Part shown: positions 1-39,054 of the stretch, one piece after another
How positions within the stretch are numbered: the first letter of the stretch is position 1
How the letters are laid out: the number at the start of each line of letters is the position of its first letter
From: Oscillospiraceae bacterium
GTDB taxonomy: Bacteria; Bacillota; Clostridia; Oscillospirales; Acutalibacteraceae
NCBI GenBank assembly: GCA_015065645.1
Contig: SVPW01000019.1
Span: forward strand, 1-39,054
Direction of reading: 5' to 3'
DNA: 39,054 nt
The notes under the pieces: model-generated
Seen by the model: the letters and a program-made list of their open reading frames with translations, nothing else
Told to the model about the DNA's origin: nothing
The model's database searches: none
Program-made: the position numbers and the translations under genes

Positions 1-160
1 TGACCTGCGCCTGGCTCTCACCGCCGGCATCCGCAAGCACCTGGCCGAGAACCCCACCCACTTTGATCCCCGTCAGTACCTGACCGACGGCCGCAACAAC
101 ATCACCGCCGTGGTCAAGCACAAGATCGAGAACATCCTGGGCAGCGCCGACCGCGCCTGA
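1..160 (+). CDS. fba: Class II fructose-bisphosphate aldolase, C-terminal end (partial)
   Basis: Only the last 52 codons are inside the window; the reading frame begins at base 2 and stops with TGA at 158-160. The visible tail contains FDPRQYL followed by VVKHKIE and ends in LGSADRA, which matches the usual C-terminus of class II (zinc) fructose-1,6-bisphosphate aldolases (a pattern like FDPRKYL...KHKI...LGSAGKA). That enzyme cleaves fructose-1,6-bisphosphate to glyceraldehyde-3-phosphate and DHAP in glycolysis. The catalytic and zinc-binding part lies off the left edge, so the call rests on the tail alone. Codon use is strongly GC-rich like the next genes. A clean terminator follows at 181-214. 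Confidence 0.72.
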   Translation, partial: DLRLALTAGIRKHLAENPTHFDPRQYLTDGRNNITAVVKHKIENILGSADRA

Positions 161-180
161 TTCCAAGTGTAACCAACACA

Positions 181-214
181 GGTGCAGAGGCAACGCCTCT
201 GCACCTGTTGCTTT
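181..214 (+). terminator. Rho-independent terminator after the aldolase
   Basis: A perfect 10-bp inverted repeat (GGTGCAGAGG at 181-190 and CCTCTGCACC at 196-205) with a 5-base loop is followed by a T-rich stretch. It ends the aldolase transcript about 20 bases past its stop codon. Confidence 0.85.
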
Positions 215-227
215 TGAAAACGTCCAT

Positions 228-366
228 AATCGGCTCCCTCTCCGAGGGAGCTGTCGCGGCGATAGCCGTGACTGAGGGAGTTGGATGTCCCCCTGCTTTG
301 CGCGAGGAAAACTCCCTCCGTCTCTTCGCCTGCGGCGAAAATCCACCTCCCTCAAGAGGGAGGCTA
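228..366. repeat. Palindromic intergenic repeat element, copy upstream of coaX
   Basis: The stretch contains CTCCCTC/GAGGGAG palindromes, an outward GACTGAGGGAGTT facing an inward AACTCCCTCCGTC, an inner hairpin TTCGCCTGCGGCGAA, and a terminal hairpin CCTCCCTC-AAGA-GGGAGG. The right half (307-366) recurs almost base for base at 1168-1226 after coaX. It looks like a non-autonomous dispersed repeat; no coding capacity is convincing here. Confidence 0.75.
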
Positions 367-388
367 TCTCAATCGGAGGTGTCCCCCT

Positions 389-1156
389 ATGCTGCTCGTG
401 CTGGATATGGGCAATACCAATATCACCCTGGGTGTGTTCGAGGGCAACAAGCTGCTGCTGCAGTCCCGCATCGCCACCGACCGCACCAAGATGGAGGACC
501 AGTACGCCGTGGAGCTGATGGATCTGCTGCGTCTGTATAAGCTGGAGGCGGCCGCCTTTTCCGGCGCCATCCTGTCCTCGGTGGTGCCGCCCCTCAACCA
601 CGCCCTGTGCGGCGCGGTCAAAAAGGCCACCGGCCTGACCCCTCTGCTGGTGGGACCCGGCACCAAGACCGGCATCAACATCCGCATCGACAGCCCCTCC
701 ACCCTGGGCGCCGACCTGCTGGTGGGCGCCGTGGCGGCGGTGGACGCGGTGGGGTATCCCTGCATCGTGTGGGACCTGGGCACCGCCACCACCGTGTCGG
801 TGGTGGATAAGGACGGCGCCTTCCGTGGCGGCGCCATTATGCCCGGCATCCACACCGCCCTCAACTCTCTGACCAACAACACCTCTCTGCTGCCCCAGAT
901 CAGCGTGGACGCCCCGGACAAGGTGATCGGCTCCAACACCATCGCCTGCCTGCAGTCCGGCGCCGTGTACGGCAACGCCGCCATGATGGACGGGATGAAC
1001 GCCCGCATTATGGAGGAGCTGGGCTATGAGGCCCCGGTGGTGGTGACCGGCGGTCTGGGCCGGGAGATCGCTCCCCAGTGCCGCACCCGGGTGCAGTATA
1101 TAGGCGAACTGCTACTGGATGGTCTGCGACTCATCTACGAAAAGAACAAAAAGTAA
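389..1156 (+). CDS. coaX: Type III pantothenate kinase (CoaX)
   Basis: This 255-residue protein phosphorylates pantothenate to 4'-phosphopantothenate, the first step of coenzyme A synthesis, in the cytoplasm. It has the ASKHA-fold signatures of the family: DMGNTN at residues 6-11 (phosphate loop), PGTKTG near 90-95, GADLLVG at 107-113 with Asp109 as the expected catalytic base, DLGTATT at 129-135, and VVTGG near the C-terminus. Length matches the family. The ATG at 389 is chosen because GGAGGT sits 8 bases upstream (375-380); an in-frame ATG at 281 would add 36 unrelated residues encoded by repeat DNA. The gene is flanked on both sides by copies of a palindromic repeat, and the next gene is an ECF transporter S component that probably brings in its substrate. 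Confidence 0.96.
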   Translation: MLLVLDMGNTNITLGVFEGNKLLLQSRIATDRTKMEDQYAVELMDLLRLYKLEAAAFSGAILSSVVPPLNHALCGAVKKATGLTPLLVGPGTKTGINIRIDSPSTLGADLLVGAVAAVDAVGYPCIVWDLGTATTVSVVDKDGAFRGGAIMPGIHTALNSLTNNTSLLPQISVDAPDKVIGSNTIACLQSGAVYGNAAMMDGMNARIMEELGYEAPVVVTGGLGREIAPQCRTRVQYIGELLLDGLRLIYEKNKK

Positions 1157-1167
1157 GTTCGTGCGTT

Positions 1168-1226
1168 GAAAACTCCCTCCGTCTTTTCGCCTAACGGCGA
1201 AAATCCACCTCCCTCAGGAGGGAGGC
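1168..1226. repeat. Second copy of the palindromic repeat, downstream of coaX
   Basis: This copy repeats the right half of the 228-366 element: AACTCCCTCCGTC, an inner TTCGCC...GGCGAA hairpin, AATCCACCTCCCTC and the closing GAGGGAGG hairpin. The two copies bracket coaX in the same orientation. Confidence 0.75.
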
Positions 1227-1362
1227 AAATATAGTAAACAACAATCGCATTCTGCCCTGTGACGGGACAGCCGACGGCGTCCCAGTCTTGATGGATGGAT
1301 GTGTTTTATATAGATCCGTAACGTGGTATTCCGAAAGGAAACGACAGTAAAGGAGTGTTTTT

Positions 1363-1956
1363 ATGTCTGTTACCAAGCAAACTATTCTGCGACTGGTACA
1401 ATTGGGCCTGCTTTCCGGCCTGATCATCCTGCTGCAAGCCGTTATCGTCATCCCGATGCCAGGCTCCTTAACCCTCTCACTGGTACTGGTGCCCATCGTG
1501 GTGGGTGCCGTACTATACGGTGCCAAAGCCGGTGCCATTTTGGGTGGCGTTTTCGGTGTGTTGGTGTCTGTGATGGCCATTCAGGGACAGTTGGGTGCGC
1601 TCACCACCATGATGGTGGAGCATAACGCCATTCTGACCGTCACCGTGTGTATGCTCAAAGGTGTCGCCGCCGGCTGGATAGCCGGTCTGGTGAACGGAGC
1701 GTTTAAGAAGCGTGCCCTCATCGGCATCTTTGCCGCCGCGGCGGCGGCCCCCATTGTAAACACCGGCATTTTTCTGCTGGGTATGTTCACCGTGTTTCAC
1801 GGGGTATTGGTGGAGGTTGCCGGCGGTGCAAATCTTCTCACCTTCGCTATCGTGGCGCTGGTCGGCTTCAACTTTTTGATCGAGTTTGGCGCCAATCTGC
1901 TGCTTGCTCCCGCCATCTCGTCTATTGTAAAGGCGGTCAAGAAAATCGGCAAATAA
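1363..1956 (+). CDS. ECF transporter S component, probably for pantothenate
   Basis: A 197-residue, very hydrophobic protein with about six membrane spans and little else, the normal size and shape of a substrate-binding S component of an energy-coupling factor (group II) vitamin importer. The N-terminus has the positively charged start and first helix typical of the family, with small-residue-rich helices (GAILGGVFG near residues 48-56) of the kind used to dock the EcfT subunit. No ATPase or EcfT gene is nearby, as is usual for S components that share a common module. RBS AAAGGAG lies just upstream. Its position directly after coaX suggests pantothenate as substrate (PanT-like), which is inference from context; another vitamin is possible. 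Confidence 0.75.
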   Translation: MSVTKQTILRLVQLGLLSGLIILLQAVIVIPMPGSLTLSLVLVPIVVGAVLYGAKAGAILGGVFGVLVSVMAIQGQLGALTTMMVEHNAILTVTVCMLKGVAAGWIAGLVNGAFKKRALIGIFAAAAAAPIVNTGIFLLGMFTVFHGVLVEVAGGANLLTFAIVALVGFNFLIEFGANLLLAPAISSIVKAVKKIGK

Positions 1957-1967
1957 GCAAAAGAAAA

Positions 1968-1996
1968 GGTCTGTGCCCCGCGACACAGACCTTTTT
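1968..1996. terminator. Bidirectional terminator between convergent genes
   Basis: An 8-bp perfect stem (GGTCTGTG at 1968-1975, CACAGACC at 1984-1991) is flanked by A-rich DNA on the left and TTTTTATTTTA on the right. It can stop the ECF S-component transcript and the oppositely directed carboxypeptidase transcript. Confidence 0.85.
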
Positions 1997-1999
1997 ATT

Positions 2000-2923
2000 T
2001 TACAGCAGCACCGACAGCACCAGCATCTCCCGGGCCTTTTCGTAGACGGTCTCAAACTGGGCCACCGGCAGGGGATTGACCCCCCGCCCCAGTTCGATGG
2101 TAAAGCCCGGGCGGTGGTAGCACCGGATGAACCAGTCCTTAAAGCCGCCATAGGAGGCCAGCCCGGTGGGCGCGGTGACGGCATAGCCGCTGGCTGCCCC
2201 CAGCACCTTAGCCATCATACGGCTCTGGGGCGGCGTGTCCTCGCCGTATTCCCAATAGATCTCCTCCCCCTGGCTGTGCAACGCCACCACGTGACGAAAG
2301 GCGTACCGCCGGCACAGATCGGTAAGCGCCCGGGTCTCCGGCTCGCTTTCCGGGCCGGGGCCGCTGTATTGCCTGGCTCCAGGAGAAGTTTTGCCGTTTT
2401 TTTGCGCCAGGGCTTGCATTTCTTCCCATCCTGCGTTAAAATTATGGTTGATGTCCACACCGCGGGCGTTGGCCTGCCACAGACCGGGGGTGTCCGCCCC
2501 GGTCTCAGCCGCCGAGGCGGCATAGGCACCGGCGGCCCCGCTGCCGTAGCGGGCGATCTCCACCCCGTCGGGGTTGACCAGCGGCACAAACCAGATCTGC
2601 CGGCCCTTCAGTGCCCGGCGCAGGGGGATGCCGCACAGGGGCAGCCCGGCCCGCACCGCCCCGCACAGCTCCTCGCACAGCCGCAGAGCGCACAGGGCGG
2701 TGAGCCACTCCTGGCCGTGAAAAGCCGCGGCCAGCAGCACCTGCCGGTCAGCCGGCCCGGTGGACAGCATCAGCGCCGGGATCTCCCGGACCAGCACGCT
2801 GCGCCCCACACACATAGGCCGCAGACAGCTGTACCGGCCGCACAGAGCGGCGCACAGCCCCCGCACCACCCCGTAATCCACCGGCTGGGGCGTCACCAGC
2901 CGCGGCTGCATTCCGATATGCAT
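2000..2923 (-). CDS. M14-family zinc carboxypeptidase
   Basis: A 307-residue metallopeptidase of family M14. The zinc ligands are visible as HGQE (His69, Glu72) and the later HSQGEE (His216); NPDG at 117-120, ARGVDINHNF around 153-162 and the catalytic Glu in TIELGRG (Glu277) complete the active site. Bacterial members of this type, related to gamma-D-glutamyl-diaminopimelate peptidases, trim peptidoglycan or peptides. No signal peptide is seen, so it may act inside the cell, for example in murein-peptide recycling or at sporulation; the substrate is unknown. The start at 2923 has AAAGGAG 8 bases upstream; a start at 2941 would add six residues but lacks an RBS. It is divergent from the Nudix gene, sharing a 35-bp gap. 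Confidence 0.88.
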   Translation of the reverse strand: MHIGMQPRLVTPQPVDYGVVRGLCAALCGRYSCLRPMCVGRSVLVREIPALMLSTGPADRQVLLAAAFHGQEWLTALCALRLCEELCGAVRAGLPLCGIPLRRALKGRQIWFVPLVNPDGVEIARYGSGAAGAYAASAAETGADTPGLWQANARGVDINHNFNAGWEEMQALAQKNGKTSPGARQYSGPGPESEPETRALTDLCRRYAFRHVVALHSQGEEIYWEYGEDTPPQSRMMAKVLGAASGYAVTAPTGLASYGGFKDWFIRCYHRPGFTIELGRGVNPLPVAQFETVYEKAREMLVLSVLL

Positions 2924-2958
2924 ATATCCCACTCCTTTCATTCTCAGGAGGATAGTCT

Positions 2959-3507
2959 ATGAACGATCTGACCGAAAAGACCCTATCCCAGACCACCCCA
3001 TTCCAGGGGCGTCTGCTCCGTCTGCGGGTGGACCAGGCCCTGCTGCCCGACGGCACCACCGCCGGACGCGAGGTGGTGGAGCACCCCGGCGGCGTGGGTG
3101 TGCTGGCTCTCACCGAGGACCGCCAGGTGCTGCTGGTGCGCCAATACCGATATCCCTATGGGGAGGTGCTCACCGAGATCCCCGCCGGCAAGCGGGACCC
3201 CGGCGAGGAGCCGCTGGCCACCGGTATGCGGGAGCTGGAGGAGGAGACCGGCTACCGGGCCAACTGCTTTACCCCGCTGGGCAAGGTATACCCCTCCCCC
3301 GGCTATTGCGACGAAATTATTTATCTCTATCTGGCCACCGACCTGATGGCCGCCGAATCCCACCCGGACGCAGACGAATTCCTGGAGGTGGAGCGCCGGG
3401 ATCTGGAGGTACTGGCCCGGCAGGTGCTGGATGGCCAGATCACCGACGCCAAGACCCAGATCGCCGTGCTCAAAGCCTATCAGCTGCTCAACAGAAAGGA
3501 TGATTGA
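2959..3507 (+). CDS. nudF: Nudix hydrolase, ADP-ribose pyrophosphatase type
   Basis: A 182-residue protein with a complete Nudix box: Gly77, Glu83, then RELEEETGY at 91-99, fitting GX5EX7REUXEEXGU. The motif GGVGVLAL and the LLVRQYRYP stretch before the box and EIPAGK just ahead of it are typical of ADP-ribose pyrophosphatases of the NudF group, which split ADP-ribose into AMP and ribose-5-phosphate and remove this reactive waste of NAD turnover. The start has AGGAGG about 6 bases upstream. A membrane protein gene follows after only 3 bases, so the two are probably cotranscribed. Confidence 0.92.
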   Translation: MNDLTEKTLSQTTPFQGRLLRLRVDQALLPDGTTAGREVVEHPGGVGVLALTEDRQVLLVRQYRYPYGEVLTEIPAGKRDPGEEPLATGMRELEEETGYRANCFTPLGKVYPSPGYCDEIIYLYLATDLMAAESHPDADEFLEVERRDLEVLARQVLDGQITDAKTQIAVLKAYQLLNRKDD

Positions 3508-3510
3508 TCT

Positions 3511-4122
3511 ATGCGCACCTTTGCCAAAGTATGTAACATCACCGCCATCGTTTTTCTGACGATTGCTACCGTCATTCAGGGCTTTGCGGTACACGCCGTG
3601 GGCAAAAGCAACGTGACCGCCCTGACCGAAAACCGCTGGCTGATGCCGGTGTGGATCGCCGCCCTGGTGCTGCTGCCCGTGGCGTTGGTGCTGGGTATGC
3701 TGTTCAAAAAGAAAGAGCGCATCAACCTGCTGCCCCTGCTGCTGGCGGCGGTGGGCACCCTGTTCTCTCTGCTGGTGGCCCTGGCCCTGTGGAACGCGCT
3801 GCCCTCCCAGGTGAATCTCAACAGCATCAACCAGACCCAGGGCCTCACCGTGTGGCGTCTGATCTATCGCCACCTGTCCTCGGTGGCGGCGGGCGTGTTG
3901 GTTATGGTGGCCTGCCACCTCAACGGCAAGGCCAGCCGGGACGAGCGCATCCAGCACGAGAACGATATGTACAAGGAGCATTACGACCTCTCCGGCAAGG
4001 TGCTGTTTAAGGATGAGGAGAGCACCATCGGCCTCAACCAGTACGGCGAGGATTTCGGCGAGAAAAAGCCCGCCCGCCGGCTCAAGCGCAGTCAGCGGGT
4101 GGCCCAGCGCAAGGGCGAATGA
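3511..4122 (+). CDS. Small four-helix membrane protein of unknown function
   Basis: A 203-residue protein I do not recognise. Four hydrophobic segments are visible at about residues 8-28, 48-66, 73-95 and 118-137, followed by a charged cytoplasmic tail of about 65 residues that ends in a run of basic residues (RRLKRSQR). The start codon is 3 bases past the Nudix stop, with AAAGGATG inside the Nudix 3' end serving as RBS, so translation is probably coupled. Codon use matches the GC-rich neighbours. Nothing in the sequence points to a transport or enzyme role. Confidence 0.8.
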   Translation: MRTFAKVCNITAIVFLTIATVIQGFAVHAVGKSNVTALTENRWLMPVWIAALVLLPVALVLGMLFKKKERINLLPLLLAAVGTLFSLLVALALWNALPSQVNLNSINQTQGLTVWRLIYRHLSSVAAGVLVMVACHLNGKASRDERIQHENDMYKEHYDLSGKVLFKDEESTIGLNQYGEDFGEKKPARRLKRSQRVAQRKGE

Positions 4123-4164
4123 GTCTGTATAGACACTATATGCGTCGGCACAACCAAGTATGAA

Positions 4165-4200
4165 AAAGAGGATGTGTTCCTGTGGGAACACATCCTCTTT
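4165..4200. terminator. Strong bidirectional terminator
   Basis: A 16-bp perfect stem (4165-4180 with 4185-4200) closes on a TGTG loop, with A-run and T-run at the outer ends. It lies between convergent genes: the membrane protein gene ending at 4122 and the M20 peptidase gene ending at 4213. Confidence 0.92.
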
Positions 4201-4212
4201 TATTGCGTCGAG

Positions 4213-5658
4213 TTACAGCAGCCTGAGCAGATGGACATAGAAGGTTGCGGTCTCCACCAGGGAATCCAGGGGGATCCGCTCGTTGTGATTGTGGATGAGT
4301 GCCCGCTGCTCCTTAGACAGATACATGGCGGAGAAGCGGTACACCCGGTCGGTGATGCGGCAATAGTGGCGAGAGTCGCTGCAGGCCATCATCAGATAAG
4401 GGGATACGATGGCGTCCGGCCAGGTCTGGCCGATGGCCCGGCCCAGGGTGTCCCACGCCGCGCAGGCGGTGTCCGAGCAGATGGACGGGTTCATACCGTT
4501 GACCACCTCCACCCGGATGCGGTGGTCGCCGATCACCTTTTCGAGATAGGCCACGGCGGACTCCACCGTCTGCTTACCCAGCAGGCGGATGTTGGTGCCA
4601 AAGCTGGCCCGGGGCGGCAGCACGTTGTAGGCCGGGCTGCCCTCCATCCGGGTGACCGCCACGGTGGTGCGCATCATAGCGTTGAGCTCGCCGCCGGAGG
4701 CCCGGCAAATAAGATCCAGCACCGGCGCGATGCACCAGAGATTGGCAAAGATCATCCGATACAGAAAATTGGAGTGCCGGCCCAGGGTGTCGAACATCTC
4801 CCGCACCGGACGGGTCAGCTCGTAGGGAAAGGGCTTGGCCTCGATGCGGGTCACCGCCCGGCTCAGATTGCCCAGCACCGTATGGGGCGGCGGCGTGGAG
4901 GCGTGGCCGCCGGTGGAGTCCATGGTGAACTTCAGATTCAGGCCGCCCTTTTCGGCAATGCCGACCAGGGCGCAGCGGCTCTGCACGCCGGGGAACACCT
5001 TGTCCACCACGGCGCCGCCCTCGTCCACCACCATGGCGGGCCTGACGCCCTTTTGCTCCAGATAGGATACGATGGCGGGGCAGGTATCGCCGTCGATCTC
5101 CTCCTCGCCGGAGAAGGAAAGATACAGATCCTGCTCCGGCACGTAGCCCTCGCCCAGCAGGTGCTCCAGGGCCTCCATCACACCGCAGAGGGTGCTCTTG
5201 GTATCCAGGGTGCCCCGACCCCATAGAACGCCGTCCTCGATGATCGCGTCAAAGGGGGGCTTTTCCCAACCCTCTTCCTCCACCGGCACCACGTCATAGT
5301 GGGCCATCATCACCGACGGTGCGTCCGCCCGGCGGCCGGGCAGGTGGTACAGCAGGCCGTTGCGGCCCAGATGCTCCAGGGTGCACTGGCTGTGGATGCG
5401 GGGGAACCGCTCCCGCAGCAGGTTTTGAAATTTTACAAATTCCGCCGGGTCCTCCAGGCTGTGGTCCCGGTAGGACACGGTCTTGCAGCGGATCATATCC
5501 GCCATATCCGCCACGATCTTGTCCCGGTCCAGGGCCACCGGCTGCACCGCGGCGGCGGGGCGCTGCTGCGGACGAAACCGGAGGGTGCGGATGAGGACGA
5601 TCAGCAGAAACAGCGCCAACAAACCCAGCAATACGCCGGCGATAATCCAACCCATCAT
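4213..5658 (-). CDS. Membrane-anchored M20 family metallopeptidase
   Basis: A 481-residue protein with one N-terminal membrane helix (about residues 3-23) and an M20 peptidase/amidohydrolase domain. Active-site features are AHYDVVP (His120, Asp122), GRGTLDTKS (Asp152) and SGEEEIDGD (Glu185/Glu186); the central dimerisation lid contains GGHAST and the end has HNHNERI. These enzymes use two zinc ions to cut dipeptides or N-acyl amino acids. The closest general type by architecture is the carboxypeptidase S/PM20D1-like group. The start lies 2 bases after the stop of an upstream membrane-protein gene, and both follow a DUF5058-like gene, so three genes form one operon. The context suggests hydrolysis of a peptide or acyl-amino acid handled by the two membrane proteins; the substrate is not known. 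Confidence 0.9.
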
Positions 5659-5660
5659 AC

Positions 5661-6314
5661 TTATGCCATACCCTTCTTATACATAATTCTGGCGGCGGCC
5701 AGGGCGATGAGCACGCCCACCGGCACCAGCACGCCCACCGAGCCGGACAGAGAGGGCACCAGCAAAAACAGCACCACCATAAACACCAGGGGCGCAATGG
5801 ACAATTTCCAGTTTTTGCTGATATACACCACGCCCAGACCGCCGAACAGTGCCGGCAGAATATTGTCAAAGGCGGGCTTTAGCACCGGGGAATCCAGCAC
5901 CGGGGCGATCAGGGTCAGGCCGAACACGCCCAGGGCGAGGATCAGGGTGGTCACGATGGAGGAGGTGGCAATGGCGATGGTGGAGATGACCTCGCCCTCC
6001 TCACTGCCGAGCTTGGTCTCGGCATTCTCCATGGCGGTCAGGGCGGCAGGCGCCTTAAGGGCGGTCAGATTGCCGGTCACAAAGGACAGATAGGTGCCGC
6101 CCACGCCCAGCATGGGGGTATAGGTGATCACCTCGATGACACCCACCGTCCAGAAGATGGGGGCCACACCCAGCAGACCCTTCAGCACACCGCTAAAGGC
6201 CGGCCAGGCGTCAAAGGCCACGCAGATGGCCACCGGCACCATAATGATGATGACGGCCGCCGTCCAGATCCAGATCTTACCGTATACGTCGGTTTTCTTC
6301 ATGTAATCGCTCAT
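5661..6314 (-). CDS. Multi-spanning membrane protein, partner of the DUF5058-like protein
   Basis: A 217-residue protein with about five or six hydrophobic segments and no soluble domain. I do not recognise a named family with certainty. Conserved-looking features are an early [11 protein letters not shown] loop followed by LSFVTGNL, the sort of glycine-rich re-entrant stretch seen in carriers. The ATG at 6314 has AAGGAGG 8 bases upstream; a GTG at 6323 lacks spacing. It sits 13 bases after the DUF5058-like gene and 2 bases before the M20 peptidase gene. The tight operon suggests the two membrane proteins act as a pair, perhaps two halves of a transporter feeding the peptidase; that is inference. 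Confidence 0.78.
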
Positions 6315-6327
6315 ATCCGACACCTCC

Positions 6328-7056
6328 TTATTTCACGATGACCGGGGTGATGAGGGCCGCAAACACCATAGCGCCCAGCATACTCACGGTCATGGCGTAG
6401 GTCTCCAGCCACTTCCAGCCGCACTTTTTGATCAGCAGACCGCACACGCCCATCAGCGCCGCCGACACCAGCAGCACAAAGACGGGGATCCAGCCCTCCA
6501 GGCCGGAGCGGATGTCTGCAAACACCATGCCGAGGAAGGCGGAGATCATGCCCAGAAACAGCGAGGCCATAAACATGTCGCCCCACTTCTGGTCCTTGTT
6601 CTGCAGCTTGACCACGCCGCCGCGGATCTTTTTCATCAGAATGGGCGGCAGGATGATGCTGGGGAGGATGCCCAGGGTCATGACCCAAGCGATGGCGGCG
6701 TACACCTTGGGATCGGTGATCATTTCGGACAGCTCGGTGATGCCGAAGGAGCCGGCGGCGGCGGTGGCGGCCGGTAGCTCATAGGTGATGGCGCCGATGA
6801 CACTCATCCGGATCCAGGGCAGCGGAATGCCCAGGAATTTCGATAGGGTCACGATGCCCAGCAAAAAGGAAATGGCCGGCGCAATGGTGAACACCGAGGT
6901 GGACACAATGGTCTTGCGCAGCTTGGCGGTGGAAATGCCCAGCTGTTTTCCCCGGCGGTAGGCCCGCACCAGGAAAAACAGCGACTGCGCCAGCACAAAC
7001 AGGATGACAATGGCGCCCACTATGTACAGAAATGGGCTGTTGGTATTGAATTTCAT
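6328..7056 (-). CDS. DUF5058-like membrane protein
   Basis: A 242-residue membrane protein resembling the DUF5058 family by length and general pattern (call from memory of the family, not a search). About six hydrophobic segments are visible, with a conserved-looking central stretch SVIGAITYELPAA (around 85-97) and a cytoplasmic loop rich in lysine near 142-155. The start has AAGGAG upstream, and a near-consensus sigma-A promoter lies at 7089-7117. It is the first gene of a three-gene operon with another small membrane protein and an M20 peptidase. The family has no established function; a role in import or export of a peptide-like substrate is plausible from context. Confidence 0.75.
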   Translation of the reverse strand: MKFNTNSPFLYIVGAIVILFVLAQSLFFLVRAYRRGKQLGISTAKLRKTIVSTSVFTIAPAISFLLGIVTLSKFLGIPLPWIRMSVIGAITYELPAATAAAGSFGITELSEMITDPKVYAAIAWVMTLGILPSIILPPILMKKIRGGVVKLQNKDQKWGDMFMASLFLGMISAFLGMVFADIRSGLEGWIPVFVLLVSAALMGVCGLLIKKCGWKWLETYAMTVSMLGAMVFAALITPVIVK

Positions 7057-7088
7057 ACGGTTTTCTCTCCTTTTGGGGTGATGCCATT

Positions 7089-7117
7089 ATTATACAGCAA
7101 CTCTCCCACGAATGCAA
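7089..7117 (-). promoter_or_regulatory. Sigma-A promoter of the DUF5058/M20 operon
   Basis: On the minus strand TTGCAT (7112-7117) and TATAAT (7089-7094) are separated by exactly 17 bases, about 32 bases ahead of the DUF5058-like start codon. It is one of the last features on the GC-rich side of the composition break. Confidence 0.8.
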
Positions 7118-7153
7118 TATGCGAATGAGCCGCAGATTTTTGTTGCAATTCTA

Positions 7154-7182
7154 TTGCGTATGTGCTATGCTTGTGCTACAAT
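7154..7182 (+). promoter_or_regulatory. Candidate rightward promoter with no adjacent gene
   Basis: TTGCGT (7154-7159) and TACAAT (7177-7182) are 17 bases apart on the plus strand. No start codon with a plausible gene follows for nearly 400 bases, so it may have lost its gene, drive a small RNA, or be spurious. It lies right at the change from GC-rich to AT-rich DNA. Confidence 0.45.
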
Positions 7183-7194
7183 AGGGACAAATAA

Positions 7195-7344
7195 TTATTT
7201 AGCCTTGCCTTTTTTATCAAATGTGTAAGGCAAGGCAGGAATAACCGTCATACTTTCGGCAGTGTTACTGCTTAAAAACAAAGTTTTTAACTGCATTCCC
7301 TTTGGTATGATTTTCAATGTGTCAGTATTACTTTTGTCATACCA
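7195..7344 (-). pseudogene. Possible C-terminal gene remnant at the composition break
   Basis: An open minus-strand frame of 49 codons with no start codon of its own ends at a TAA at 7195-7197. The translation contains TLKIIPKGMQLKTL and MTVIPALPYTF and ends in DKKGKAK, which looks like real protein, but I cannot assign a family. An in-frame TGA precedes it at 7345-7347. Its last codons lie within a 10-bp perfect inverted repeat (7202-7211 with 7227-7236). The whole gap 7118-7568 holds nothing else convincing apart from this, the orphan promoter and a 9-bp inverted repeat at 7465-7491. Confidence 0.3.
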
Positions 7345-7568
7345 TCAAAAAATATAGTTATCTCATAAATTCGGGATAACTCTATTTTCATATATAACTT
7401 GAAAATTGTAATGAAAAATGTTATATTAAATATAAGAAAAAGCTTGTCATTATGCAGATTTTTTAACTTGTGGAAATGATTGCCACAAGTTGAAATCATC
7501 GCCCCTCGCAATAGACAAAGCCAAAGCTTGCTTGAAGTAAGCATATAATACACTTAAGAGGTGATTTT

Positions 7569-7955
7569 ATGAAAATATTTGATTGTTTTAGACTTTCAAA
7601 AGAACTTATAGGTGAAACAGAATTTGTAAATGTATACTCTGTGAAATGTGATGAAAAAGAATATACAATCATTGTTCCTAAGAAAAGAGCTAATAAGAAA
7701 ACAATAATTTATTTTATGGATAGTACTATTTATTGGGAACAAATTCCTATCATTATTAGAGGATCAGGTTATATTCCTGGCAAAGACAAAATACCGATTT
7801 ATAAATTTGACGGAAAGGTTTTGAACACTTTATTTGTTGTTAAGGGAATGCCTGGCGGAGATGAGGGATTAGATAATGGTATTTTCAGAAGCCCTAAAAG
7901 ATATGATGAAAATTTTGTCAACTGTATGACTTATAAGAAATTTAAAAAAATGTGA
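7569..7955 (+). CDS. Orphan small protein, 128 residues
   Basis: I do not recognise this protein. It is basic and rich in lysine, isoleucine and tyrosine, has no membrane segment or signal peptide, and contains a central IPIIIRGSGYIPGKDKIPIY stretch and a glycine-rich GMPGGDEGLDNG loop. The start has a GAGGTGAT RBS and sits under a TATAAT (7544-7549). The 27 bases from -10 through RBS (7539-7565) recur almost exactly in front of the next gene (8008-8035). Base composition is more AT-rich than most of the window, which suggests transferred DNA. An immunity-type protein of a toxin locus is one possibility, but nothing shows it directly. Confidence 0.7.
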   Translation: MKIFDCFRLSKELIGETEFVNVYSVKCDEKEYTIIVPKKRANKKTIIYFMDSTIYWEQIPIIIRGSGYIPGKDKIPIYKFDGKVLNTLFVVKGMPGGDEGLDNGIFRSPKRYDENFVNCMTYKKFKKM

Positions 7956-7989
7956 GCAATTGTCTCTATTACTTAAAGTCAGACTTAAC

Positions 7990-8018
7990 TTGTCCCTCAT
8001 TTAACACAAGCATATAAT
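7990..8018 (+). promoter_or_regulatory. Promoter of the ATT-start orphan gene
   Basis: TTGTCC (7990-7995) and TATAAT (8013-8018) are 17 bases apart, 20 bases upstream of the proposed ATT start at 8039. The -10 region and the bases through the RBS are a near copy of those before the 7569 gene. Confidence 0.6.
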
Positions 8019-8038
8019 ACGCTTAAGGCGGTGATGAT

Positions 8039-8413
8039 ATTAAAAAGATACATCTCTCAAATATTATTGAAATTAAAGAAAATAGAATTTATTACCGAAA
8101 TGACGGGGGAAAATCTGATTTCATTGAATTAGAAGCCTGTGCAAACAATTATGATTCTGCTCATAATATCACGAATAAAAACGATTTAAAAGTGCGTTGC
8201 ATAGGTGAACGCTTATTTGGTGAATATGCGTATTATGAAATATATACACAAGATGAACATACTCAAATATATATGATGTTAAAAACTAATGTTATCAAGC
8301 GTTTTATCTCGAAAATTTCAGTTTGGAATTTTCACAGCAAGGATTTTAAAAAATTTTATGCCATCCAAAAGCAATTAAATGCAAATGGTTGGACAACATT
8401 AGATTTATCATAA
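8039..8413 (+). CDS. Orphan small protein, apparently starting at ATT
   Basis: The frame is open from just after a TAA at 8024-8026 to the TAA at 8411-8413 and translates to a credible 124-residue soluble protein (for example KSDFIELEACANNY early and NANGWTTLDLS at the end). No ATG, GTG or TTG lies in the first part of the frame; the first GTG is at 8192 and would discard the first third. Aligning the upstream region with that of the 7569 gene places the start exactly at ATT 8039-8041, with GGCGGTGAT as RBS. ATT initiation is rare but known (for example in infC). The other reading is that an ATG was mutated and the gene is silent. The function is unknown; there is no clear similarity to the 7569 product. 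Confidence 0.55.
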   Translation: MKKIHLSNIIEIKENRIYYRNDGGKSDFIELEACANNYDSAHNITNKNDLKVRCIGERLFGEYAYYEIYTQDEHTQIYMMLKTNVIKRFISKISVWNFHSKDFKKFYAIQKQLNANGWTTLDLS

Positions 8414-8443
8414 AAATATAAAATAAAATTATAGGTTTAAGGT

Positions 8444-8640
8444 GTTTCGCAAAGCGAAACGGAAATTAAAATTAATAATAAAAGCGGGCGAGCAATGCTC
8501 GCCCCTTCGGTATTTAATATAAGATAATATTGATATTTAATTTTGTAAGGGCGATTAATAATCGCCCGTTTTTTTATTCGTTTTGCGAAGCAAAACACAT
8601 TTTTTATTATTTATTAATTATTATTTATTCTTTTAAAAAA
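8444..8640. repeat. Cluster of short perfect hairpins (intergenic repeat)
   Basis: Four perfect hairpins with 7-8-bp arms and 3-base loops lie in a row: GTTTCGC-AAA-GCGAAAC (8444-8460), GGGCGAGC-AAT-GCTCGCCC (8486-8504), GGGCGATT-AAT-AATCGCCC (8549-8567) and GTTTTGC-GAA-GCAAAAC (8580-8596), set in A/T-only low-complexity DNA. Matching units recur at 14826-14870, 17538-17556 and 18431-18457. Confidence 0.75.
8549..8575 (+). terminator. Rho-independent terminator
   Basis: The 8-bp hairpin at 8549-8567 is followed by GTTTTTTT, so it should stop transcripts coming from the orphan genes on the left. Confidence 0.75.
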
Positions 8641-8646
8641 AGGTCA

Positions 8647-9036
8647 TTATTTATAATATTCTGCAACCTTTTTCATAAATTCTTCGGTTACACAAAAATG
8701 CTCTGACAAAGCATGAAGTTCTGTATAACCCGCTTTTAACGCAGCAAGATAATCAGCTTTAGGCACTAATTTTTCAATCGCCCAACGGTCTGCACGGCGT
8801 TCATGCTTTCCTCTAATATCAAGAGGAGAATAAATATTATAAAAGCTCATAGTAGCACAATGCCCTATTTCATGTGCCAAGCACACACGCTCCTCTGCAC
8901 CGGTTACGGAATTATCAAGCGCTACAAAGCTTTGCCCATTATCATTAACCGAAACCGAACGGCATTTAGGCATTGAAAAACGGTCAATTATTATACCGCC
9001 GTTTTCAGCAACAGCATAAAGCTCATTTGTTGTCAT
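8647..9036 (-). CDS. ImmA/IrrE-type metallopeptidase
   Basis: A 129-residue zinc peptidase of the ImmA/IrrE family (COG2856). The motif AHEIGHC puts the zinc ligands and catalytic Glu at His55, Glu56 and His59; HERRADRWA at 78-86 supplies the third ligand region typical of the family. In ICEBs1 of Bacillus subtilis, ImmA cleaves the partner XRE repressor ImmR when DNA damage or cell signals are sensed. Here the gene overlaps the end of an XRE repressor gene by 14 bases, the same arrangement as immR-immA, so it very probably cleaves that repressor. No phage integrase is nearby; the controlled genes appear to be the divergent zinc-ribbon/sigma-like/polymerase cassette. Confidence 0.9.
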   Translation of the reverse strand: MTTNELYAVAENGGIIIDRFSMPKCRSVSVNDNGQSFVALDNSVTGAEERVCLAHEIGHCATMSFYNIYSPLDIRGKHERRADRWAIEKLVPKADYLAALKAGYTELHALSEHFCVTEEFMKKVAEYYK

Positions 9037-9355
9037 TCTGACGCTCTTTTATATACCTGGCGTAACGCTTTACCTCATCCCACATCTCATCGGTTACATT
9101 CTCTGCTCCGCCAAAAAGTGCAACCTTTAGGCTGGTTTCATCAGGTATAGGAGCTTCACCTCCATACAAATAATCTACACTTACACCAAAATATTCTGCT
9201 ATTTTGGACAGAGTATCGGCAGAAAGGCTTTTTTTACGGCCTGTTTTATAATCCGAAAGTGATGCCCGTGAAATTTTACAGCTTTGGCAAAGTGCGGTTA
9301 CATTTATGCCGTTTTTTCGGCACAGTTCTTCTATACGTTGATAAATTGGTGTCAT
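9023..9355 (-). CDS. XRE-family repressor (ImmR-like)
   Basis: A 110-residue DNA-binding protein. The N-terminal helix-turn-helix is clear: IEELCRKNGINVTALC then ISRASLSDYKTGRKKS and ADTLSKIAEYFGVSVDYLYGG (residues about 5-65), followed by a C-terminal arm that is the likely cleavage and dimerisation part. The start at 9355 has AAAGGAG with a 9-base gap; a start at 9379 would place the RBS inside the gene. The next gene is an overlapping ImmA-type protease. A consensus promoter (9487-9515, TTGACA-17-TATAAT) drives it, and several 18-bp palindromic sites in that region are the likely operators through which it represses itself and the rightward genes. Confidence 0.92.
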   Translation of the reverse strand: MTPIYQRIEELCRKNGINVTALCQSCKISRASLSDYKTGRKKSLSADTLSKIAEYFGVSVDYLYGGEAPIPDETSLKVALFGGAENVTDEMWDEVKRYARYIKERQNDNK

Positions 9356-9386
9356 TTTTCTCTTCTCCTTTTTGTGCAATTCTACA

Positions 9387-9509
9387 ATTTGGAAATTTCG
9401 TAAATAAAAGACTTGACTTTTACGATTTCTCGAAATATAATAGAGTTGCGATTACGAAATAGCGTAATTTTATTCCTTGTGTACAGATTATATTACACTT
9501 TTTCGTAAT
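9387..9509. promoter_or_regulatory. Operator array: four regularly spaced 18-bp sites
   Basis: Sites share the pattern (A/T)TTACR-N6-CG(T/A)AAT: a weaker one at 9387-9404 (ATTTGG...CGTAAA), then 9419-9436 (TTTACG...CGAAAT), 9451-9468 (ATTACG...CGTAAT, perfect) and 9492-9509 (ATTACA...CGTAAT). Start-to-start spacings are 32, 32 and 41 bases, close to whole helical turns. The second site fills the spacer of the rightward promoter and the fourth fills the spacer of the leftward promoter, so binding should silence both. Confidence 0.75.
9413..9441 (+). promoter_or_regulatory. Rightward promoter of the zinc-ribbon/sigma-like genes
   Basis: TTGACT (9413-9418) and TATAAT (9436-9441) are 17 bases apart. 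The transcript would start near 9448 and run to the gene at 9541. The spacer is an operator-like palindrome. Confidence 0.85.
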
Positions 9510-9515
9510 TGTCAA
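9487..9515 (-). promoter_or_regulatory. Leftward promoter of the repressor/protease operon
   Basis: On the minus strand a perfect TTGACA (9510-9515) and perfect TATAAT (9487-9492) are 17 bases apart. It points toward the XRE gene and faces the rightward promoter head-on, so the two transcripts overlap by about 30 bases. Confidence 0.87.
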
Positions 9516-9540
9516 GTATTATTTTCGGAGGAAAGCGTTA

Positions 9541-9921
9541 ATGTACCAATGTAGGGACTGCGGCAGCCATTTTGAGGTTGCAATCATTAAAAATATTAAA
9601 GGAAAAGGTAAAATCAGGGTATGCCCCGAATGCTTTGGGGTATGGTTTACAACAATACAGCATACACATTGCCGATGTTGCGGAGCAAAGCTTCCCGTAA
9701 CGGCGGTTGAATACTGCAATGAACATTGTGAAAGACGTGGATTGCTCATGTGGCAACGGGAAAGAGACAGAAGAAAGAAGGTTGCAAAATCCTCTTTATA
9801 CACCACTCAAAGTCTATTAGAGCGATACAACAAAAGGTATCACACCCGTTACAGCTACGGACAATTCGTTACACTCATACTTCCCACACTTACAAAGGAG
9901 CAGATTGAAAATGAGCTATGA
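9541..9921 (+). CDS. Double zinc-ribbon protein, switch-controlled
   Basis: A 126-residue protein whose N-terminal half carries two four-cysteine zinc ribbons: Cys4-Cys7 with Cys28-Cys31, and Cys44-Cys47 with Cys59-Cys63. The second has the CCGAKLP...YCNEHCERR look of small DNA- or RNA-binding ribbons. The C-terminal half is basic and helical (RERDRRKKVAK then a YNKRYHTRYSYGQ stretch). GGAGG stands 9 bases before the ATG. It is the first gene of the rightward unit and overlaps the next gene by 11 bases. The role is unknown; nucleic-acid binding is likely. Similar Cys-rich proteins occur in phage and integrative-element regulatory blocks. Confidence 0.8.
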   Translation: MYQCRDCGSHFEVAIIKNIKGKGKIRVCPECFGVWFTTIQHTHCRCCGAKLPVTAVEYCNEHCERRGLLMWQRERDRRKKVAKSSLYTTQSLLERYNKRYHTRYSYGQFVTLILPTLTKEQIENEL

Positions 9922-10249
9922 CGAAAAAAAGTTATATTTGCAAAACTATGCGGTGTATATTGCAATGGCAAGCCGAATAAGGAAAATGATGATTACATAC
10001 CCTTCGGAAGCATCACGCCTTTTGCCAAAGCTTAAAATTGCGTTAAGAATTTGTGAGAATATTGAAAACGAAATTGAGCTTGTAAAGCCACAGCTTTTAA
10101 GCGAGATACTTGCCCAAAAATATCTTGGCGGAAAAAGCTTAGATGAAATTGCGGAAGTGATGAATTACAGCAAAAGACAAATTGAACGGTTGCACTGCTT
10201 GGCAATTAAAAAATTTGAACCGTTTGACTTAGCGCATATAATTAAATAA
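9911..10249 (+). CDS. Sigma-70 region 4-like/ArpU-like regulatory protein
   Basis: A 112-residue protein with a C-terminal helix-turn-helix like sigma-70 region 4: LSEILAQKYLGGKSLDEIAE then MNYSKRQIERLHCLAIKKF (about residues 63-102). The helical N-terminus resembles phage-type late regulators (ArpU/DUF1492 group), which are small sigma-like activators. ATG at 9911 has AAAGGAG 10 bases upstream and overlaps the zinc-ribbon gene by 11 bases, so the two are translated together. It may activate the polymerase gene that follows after 72 bases with its own promoter, or distant genes. The exact family call is moderate. Confidence 0.75.
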   Translation: MSYDEKKLYLQNYAVYIAMASRIRKMMITYPSEASRLLPKLKIALRICENIENEIELVKPQLLSEILAQKYLGGKSLDEIAEVMNYSKRQIERLHCLAIKKFEPFDLAHIIK

Positions 10250-10255
10250 ATAAAC

Positions 10256-10284
10256 TTTACAATGCGCATTTTTGCGTGTATAAT
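10256..10284 (+). promoter_or_regulatory. Promoter of the Y-family polymerase gene
   Basis: TTTACA (10256-10261) and TATAAT (10279-10284) are 17 bases apart. Transcription would start near 10291, at the edge of a LexA-like box. Confidence 0.75.
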
Positions 10285-10291
10285 AACAATG

Positions 10292-10305
10292 CGAACATTT
10301 GTTTT
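10292..10305 (+). promoter_or_regulatory. LexA (SOS) box-like operator
   Basis: CGAACATTTGTTTT matches 12 of 14 positions of the Gram-positive SOS box CGAACRNRYGTTYG. It lies just after the -10 of the polymerase promoter, a place where LexA would block transcription. Confidence 0.65.
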
Positions 10306-10321
10306 AAAGGAGTGGATAAAA

Positions 10322-11500
10322 GTGGCAGACCGTATAATTTTACATTGTGACCTTAATAATTTTTTTGCATCGGTTTCCCTGCTTTCAAACCCCACTCTTT
10401 ATGATTTACCTGTAGCTGTTTGCGGAAAAAGTGAAGAACGCCACGGTATTGTGCTTGCAAAGAATGAAAATGCAAAAAAATACGGTGTGCGCACAGCAGA
10501 AGCCATTTGGGAAGCAAAGGCAAAATGTCCTGAGCTTGTAATTTTATCTCCCGACCGCAAAAAATACAATGAATATTCGCTTGCCACACGCAAAATTTTA
10601 CTGCGGTATACCGATATTATTGAACCGTTTGGTATTGATGAAGCGTGGCTTGATGTTACCGGAAGTACACTTTTATTCGGTGACGGTGAAACCATTGCCC
10701 ACAAAATAAAAGACACCATAAAGGCAGAGCTTGGAATAACGGCATCTGTTGGCGTGAGCTTTAATAAGGTTTTTGCAAAATTGGGTTCAGATATGAAAAA
10801 ACCTGATGCCGTAACTGTTATTTCAAGAGAAAATTTTAAGCAAAAGGTTTGGCCTTTATCTGTAAATGATTTATTATTTGTTGGAAAAAGCACAGCCTCC
10901 CGTCTTGCAGATTGCGGAATACTAACTATTGGAGATTTAACACTTTGTGATGATGATTTTTTAAGGCGAACTTTAGGCAAAAACGGTATAATGCTTAAAA
11001 AATACGCTTTAGGCGAGGATGATTCCCCCGTAACACCGCCAAGTGAGAATGATATTCCAAAAAGTATAGGCCGTTCGGTAACACCTCCTAAGGATATAAC
11101 CACACCGGAAGAGGTTTGGAAAATTTATCTTTCAATTTCTGAGGATATTGCATCAGAGCTTAGGCATCATAACCTTTATGCAGGCGGATTACAGGTACAC
11201 ACTCGCACCACAACACTTGATATTAAGGAATTCAGTCACTCCCTTTCTGTACCGCTTAACACCTCTATGTCTATTGCAAAAAAGGGGTTTGAGCTTTTTA
11301 AGCAAAATTACCGATGGGGACTTCCGCTTCGCTCGGTAGGACTTCGTGCTATAAATTTAAAGGACAGCAACTGTGCGGTTCAGCAGGATTTTTTCAATGA
11401 TGTTTCAAATGATATTAACGATGAAATTATAGAAGAATCGCTTGAAAATTTGCGTGAACGCTTTGGCAAAGGAAGTATCAAAAGAGGACGCAATATTTAA
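10322..11500 (+). CDS. dinB: Y-family DNA polymerase (Pol IV/DinB type)
   Basis: A 392-residue error-prone translesion polymerase. Catalytic acidics are Asp10 in HCDLNNFFASV and Asp106-Glu107 in GIDEAWLDV; the fingers and palm include SVGVSFNKVFAKLGSDMKKP, followed by a helix-hairpin-helix thumb (LLFVGKSTASRLADCGI) and the little-finger domain. QQDFF at 354-358 fits the beta-clamp-binding pentapeptide. The GTG at 10322 is preferred because AAAGGAG lies 9 bases upstream; the frame extends back but without an RBS. Upstream are its own promoter and a LexA-like box, and ahead of it a repressor/protease-controlled gene pair in the same direction, so both SOS and the ImmA-type switch may raise its level. 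The DLNNFF variant is closer to mobile-element and Gram-positive DinB/UvrX-like enzymes than to E. coli DinB. Confidence 0.93.
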   Translation: MADRIILHCDLNNFFASVSLLSNPTLYDLPVAVCGKSEERHGIVLAKNENAKKYGVRTAEAIWEAKAKCPELVILSPDRKKYNEYSLATRKILLRYTDIIEPFGIDEAWLDVTGSTLLFGDGETIAHKIKDTIKAELGITASVGVSFNKVFAKLGSDMKKPDAVTVISRENFKQKVWPLSVNDLLFVGKSTASRLADCGILTIGDLTLCDDDFLRRTLGKNGIMLKKYALGEDDSPVTPPSENDIPKSIGRSVTPPKDITTPEEVWKIYLSISEDIASELRHHNLYAGGLQVHTRTTTLDIKEFSHSLSVPLNTSMSIAKKGFELFKQNYRWGLPLRSVGLRAINLKDSNCAVQQDFFNDVSNDINDEIIEESLENLRERFGKGSIKRGRNI

Positions 11501-11617
11501 GTTTTCACATTTTAATTTTTTGCAATAACAGCAATTTCCATGTAAACACTTCCCATTTTTACACATTCTAATATTAGTATAATAATCAAAACAGCTTTTT
11601 GCGGGGAGTATTTAATT

Positions 11618-13363
11618 ATGGATATCTTTGACCTTTTATCCCTTATTGGGGGACTTTGTCTGTTTTTATTCGGTATGAATATTATGGGAGAAGGTCTTGA
11701 AAAAAGAGCCGGAAAAGGGCTTAAAAATCTACTTAGCAAGCTTACCACCAAAAAATCAGCAGGTTTTTTAACAGGACTTGGCGTTACAAGTGTTATTCAA
11801 AGCTCCTCTGCAACAACGGTTATGGTGGTAGGCTTTGTTAATTCGGGCATTATGTCATTAGGACAGGCAATAAATGTTATCATGGGGGCAAATGTTGGAA
11901 CAACGGTGACCTCTTGGATTTTAAGCCTTAGCGGAATTGAAAGCAGTAATTACTTTATAAAGTTTTTAAAACCAAGCTCTTTTACACCAATTCTTGCTTT
12001 GATAGGCATTGTTCTTTATTTGTTTTTGGGCAACAAAAAGCGAAGGGATACCGGCATTATTCTTTTAGGATTTTCCATTCTTATGACCGGTATGCAGATA
12101 ATGTCAGATTCAGTAAAGGGTCTGGCTGAGGTGGAAGGCTTTAAACAGCTGTTTATATTATTTAAAAATCCGTTATTGGGGCTTTTGGCAGGCAGTTTGC
12201 TTACGGCGATTGTTCAATCAAGCTCTGCTTCACTTGGAATTTTACAGGCATTAAGCGTTACGGGGGCTGTGAGCGTTGGGAGCTCCTTGCCGATAATTAT
12301 GGGACAAAACATAGGAACCTGCGTAACAGCAATTATTTCTTCGGTTGGAACAAACAAAAACGCCAAAAGAGCAGGTATTGTGCATCTGCTTTTCAATGTT
12401 ATCGGCAGCAGTATTTTACTGTTTATTTTTTGGATTATCAATATAACCCTTTCCCCTTCCGTTTTTGATACAAAAGCAACCCATTTCAGCATAGCTGTGT
12501 GCCATACTATATTTAATGTTTTTTCAACCGCAATTCTGCTTCCGGCTTCAGGAATACTTGAAAGGCTTGCATGCAAAATAATTCCCGATGTTAAACTTAA
12601 TGAGAACCAATTTGTGGAGCTGGATGAGCGTTTATTTGCAACACCCACCCTTGCTATAGAGCAATGCAAAGCAGTAACCGAAGAAATGGCAAACACTGCT
12701 TCTTCTGCACTTAAAAAGGGTATTTCGCTTTTATATGATTATAAGGAAATTTATGTGCAGGATATTTTGGAATGTGAAAATAAAACCGACCGTTACGAGG
12801 ATATTATAGGTAATTATCTTGTAAAATTAAGCGGCGAGCAGATGAGTGCTTCAGACCATGCGCAAGCCGCAATGCTATTGCGGATTATCGGGGATTTTGA
12901 ACGAATTTGCGATCATGCGGTAAATATTTCTCAAACAGCAGCCGAGCTTAACGAAAAGAATCTCAAGCTTTCAGAGCGTGCCGCACATGAGCTTAACATT
13001 CTTACAACCGCTGTCAACGAAATAATACAGCTTACAACCTCCTCATTTTCACAAAACAGTATTAGCATCGCAAAATCGGTTGAGCCGCTTGAACAGGTTA
13101 TTGACCTTATAAAGGAAGAGCTTAAAATAAGGCACATCGAAAGATTGCAAAACGGAAACTGCACAATAGAAATCGGTTTTATTTGGTCTGATCTTTTAAA
13201 TGACCTTGAACGCACGGCAGACCACTGCTCAAATATTGCAGGATGTATAATAGATATGGAGCACAGTCAGCTTACACTTCATAAATTTTTGGGAGAAGTA
13301 CGCAAAAACGACCCTTATTTCAGAAAAAAATACAAACAGTATAAGCAAAAATATTCTCTTTAA
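11618..13363 (+). CDS. Na/Pi-cotransporter family protein with PhoU-like domain
   Basis: A 581-residue membrane protein of the PNaS family (NptA/YjbB type). The duplicated signature is present as VIQSSSAT (Gln61 onward) and IVQSSSAS (about residue 200), each in an inverted repeat of membrane helices, together with GANVGTT and GQNIGTC. Residues from about 340 to 560 are soluble and helical and resemble PhoU repeats, including an IIGDFERICDHA helix. Such proteins move phosphate with sodium, inward or outward. GGGGAG precedes the ATG by about 10 bases. No pho genes are adjacent, and I see no clear Pho box; a TATAAT lies at about 11576. Confidence 0.9.
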   Translation: MDIFDLLSLIGGLCLFLFGMNIMGEGLEKRAGKGLKNLLSKLTTKKSAGFLTGLGVTSVIQSSSATTVMVVGFVNSGIMSLGQAINVIMGANVGTTVTSWILSLSGIESSNYFIKFLKPSSFTPILALIGIVLYLFLGNKKRRDTGIILLGFSILMTGMQIMSDSVKGLAEVEGFKQLFILFKNPLLGLLAGSLLTAIVQSSSASLGILQALSVTGAVSVGSSLPIIMGQNIGTCVTAIISSVGTNKNAKRAGIVHLLFNVIGSSILLFIFWIINITLSPSVFDTKATHFSIAVCHTIFNVFSTAILLPASGILERLACKIIPDVKLNENQFVELDERLFATPTLAIEQCKAVTEEMANTASSALKKGISLLYDYKEIYVQDILECENKTDRYEDIIGNYLVKLSGEQMSASDHAQAAMLLRIIGDFERICDHAVNISQTAAELNEKNLKLSERAAHELNILTTAVNEIIQLTTSSFSQNSISIAKSVEPLEQVIDLIKEELKIRHIERLQNGNCTIEIGFIWSDLLNDLERTADHCSNIAGCIIDMEHSQLTLHKFLGEVRKNDPYFRKKYKQYKQKYSL

Positions 13364-13371
13364 ATATTCGC

Positions 13372-13400
13372 TTGACGGCACTTAATATATAGGATATAAT
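13372..13400 (+). promoter_or_regulatory. Sigma-A promoter of the 13424 gene
   Basis: TTGACG (13372-13377) and TATAAT (13395-13400) are 17 bases apart. The leader to the ATG at 13424 would be only about 17 bases, just enough for the RBS. Confidence 0.82.
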
Positions 13401-13423
13401 AAGCCTTGAAAAGAGGTTATTAT

Positions 13424-13963
13424 ATGTTAAACAAGAATTTAAAAAAGAATGATACCGATGTAAAAGCAAAGCCAAATAAAAAGCTTATAGTAATAATCAG
13501 CTCTTTGGTTGCCGTGGTTTTAGCTGTGGTTTTAATATTTGTGTTTTGCTTTGAAAACATACACAAATCTCCGGAAACCGTAACAAAAGCATTTGTTGAA
13601 GCTTATTTAGAGGCAGATGCCGATGATTTTCTTGACAGCATAGCATTTTTCACAATAGATGAATTATATAAGGCTCACGGCGCAAAGGATATTGATGAGT
13701 TGGAAGATATTGTGGAAAACCTTCTTTTAGAAGGTTCAAACGATTTAGCAAATTATAAAATTGAAGATTGCAAGCTTAATAAGGACTACCCCAAGGATGA
13801 AATTTATGACATTGTTAAGGAGTTTGGTTTAAGCGAAAAGGAATTAAGCAAAATAGAAGATGTGGCAGCGGTTGATGTTCCTGTTTCTTATGAAGAGGAA
13901 ACCGAAAATATAACCTTTTACTGCGTTAAGATTGATTCTGAATGGTATTTGTTTACATTCTAA
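13424..13963 (+). CDS. Membrane-anchored protein of unknown function
   Basis: A 179-residue protein with a lysine-rich cytoplasmic start, one membrane helix at about residues 22-44, and an extracellular domain of about 130 residues rich in Asp and Glu. The outer part begins with PETVTKAFVEAYLEAD and ends WYLFTF, which looks like the NTF2-like or DUF4878-type folds often seen in such anchored proteins, in which a short domain closes with a W-x-hydrophobic strand; I am not sure of that family. The ATG at 13424 has an AAGAGG RBS; an upstream TTG at 13406 overlaps the transcription start and is unlikely. Its terminator overlaps the RBS of the next gene. Confidence 0.8.
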   Translation: MLNKNLKKNDTDVKAKPNKKLIVIISSLVAVVLAVVLIFVFCFENIHKSPETVTKAFVEAYLEADADDFLDSIAFFTIDELYKAHGAKDIDELEDIVENLLLEGSNDLANYKIEDCKLNKDYPKDEIYDIVKEFGLSEKELSKIEDVAAVDVPVSYEEETENITFYCVKIDSEWYLFTF

Positions 13964-13989
13964 ACATTACCCTCTAAAGAATAAAATAC

Positions 13990-14034
13990 AAGCCTTCTTC
14001 ATACCTTTTATCAAGGGATGAAGGAGGCTTTTTT
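13990..14034 (+). terminator. Terminator hairpin that contains the next gene's RBS
   Basis: A 13-bp stem with one G-T wobble (13990-14002 with 14018-14030) followed by TTTTTT is a normal intrinsic terminator. Its 3' arm holds AAGGAGG (14021-14027), located 7 bases before the ATG at 14035. Any readthrough RNA would hide this RBS in the stem. Confidence 0.8.
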
Positions 14035-14790
14035 ATGCGATTTGTAATTATTACAAAAAAACAAATAACCGCCATTACGGCAACAATGCTTGCTCTTGTG
14101 GCGGCGGTAGTGGGTTCGCTTACTATTTTTGCCGATAACGAACGCAAGCTGCCGATATACTGCGTTGAAACCGATAAAAAGCAGATAGCCATAAGCTTTG
14201 ATGCGGCTTGGGGTAACGATGATACCGAACAACTTATAAATATTCTTGCAGAATATGATGTTCCCGCAACATTTTTTGTGGTTGGGGCATGGGTGGATAA
14301 ATACCCCGAATCGGTAAAACAATTAAGCGATGCAGGTCATCAAATACAGAATCATTCAAATACACATCCGTATATGTCATCATTATCGGCAGAGCAGATT
14401 GTAAACGAACTTGAAAGCTGTAATAAAAAAATTGAAAATGTCACAGGTGTAAAACCCACACTTTTACGCCCGCCTTACGGTGACTACGATAACTGCCTTA
14501 TAGAAACCACTCAGTCGCTTGGTATGAATACGATACAATGGTCGGTTGATTCTCTTGACTGGAAACAGACCGCCACGGCGGAAAGTATTTGTGAGCGTGT
14601 TGTAAGCAAGGTTGAAAACGGCTCGATTGTGCTATTCCACAACGATGCTGACCATACGCCCGAAGCGCTCCCAAATATCCTCAAATGTCTTTTGGATGAG
14701 GGGTACGAGTTTGTATTTATAAATGATTTGATTTTAAAGGATAATTATACAATAGACCATACGGGAAAGCAGTGTAAAATTAAAGAATAA
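14035..14790 (+). CDS. Polysaccharide deacetylase family protein (NodB domain)
   Basis: A 251-residue protein with an N-terminal membrane helix or uncleaved signal (about residues 10-33) and a NodB-type carbohydrate esterase domain. Visible motifs are SFDAAWG (Asp56), HSNTH (His107, His111, metal ligands), RPPYGDY (145-151), a VDSLDW stretch at 171-176 and LFHNDADH near 200-207. The SFDxxWG form of motif 1 is that of PdaB/PdaA-like sporulation and cell-wall deacetylases in Clostridia and Bacilli, which remove N-acetyl groups from peptidoglycan or a related glycan outside the membrane. The start is set by AAGGAGG 7 bases upstream, inside the preceding terminator stem. A short relic of a similar gene is at 15682-15729. 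Confidence 0.9.
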   Translation: MRFVIITKKQITAITATMLALVAAVVGSLTIFADNERKLPIYCVETDKKQIAISFDAAWGNDDTEQLINILAEYDVPATFFVVGAWVDKYPESVKQLSDAGHQIQNHSNTHPYMSSLSAEQIVNELESCNKKIENVTGVKPTLLRPPYGDYDNCLIETTQSLGMNTIQWSVDSLDWKQTATAESICERVVSKVENGSIVLFHNDADHTPEALPNILKCLLDEGYEFVFINDLILKDNYTIDHTGKQCKIKE

Positions 14791-14925
14791 AGAAAAAATA
14801 ATAAAGAAGAAATAATAAAAAATGTGCCGTGCATAGCACGGCGCAATTTTATCGTTTCGCAAAGCGAAACACCATATTTATTCTTTATTCATTATTATTT
14901 ATTATTTATTATTTTTAATAAATAC
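14791..14925. repeat. Hairpin repeat element with A/T-only inverted flanks
   Basis: Two perfect hairpins, GCCGTGC-ATA-GCACGGC (14826-14842) and GTTTCGC-AAA-GCGAAAC (14854-14870, identical to 8444-8460), are enclosed by an A-rich left flank and a T-rich right flank that are roughly inverse of each other (AATAAAGAAAAAATAATAAA against TTTATTATTTATTATTTATT). The layout is that of a small non-autonomous element. Confidence 0.65.
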
Positions 14926-14956
14926 ACACAACCGTCCCCTGTGTTTTATTATTTTA

Positions 14957-14985
14957 TTGATATATACAGCGAAATATGGTATAAT
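14957..14985 (+). promoter_or_regulatory. Sigma-A promoter of the 15026 gene
   Basis: TTGATA (14957-14962) and TATAAT (14980-14985) are 17 bases apart, 40 bases before the ATG at 15026. Confidence 0.82.
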
Positions 14986-15025
14986 TAATCAAACAATAAT
15001 CTCAACTTTGAAAGGCGGTTGTTCT

Positions 15026-15604
15026 ATGAAAAAAAATATAAATTTCATTACTAAATGGAATAAATCAACAAAAATTTTATTTGCAATAATTTTAACATTA
15101 ATTATTGTTTTTACCGCTATTTTCATTCCAACCTATAAGCAATACTCATATTATAAAAATGAAATGGCAATTAAAAATTATAATAATTGGTGTGAAATAT
15201 TAAATATTGCTAATAAAGTATATAATATTCAAAATATTGATGACCTTAAATTGTGTCGTGGATATATAAACGGTATTATATATGCCACTCATTCCGAATT
15301 ATCGCCGTCTTTTCACGGACAACCGACATATACATATTTTTTAACATTAAATTATGACAGTTTTATTGCAGATATTGTTTCAAATAATAACTATGATGAA
15401 GAAAAAAGAAATGAAGCATTTTTACTATTAAAAGAAGTAAGCTTAGAATTGCAGGAATTGTGTGAAAAAATACTTGAAATTTCCGAAAAAGATAAATCTG
15501 CACTTATTGACAGTGATTCTGAAATTTATAAAGAAGCAGAAAAGCTTATACACGATTTTTGTTATGAACAGGGTAAAATAATATATAATTTCAACCATTC
15601 CTAA
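15026..15604 (+). CDS. Membrane-anchored orphan protein, 192 residues
   Basis: I do not recognise this protein. A basic N-terminus is followed by one membrane helix (about residues 16-35) and an extracellular, mostly helical domain rich in Asn, Glu and Tyr, with LKEVSLELQELCEKILEI near 132-149 looking like a coiled-coil segment. RBS AAAGGCGG lies 8 bases before the ATG, and a good promoter is at 14957-14985. A perfect terminator follows. It stands alone between two repeat-marked spots and is very AT-rich, so recent acquisition is possible. Confidence 0.78.
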   Translation: MKKNINFITKWNKSTKILFAIILTLIIVFTAIFIPTYKQYSYYKNEMAIKNYNNWCEILNIANKVYNIQNIDDLKLCRGYINGIIYATHSELSPSFHGQPTYTYFLTLNYDSFIADIVSNNNYDEEKRNEAFLLLKEVSLELQELCEKILEISEKDKSALIDSDSEIYKEAEKLIHDFCYEQGKIIYNFNHS

Positions 15605-15630
15605 ATAATCTTAACAAATTTCATTTTATA

Positions 15631-15666
15631 AAAAAGAGTAACCACGAAACAGTGGTTACTCTTTTT
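15631..15666. terminator. Perfect 15-bp terminator
   Basis: AAAAAGAGTAACCAC (15631-15645) and its exact complement (15652-15666) close on a 6-base loop with A-run and T-run ends, between the orphan gene on the left and the radical SAM gene converging from the right. Confidence 0.9.
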
Positions 15667-15681
15667 GTACATTTAACGTAA

Positions 15682-15729
15682 GGAAATGGCAACACACAAC
15701 AACTAATAGATATTCTTGCCGAATATAAA
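15682..15729 (+). pseudogene. Relic of a NodB-type deacetylase gene
   Basis: These 48 bases translate to GNGNTQQLIDILAEYK, close to GNDDTEQLINILAEYD at residues 60-75 of the intact deacetylase (14212-14259). Reading on, the frame turns into unrelated residues and meets no further motif. It appears to be a fragment of a second deacetylase gene trapped between the terminator and the radical SAM gene. Confidence 0.55.
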
Positions 15730-15751
15730 ATATTGTGTTTTTGTGCCTTTA

Positions 15752-17416
15752 TCATTCAGAAAACAAGCCCTGAATCTCATCAATAGAGTAATATTTTCCC
15801 TCATATCTGTTATAAAGGTTTTTAGATTTACTTTGATCGACTGCAAAAATCCGATTTTCACTATAAAGAATTGCAATTTTTGTGTGTTTACTCACCTCTT
15901 TTGTAAAATACCTCTTTGCTTTTTTATAAAGTAAATCATGGATTTTAAGATTATTGGGAATCTGAACCGATGAAGAACAGCAAAGCAAATCACAAAGAAT
16001 TTTTTCCCGCAATATTACCTTATCGCATTTTGTGCTGAAAAAATTGTATAGTTGCTCTGCGTAGTCACAAAGCCGCATTTTATCGCCGTTTACAGAATTT
16101 CCGAAATCATTAAAAAGGTCAAACGGTGAAATCCCGACCACATCTATCAGATACTCCAGCGTAAACAGGAAACGGCCACTATTATAAAGCCTATCAAGAG
16201 CATCTTCGCAGTTTTTCAGCATTTTTATTTCATCTGCCGAAAGGCATGGAGTTGATGTGACCTCATAAGGCGGTTCCGGGTTAAATGTGCAGGGGTATTC
16301 TGCGCTGTTTTCACGCATCTGTGCGCCGTAAAGAAGCTTTAAAAATCCCATCTGGAGCATGTGAGCTTTAAGCGAATAGCCTATATTAAAGCTATTTTTA
16401 AAGCTTTCGAGGTCTTCCCCCGTGAGTCCTGCAATAAGGTCAATATGTATATGCATATTATTAAAGCTTATAAGCTTTTTAATGTTTTCAATAAGCTTTT
16501 TGGTATCAGTTTTACGGTGAATTTTCCTTAAAACATCTTCATTAAATGATTGCATTCCTATTTCAAGCTGTACTGCACCAATAGGCAAAGAAGATAAAAT
16601 ATCAAGTGTGCTTTCCTTTAAGATATCCCCTGCAATTTCAAAATGGAAACACACATTTTCGGGGATTTGTTTGCCATAGTTTTCCTTAATAAAAAGAAGT
16701 ATCTCATTAGCCCTTTTTTCGTTAGCATTGAATGTGCGGTCAACGAATTTTACAGTTTGACTTCCGGAGCAAGCAAGCCTTATTATATCCCCTTTTACCC
16801 TTTCCAAATCAAAAAAACGAAGGGGTGAGCATCTTCCCGAAAGGCAAAATGCGCAACGGTATGGACAACCTCTTGCGGTTTCAATATAGGCTATTCTTCC
16901 GCCGAGTTTACTAAAAAATTCCTCACTAAAGGGAGAAGGCGGCGTATCATGATATTCCTTTTCGGGAATTGTGATAATTTCACCGTTTTTTCTGTAAGCA
17001 AGGCCTGCAATAAGGCTTAATTCACCGTTTATATTATCAAGAAAATCAGGAAAGCTCCATTCACCCTCACCCGAAAGAACATAATCTATATAATCATATT
17101 TTTCCAAAACATCCTTTGCCCGATATGCAACCTCAGGACCGCCGAGAACGATTTTACAATCACTGTTTTGCCTTATTATACGAGCTACTTCCAAGGTTTT
17201 GGTTATATTCCAAATATAGCAGGAAAAGGCAACAACATCCGCTTTTTGGTTTATAATTTTATTTGCAAATACCTCCGTATCACCGTTAATAGTGCTTTCT
17301 TCTATCAAAATATCATGTGATTTTTTAGAAAACTCACGAACACCTGCCGCTAAGCACCACGGAGAAAGTGAGGCATGCACAAATTTTGAATTAAGACAAG
17401 AAATAACAACCTTCAT
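15752..17416 (-). CDS. B12-binding radical SAM protein (DUF4080-type)
   Basis: A 554-residue protein. Residues 1-125 form a cobalamin-binding-like Rossmann domain (LGGPEVAYRA near 91-100, VLSGEGEWSFPDF near 113-125). The radical SAM core follows with CPYRCAFC giving the cluster cysteines 184, 188 and 191, and GMQSFNEDVLRKIHRKTD as the later SAM-binding strand. The C-terminal 200 residues resemble DUF4080, which accompanies this subgroup. Many members act as B12-dependent methylases or other radical enzymes, but this subgroup has no settled substrate. The expected DxHxxG B12 motif is absent in the N-terminal domain, so cobalamin may be held base-on or not at all. AAAGGT is the RBS. No obvious partner gene is nearby. 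Confidence 0.88.
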   Translation of the reverse strand: MKVVISCLNSKFVHASLSPWCLAAGVREFSKKSHDILIEESTINGDTEVFANKIINQKADVVAFSCYIWNITKTLEVARIIRQNSDCKIVLGGPEVAYRAKDVLEKYDYIDYVLSGEGEWSFPDFLDNINGELSLIAGLAYRKNGEIITIPEKEYHDTPPSPFSEEFFSKLGGRIAYIETARGCPYRCAFCLSGRCSPLRFFDLERVKGDIIRLACSGSQTVKFVDRTFNANEKRANEILLFIKENYGKQIPENVCFHFEIAGDILKESTLDILSSLPIGAVQLEIGMQSFNEDVLRKIHRKTDTKKLIENIKKLISFNNMHIHIDLIAGLTGEDLESFKNSFNIGYSLKAHMLQMGFLKLLYGAQMRENSAEYPCTFNPEPPYEVTSTPCLSADEIKMLKNCEDALDRLYNSGRFLFTLEYLIDVVGISPFDLFNDFGNSVNGDKMRLCDYAEQLYNFFSTKCDKVILREKILCDLLCCSSSVQIPNNLKIHDLLYKKAKRYFTKEVSKHTKIAILYSENRIFAVDQSKSKNLYNRYEGKYYSIDEIQGLFSE

Positions 17417-17530
17417 ATTTTACCTTTCAATGACATCAAAATTTTATACATTAAAATTCTATCACATATTATATATAAAATAAAGCATTTTATTGTTTTC
17501 CTTTATTGCTTTATATTGCCTAAAGGATAT

Positions 17531-17556
17531 AAAAAACGGGCGATCAATGATCGCCC
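17531..17556 (-). terminator. Terminator after the small XRE gene
   Basis: On the minus strand the hairpin GGGCGATC-ATT-GATCGCCC is followed by GTTTTTTATATCC. It is also a member of the short hairpin repeat family seen at 8486 and 8549. Confidence 0.8.
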
Positions 17557-17590
17557 CTACACAACAAAAATCTTTATAATCTATAAATTA

Positions 17591-17830
17591 TTATCTGCTA
17601 AATAAATAATCCAAAGAAACATCTAAAATTTTTGATATTGCATCTATTTCAATATCAGTTACGGCACGCCTGCCGTTTTCTATCCTTGAAATTGAACCAC
17701 GACAGGTATAAACCGCCATAAGCTCCATTTTTTCAGAAAGTTGCTTCTGGCTGTAACCTTTTTTCTCACGTGCTTCTTTAATTCTTTCTCCTATGATATT
17801 TAATTGCTCACCATTAATAATTCTTTTCAT
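17591..17830 (-). CDS. Small XRE-family transcriptional regulator
   Basis: A 79-residue protein that is almost only a Cro/CI-type helix-turn-helix: IGERIKEAREKKGYSQKQLSEKM, then GSISRIENGRRAVTDIEIDAISKILDVSLDYLF. It has an unusual insert MAVYTCRGSI between the first two helices. The divergent neighbour encodes a SLOG-family protein. Between them lie two dyads containing the shared half-site TAGGACA, one next to each start, so this protein probably represses both genes. RBS AGAGATG precedes the ATG. Confidence 0.88.
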   Translation of the reverse strand: MKRIINGEQLNIIGERIKEAREKKGYSQKQLSEKMELMAVYTCRGSISRIENGRRAVTDIEIDAISKILDVSLDYLFSR

Positions 17831-17841
17831 ATTTTCATCTC

Positions 17842-17910
17842 TTTTGTCTTGATTTAGGACAAAAATAGTTTATACTATAATCAAGAAAATTATGTCCTAT
17901 ACATAGGACA
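17842..17910. promoter_or_regulatory. Divergent control region with two TAGGACA dyads
   Basis: TTTTGTC and GACAAAA (17842-17848, 17858-17864) form one dyad; TGTCCTAT-AC-ATAGGACA (17893-17910) forms a second, perfect one. Both contain TAGGACA (17855-17861 and 17904-17910). TATAAT at 17876-17881 or TATACT at 17871-17876 (the latter 16 bases after TTGATT) would serve the rightward gene. The sites are where the XRE product is expected to bind. Confidence 0.7.
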
Positions 17911-17924
17911 AGAGGAGAAAAAAT

Positions 17925-18347
17925 ATGAAAACTGCAGTTTTTATAGGTCATAATGAATGTTATAAACTATCAACCGATAATTTAAACAACGCAATAATTG
18001 ATTGTATAAACAATGGTGTTACCAGATTTTTAAGTGGTGGTCAAGGTAGATTTGACCGCATTAGTGCAAATGCTGTTTTCAAATTAAAAAGAAATTTTCC
18101 AAATATAAAAAATATTTTGGTAATTCCTTATTTATCATTCAATATATTCGAAAAGGATATTTTTGATGAAGTTATTTTTCCGGAAGATTTTGAAAAATAT
18201 CATTTTAAAACAGCAATACCTCAGCGTAATAAATATATGGTAAACAATTCAGATATAGCTATTTGTTATATTGAACACAGTTGGGGCAATGCTGTAAAAA
18301 CTTTTAAATATGCCCAAAAAACCAATATAAAAATAATTAAGCTATAA
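17925..18347 (+). CDS. SLOG-family protein (YpsA/DUF1273-like)
   Basis: A 140-residue single-domain Rossmann-like protein. It shows FIGHNECY at residues 6-13, the glycine-rich FLSGGQGRFDRISANAV loop near 35-51, and the end block with RNKYMVNNSDIAICYIE and WGNAVKTFKYA, the same layout as the YpsA/DUF1273 branch of the SLOG superfamily. SLOG domains bind nucleotides or NAD/ADP-ribose derivatives and occur as sensors or effectors in stress and defence systems. The gene is divergent from a small XRE regulator with operator-like dyads between. The ligand and role are unknown; it may sense a nucleotide signal. AGAGGAG is the RBS. Confidence 0.82.
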   Translation: MKTAVFIGHNECYKLSTDNLNNAIIDCINNGVTRFLSGGQGRFDRISANAVFKLKRNFPNIKNILVIPYLSFNIFEKDIFDEVIFPEDFEKYHFKTAIPQRNKYMVNNSDIAICYIEHSWGNAVKTFKYAQKTNIKIIKL

Positions 18348-18424
18348 CAAAAATATGTTTGATTAACCATACGAACAAGCAATACAAAATTAGATTATAA
18401 ATGTTTTTTGAATTTCAAAATAGA

Positions 18425-18457
18425 CATAAAAAACGGGCAAGCAATGCTCACCCGTTT
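18425..18457 (-). terminator. Terminator after glgB
   Basis: On the minus strand AAACGGGTGAGC...GCTTGCCCGTTTTTTATG forms a stem with one internal mismatch and a T-run, 23 bases past the glgB stop. It belongs to the same hairpin family as 8486-8504. Confidence 0.75.
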
Positions 18458-18479
18458 ATATTGATTTTACTATTTATAT

Positions 18480-20468
18480 TTACCCTATCTTCTTAAAAAC
18501 AGCAGCGGTGCGGGATGGAAGGTAGCAATTAAAGCCTATTCTGCCGTCTTTTTGCAAAGAAGCGGTGTAATGATACTTGGTATCAACCCTATCAAATCCA
18601 CCGAAAGAGGCATCATCTGTAGAAAGAATAACGCTGTATTCCCCCGCCTCCTTAACAGGCACAAAATAACCCTCAAATGACTGTGTGGGGTTAAAGTTAA
18701 AGGCGAAAATATCCTTACCCTTTACATAAATCATAATTTTATCGGCACTGTGAATCCATGTGCTTTCTGCCTTTTTGCTCATAAGGCGATCCTTTTTAAG
18801 CAAGGATATCATAGCCTTTTCAAAATCACGAAGCTGACCGTAACGAAGATTTGGGTCATCTGCAAGACTCCACTGACGGCGGCAGTAATGATAGCTCCAA
18901 CCATTGCCCTCACGGGGAAAATCTATCCATTCGGGATGACCGAATTCATTACCCATAAAATTAAGATGCCCTTCCCCTGCAAGGGTTGAGGTTACAAGGC
19001 GAATCATTTTATGAAGAGCAACTCCCCTATCTATCACCATACTGCCTGAATTTTTGTTCATTGCAGTATACATCTCAGCATCACAAAGGCGGAACATTAT
19101 AGTTTTATCGCCAACAAGTGCCTGGTCATGAGATTCACAATAGCCTATGTTTTTCTCTTTAGGTCGGCGGCTGTTAAGCTCATACCAAAGAGTGTTCATA
19201 TCCCAATTTTCATCGCTGTATTCCTTGATAAGCTTTATCCAAAGGTCAGGCACACCCATAGAAAGACGGTAATCAAAGCCTATACCGCCATCCTCAATTT
19301 TAAGGCACATTCCCGGCATTCCCGACATATCCTCTGCAATGGTTAATGCCTTTGGATTAATTTTATGTATAAGCTCATTGGCAAGCTGTAAATATGTAAC
19401 AGCCTCAATATCGGTATTAGGAGAAAAATACATTCCGTAATTACAAAAAGCACTACCCAAGCCGTGATCGTGATAAAGCATAGAGGTAACACCATCAAAA
19501 CGGAAGCCATCAAAATGGAATACCTCCATCCAAAATTTAAGGTTTGAAAGCAGAAAATGCAAAACCTCATTTTTACCGTAATTAAACAGCTTGGTATCCC
19601 ATGCGCTATGATGCCCCCTACTGCCTTCGTGGAAAAACTGATATGATGTTCCATCAAACTCATTAAGGCCCTCATTGGTATTCTTAACAGCGTGCGAATG
19701 AACCACATCAAGCAAAACGGTTATACCCATTTTGTGGGCGGTATTAATAAGCTCTTTAAGCTCACTTGCCTTACCATAACGGGAGGAAGCCGCAAAAAAG
19801 TTAGAAACCTGATAACCGAAAGAGCCGTAATAAGGATGCTCCATTATAGCCATAATTTGTATGGTATTATAACCGAGTGATTTAATTTTAGGAAGAATAT
19901 TTTTTGTGAAAGCAGAATACGAGCCTACAGAATAATCCTCCTGAGCCATACCGATATGACATTCATATATATAAGGGGTTTTAGCTGTTTTAAAGGAGAA
20001 ATCGGTCCAAACAAAGCCATCATTTGTAACATCATCAACCTCAGCACACCAAAGATGTGTTGTTTCATCCTGAACAACACGGGTGGCATAGGTTGGTATA
20101 CGGCGAAGGGTTTTACCATTATGAATAACCACAGCCTGCACCTTTTGCCCTAAAGCAAGTGCATCATCCCCCAAAAGCTCCACCTCAAAAATCCCACCGG
20201 GTATACGCTTCATAGGGCAGGCATAAATATCCCAATTATTAAATTCACCCGTAAAATACATCCGGTCAGCACCCGGTGCCCATTCACGGTAAACCCAACC
20301 GTTTTGAGTTTTATGTATACCGAAATAATGATGACCGTTAGCAAAATCGGTTATGGAGCAGTCCCCCAAAAGCTCCTTACGCTTTTTGTGGTAGCTTTCC
20401 ATTCTTAAATTAATATCGGCTTCATAATCGGATAAATACGGATCAATTTTTATGATTTTGTAACTCAT
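18480..20468 (-). CDS. glgB: 1,4-alpha-glucan branching enzyme, eukaryote-like GH13_8 type
   Basis: A 662-residue glycogen branching enzyme, which cuts alpha-1,4 chains and rejoins them through alpha-1,6 links. It has an N-terminal CBM48-like domain (VYREWAPGADRMYFTGEFNNW, 59-79) and a GH13 barrel: DVVHSH (254-259), GFRFDGVTSMLYHDHG with nucleophile Asp325, IAEDMSG with acid/base Glu379, and ESHDQALVGDKT with Asp448. The GFRFDGVTSM...HDHG and SHDQALVGDKT forms are those of plant, fungal and animal branching enzymes and of a subset of Clostridia, not the E. coli form. RBS AGGAGG sets the start at 20468; an earlier ATG would add 14 residues. No other glycogen genes are adjacent, but malQ and a sugar importer lie 10 kb away. 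Confidence 0.94.
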   Translation of the reverse strand: MSYKIIKIDPYLSDYEADINLRMESYHKKRKELLGDCSITDFANGHHYFGIHKTQNGWVYREWAPGADRMYFTGEFNNWDIYACPMKRIPGGIFEVELLGDDALALGQKVQAVVIHNGKTLRRIPTYATRVVQDETTHLWCAEVDDVTNDGFVWTDFSFKTAKTPYIYECHIGMAQEDYSVGSYSAFTKNILPKIKSLGYNTIQIMAIMEHPYYGSFGYQVSNFFAASSRYGKASELKELINTAHKMGITVLLDVVHSHAVKNTNEGLNEFDGTSYQFFHEGSRGHHSAWDTKLFNYGKNEVLHFLLSNLKFWMEVFHFDGFRFDGVTSMLYHDHGLGSAFCNYGMYFSPNTDIEAVTYLQLANELIHKINPKALTIAEDMSGMPGMCLKIEDGGIGFDYRLSMGVPDLWIKLIKEYSDENWDMNTLWYELNSRRPKEKNIGYCESHDQALVGDKTIMFRLCDAEMYTAMNKNSGSMVIDRGVALHKMIRLVTSTLAGEGHLNFMGNEFGHPEWIDFPREGNGWSYHYCRRQWSLADDPNLRYGQLRDFEKAMISLLKKDRLMSKKAESTWIHSADKIMIYVKGKDIFAFNFNPTQSFEGYFVPVKEAGEYSVILSTDDASFGGFDRVDTKYHYTASLQKDGRIGFNCYLPSRTAAVFKKIG

Positions 20469-20554
20469 AGTTTCCCTCCTAATGCTAAATAAGATACCTT
20501 TATTTTTCATTATACCAAATCCAAAAGAATTTGTACACTATAATTTAATATGTG

Positions 20555-20584
20555 AAAAACGGCAGATTACCCCCTGCCGTTTTT
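20555..20584 (-). terminator. Terminator after the DegV gene
   Basis: An 11-bp perfect stem (20555-20565 with 20574-20584) with A- and T-run ends sits 12 bases past the degV stop and before the glgB promoter (a minus-strand TATAAT at 20509-20514). Confidence 0.87.
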
Positions 20585-20596
20585 ACTGATTATATA

Positions 20597-21448
20597 TTAT
20601 TTTATTTTTGAAATACTTATACCCAAAGCATCAGGCCCCACATGGCAGGAAATGCTTATTGGCAATGGGTCAAGCCCGATTTCAATACCGCCAAAATATT
20701 CGCCAACCGTTTTTTGCCACTGTTTTCCAAACTCCTCACGACCCGAATATGCCGCACGGATAACGATTTTTTCACCACATAAATTTTCAGCTTTATATGT
20801 ATCAACAGCCTCAAGCATTGCAGTCATTGCCGCTGCCATTCCCCTTACCTTTTTATAAGCATCAAGCTTACCGCCATGAATACGAAGCACGGGTTTTATA
20901 CCAAGCAGACTGCCTATAGCCGCACCCGATGGTGTTATCCTACCGCTTTTTTTAAGATATTCAAGTGTGTTTACCGCAACATAAATATCGGTAAGCTCAG
21001 CGGTGGAATTAAGATACTCAACCGTGCTTTCGGCATCCATGCCTTCATCAAGGCATTTTAAGGCATCCTCAACAGCATCACGCAGATTAAGAGAAATACG
21101 CTTATTATCAACCACAAGTACCCTACCATCAAAATCCTCTGCCAAAACCTGAGCCGTATCACAAGAACTGCTCAGTGCCGAAGACATAGGAATATAAATA
21201 ACCTTTTCTGCCGTTTTTAAGGCGTTTTCAAAGGCTGATATAACATCCGCAGGAGAAGGCTGTGAGGTTTTAACATCAGCTCCCTGTGCCATTTTTTTAA
21301 AAAACTGTTCATAAGAAAGCTCGCCGAACTCAAAATATTCCTTATCATCCACCAAAAAAGGCATTAAAACAAGAATTATACCCTTTTGTTCAGCCTCCTT
21401 AGGAGATATTCCGCAATTAGTATCGGTCATTACGACAAACTTTTTCAT
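20597..21448 (-). CDS. DegV family fatty-acid-binding protein
   Basis: A 283-residue protein of the DegV family. Typical parts are VVMTDTNCGIS at the start, VKTSQPSPADV near 59-69, IPMSSALSSSCDTA near 96-109 (serine-rich lipid-headgroup pocket), LKKSGRITPSGAAIGSLLGIKPVL in the second domain and CHVGPDALGI at the end. DegV/FakB proteins bind a fatty acid and present it to the kinase FakA for phosphorylation, feeding exogenous fatty acids to lipid synthesis. No fakA is nearby. RBS AAGGAG lies 7 bases before the ATG. Length is normal. Confidence 0.93.
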   Translation of the reverse strand: MKKFVVMTDTNCGISPKEAEQKGIILVLMPFLVDDKEYFEFGELSYEQFFKKMAQGADVKTSQPSPADVISAFENALKTAEKVIYIPMSSALSSSCDTAQVLAEDFDGRVLVVDNKRISLNLRDAVEDALKCLDEGMDAESTVEYLNSTAELTDIYVAVNTLEYLKKSGRITPSGAAIGSLLGIKPVLRIHGGKLDAYKKVRGMAAAMTAMLEAVDTYKAENLCGEKIVIRAAYSGREEFGKQWQKTVGEYFGGIEIGLDPLPISISCHVGPDALGISISKIK

Positions 21449-21553
21449 AAAAAACTCCTTTTTAACAATGGTTTTTTGATATAATTATAGCAGAGCATAT
21501 ATACAATGTCAAACACGGTTTTGCTTGACAATTTTTTTATGAATTATTATACT

Positions 21554-22303
21554 TTATTTATGATTTTTAAACAGATGCTCATACTGATGGCTCAGCACCA
21601 TAGAAACATAATCATCATCCGCAATAACCACATGGTCAAGCAGATGAACACCAATATGTGACAAAGCTTCTGAAACAACCTGAGTTATCTGTTCATCCGC
21701 AGGACTTGGTAAAGCAATACCACCCGGATGATTATGTGCCATTATTACGCAGGTGGCATCTGTTTTAAGTACATATTCAATAATTTTTCTTGTTGAAACA
21801 CCCACAGATGTTAAATCCCCTGAGGCTACATAATCAAATGATAGAAACTGCAAAGCACCGTTAAGACAAAGGATTCCAAGCTTTTCTTCGGATAAACCAA
21901 GAAAACAATCACGCAAAAAGTCACCTATCTCATCATGATTTCTGAAACCAAAGCCCTTATGCCTTAATGACCTGCGATAAGCATTTGAAACAGGCATAAT
22001 AAGCTTTAAAAGTACGGCATTGCTTTCGGTAATACCCTTAAATTTAACAAGCTCCTCAACAGGTGCATCAAGCACACCCGAAATACTGCCGAATTTATCA
22101 ATCATTTGGTGAGCTATATCATTTGTATCTATTCGTGGAATACAAAAGAAAAGCAGTAATTCAAGTATTTTATGTTCGGGAGTTTTGCTGTTAAAGCCGT
22201 TAGCCAAAAATTCTTCCTTGACACGCTTACGGTGCTCCTTATGAGGATTTTCTTTCTTTTCTTCTTTTATATTATTTTCCGTTTTATCAGATACGGCAGT
22301 CAT
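21554..22303 (-). CDS. radC: RadC family JAB1/MPN domain protein
   Basis: A 249-residue protein with a lysine/glutamate-rich N-terminus (to about residue 30), a helix-hairpin-helix-like middle (GSISGVLDAPVEELVKFKGI) and a C-terminal JAMM metalloprotease-like domain with His190-x-His192 in MAHNHPGG and Asp203 in SPADEQIT. RadC was once tied to DNA repair, but its role is unsettled. Start: ATG 22303 with TAGGTG upstream; a TTG at 22318 is weaker. A minus-strand promoter TTGCAA-16-TATAAT (22338-22365) lies upstream and overlaps the leader of the divergent pseudouridine synthase gene. Confidence 0.9.
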   Translation of the reverse strand: MTAVSDKTENNIKEEKKENPHKEHRKRVKEEFLANGFNSKTPEHKILELLLFFCIPRIDTNDIAHQMIDKFGSISGVLDAPVEELVKFKGITESNAVLLKLIMPVSNAYRRSLRHKGFGFRNHDEIGDFLRDCFLGLSEEKLGILCLNGALQFLSFDYVASGDLTSVGVSTRKIIEYVLKTDATCVIMAHNHPGGIALPSPADEQITQVVSEALSHIGVHLLDHVVIADDDYVSMVLSHQYEHLFKNHK

Positions 22304-22337
22304 TGTGACACCTACCAAAAAGTTATATATTAATTAT

Positions 22338-22365
22338 ATTATACATTATTTTCCATTATTTGCAA
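22338..22365 (-). promoter_or_regulatory. Promoter of radC
   Basis: On the minus strand TTGCAA (22360-22365) and TATAAT (22338-22343) are 16 bases apart, 35 bases before the radC start. Confidence 0.65.
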
Positions 22366-22379
22366 TACGAGGTTTTATT

Positions 22380-23357
22380 ATGAAGCAATTTACCATAACA
22401 GAAAATGACGCAAACCAAAGGCTTGACAAATTTGTTACAAAGGTTTGCCCCACATTGCCCAAATCCTTGCTTTATAAATCAATACGCACCAAAAACATAA
22501 AGGTAAACGGTAAACGCTGTGAGATTTCAACCCGACTTACAAAGGGTGACAGTGTTGAAATTTGGCTAAAGGATGAATTTTTCGTTCAAAAAGCACCTAA
22601 ATATGATTTTTTAAACGCTTCCGATAAGCTTACCATTGTTTATGAGGATGAAAATATAATCCTTGCCGATAAGCCCCAAGGTGTGCTTGTTCATCCCGAT
22701 GAAAATGAATACAACGATACGCTGATAGGCAGAATACAGCGTTATCTTTACGAAAAGGGTGAATTTGACCCTGAAAGCGAAAACAGCTTTAAGCCTGCCC
22801 TTGCAAACCGAATTGACCGTAACACAGGAGGTATTGTGATTGCGGCAAAAAATGCCGAAGCATTACGAATTATATGCCAAAAAATAAAAGACCGTGAGCT
22901 TGATAAGCGGTATCTTACGGTGGTACACGGTATCCCCAAGGAAAAAAATGCCACACTTACAGGGTATCTTGAAAAGAACGAAAGCAAAAATAAGGTTTAT
23001 TTAAGCTCTAAAAAGACAGATGATAACCGCACCATACGCACACGCTACCGTGTGCTTGCAAGCAAAAATTCACTTTCTCTTTTAGAGGTGGAGCTTTTAA
23101 CGGGACGCACACACCAGATAAGAGCACACCTTTCATCAATAGGTCATCCGCTTTTAGGTGACGGCAAATACGGAAAAATAAATGAGGATAAGAAGTTAGG
23201 CTTTAACCGCCAGGCTCTTTATTCCTATAAGCTCAGCTTTTATTTTTCAACCGATGCCGGTATTTTAAACTACCTTAACGGTAAAAGCTTTGAGGTTAAA
23301 GAGGTTTGGTTTGCCGATAAGCTTTTTGGGGATGGGTATAAAAAAATATTGAAATAA
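22380..23357 (+). CDS. RluA-family rRNA/tRNA pseudouridine synthase
   Basis: A 325-residue enzyme that turns uridine to pseudouridine in RNA. An S4-like RNA-binding domain occupies about residues 12-62 (NQRLDKFV at 12-19, KVNGKR near 41-46), followed by the catalytic domain with NRIDRNTGG (catalytic Asp146), LTVVHG and LLTGRTHQIRAHLSSIGHPLLGD, all standard for the RluA/RluC/RluD group. Which RNA site is modified cannot be told. The ATG at 22380 has only GAGG as RBS, and the leader overlaps the divergent radC promoter. A long upstream extension of the frame lacks an RBS. Confidence 0.93.
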   Translation: MKQFTITENDANQRLDKFVTKVCPTLPKSLLYKSIRTKNIKVNGKRCEISTRLTKGDSVEIWLKDEFFVQKAPKYDFLNASDKLTIVYEDENIILADKPQGVLVHPDENEYNDTLIGRIQRYLYEKGEFDPESENSFKPALANRIDRNTGGIVIAAKNAEALRIICQKIKDRELDKRYLTVVHGIPKEKNATLTGYLEKNESKNKVYLSSKKTDDNRTIRTRYRVLASKNSLSLLEVELLTGRTHQIRAHLSSIGHPLLGDGKYGKINEDKKLGFNRQALYSYKLSFYFSTDAGILNYLNGKSFEVKEVWFADKLFGDGYKKILK

Positions 23358-23489
23358 CAAACATAAAAGTCGGGATATGTTTTTTGAGAAAACAATTTAT
23401 GGATGTAATAATTGTGAGATTAGAGAACAATCCTTTAAAAATCAAATCAAAATTACAGCTTTCGTAGATTTTAATATCTTGAGTTTGTG

Positions 23490-23518
23490 TTGACAATTAA
23501 AAAAACAAATGATAAACT
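23490..23518 (+). promoter_or_regulatory. Sigma-A promoter of the lipoprotein gene
   Basis: TTGACA (23490-23495) and TAAACT (23513-23518) are 17 bases apart, 23 bases before the ATG at 23542. Confidence 0.75.
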
Positions 23519-23541
23519 TAAAATATAAAGGGAGGGATATT

Positions 23542-24852
23542 ATGAAAAAAATTTATTGTATTTTGCTATCTGTATTTTTCGTTTTATGTGCTTGTTCTTG
23601 TCAGAAAGATGTTAAACCATCGAAAAAAATAAATTCTGATACCGTTTCGGAAAATACTGTGACCAGCAGCGAGAACAAAGATGAAGGTATTGAATCTGAA
23701 AACGAAATTTCGAGCGAGTTTTCTTCCGAAGAGATTATATCATCAAATGAATCTTCATCGATTGTTACTTCTCAGCCAACTACTACCAACACACCATCTA
23801 CTAATACCCCACCTTCCAATCCTAATGCATCAACCAAAACCAGATTAACGATTGACTTTTCACGTTCGGTATCAAACGATGTAGGCACAACGATAGAAAA
23901 TGATTATATTTATTATGTTAATCCAAATACCGGCTTCCCTGCAGGATTATTCCGTAAAAAAATCAGTGGCGGTGAAGAGGAAACCGTTGTAAACTGTTTT
24001 GTATCTGATTATAAGGTCTTAAACGGTAAAGTGTATTATATAAGCGGCGGTGATGTATATTGCTGTGATGTTAACGGTGCAAACAATACCATTATTGATG
24101 GAAATAAAAATGCAAAAGAAATTTATGTTGCAGGGAAATGGATTTTCGTTAAAAGAAATTTAGGTACATCTTCTATCGGTCGTGTTAGAGAAGAACTTTG
24201 TGCAGTAAAGATAGACGGAAGTAAAAAAATAGTAATAAAGCCCAATTGTGATAATTCTGCCGGATCATTAGTTGATATACATGGGTTTAACAGAGGCTAT
24301 TGTTATGTTAGTGTAACTTATGAATACAATATTTCATCAGGCTGGACTTTGGATATAATTCAGCGTCAAATTGACTATCGAAGCGACAGTCTTGAGCAAA
24401 AAGATATCATAATTAATGCGGATTATGAGTTTGAGGGTCAAAAGGTATACTGGTATAATTATAAAGGCAATATTATATCTTATGACCACATATTGCAAAC
24501 CGTGAATAAAAAGAATGTTATGGTTTCTATTCCAGAAAATAAAGGTTTTGAAATCTCCCCTGATAATTTTAGTATAAGTGCTATATTGAAAGATTATTGC
24601 GTTTATACAACTTCAGCAGACAGGATTTTCAGTATAGTTTTTGTTGATTTCAAAGGTAACCAAAAAAACAAAATTGATCTTTACACTTATAAAGATGAGC
24701 ATTCTTATATGTATACTCTCTATCATAAACAGGATATAAATAGTAACAATATTTTAATACAAGTTTACGACATAACCCTTAGAGTATATGATCTGTTATT
24801 GGTTAGCCCTGATGGTAATATTGTTAAAATTTATTCTAAAAATTCTAAATAA
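23542..24852 (+). CDS. DUF5050-like lipoprotein with Ser/Thr-rich linker
   Basis: A 436-residue exported lipoprotein. The signal peptide ends in a lipobox VLCAC (lipidated Cys18 most likely, Cys20 possible). Residues about 20-110 are a low-complexity linker rich in Ser, Thr, Glu and Asn. The remainder is beta-rich with repeated YYVN, YYISGGDVYCCD and LFRKKISGG-like units that resemble DUF5050 propeller-type repeats, which face outward and have no known ligand. GGGAGG is the RBS, with a good promoter upstream. The start at 23542 is chosen over a frame extension to 23509, which would include the promoter. It stands alone and is closed by a strong terminator. Confidence 0.82.
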   Translation: MKKIYCILLSVFFVLCACSCQKDVKPSKKINSDTVSENTVTSSENKDEGIESENEISSEFSSEEIISSNESSSIVTSQPTTTNTPSTNTPPSNPNASTKTRLTIDFSRSVSNDVGTTIENDYIYYVNPNTGFPAGLFRKKISGGEEETVVNCFVSDYKVLNGKVYYISGGDVYCCDVNGANNTIIDGNKNAKEIYVAGKWIFVKRNLGTSSIGRVREELCAVKIDGSKKIVIKPNCDNSAGSLVDIHGFNRGYCYVSVTYEYNISSGWTLDIIQRQIDYRSDSLEQKDIIINADYEFEGQKVYWYNYKGNIISYDHILQTVNKKNVMVSIPENKGFEISPDNFSISAILKDYCVYTTSADRIFSIVFVDFKGNQKNKIDLYTYKDEHSYMYTLYHKQDINSNNILIQVYDITLRVYDLLLVSPDGNIVKIYSKNSK

Positions 24853-24898
24853 AACCAAAAGGGGCTGTCTTCTAAGTAAGACAGCCCCTTTGGTTTTT
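24853..24898 (+). terminator. Strong terminator after the lipoprotein gene
   Basis: An 18- to 19-bp stem with one bulged base around GGGGCTGTCTT-CTAAGT-AAGACAGCCCC, ending in TTTTTAT, lies directly after the stop codon and before the converging Asp23 gene; the A-rich left end would also work for the minus strand. Confidence 0.9.
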
Positions 24899-24902
24899 AT
24901 AA

Positions 24903-25265
24903 TTATTTATCACTTTTCTTTTCTTCTTCAAACTCAATATCTGCAACGGTAACATTAACACGGGTAACAGCGGCACCTGTCATAGATTGAATGCGTTCCT
25001 TAACATTCTTTTGAACAGCTTCCGCAACCTCATTAACCTTAGCGCCCTGTTTTAAGGTGACAAACACATTCATAACGATTGCACCGTTAACGCTTTCTGC
25101 CTTAACACCCTTAAATGCGCTTTTGTTTTTAACTGTTCCTCTAAGGTCAACCGCACGCTTTGAGATAGAAGCAACACCTGCAACCTCTTTAGTTGCAATA
25201 GTTGCTATTTTCTCAAGAACATCGGTACTGATGGATAACTGAGTAGCCTTTTCATTTGTATGCAT
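24903..25265 (-). CDS. Asp23/Gls24 family envelope stress protein
   Basis: A 120-residue protein of the Asp23/Gls24 (DUF322) family, small membrane-associated or cytoplasmic proteins linked to envelope stress and cell-wall homeostasis in Firmicutes. The core IATIATKEVAGVASI at about 20-34, VFVTLKQGAKVNEVAEAVQKNVKERI in the middle and VTRVNVTVADIEFEEEK near the end fit well. GGAGG is 8 bases upstream of the ATG. It lies just downstream of the spoIIIA operon in the same direction, as in many Clostridia. Confidence 0.93.
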   Translation of the reverse strand: MHTNEKATQLSISTDVLEKIATIATKEVAGVASISKRAVDLRGTVKNKSAFKGVKAESVNGAIVMNVFVTLKQGAKVNEVAEAVQKNVKERIQSMTGAAVTRVNVTVADIEFEEEKKSDK

Positions 25266-25334
25266 AATATATTCCTCCGTAATTAAAAATCCTTTGTTGT
25301 AATTCTATTATACCACATTTTTCAAAAAGCACAA

Positions 25335-25874
25335 CTATTTTACTGCAACAATTTTAATATTTCCCAAAGAAATTCCTGTTTCGGCAATAATTATATCCTG
25401 AATTTGCATACTTTGAGCCGTTGTTATGCCATCTGATGACACCAAAACAGTGATATTATTATCCCCAATAACCGCAACTGCCTTTTCAAAACCTTTTGCT
25501 TTCAGCAAGGTTTCAATATTGTTTTCCTTTTCAATTCTTTCGGCAAGCTCTCTTATAACCGTGAGCACCGATTGCTTATCAACATCGGTGAGCTTATCGG
25601 TATCAAGCATTTCTTCAACCGCATCTTTAGCCTTTTCATAGGCTTTTTCCCTATCCTTTACCGCTTGGGTGAAACGGTCTGAGGTTTTTTCCTCCTCGTT
25701 TTTTGCTGAAGCGGAGGTTTGTATTGCACTGCCGCTTGTATTATCAACATAAGTTGCCTCACCTAAGTATTTTTTAGACGAAAAATTCATATTAAGCCAA
25801 ACAGCAGCACCCAAAGCCACCGCCATTAGCACTAAGGCTATCTGTGCCTTGCCGAATACCTTACCTTTTTTCAT
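25335..25874 (-). CDS. spoIIIAH: Stage III sporulation protein AH
   Basis: A 179-residue mother-cell membrane protein with one N-terminal helix (about 10-27), a charged coiled-coil-like linker (about 60-100) and a C-terminal ring-building domain (about 100-179, NIETLLKAKGFEKAVAVI and TGISLGNIKIVAV). SpoIIIAH pairs with forespore SpoIIQ to form the channel between mother cell and forespore. AGGAGG with an 8-base gap sets the start at 25874. The start overlaps the end of spoIIIAG by 14 bases. It is the last gene of the operon. Confidence 0.93.
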   Translation of the reverse strand: MKKGKVFGKAQIALVLMAVALGAAVWLNMNFSSKKYLGEATYVDNTSGSAIQTSASAKNEEEKTSDRFTQAVKDREKAYEKAKDAVEEMLDTDKLTDVDKQSVLTVIRELAERIEKENNIETLLKAKGFEKAVAVIGDNNITVLVSSDGITTAQSMQIQDIIIAETGISLGNIKIVAVK

Positions 25875-26439
25875 AACTGTTTCCTCCTGCAATATAAACT
25901 CTTTTAGATGTAATACTAAATGCCGCAGTTACAGCACCTTTTATCTTTTGGGCAATGATTTCATCATCTCCCCCTTTACAGATAATGGCAACACCTCTGA
26001 CTTCCGGCATAAGCTCCGTAATCAACAAAGCCTGTTCGCCACCATCGGCAGTACGAACGGTAATATATGAGTGGGTTGATGTCTTACTTTCGGTACCGCC
26101 GCCGTTTGATTTTGTGTTTGATGAATTTGTTTCGGTGGAATCGGCATAGGAATAACGAATACCGCTTTCAAGTGTGACTACAACCGTTGATTGAGTATCA
26201 CCTGTAATATCAGCAACAATTTCCTTTACACTGTTTTCAAGTGAAGAACGATACTGTTCAGCAGAAATTGAAACGGTTTTCTCCACAATTTCAGTTTCAT
26301 CTTCATTTGAAAAACAGGTTGATAAAAATATCAGCATTATACCGATAAGTCCCGCAATCACCAAAGCACGCGGATTTTTCTTTATTCCGCTTATCCCCTT
26401 TTCCCCTTTTTCAAGCATGGACTTCAACCGTATAGGCAC
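25861..26439 (-). CDS. spoIIIAG: Stage III sporulation protein AG
   Basis: A 192-residue protein with one membrane helix (about 27-43) and a periplasmic-type ring domain (EQYRSSLENSVKEIVADI, then LESGIRYSYADS, a Ser/Thr/Gly insert, and VRGVAIICKGGDDE with the final VYIAGGN). SpoIIIAG forms the 30-fold ring of the mother cell-forespore channel. The start taken is GTG at 26439 because GGGAGGT stands 7 bases ahead; an internal ATG at 26418 is possible but has no RBS. It overlaps spoIIIAF by 29 bases. Confidence 0.9.
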   Translation of the reverse strand: MPIRLKSMLEKGEKGISGIKKNPRALVIAGLIGIMLIFLSTCFSNEDETEIVEKTVSISAEQYRSSLENSVKEIVADITGDTQSTVVVTLESGIRYSYADSTETNSSNTKSNGGGTESKTSTHSYITVRTADGGEQALLITELMPEVRGVAIICKGGDDEIIAQKIKGAVTAAFSITSKRVYIAGGNSYEKR

Positions 26440-26836
26440 AATCCTCACCTCCCAAAACCTTTCGTACAGTTTCGGGCAGCTCAGGCGTGATTACTTCAAC
26501 TTTAGTAATCTTTATGCTGCCATCCGGCAATTTATCCGTACAAACTGTTATTTTTGAAAATTCTATGCCTGAATTTGCAAGCGCTACTTCAAATGTAAGC
26601 CTTATAGCGGTATTTTGCATTTCTTCATTTATAACGATATTATTCTCATTTTTTAAAAAATCGGCGCTGATGCCTTTAAGACCGGGCAATGCCGACATTA
26701 TACATACAACAAAAATCAGGCTGAAAACATATTTAACCGATTGCTGTAATGCACCCTTTGGGCACAGCACATAAAGCACACCTGTCATAATACAAACCGT
26801 ACAAAATGCGGCAGTGAACTGAGAAAGAGAACTCAT
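26411..26836 (-). CDS. spoIIIAF: Stage III sporulation protein AF
   Basis: A 141-residue protein with two N-terminal membrane helices (about 5-25 and 34-50) and a soluble ring-building domain (about 60-141) ending in VLGGEDCAYTVEV. SpoIIIAF is a part of the SpoIIIA channel complex. The start overlaps the spoIIIAE stop by 4 bases (ATGA), so the two are translationally coupled. Confidence 0.9.
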   Translation of the reverse strand: MSSLSQFTAAFCTVCIMTGVLYVLCPKGALQQSVKYVFSLIFVVCIMSALPGLKGISADFLKNENNIVINEEMQNTAIRLTFEVALANSGIEFSKITVCTDKLPDGSIKITKVEVITPELPETVRKVLGGEDCAYTVEVHA

Positions 26837-27939
26837 ACGGTCTTCACCGCAGTTACCACTACCGTAAGAGATATTATAAACATTGCCCCCGTAAGCAATA
26901 CAACCCCCACAAGCAACGAAAGCATCATATCCACCGCCTTTAAAAGCTTAGTAACAGATGTTGCGGAAAATTGTGATGAAACGGTTGAACAAAAAAACAA
27001 TACCAACCGCCAAATAAGCATTTCCACCACAATAGGAAGTAAAATTGCCGCAAGTGCCACAATGCCGTAAATTCCAACCGATGAACGAAGCAGTGAAAGC
27101 GATGCTGTTACGGTGGATGCCGCTTCAGAAAGCGCCGCACCGCCTATTGGAATTGCTGTTCCGATTATAAATTTACCTGCCTTTAAAGCAAGGGTATCTG
27201 CCGCAGAATTAACCGCTGTTTGTATACCTAAAATTCCTATAAAAACCGTAGTTATAAAGGAAAGAATCCAAAAGGCTATTCGGCGAATACCCTCAGCAAT
27301 ATCATTATTATCACTAAGCGGTGATACACTTGTACAAAGACTCATTGCAAGATATGAACCCATAAGCGGAAGTATTGCAAATGCCGCAACCGCACTTACA
27401 ATCTCTGCCGCACCAAGTAACAAAGCACTCATTGACACAGCAGACACCGTACCGCCCGATGCCGCCACTATTCCCGCAAACACAGGTACAAAGCAGAGCA
27501 TAAAGCCACTGCTCCCCCTCACCGCTTCAACCGCCGCCGAAACGGTTTTCCAAACAGGAGATGCTACACAAAGCGCAATGCAAAGCACAGAAACCATCTG
27601 CGTATTCTTTGAGGGAAACACAGAAAAGGCAGTAAAAGCCGATGTTAGCACTATAAGGCCCAAAGCTAAGCCGCCTATTTTAAGCGGAGTTTTTATTCCC
27701 CCGCTTAAAAGCTCAAAAATATGTGAAAAAACATTTTGTGCCGTAAAATTTTGCACCCAATCACTATTTGAAGGGTCAATGCCGTTTTCATCAATATAAT
27801 CCCTTGCATCATCGGTAAGATAATAAGAAAGCTCCCCTGCACCGCTTGCTTCAAATTCTTCATTGTATATTTCATCTGCGGCATAAACCGGCATTGCAGG
27901 CAAAATAATCAAAATCAAAATAACAATTATCTTTTTCAT
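26833..27939 (-). CDS. spoIIIAE: Stage III sporulation protein AE
   Basis: A 368-residue membrane protein with a cleavable-looking signal peptide (residues 1-20, ending PVYA) and seven or eight later membrane helices, including the conserved GTAIPIGGAALSEAASTVTAS stretch and QTAVNSAADTLALKAGKF. SpoIIIAE is the polytopic subunit of the mother cell-forespore feeding-tube complex. The start at 27939 overlaps the spoIIIAD stop by ATGA; a longer frame upstream has no RBS. Confidence 0.93.
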   Translation of the reverse strand: MKKIIVILILIILPAMPVYAADEIYNEEFEASGAGELSYYLTDDARDYIDENGIDPSNSDWVQNFTAQNVFSHIFELLSGGIKTPLKIGGLALGLIVLTSAFTAFSVFPSKNTQMVSVLCIALCVASPVWKTVSAAVEAVRGSSGFMLCFVPVFAGIVAASGGTVSAVSMSALLLGAAEIVSAVAAFAILPLMGSYLAMSLCTSVSPLSDNNDIAEGIRRIAFWILSFITTVFIGILGIQTAVNSAADTLALKAGKFIIGTAIPIGGAALSEAASTVTASLSLLRSSVGIYGIVALAAILLPIVVEMLIWRLVLFFCSTVSSQFSATSVTKLLKAVDMMLSLLVGVVLLTGAMFIISLTVVVTAVKTV

Positions 27940-28322
27940 ACATCCGCAAAGGTGAGCGCAAGCTCTAAAACACCGCTTAATAAAGGCAGTGACAGTGCAC
28001 ACAAAGCAAGTCTTCCCGCAAGCTCGGCTTTTGCCGCAAGTGCGCTTTGCCCAAAATCTCTGCAGGAATTTGCAGCAAATGCCGTAATATAAGCAATCCC
28101 CAACGCCTTTAATGCAATTTTATAATAATTTACGGCATTTCCCTTTTGTGCCAAAGCGTAAATTTCATTTAAAATTGGCACAAGCTGACTAAAAAGAAAG
28201 GTAATTATAATAACGGCTGCCGCCAATGCTGCAAGAAAGCCGTATTCTCCCTTATACTGTTTTAAAAACACAACCAACAATGCCGCTATAATACATAAAG
28301 CCGAAATTTTCACTATATCCAT
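27936..28322 (-). CDS. spoIIIAD: Stage III sporulation protein AD
   Basis: A 128-residue protein with four hydrophobic segments, the size and pattern of SpoIIIAD, including the conserved KALGIAYITAFAANSCRDFGQSALAAKAELAGR block. It is a membrane part of the SpoIIIA complex. The ATG is 2 bases beyond the spoIIIAC stop, with coupling rather than a clear RBS. Confidence 0.92.
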   Translation of the reverse strand: MDIVKISALCIIAALLVVFLKQYKGEYGFLAALAAAVIIITFLFSQLVPILNEIYALAQKGNAVNYYKIALKALGIAYITAFAANSCRDFGQSALAAKAELAGRLALCALSLPLLSGVLELALTFADV

Positions 28323-28324
28323 AG

Positions 28325-28519
28325 CTATAACCCGAAAAGTCCCTTTACGGTATCAAAAAGGTCAGCTATTGCCGAAACCACCATAAGAAGTACAACCACA
28401 AGTCCCGCAAGGGTGGTGAGCATTGCCTGCTCCTCACGACCCGAACGCACAAGTAATTGATTAAGCACCGTAACTATTATACCAATGGCGGCTATTTTAA
28501 AAATAAAATCCACATTCAT
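28325..28519 (-). CDS. spoIIIAC: Stage III sporulation protein AC
   Basis: A 64-residue protein with two membrane helices, the normal size for SpoIIIAC, with IGIIVTVLNQLLVRSGREEQ and a second helix LAGLVVVLLMVVSAI. It is part of the SpoIIIA complex and distantly like the SpoIIIAD repeat. GGAAG is the RBS. Confidence 0.92.
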   Translation of the reverse strand: MNVDFIFKIAAIGIIVTVLNQLLVRSGREEQAMLTTLAGLVVVLLMVVSAIADLFDTVKGLFGL

Positions 28520-28529
28520 ATTTTTCTTC

Positions 28530-28979
28530 CTAAATAAGTATTATACACATGCCTGCCCCACAACAAATACCAAGTGTTTTATAGAGCTTTGAAAGCTGAC
28601 TGTTTTCCTTTGCGGCATCGGCTAAATTGCGTTCAAAAAGCTTTAGATAAAGCTCTATTCGACCAAGCTCGGCATTTGTATCACCACTTCCGAAAAGTGA
28701 TAAAAACTCCTCTAAAAGCTGTTTATCGGCTTCATTTATACCACAGGATAAAACCTGCGGCACATCTTCACTAAAGCCTATTATCCCCTTTTGCATAAAA
28801 GCCGCTTTCAAAAGAAGCAACCTTTCACTGCCATCATACAAAAGCCTTGCTGAAAGCTCCTGCATACATCCCCTTATTTCCTCAAGTTTTTGCTCACGCA
28901 CTTTAAGATTAACGGATTTATGCACACCAAAGGAAGCACACACCAAAAAAATCAGCACAAGCCCTATAAGCTTAAACAT
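28530..28979 (-). CDS. spoIIIAB: Stage III sporulation protein AB
   Basis: A 149-residue protein with N-terminal and C-terminal membrane helices flanking a helical domain, as in SpoIIIAB, which is distantly related to type II secretion protein GspF. The ATG at 28979 lies inside the end of spoIIIAA (8-base overlap), fitting translational coupling. Two earlier starts in the frame would lie deeper in spoIIIAA. Confidence 0.9.
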   Translation of the reverse strand: MFKLIGLVLIFLVCASFGVHKSVNLKVREQKLEEIRGCMQELSARLLYDGSERLLLLKAAFMQKGIIGFSEDVPQVLSCGINEADKQLLEEFLSLFGSGDTNAELGRIELYLKLFERNLADAAKENSQLSKLYKTLGICCGAGMCIILI

Positions 28980-29907
28980 CCAAATCATATAAAAAATCCT
29001 CAGTAGATAATATTTGGGGCGCACTGCCAAGTGTTCCCGAAAGAAGTGCTATTTTTGAAATTGCACCCGAACGCAAAAGCCCATTTGTAACACTTCTTCT
29101 TGTAATATCCTCTATCTTTCCTATATGTGCTGTTGTAACAACGGCAACACCTGCATTAAGGCTATCTGAAACACTTTTTAGCTCTGCCGCTGTTCCTATT
29201 TCATCAAACACAACCACATCCGGGAACATTGTTCTTATAGCCATTTGTGTGCCAAGTGCCTTATCGGGAATAAGAAGCACATCGGTATTTCTCCCAAGGT
29301 CATTATTACAGCTGCCCGCATAGCTTCCCGAAAGCTCCCCACGGCTATCAATTACAACAACACGGTAATATCTGCCACATAGTCCGTTTGATAACTGACG
29401 GACAAAATCCCTTAAAACGGTTGTTTTTCCGCTACCGGGAGGCCCCGCAATAAGCATTCCGCCACCATCAAACTCCTTTATAAGCTCAGAAGCACAGCCA
29501 AAAACCTCCCGTGCTATACGAATATTCACCGATGAAATATCACGCATAAGCCCACCTTGAGTAACCGTTCCGCAAATTCCCGCCCTGTGACCTCCACTCA
29601 TCATAATAAAACCGTTTTGTATTTCGGCTGTGTGAGCATATACCGATTCACGGCATAAAAGGCGAAAGCTTTCTTCTAAATCTAAGGTATTTGCGGTGAG
29701 CAGATCACGGGTTATAAAATCCGCCACAGTACCGTTTTCCAAAACAAACAACGGTCTTGATGAAACTGTAAGTGACACGGGAAGTCCTGCACGAAGGCGT
29801 ATTTCTTCGGTTTTGCGTTTAATTGTATCGGGCAGTTTTTTTAATACCTCCCTTATTCTCACTCCAACACCATAAAGCGCACTGTCAAACTGTTGAGTTC
29901 CTGTCAT
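28972..29907 (-). CDS. spoIIIAA: Stage III sporulation protein AA, ATPase
   Basis: A 311-residue ATPase related to type II/IV secretion ATPases; it powers or gates the SpoIIIA channel. Walker A is GPPGSGKT at 155-162 and Walker B is VVVFDE at 231-236; TTAHIGKIEDI is the later sensor-like block. AAGGAG 7 bases upstream puts the start at 29907, six codons after another ATG. It is the first gene of the operon. I see no convincing sigma-E promoter in the 80 bases upstream, though that is where one is expected. Confidence 0.95.
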   Translation of the reverse strand: MTGTQQFDSALYGVGVRIREVLKKLPDTIKRKTEEIRLRAGLPVSLTVSSRPLFVLENGTVADFITRDLLTANTLDLEESFRLLCRESVYAHTAEIQNGFIMMSGGHRAGICGTVTQGGLMRDISSVNIRIAREVFGCASELIKEFDGGGMLIAGPPGSGKTTVLRDFVRQLSNGLCGRYYRVVVIDSRGELSGSYAGSCNNDLGRNTDVLLIPDKALGTQMAIRTMFPDVVVFDEIGTAAELKSVSDSLNAGVAVVTTAHIGKIEDITRRSVTNGLLRSGAISKIALLSGTLGSAPQILSTEDFLYDLDV

Positions 29908-30003
29908 ATCAATACTCCTTGCCATTATACTGATTTTACGAACAGCCCGTCCGTTACTGTTTTAAGATATGAAGGACAAACAATTTATAGAACCGTTTAT
30001 AAA

Positions 30004-30032
30004 AAAATTCCCCTCGTTTAAAGGGGAATTTT
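30004..30032 (-). terminator. Terminator upstream of the spoIIIA operon
   Basis: AAAATTCCCCT (30004-30014) pairs with AGGGGAATTTT (30022-30032). It should stop minus-strand transcripts from the repeat region or the malQ side before they enter spoIIIAA. Confidence 0.8.
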
Positions 30033-30079
30033 AAAAAATATTTAGTTTTTGATAGAAGAATTATTTCTATAAAAACAAT

Positions 30080-30500
30080 CCTTACGCCATCCTGCGGATG
30101 TTACCCTACTTTACACAAGGGAGGTTTTGGATTTTGTGTAAAAATAATCCCCCTTGTGAAAGGGGGATGCAACCTGTCGAAAAACCTAAATTTTATTTTT
30201 TATGCGGCTTGTAGCCGCATTTTTGTTTTTTCAGCGACAGGTGCGGTGAAAAAACACATCATAAGCGAAAATCCGCTTATAATGCGGATTTTCAAGGGCA
30301 CAGGGGTGTACCCACGGGGATAGAGTGCAGTCAAAAAAATTTTAATTTTTTGCGAACGGCATCCCCGTCCAAGAGAGTGGAGACTTTGTCGACACTCTCA
30401 ATCCCCCTTGTGAAAGGGGGATGTCACTGCGTTGTCAGTGACAGGGGGATTCCGGGAAGGTGGATTTGCCAAAAGGCAAAGACGGATGAGGGGATGCATA
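30080..30500. repeat. Gene-free region of nested hairpins
   Basis: No credible gene. Hairpins include ATCCCCC...GGGGGAT twice (30147-30168 and 30401-30422), ATGCGGCT-TGT-AGCCGCAT with TTTTTG (30202-30225), which lies within a wider ACCTGTCG...CGACAGGT stem (about 30172-30242), and GAAAATCCGC...GCGGATTTTC (30267-30293). Bases 30454-30491 are an inverted copy of the CCGTC...CACCTTCCC element also seen in the GC-rich half (307-366). Confidence 0.7.
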
Positions 30501-30528
30501 ATAAAATTTATATCTATAAAATTTACAT

Positions 30529-30830
30529 CACCTCATCCGTCACTTCGTGACACCTTCCCCGTCAAGGGGAAGGCTATTTGACGAAGACGGTTGATACATA
30601 AACTTTGCCTCACCTCATCCGTCCCTTCGTGACACCTTCCCCGTCAAGGGGAAGGCTATTTGACGAAGACGGTTGATACATAAACTTTGCCTCACCTCAT
30701 CCGTCCCTTCGTGACACCTTCCCCGTCAAGGGGAAGGCTTTTTGATGAAGACGGTTGATACATAAACTTTGCCTCACCTCATCCGTCACTTCGTGACACC
30801 TTCCCCATCAAGGGGAAGGCTTTTTGATAA
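30529..30830. repeat. 82-bp tandem repeat, three full units and a partial fourth
   Basis: Units begin at 30529, 30611, 30693 and 30775, exactly 82 bases apart. Each starts CACCTCATCCGTC, has TTCGTGACACCTTCCCC, a hairpin CTTCCCC-GTCA-AGGGGAAG, and ends with GAAGACGGTTGATACATAAACTTTGCCT. Units differ at a few bases (ACTTCG/CCTTCG, GCTATTTGAC/GCTTTTTGAT), so the array is not brand new. Confidence 0.92.
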
Positions 30831-30971
30831 TATAATTTATATTGATAATTCAAAGGGATGATGTGTGCATCATCACCTATAAAATATTAATTTATTATAT
30901 ATTATATTTTTCTTTTTTGGTATGTCGCAAGCGCCATACCCTACGATATATCAATTTATTTTGTGCAAAAT

Positions 30972-31004
30972 CTTACGGGCTGTCAATTTCAGACAGCCCG
31001 TAAG
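30972..31004 (-). terminator. Terminator after malQ
   Basis: A 13-bp perfect stem (30972-30984 with 30992-31004) sits 19 bases past the malQ stop on the minus strand. The T-run is weak (ATTTTG). Confidence 0.72.
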
Positions 31005-31022
31005 AAACAACATTTTAAAATG

Positions 31023-32504
31023 CTATTGGTTAATTCCCTTTTCCCTGCCTGTACAAATTCTTCTCATTATCTCAGAAAGGGCTTTATAATCGGTATCCTG
31101 TGACATTTTCCATTCCCAATTATCCCCTATGCTTCCCGGTGTGTTCATCCGTGCGCTGTTATCAAGGCAAAGCCAATCTTGCATAGGAATTACTACAAGA
31201 GCCGAGCGTGAACGCATTGCAAAATCAATCATCCTGAGTGACGGATTTTTCTCCCTTTTTGGAGTTATACTATCAAAATAAAGCTTTTGCTTTAGTGGTG
31301 CTTCATTATACCAACCAAGCGCTGTTTCGTTATCGTGAGTACCTGTATAACAAACGCAATTACGATTATAATTTTTAGGCAAAAATCTGTTTTGGCTTTC
31401 CCCGTCAAAGCAAAACTGAACCACCTTCATATTTGGAAAACCGCTTTCCTGAACCAATGCCTCTACATCGGGTTCCTCCCCGCCCAAATCCTCAGCAATT
31501 ATCATAAGATCTCCGCAATACGGCTCTACTGATTTCCAAAATGACATTCCCGGCCCATGCTCCCAAACACCGTTTCGGGCATCGGGTGCACCGTAAGGAA
31601 TAGAATAATAGCTTGCAAAAGCTCTGAAATGGTCAATACGAAGAACATCATAAAGCTTTGAGCAAAATTTTAGCCGTTTTTTCCACCAACCATAATTGGT
31701 TTTTCTATGAAAATCCCAATCATAAACAGGATTACCCCAAAGTTGACCGCTTTGTGAAAAGCGGTCAGGAGGAACACCCGCAACACGAACAGGGGTAAAA
31801 TCCCTGCCAAGCTTAAAGGCATCGGGATTTTGCCAAACATCAGCACTATCAAGCGATATATAAAAAGGTATATCTCCTATTATTTGCAAGCCTTTTTTAT
31901 CGACATAGCTTTTAAGCTCAAAATACTGCTTATAAAAAAGATATTGTGTTATACGGTAAAAATCAAGCTGTTCACGGTGGCTCAATCTGAACCCCTCCAT
32001 AGCAGAGGGTAATCTATACCGCAATTCCTGCGGAAAGCGTGATAACAACTCACCGTATTCGGCGGCAATACAGGCAAAGGTGGCATAGTTTTCAAGCCAT
32101 TCACTGTTATTGAGCAAAAAGTTTTTATAATCTCTTGACCTTTTATCAAAGCGCTCTGCGGCAAGCTGTAAAAGCGGTAATTTTTCTTTTCTTACCTTAT
32201 CATAATCAATGCGTTCCCCGTTGTTTTTTGGAGGCAATTCATCAGGCAAAAGCAGTCCGTCACGAACCAATAATTCAAGGTCAATAAAAAGTATTTCCCC
32301 CGCAAAGCAGGATGAAGATTTATATGGGGAATTTCCCTCACCCACGGGAACAACAGGAAGAATTTGCCAATATCTTTGACCTGCTTCGCACAAAAAATCA
32401 ACAAAGTTATAGGCTTCACGGCCTAAAGTTCCTATGCCGTATTTTGAAGGCAATGACGAAATATGCATCAATACGCCACATTCGCCCTTATCCTTTGACC
32501 GCAC
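31023..32504 (-). CDS. malQ: 4-alpha-glucanotransferase (amylomaltase)
   Basis: A 493-residue GH77 enzyme that moves alpha-1,4-glucan segments between maltodextrins and releases glucose. Key residues are the nucleophile Asp291 in LRIDHFRAF, the acid/base Glu338 in IIAEDLG and Asp391 in GTHDNETA; HISSLPSKYGIGTLG at 14-28 and the SPYKSSS loop are also diagnostic. GTG at 32504 has AGGGAG 9 bases upstream and overlaps the upstream permease gene by 17 bases, so it is the last gene of the importer operon and works on what the importer brings in. Confidence 0.96.
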   Translation of the reverse strand: MRSKDKGECGVLMHISSLPSKYGIGTLGREAYNFVDFLCEAGQRYWQILPVVPVGEGNSPYKSSSCFAGEILFIDLELLVRDGLLLPDELPPKNNGERIDYDKVRKEKLPLLQLAAERFDKRSRDYKNFLLNNSEWLENYATFACIAAEYGELLSRFPQELRYRLPSAMEGFRLSHREQLDFYRITQYLFYKQYFELKSYVDKKGLQIIGDIPFYISLDSADVWQNPDAFKLGRDFTPVRVAGVPPDRFSQSGQLWGNPVYDWDFHRKTNYGWWKKRLKFCSKLYDVLRIDHFRAFASYYSIPYGAPDARNGVWEHGPGMSFWKSVEPYCGDLMIIAEDLGGEEPDVEALVQESGFPNMKVVQFCFDGESQNRFLPKNYNRNCVCYTGTHDNETALGWYNEAPLKQKLYFDSITPKREKNPSLRMIDFAMRSRSALVVIPMQDWLCLDNSARMNTPGSIGDNWEWKMSQDTDYKALSEIMRRICTGREKGINQ

Positions 32505-33321
32505 CTGCCGCCACTCCCTTAATAATATATTTTTGACAAGTTAAATAAAATATGATTACAGGAACTATTGCAAGAACCAGCATTGCCATCATAGCGCCCA
32601 TATCAATAGAACCATATCCGCCTTTAAGATACTGAATTGCTATTGGAATAGTTTTATAGTCACTTCCGATTACAAGGTTTGGAAGCAGATAGTCATTCCA
32701 TATCCACATAGTATTAAGGATTGCAACCGTAACAGCAGTGGGCTTGAGCACCGGAAAAACTATTCTCCAAAAGGCATTAAAGGCATTGCAACCATCAATA
32801 GTGGCAGCTTCTTCAATTCCCAAGGGAACGGATTTTATAAAACCTGCAAACAAAAACACCGAAAGTCCCGAACCAAATCCCAAATATATTAATATTAATC
32901 CAATAGGATTATCAAGAGAAAGTATATTTGCCATTTTAGACATCGTAAACATTACCATTTGAAACGGAACTATCATAGAAAATACAAACAAATAGTAAAG
33001 TAACGATGTGAAAACACCCTTTATCCTCACCAAAAACCATGCTGTCATTGATGTGAAAACAATAATTGCCGCCACGGAAAAAACGGTTATAAACAGCGAC
33101 CAGCCAAAGGCTTCAAAAAATCCCGTATCGGAAATACCGCTTGTATAGTTTTCAAGTCCAACATAGGTTACATTATCGGGCAATTCAAAAGGAGTTTGGC
33201 TTATTGAAAACTTTGATTTAAAGGAGTTCATTAAAACGATAAAAACAGGCATTATAAAAAGTAAAGCAAGTAAGGTTAATAAAATAACCATTATAACCTT
33301 TGTAAGCAAACTTTGCTTCAT
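32488..33321 (-). CDS. Sugar ABC transporter permease, MalG type
   Basis: A 277-residue inner-membrane permease with six membrane helices. The EAA loop that docks the ATPase is visible as EEAATIDGCNAFNAFWRIVFPVLKP. This is the usual second permease of CUT1 family (maltose/oligosaccharide) importers. It shares one base with the preceding permease stop (TGATG). With malQ directly behind, alpha-glucan oligosaccharides are the likely substrate. Confidence 0.94.
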   Translation of the reverse strand: MKQSLLTKVIMVILLTLLALLFIMPVFIVLMNSFKSKFSISQTPFELPDNVTYVGLENYTSGISDTGFFEAFGWSLFITVFSVAAIIVFTSMTAWFLVRIKGVFTSLLYYLFVFSMIVPFQMVMFTMSKMANILSLDNPIGLILIYLGFGSGLSVFLFAGFIKSVPLGIEEAATIDGCNAFNAFWRIVFPVLKPTAVTVAILNTMWIWNDYLLPNLVIGSDYKTIPIAIQYLKGGYGSIDMGAMMAMLVLAIVPVIIFYLTCQKYIIKGVAAGAVKG

Positions 33322-34166
33322 CAGCCCTCAACCTCCTTACTCCTTGTAAGGTAAAGTTGTAAAAGCGCAATAAACGCCACTATCAGGAAAAACACCACAG
33401 CCTTTGCTTGGCCAACACCCTCATAACCTATTCTGCCGTAAAAGGTTTTATAAATATCAAGGGCAACCATGCTTGTTTTTTCTCCCGGTGCACCGGCAGT
33501 AAGTGCTAAGTTTTGGTCAAAAAGCTTAAAGGAGTTTGTAATGGTTAAAAACAGGCAAATTGTAATAGATGGCATTACGGAAGGTATTATAATGTGAAAA
33601 AGAAGTCTTGAATTTGTGGCACCGTCAACCCGTGCCGCTTCAAGAATATCATCAGGAATATTTTGAAGCCCCGCAATATAAATTATCATCACATAGCCTA
33701 TCATTTGCCAATTCATCAGTATTACAAGTCCCCAAAATCCAAAAGCGGCATTTGAGGTTATTGAATACCCGTAACGGTAAAGCACACCGTTTATTATAAG
33801 CTGCCAAATATATCCCAAAACAATACCGCCTATAAGGTTTGGCATAAAAAATACCGTTCTGAAAATATTTGTACCCCTTATCCCCTTTGTCAGCAGCATT
33901 GCAAGTATAAAACCGAATATATTAATTGAAAGCACCGCAACTATTGCAAATTCCACTGTAAAAAGCAACGCACTTAAAAACTCAGAAGTATCTGAAAATG
34001 CACGGATATAATTCTGTAATCCGATAAATTGTGCATCACTTACCGTTCTGAATTCACAAAAGGATAAATAAAGTCCCATTACAAATGGAATTAAAAAGGC
34101 AATTACAAATGCCGCAAGTGTTGGCAGTAAAAAGAGCCAAGACCATCTTTTTAATGAATGATACAT
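33321..34166 (-). CDS. Sugar ABC transporter permease, MalF type
   Basis: A 281-residue permease with six membrane helices and the EAA motif EAARVDGATNSRLLFHIIIPSV. It pairs with the MalG-type protein as the membrane channel of a CUT1 importer. The ATG follows the stop of the binding-protein gene with no gap. No MalK/MsmK ATPase lies in the operon, so a shared ATPase elsewhere is assumed. Confidence 0.94.
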   Translation of the reverse strand: MYHSLKRWSWLFLLPTLAAFVIAFLIPFVMGLYLSFCEFRTVSDAQFIGLQNYIRAFSDTSEFLSALLFTVEFAIVAVLSINIFGFILAMLLTKGIRGTNIFRTVFFMPNLIGGIVLGYIWQLIINGVLYRYGYSITSNAAFGFWGLVILMNWQMIGYVMIIYIAGLQNIPDDILEAARVDGATNSRLLFHIIIPSVMPSITICLFLTITNSFKLFDQNLALTAGAPGEKTSMVALDIYKTFYGRIGYEGVGQAKAVVFFLIVAFIALLQLYLTRSKEVEG

Positions 34167-35507
34167 TTATTTACGCTCACTCTTCCAATCATCCTTTATG
34201 GTCTTTAAAACCTGCTCATATTTTATATCGCCCTGCACATACTCAAGCAGTGCATTACCTACATTTGTTTTATAAACATCACTTGGGAACGATGTGAATA
34301 TCCAAGGAATTGACTCAACACCCTCATCATTCATATAACGAACAACCTCTTGAGCTAAAGGGTCTGCGGGCTGTTCGGATTCAGAAAAGGTATTAAAAGG
34401 AGTTATAAAGCCCAGCTGTTCATCAACAAACTTTTTACCCGTTTCGCTTGAAAACAGCCAATCAAGAAAGTCAAGTGAAGCCTTTTGCTGTTCCTTGGTG
34501 GCTTTTTTATTAATTGCAAAATAGTTTTCCGTGCCAATGCATATACCCTGTCCAGATTCGCCCTCTATACCTGTATAAATGGGCATAAACTTAACATTTT
34601 CAGCCTTTACCACATTGCCTGAAACATCCGAAATTTGCGACCATGCCCAGTTGCCGTTTTGAACCATTGCAACCTTTCCTAAGGCAAACTCAGCCATAGA
34701 ATCATTGACGGATTTTGAACCTAAAAGTGTTTTAGGGGTTATAGAGTTATTGGTATAAAGATCAAAAATATTTTTAAATTCATTTGAATAAAGAAAAGCG
34801 ATTTCTTTTGAATTAAGTCCGGCTATGGTTGGGTCTTCATAATCGGCATTATCACGGAACTCATAATATAACGGGACATTGAGAAGATGTGTCTGCCAAC
34901 GCCAATCCTCACCTGCAGAAAGTGAGGTTGAGGCAAACACGCCGTCAATACCCAATTCCTTTTTCTTTGCGGTCATATCCTCAACAACGGTTTTAAGGTC
35001 TGCAAAATCCTTAATTTCTTCGGCAGAAGAAATATTGTTATTACGGTTACCAAGCGCAAAGTATTTTTTCATAATTGCATCGTTATAAATAATTCCATAA
35101 CCCTCTACAACATAAGGTACAGCATACACACCTTCCCCATCAGTAATAGCAAGTGATTTATCCGAAAGATAAGAATAAAGCTTACTATCCTTAATATTAA
35201 GGCAATAATCTTTCCATGAATTATAACCGATAGGTCCGTTTACCTGAAAAATCGTGGGGGCATCTGTTTTAGCAATTTCAGATTTAAGGGTTTGCTCATA
35301 GGTGTTTGCGGCTGCGGTAACAACCTTAACCTCAACACCCTTTTCCTTTTCATAAGCTCTTGCTATTTCCTTATAGGCATTAGCAGATTCCGGCTTGAAG
35401 TTAAGAAAATACACCTGTGACTGCTTTTTACCCCCACATCCCGCAAGAGTAAATAGTGATAAAACACATATTACACATAACAAAAATGATATAATTTTTC
35501 TTTTCAT
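34167..35507 (-). CDS. Extracellular sugar-binding lipoprotein
   Basis: A 446-residue solute-binding protein of a CUT1 ABC importer. The signal peptide ends LFTLAGCGG, making Cys24 the lipidated residue. The body is a typical family-1 binding protein (VYFLNFKPESANAYKEIA at the start, FADLKTVVEDMTAKKKELGI, AEFALGKVAMVQNGNWAWSQI near the middle, LDWLFSSETGKKFVDEQLGFITPF near the end). CGGAGG 7 bases upstream sets the start at 35507. It is the first gene of the importer-malQ operon, and a shared regulator is not visible nearby. Confidence 0.93.
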   Translation of the reverse strand: MKRKIISFLLCVICVLSLFTLAGCGGKKQSQVYFLNFKPESANAYKEIARAYEKEKGVEVKVVTAAANTYEQTLKSEIAKTDAPTIFQVNGPIGYNSWKDYCLNIKDSKLYSYLSDKSLAITDGEGVYAVPYVVEGYGIIYNDAIMKKYFALGNRNNNISSAEEIKDFADLKTVVEDMTAKKKELGIDGVFASTSLSAGEDWRWQTHLLNVPLYYEFRDNADYEDPTIAGLNSKEIAFLYSNEFKNIFDLYTNNSITPKTLLGSKSVNDSMAEFALGKVAMVQNGNWAWSQISDVSGNVVKAENVKFMPIYTGIEGESGQGICIGTENYFAINKKATKEQQKASLDFLDWLFSSETGKKFVDEQLGFITPFNTFSESEQPADPLAQEVVRYMNDEGVESIPWIFTSFPSDVYKTNVGNALLEYVQGDIKYEQVLKTIKDDWKSERK

Positions 35508-35594
35508 AAAGTTTCCTCCGTTCATCATTTCTTTTTATATCTTTCCGCATAAAATAAAAAAAATACAAAAAAGAAAAATTTATGAAATTTATAC

Positions 35595-35623
35595 TTGACA
35601 AGCGTGTGTAATTGTGGTATATT
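35595..35623 (+). promoter_or_regulatory. Promoter of the tRNA-Thr/tRNA-Tyr operon
   Basis: TTGACA (35595-35600) and TATATT (35618-35623) are 17 bases apart, 18 bases before the mature tRNA-Thr 5' end. Confidence 0.85.
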
Positions 35624-35641
35624 ATTTAGGCGCTCAAGAAT

Positions 35642-35717
35642 GCTGGTGTAGCTCAGTTGGTAGAGCAGCTGATTTGTAATCAGCAGGTCGGGGGTTCGAG
35701 TCCGTCCACCAGCTCCA
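35642..35717 (+). tRNA. tRNA-Thr (anticodon TGT)
   Basis: A 76-base cloverleaf: acceptor GCTGGTG/CACCAGC, D-arm GCTCAGTTGGTAGAGC, anticodon stem CTGAT/ATCAG around TTTGTAA with anticodon TGT, T-arm with GGTTCGAGTCC, and an encoded CCA end. It reads ACA threonine codons. Confidence 0.96.
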
Positions 35718-35745
35718 TTTATTTTGGATGGCGAAAATTAAATAT

Positions 35746-35830
35746 GGGAGAGTTCCCGAGTGGCCAAAGGGGGCAGACTGTAAATCTGTTGCTTCTAGCT
35801 TCGATGGTTCGAATCCATCCTCTCCCACCA
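35746..35830 (+). tRNA. tRNA-Tyr (anticodon GTA)
   Basis: An 85-base class II tRNA with long variable arm: acceptor GGGAGAG/CTCTCCC, anticodon loop CTGTAAA with anticodon GTA, T-arm with GGTTCGAATCC, and encoded CCA. It is 28 bases after tRNA-Thr in the same operon. Confidence 0.96.
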
Positions 35831-35832
35831 AA

Positions 35833-35864
35833 CAAAAAAGACTTGCTACGGCAAGTCTTTTTTG
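35833..35864 (+). terminator. Terminator of the tRNA operon
   Basis: A 14-bp perfect stem CAAAAAAGACTTGC / GCAAGTCTTTTTTG with a TACG loop, just after the tRNA-Tyr CCA end. Confidence 0.9.
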
Positions 35865-36020
35865 TTTGGTGGAATGAAGCGTTCCCTTACGGAAACATTA
35901 AGCAGCCTTCGGCTATGAAGACGCTTACGCTAACGAAGTGTGCTGCGGCACATCTATCGGTGCAAATATTCGAGTAATGCTGATTTCATCAGTGAATACT
36001 GTTAAATCAAAACAATAGAA

Positions 36021-36056
36021 AATAGCACCCTTTCCACTAACGGAATAGGTGCTATT
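36021..36056 (-). terminator. Terminator overlapping the degraded XRE gene's stop
   Basis: AATAGCACC (36021-36029) pairs with GGTGCTATT (36048-36056), with an inner TTTCC/GGAAT pairing. On the minus strand it ends in TTTTCTATTGTTTT. Confidence 0.75.
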
Positions 36057-36297
36057 CTTTTACAAACTCTATTATATCACTTACATCACAGTCAAGTGCA
36101 TAACAAAGAGCATCAAGAGTTTTGGTGTTTATTGCTTCACCTTTCTTCATTCTGTGAAGAGTGTTTGCCGAAAAACCTTGTTTAAAAATAAGCTTAAAAA
36201 TGCGGGAGAAGTGAGAAAAAACTTCTTCCGCATTCATTTTACCAATTTCCACGTTTTTATAAGCTTTTGAAATAATTTTGTTTTTTAAAAGCTTCAA
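36052..36297 (-). pseudogene. Degraded XRE-family regulator gene
   Basis: The open frame codes for 81 residues. The last 45 are a good XRE C-terminal half (GFSANTLHRMKKGEAINTKTL then ALDCDVSDIIEFV). The first 35 do not look like the first two helices of such proteins, and that part is encoded by a 13-bp inverted repeat (36199-36211 with 36222-36234) that on the minus strand is followed by a T-run, like a terminator. I read it as an XRE gene whose 5' end was replaced by other DNA; it is probably not functional. Confidence 0.6.
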
Positions 36298-36326
36298 TTT
36301 TAATTTTTATGTCTTTAATAATGAAA

Positions 36327-36365
36327 AAAGTGCCTTGACTACGCATTTGCGTATCAAGGCACTTT
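36327..36365 (-). terminator. Terminator of tRNA-Leu
   Basis: AAAGTGCCTTGA (36327-36338) pairs with TCAAGGCACTTT (36354-36365); the inner TACGCA/TGCGTA pairing extends it, with a T-run on the minus strand. Confidence 0.88.
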
Positions 36366-36367
36366 GC

Positions 36368-36450
36368 TGGTGCGGGTGAAAGGACTTGAACCTTCACGCC
36401 AAGGCGCCAGCTCCTAAGGCTGGTGCGTCTGCCAATTCCGCCACACCCGC
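36368..36450 (-). tRNA. tRNA-Leu (anticodon TAG)
   Basis: An 83-base class II tRNA: acceptor GCGGGTG/CACCCGC, anticodon loop CTTAGGA with anticodon TAG, long variable arm GCGCCTTGGCGT, T-arm with GGTTCAAGTCC, and encoded CCA. It reads CUA leucine codons. Confidence 0.96.
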
Positions 36451-36478
36451 ATAATAACACTTTTTTCAAAGTGTTATT

Positions 36479-36507
36479 ATTTTACAACAGAAGTTTAAAA
36501 AAGTCAA
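36479..36507 (-). promoter_or_regulatory. Promoter of tRNA-Leu with overlapping palindrome
   Basis: On the minus strand TTGACT (36502-36507) and TAAAAT (36479-36484) are 17 bases apart. A perfect 13-bp inverted repeat, ATAATAACACTTT/AAAGTGTTATTAT (36451-36480), spans the transcription start up to the tRNA 5' end. Confidence 0.75.
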
Positions 36508-36585
36508 GCAAAACCGCAATTTAAGTATAAAAACAATTTTTTATTTCACAAATCGCTTATTGCCTTTTTAAATCTTTTTACATAT

Positions 36586-38544
36586 TCATTTAATCCCGAA
36601 CATTTTACAAAGTTTTTCTTTGATAACATTTTTACGCATTTCGTAAAAATATTTATAATTTTCAAACTCCAACCAATCTATATTAATTTCATCTTCAGAA
36701 GAACAAATATACTGTTTTTTCATATAATCAATAGCTCCTTCTTCTGAAAATTCTTCGCCAACCCAATCTTTTAAAGGTTTGTCGTTTTTAGAACCTCTAT
36801 TCAAATTTGAGTTTAACATCTGCAAATTGGAGATTTTATTATATGTTTGACAGTAAAAATCGTATACTTCACTTGGAAATTCGGGATATACCTGTTGCAT
36901 TTGCTGCTTATCTATTGCATATTTTTTAGGATGCATATGATCAATGTCTTTCGCGTCAGGAAACAACCTATAAATCCCACCACTCTCTTTTGCTAAAAAA
37001 GTAAATAATCTGATTATTTCATCATTTTTTTCTCCATATTCATATTCTAAAAACTCATCAATAATATTTTCCGTTATACCAAGCTTTCTGCCACTTGTAC
37101 TAACATCTTCATTAACCTTGTTTTGCAATATACCAAAATTAAATACATCATTTTCAAATATACCATCGGTATTATTTAAACTCATATATTTTTTTAACCT
37201 ATTTAATGTACTATCACTTTGACCGGATATATAACCCGTAAGGGAAACAACACTATAATATTTTGCCAATTCAACCTGAATAGTATTTTTTTCATCATCT
37301 GTAAAGTTTTTATCTTTTGTTTGGTAAAAATAATATGCAATAGGTAAAAACATATTATAAGCTACACGTTTTTCAAAGTTGAATTTTGCGTTTAAATATG
37401 CCGTTTTAGCCTTAATCAAAGCTTCCTTTATATCTTCTATATCCTCTTGAGAACATTTTTGTACATCTTGTGAAGTAAAGAATGTTTTAAATGATGAAGT
37501 TCCAAATACCAACCACAAAAGCCTCATAAAATGGTCCAATTTAAAATTAGAAGTTTCTCTTTCTTTGTTGATAGCTTCCATTGTGTCCTTAAATTTAGAT
37601 TTTATATCATCAATTTTGGTTGCAACCGCAAGTTGTGAGTACAACAAGTCAGCCGGTTTTAGCGGTTCTCCGCCCATATTAAACCTGACAAAAATACTTA
37701 GCAGGCGTATTCGCTGCTCCTCTATGCTTAATCCATCAAAATCAATCAGATTATATTCTAACTCCCCTTTTTTATCCTCTGATGTAATAAATATATTACG
37801 AACTTTCATGATTGATTCTAAAAAGTCATCTTTATGTGAAACGGCAAATTCCTTCCATTCATCACATTTTTCCATCTCTTCTTTTTTCTTTTTTGTCTTC
37901 CTGTATGAATTGTTATAATTCTCATTATAAAACTTATAGGTTGCTTTTATTATATCATCAATCAAGGAAATAATTTTTTCGTTACTGTCTGCATCATACA
38001 AATCATAAATACCAACCCAAAAATCATTTTCAAAAACATTTGCAATACAATCTGTTCTAAAAGAAAAGAATGATTTGTCAAAGAATTCCCGGTCAAGATT
38101 ACCATCTTCACTTCCGCTTTTTTCTTTAATTGCAAAACATGCACCTGCATTAAAATACAATTTTTTATTGTTTATACTTTTTCGCAAACCTCTATATAAT
38201 GCAGTTAATCGTTGCTGTCCATCCAATACTAAATATTTCTCTGTACCATCACACATAACTCCAAAATCAACACGCTGATTATCAAAAAGCTTGTTATTAT
38301 CTGTATTAAGATTAAACTGATACAGGGTGGTTAATTTATCATTTTTACCCTTTACCATTTTTAATAATAGTATTGGATTAACAGGGTATCCTTTATAAAT
38401 ACTATCAAACAGATCAGAAATCTGTGTTAAATCTGTCCATGCCACATCTCGTTGTATAGATGGTAAAAGAAAATCGCAATTACATATTCTCATAAGAGCT
38501 TGTTGTATTGTTATAGAATTATATCCCAATTTCAATTCTTCCAT
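36586..38544 (-). CDS. DUF262/HNH protein, GmrSD-like restriction enzyme
   Basis: A 652-residue protein. Residues about 15-120 are a DUF262 domain with LPSIQRDVAW (27-36) and VLDGQQRLTALYRG (106-119); the DGQQR motif is the ParB/Srx-like nucleotide-binding and nuclease site of GmrS. The C-terminal 120 residues resemble the DUF1524/HNH nuclease, with DIDHMHPKKY (533-542, His536, His538) and a following NLQMLNSNLNRGSKNDK block. Single-chain GmrSD-type (type IV) enzymes cut phage DNA with modified bases; that role is family knowledge and not shown here. AAGGAG 9 bases upstream sets the start at 38544, and a promoter at 38582-38610 agrees. No partner gene is next to it inside the window. Confidence 0.87.
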   Translation of the reverse strand: MEELKLGYNSITIQQALMRICNCDFLLPSIQRDVAWTDLTQISDLFDSIYKGYPVNPILLLKMVKGKNDKLTTLYQFNLNTDNNKLFDNQRVDFGVMCDGTEKYLVLDGQQRLTALYRGLRKSINNKKLYFNAGACFAIKEKSGSEDGNLDREFFDKSFFSFRTDCIANVFENDFWVGIYDLYDADSNEKIISLIDDIIKATYKFYNENYNNSYRKTKKKKEEMEKCDEWKEFAVSHKDDFLESIMKVRNIFITSEDKKGELEYNLIDFDGLSIEEQRIRLLSIFVRFNMGGEPLKPADLLYSQLAVATKIDDIKSKFKDTMEAINKERETSNFKLDHFMRLLWLVFGTSSFKTFFTSQDVQKCSQEDIEDIKEALIKAKTAYLNAKFNFEKRVAYNMFLPIAYYFYQTKDKNFTDDEKNTIQVELAKYYSVVSLTGYISGQSDSTLNRLKKYMSLNNTDGIFENDVFNFGILQNKVNEDVSTSGRKLGITENIIDEFLEYEYGEKNDEIIRLFTFLAKESGGIYRLFPDAKDIDHMHPKKYAIDKQQMQQVYPEFPSEVYDFYCQTYNKISNLQMLNSNLNRGSKNDKPLKDWVGEEFSEEGAIDYMKKQYICSSEDEINIDWLEFENYKYFYEMRKNVIKEKLCKMFGIK

Positions 38545-38581
38545 AAATGCCGGCTCCTTAATAATCATTATTCCTTTATTA

Positions 38582-38610
38582 ATCATATCACATCTTCACG
38601 CATAACTCAA
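38582..38610 (-). promoter_or_regulatory. Promoter of the DUF262/HNH gene
   Basis: On the minus strand TTGAGT (38605-38610) and TATGAT (38582-38587) are 17 bases apart, giving a leader of about 30 bases to the ATG at 38544. Confidence 0.75.
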
Positions 38611-38639
38611 CTAATTGCGATAAAATTGTTTGGATATAA

Positions 38640-38690
38640 GAAACCCCCGATGTCTTAGAGTTTAATCTAAGACATCAGGGGGTTCTCATT
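38640..38690. terminator. Long terminator hairpin
   Basis: About 19 base pairs with one bulge (38640-38659 with 38666-38685, GATGTCTTAGA/TCTAAGACATC core). The better T-run (CATTTTTATT) is on the plus strand, but it may also end minus-strand transcripts coming from the repeat region on the right. Confidence 0.75.
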
Positions 38691-38720
38691 TTTATTAGCG
38701 TTTACATCCTACAGCTAATC

Positions 38721-39010
38721 GTCTGCTGAAAGGATAGGTATTCATCCAATACTCGTTTGGATGGCTTTACCGCCTAAATCCGAACCTTTGGGTCGAGTCA
38801 CTATTTTTATGATTAGCACAAGACTTTAGAACGGATTGGGAGTGGCAGCTTGCCGTTAGCCGAACAACATTATCCAAACACAAGCTATTCGGTCGAGTCG
38901 CCTAATTTTAGGTTAGTACAAGCTTTTAAAACGGATTGGGAGTGGCAGCTTGCCACTGGTGGAGCAAGATTACTCAAATCCGAACCCTGCCCCGAAGAGA
39001 TACGGAAGGT
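38721..39010. repeat. Imperfect direct repeat of unknown nature at the right edge
   Basis: A block of about 65 bases occurs twice (about 38793-38857 and 38891-38955). Each has GGTCGAGTC, GATTAG/GGTTAG, AGYACAAG, and an identical AACGGATTGGGAGTGGCAGC continuing into TTGCC. Inner hairpins such as GTGGCA-GCT-TGCCAC, ATCCAA...TTGGAT (38732-38750) and CCTAA/TTAGG suggest structured RNA. No convincing gene is on either strand; a 62-codon plus frame (38850-39038) crosses both blocks but lacks an RBS and a known motif. The stretch 38691-39054 holds nothing else I can name. Confidence 0.65.
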
Positions 39011-39054
39011 GTTGGTCTTGTTCGATGTGAGGTTATAAACAGAGGTTATCTTGA

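Follow-up and report, generated by a model that had tools for sequence, protein, structure and literature searches.

A probably domesticated repressor-protease switch opposite a zinc-ribbon and sigma-like gene pair, next to a LexA-box polymerase gene, in an Oscillospiraceae bacterium

We describe what is probably a chromosomal, largely vertically inherited locus in which a domesticated repressor-protease switch controls a small gene pair, ZNR-SIG, and is coupled to a Y-family polymerase gene, POL, secondarily. It lies in a 39,054-nucleotide stretch of an Oscillospiraceae genome (contig SVPW01000019.1 of assembly GCA_015065645.1), hereafter the window. A first-pass annotation had proposed a domesticated lysogeny switch that drives mutagenesis. 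The switch pair, its layout, multi-site operator region, conservation and apparent chromosomal residence are supported, while the polymerase as the output in the window is not. Judging from sequence comparison, the constant, conserved output of the switch is probably ZNR-SIG.

All five genes (Table 1) stand in the ORF list where the first-pass annotation had placed them, with IMMA and the overlapping XRE reading one way and ZNR, SIG and POL the opposite way. Profile matches confirm the repressor and the ImmA-type protease, whose genes overlap by 14 bases. IMMA matches Peptidase_M78 in Pfam (PF06114, E 1.1e-7), with HEIGH present, and the phage metalloprotease family phrog_87 (E 1.6e-20); HExxH and ExxAxx[WF]A are found in 30/30 loci with IMMA, window included. 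A phmmer search returned no ImmA homologue in the PDB. XRE matches HTH_26 (E 3.3e-11) and HTH_3 in Pfam, and phrog_8 (E 3e-21). An XRE gene with an M78 gene carrying HExxH, the overlap between the two, and repeats in the divergent promoter region are features of the ImmR-ImmA type. Left of the locus, GC content changes from ~60% to 40% at 7.0 kb and is 25-37% beyond 7.3 kb; given this shift at 7.0-7.3 kb, the window's left flank is unreliable.

Table 1. Genes and predicted regulatory features of the locus (window positions)
Feature	Position	Strand	Basis or remark
IMMA, M78 (ImmA/IrrE/CapP-type) metalloprotease	8647..9036	-	Pfam, PHROG, HEIGH active site
XRE repressor	9023..9355	-	HTH_26/HTH_3, phrog_8; ORF 9023-9379, open to TTG 9379; ATG 9355 likely start, with ribosome-binding site (own reading)
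Operator-like palindrome 1	9388..9403		2 mismatches
Predicted ZNR-SIG promoter, TTGACT-17-TATAAT	9413..9441	+	11/12 consensus
Operator-like palindrome 2	9420..9435		1 mismatch; within spacer of ZNR promoter
Operator-like palindrome 3, TTACGAAATAGCGTAA	9452..9467		exact; between two -10 boxes
Predicted XRE-IMMA promoter, TTGACA-17-TATAAT	9487..9515	-	12/12 consensus; faces ZNR-SIG promoter
Operator-like palindrome 4	9493..9508		1 mismatch; within spacer of XRE-IMMA promoter
ZNR, zinc ribbon, second CxxC segment and C-terminal SYGQ motif	9541..9921	+	alignment
SIG, small sigma-region-4-like / phage-regulator-like HTH protein	9911..10249	+	overlaps ZNR; ORF 9905-10249, open to TTG 9905; ATG 9911 likely start
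Predicted POL promoter, TTTACA-17-TATAAT, SigA-type	10256..10284	+	11/12 consensus
LexA (SOS) box, GAACATTTGTTT	10293..10304	+	directly after -10; 1 mismatch to GAACN4GTTC
POL, Y-family DNA polymerase (Pol IV-like)	10322..11500	+	PF00817; likely GTG start

The divergent layout is likewise borne out. In SIG, sigma-70 region 4 is matched below threshold in Pfam (E 2.5e-4; 21.0 bits vs a cut-off of 25.7), the SIG profile weakly matches the solved sigma factor 8x6g (0.0016, profile positions 48-103 of 105), and phrog_36, a transcriptional regulator, matches at E 8e-10. SIG is best called sigma-"like" only, its region-4 helix-turn-helix falling below the curated cut-off. ZNR matches no Pfam family above cut-off; two CxxC pairs are conserved in the alignment, and its profile matches in the PDB look like mere zinc-finger resemblances. 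Our guess, based for SIG on the weak sigma-region-4 match, is that the two are a DNA-binding transcription factor pair. We also considered them as phage genes and rejected this, as neither matched in the phage collection by tblastn and, of 50 pattern matches found in viral contigs, none proved to be a ZNR relative. By eye, two weak, partial ZNR-like matches (L060, L061) have phage- or ICE-looking surroundings.

The intergenic region separating XRE from ZNR contains two consensus promoters that face one another. Each has one palindrome in its spacer, and two further copies lie alongside. Palindromes of the type TTACG-N6-CGTAA were scored with up to 2 mismatches. At that setting the whole window holds 16 matches vs 15.9 in shuffles, which is no excess, and 4 of the 16 are clustered within 9388-9508. 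These four predicted palindromes support the multi-site operator region that had been proposed at 9387-9509. Among the distinct loci described below, at least two palindromes are found in 29/30 loci with XRE and IMMA, 11/11 with XRE only and 0/12 with neither, that is, in 40/41 loci with XRE vs 0/12 without. Both promoters (≤2 mismatches) are present in 41/41 XRE loci vs one of 12 (L160) without XRE. Some XRE loci have a promoter spacer without a palindrome, e.g., the reverse promoters of L154, L161, L168, and L173, and recognition-helix changes among loci did not clearly track operator changes. A wider XRE regulon was rejected. In the window's own genome, a dispersed set of sites sharing the palindrome was not found (53 matches vs 130 in the control), and the stricter exact motif, searched in nine genomes, matched in four, always at cassettes except for one site inside a reading frame resembling gyrA.

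The first-pass annotation took the polymerase to be the downstream output of the switch. In the window this is not supported: POL has its own SigA-type promoter and a LexA box, which had been overlooked. POL has an IMS domain (PF00817, E 3.3e-43) and matches Pol IV 7yll (1.2e-44); it is the sole IMS-domain match in its genome, an 85.7% complete assembly, and its catalytic motifs are intact. Among linked POL proteins, a motif regex recovered the catalytic D and DE residues in 32/33, and the 33rd (L156) is intact when read. A LexA box lies ≤130 bp before POL in 30 of these 33 cases; in two more (L161 and L173, genus g94) it is in the shared promoter instead, and one (L158) is without it. By comparison, 7/476 local 130-bp windows have a LexA box, POL's own included. 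Of the 25 readable POL loci of the genus, 22 have the box ahead of the gene (16/16 where the ZNR match is strong and 6/9 where it is not, the three lacking both being L191, L194, and L215), and by eye a CTTTACA -35 box is present in 18/25. A requirement of SIG for this CTTTACA promoter is not supported, as L193, L199, and L207 have it without a strong ZNR. No LexA domain was found in the incomplete assembly of the window's own genome, and one is present in 11/12 same-genus relatives. Across the whole genome, sites resembling a LexA box show no enrichment (forward 4 vs 7 in the control, reverse 3 vs 5). The Firmicute SOS polymerases of the Y family, YqjH, YqjW, and UvrX, have a LexA-type box in the promoter, and POL resembles them in this and in its Pol IV-like sequence. 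A YolD partner is typical of YqjW and UvrX (PMC6511836). In this POL is unlike them: no YolD was found, and none of its neighbors (ZNR, SIG, and a phosphate transporter gene) has a match to a YolD model.

How widely is this arrangement conserved? From 71 input loci (L103-L132, L135-L175), we dropped copies identical over the last 200 ZNR bases and loci in which ZNR or SIG had no match (L151 and L175, for example), which left 53 distinct ZNR-SIG loci: 30 with XRE and IMMA, 11 with XRE only, and 12 with neither. L044-L083 are outside this count, and L047 among them is one more full five-gene locus. POL adjoins ZNR-SIG in 33 of the 51 readable loci. The gene order is kept in relatives that share only 28-42% ZNR identity with the window. 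A lack of conservation across genomes, which would have refuted the first-pass annotation, was thus not observed. In the phylogenetic tree, one branch (96/82) splits off the protease-bearing loci, and in the remainder the presence of XRE changes up to four times. Along one branch there seems to have been a stepwise loss, protease first and then repressor, while ZNR-SIG stays; because the tree is midpoint-rooted, we infer loss rather than gain. The series can also be read as a drift away from usefulness. In genus g94 (two loci), POL directly follows SIG without a promoter or box of its own, and the LexA box is located in the shared, XRE-type promoter. The wiring of the polymerase to the switch therefore probably holds in g94; in the window and most relatives, POL has its own promoter with a LexA box.

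In ICEBs1, an XRE repressor and M78 protease gene pair is likewise divergent from the genes it controls, and the window shares this layout with the ImmR-ImmA pairs of ICEBs1 and related ICEs and prophages. Unlike in ICEBs1, no excision, integration, or transfer genes are recognized, and the predicted output is ZNR-SIG, followed by a LexA-box polymerase. ImmR is cleaved by ImmA (PMC8072749). The Listeria monocin is a cryptic element co-opted by its host, in which a cI-like repressor and the MpaR (DUF955) protease face the early genes lmaD-lmaC through two opposed promoters (PMC6872733). The window is similar in its opposed promoters, with repressor and protease one way and two genes the other; however, the monocin switch still controls phage-derived lysis genes, whereas the window has a different gene pair and no recognized phage gene. 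In Deinococcus, IrrE/PprI-DdrO is a chromosomal protease-repressor pair in a DNA-damage setting, and in some species translesion genes remain under LexA control as well (PMC8072749). DdrO has a dispersed regulon, whereas in the window we see a single operator cluster and no regulon. We found no account of such an arrangement in the open-access literature, judged by titles and the beginnings of abstracts.

On the reading that we prefer, the locus would work as follows. An XRE dimer would bind the palindromes and shut both promoters, repressing its own gene as well as ZNR-SIG. DNA damage would activate the protease, the signal being either single-stranded DNA, which is reported to activate PprI and CapP, or some other consequence of the damage. 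The protease would then cleave XRE and release ZNR-SIG, whose products most likely are two small transcription factors that bind DNA as a pair. In parallel, LexA cleavage would release POL. Since POL has its own LexA-box promoter, the switch could reach it only via read-through, which is possible given that the SIG-POL gap shows no terminator-like site; such ZNR-SIG transcripts would add a second, XRE-gated dose of polymerase. In genus g94 a single promoter would combine the two controls, and POL there would need both repressors removed.

It is tempting to regard POL and the switch cassette as mere neighbors, independently regulated and adjacent by inherited accident, but we consider this unlikely. 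A strong ZNR match is present in 54 genus genomes, and in 12 of these POL was found elsewhere, although in two of the 12 (G254 and G255) the contig ends at ZNR. Conversely, 14/70 genus genomes have POL but no strong ZNR match (six of the 14 have a weak, short zinc-ribbon match), and the type of POL promoter does not depend on whether the cassette is there. These observations favor independence, but POL is adjacent and in the same orientation in 38 of the 54, and ZNR-SIG-POL adjacency is found in three genera (g1, g75, g94) although the outer flanks change. In addition, where POL has lost its own box, in g94, the shared promoter has a LexA box instead, as expected if both controls matter. The opposite view, that of the first-pass annotation, makes ZNR-SIG-POL a single operon on an XRE-controlled promoter, a domesticated mutagenesis switch with the polymerase as its main output. 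Direct wiring of this kind is seen in gut phages, where all five annotated loci that we opened have a Y-family polymerase opposite a repressor (an M78 protease in three of the five, and a 41-aa ORF before the polymerase in two). In "Ca. Heliusvirales," as in the window, M78-XRE faces a Y-family polymerase (44-50% identical) through strong opposed promoters. However, this lysogeny region has neither LexA box (none in the 6 readable of 7 gut-phage loci, of which L220 and L229 are close relatives) nor ZNR-SIG, and its XRE and protease have no specific similarity to those of the window. POL follows SIG without its own promoter in g94 and is adjacent in 11/11 XRE-only loci, which also favors one operon. 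Nevertheless, the separate promoter and LexA box of the window's POL, the absence of a neighboring POL from 11 of the 28 XRE+IMMA loci that could be read (two more being unreadable), and the lack of an XRE palindrome before the unlinked POL genes L050 and L054 (L052 is cut short) make the single operon rather unlikely. On the last of these observations we also rejected XRE control of unlinked POL genes.

Two further explanations concern the nature of the switch itself. CapH and CapP control adjacent immune operons in response to single-stranded DNA (PMC13373217, PMC10904395). The window is like this system in having a repressor and protease beside an operon, and XRE matches the capH model best in PADLOC (5e-10, residues 8-112 of 118, nearly full length). 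The locus could be such a damage-activated controller, with ZNR-SIG serving a stress or defense function unrelated to the polymerase, but this is quite improbable. The protease matches capP at 3.8e-5, slightly behind three RmrA models (1.4e-5 to 3.7e-5) and far behind phrog_87; no PADLOC model matched ZNR, SIG, or POL at E 0.01; and, unlike CapH-CapP, the window has no recognized immune operon adjacent and has a LexA-box gene attached. Still less do we favor the immunity region of a prophage or ICE in decay that no longer serves the host, which is very improbable despite the apparent stepwise loss and a phage-type integrase directly downstream of POL in G198. Protease and polymerase motifs, operators, and promoters are conserved over deep divergence, and the POL-less L157, L163, and L170 lie between genes reading as serC and thrS/pth, a setting with which L162 and L174 have one side each in common. 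The mobile-gene search covered tyrosine recombinases and, in the flanks, the first 25 families listed; it found a tyrosine recombinase ≤20 kb away on the same contig in only 2/26 genomes (G198 among them), several contigs being short, and the window's own genome has three matches, all on other contigs. Within this incomplete search no complete prophage or ICE was found around the cassette, and the ORF lists, read by eye with some of the ORFs scanned, agree with the earlier statement that integrase, excisionase, and structural phage genes are absent. The locus apparently resides in the chromosome, outside a mobile element, consistent with the domesticated switch that we prefer.

A bolder and doubtful proposal is that ZNR-SIG might be a new conserved DNA-damage module working with the Y-family polymerase, whether as transcription factors dedicated to it or as accessory subunits replacing YolD/UmuD. 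The locus would then integrate the LexA/RecA and repressor-protease sensors, and the single g94 promoter would act as an AND gate for mutagenesis, opening only once neither repressor is left intact.

Repressor-protease switches are already known from mobile elements, Deinococcus repair, and immune operons. To these, a group of gut bacteria adds a switch that is apparently fixed in the host and lies beside an SOS polymerase. The locus also offers a natural loss series, of the protease and then of the repressor with its operators, and one genus, g94, with LexA and XRE-type sites on the same promoter. Together, these make directly testable both the takeover of a lysogeny-type switch by its host and the combining of two damage sensors at one promoter.

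The five genes proposed in the first-pass annotation are all found in the window by ORF listing, Pfam and PHROG. On the minus strand, an M78 metalloprotease gene (IMMA) overlaps an XRE repressor gene (XRE). The divergent side carries a zinc-ribbon gene (ZNR), a gene for a small HTH protein whose likeness to sigma region 4 is sub-threshold in Pfam (SIG), and a Y-family polymerase gene (POL), the only IMS-domain match in the assembly (1.86 Mb, 85.7% complete; the window is the entire contig C16). Start codons that differ from the ORF list were chosen by our own reading, as they fit ribosome-binding sites and relatives.

Coordinates of the cassette genes, the facing promoters and a repeated gene pair
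Feature	Coordinates	Strand	Remark
IMMA	8647-9036	-	
XRE	9023-9355	-	start at 9355 preferred; ORF-list TTG 9379 probably too long
Promoter toward ZNR	9413-9441	+	11/12 consensus match
Promoter toward XRE	9487-9515	-	12/12 consensus match
ZNR	9541-9921	+	
SIG	9911-10249	+	start at 9911 preferred; ORF-list TTG 9905 probably too long
POL	10322-11500	+	start at 10322 preferred; ORF-list ATG 10262 probably too long
Small-XRE pair, copy one	17591-17830; 17925-18347	-; +	in the window
Small-XRE pair, copy two	1117-1488; 548-1003	+; -	in locus L227; LexA box on next gene

GC content falls abruptly between 7.0 and 7.3 kb, from about 60% (1-7000) to 25-37% (7300-39054); the genome's other contigs have 34-40% GC (six sampled stretches). 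These first 7 kb could derive from another genome through misassembly, or have been transferred in recently, which makes the cassette's left flank unreliable. A run of genes at 24903-29925 (-) resembles by eye the spoIIIA sporulation operon, which suggests a spore-forming lineage.

Queried as a single sequence, ZNR has matches in 12 of 200 family genomes; with a ZNR profile, 19 of 398 family genomes have one, spread over 7 of 135 genera (g91 and g92 by partial matches only). Within the genus, the profile matched 60 of 70 genomes, 54 with E < 1e-24 and six by a short zinc-ribbon match only; in the class it matched 4 of 391, two belonging to the same genus and two weak. A named collection contributed 41 loci, whose titles all give Clostridia, Clostridiaceae, Oscillospiraceae or Ruminococcaceae; many are from the guts of ruminants and other herbivores. 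Since ZNR identities to the window's protein are only 28-42%, the shared gene order is not recent. ZNR itself varies: at L171 (5965-6246) and L151 (5965-6240) it has no first zinc ribbon, with its second CxxC segment and its SYGQ motif both retained; the missing ribbon may be dispensable. The 71 loci given reduce to 53 distinct ZNR-SIG loci, of which 30 carry XRE and IMMA, 11 carry XRE only, and 12 carry neither; the protease active site is retained in all 30 with IMMA.

The control region between XRE and ZNR holds two near-perfect, face-to-face promoters (table), from which each transcript would start within the other's 5' leader, with an overlap of about 30 bases by our own estimate. Each promoter spacer is filled by a TTACG-N6-CGTAA-type palindrome; a third copy separates the -10 boxes, and a fourth, weaker one is at the left. 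At two mismatches, the window has 16 palindrome matches versus 15.9 in shuffles, which is no overall excess; four of the 16 cluster in 121 bases of the control region. Genome-wide, the pattern occurs less often than its control (53 versus 130 at one mismatch), which gives no indication of a dispersed XRE regulon. A stricter motif, with no mismatch allowed, has matches in the genomes of four of nine relatives, each at the cassette; one extra site, in G094, lies inside a reading frame resembling gyrA.

The strongest evidence that the palindromes and opposed promoters would belong to XRE is that both track its presence. At least two palindromes (≤2 mismatches) occur in 29 of the 30 loci with XRE and IMMA, in 11 of 11 with XRE only, and in none of the 12 with neither, and opposed promoters (≤2 mismatches each) occur in 41 of 41 loci with XRE versus 1 of 12 without. 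Some loci have a spacer without a palindrome, e.g., the reverse promoters of L154, L161, L168, and L173. In the intergenic region of L055/L174 (genome G126), the palindrome copies have jointly shifted to a TTACTGAAA-n-CAGTAA form, which looks like a coordinated change of operators and repressor.

It had been proposed that the polymerase is the output of this switch. The five-gene order was sought in relatives and is complete in 17 of the 53 loci, the window included. POL also adjoins all 11 XRE-only loci and five with neither gene; it is absent next to SIG in 18 loci (at least 900 bp downstream read), and two, L123 and L124, both with XRE and IMMA, are unreadable. Of the 54 genus genomes with strong ZNR, 38 have POL next to the cassette in the same orientation and 12 have it at another place, and in 4 no POL was found, some contigs ending at the locus; 14 further genus genomes have POL without strong ZNR, six of them with a weak ZNR-like match. 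Genera g50 and g126 have the cassette without POL and a POL gene elsewhere, with no XRE palindromes where readable. Outer flanks of the cassette vary between genera; POL-less L157, L163, and L170 lie between genes reading as serC and thrS/pth, and one of these two sides recurs at L162 and one at L174. From these linkage and flank data, ZNR-SIG always lies opposite the switch and POL is a frequent but optional neighbor. At L138, a transposon-type TnpV gene (6926-7500) sits downstream of SIG at POL's usual place, where POL may have been cut off from SIG or deleted by an insertion.

POL in the window instead has its own promoter, TTTACA-17-TATAAT, followed directly by GAACATTTGTTT, a LexA box with one mismatch. 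Such a box (≤1 mismatch) precedes POL in 30 of the 33 linked loci, against a background of 7 among 476 overlapping 130-bp windows of the local sequence, POL's own included. Two of the other three, L161 and L173 of genus g94, have POL directly after SIG with no box of its own; there the ZNR promoter, shared with POL, has an exact LexA box just past its -10 and the XRE palindrome in its spacer. The last, L158, has neither kind of box. In the genus, the box is present at 22 of 25 POL loci with a script-located start (28 given): 16 of 16 genomes with strong ZNR and 6 of 9 without (lacking in L191, L194, and L215). By eye, a CTTTACA -35 box is common to 18 of 25 readable genus POL promoters, cassette or not (10256-10284 in the window; L191-L218). 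Two observations speak against LexA control here: a LexA domain was not found in the window's own assembly, which is 85.7% complete (11 of 12 same-genus relatives have one), and across the genome LexA-box-like sites show no enrichment (4 forward and 3 reverse versus 7 and 5 in the control). A second good box lies upstream of a small, probably membrane-bound protein with no Pfam family at 0.01. The same genome twice shows a small XRE gene divergent from a gene for a 140-151-aa protein (table); these proteins are 39% identical over 111 residues, and the XREs 38% over 65.

Direct wiring of switch to polymerase is real in gut phages, but in the window POL has its own promoter with a LexA box. POL matched 65 phage records by tblastn. 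In five annotated 'Ca. Heliusvirales' loci examined (L220 and L229 being close relatives), the Y-family polymerase gene faces a repressor gene, and in three of them a small ORF intervenes; an M78 protease adjoins the repressor in three of the five, and at one locus the repressor is a self-cleaving S24-type protein. Of the 6 readable phage loci, 5 have a perfect promoter directed at POL and none has a LexA box (L233 is unreadable). Descent of the switch from these phages is not supported, because the window's XRE and protease show no specific similarity to those of the phages examined. In line with the first proposal, which saw no integrase, there is no tyrosine recombinase on the window's contig. 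All 26 genomes searched have such recombinases somewhere; only in G198 and G227 is one located on the cassette's own contig at a distance of at most 20 kb, several contigs being short. The one in G198 is a phage-type integrase of 414 aa, encoded immediately after POL on the same strand (L161, 8041-9285), possibly a mobile element end; in G227, the protein is 308 aa, of Xer size, and XRE and IMMA are absent there. When 131 proteins flanking 24 loci were scanned with PHROG and Pfam, no integrase, capsid, or terminase was among the 25 families listed per scan. This test is weak, with 51 and 137 further families beyond those listed; the G198 integrase, one of the 131 proteins, falls among these further families.

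In a tree of ZNR+SIG, a single branch (96/82) sets the loci with a protease apart from all others. In the remainder, XRE presence changes up to four times, at least two of these forced by well-supported branches. The simplest reading is that the protease was lost once and the repressor several times, a direction inferred with a midpoint root only.

The PADLOC model nearest to the window's XRE is CapH. The PBSX module also resembles the locus, through XkdA-Xre and its sigma-like Xpf. In the work cited, IrrE cleaves DdrO, translesion genes of some Deinococcus are still under LexA, and XRE/COG2856 pairs are common in conjugative transposons and phages (PMC8072749); in the Listeria monocin switch, the promoters oppose each other and the MpaR protease has been co-opted (PMC6872733); pneumococcal prophages have ImmA-type regulation (PMC12637031); PprI and CapP are activated by ssDNA, and CapH and CapP control adjacent immune operons (PMC10904395, PMC13373217); and Firmicutes have YolD partners of YqjW/UvrX and LexA control (PMC6511836). 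Titles and abstract openings in the open-access literature searched yielded no description of the present arrangement.

Altogether, the anatomy of the locus is well supported, and the switch mechanism is one that we infer from the family membership of its parts. That ZNR and SIG might be a DNA-binding transcription factor pair is a guess. We rate the locus as a repressor-protease switch that has been domesticated, would control a new gene pair, and is partly coupled to an SOS polymerase.
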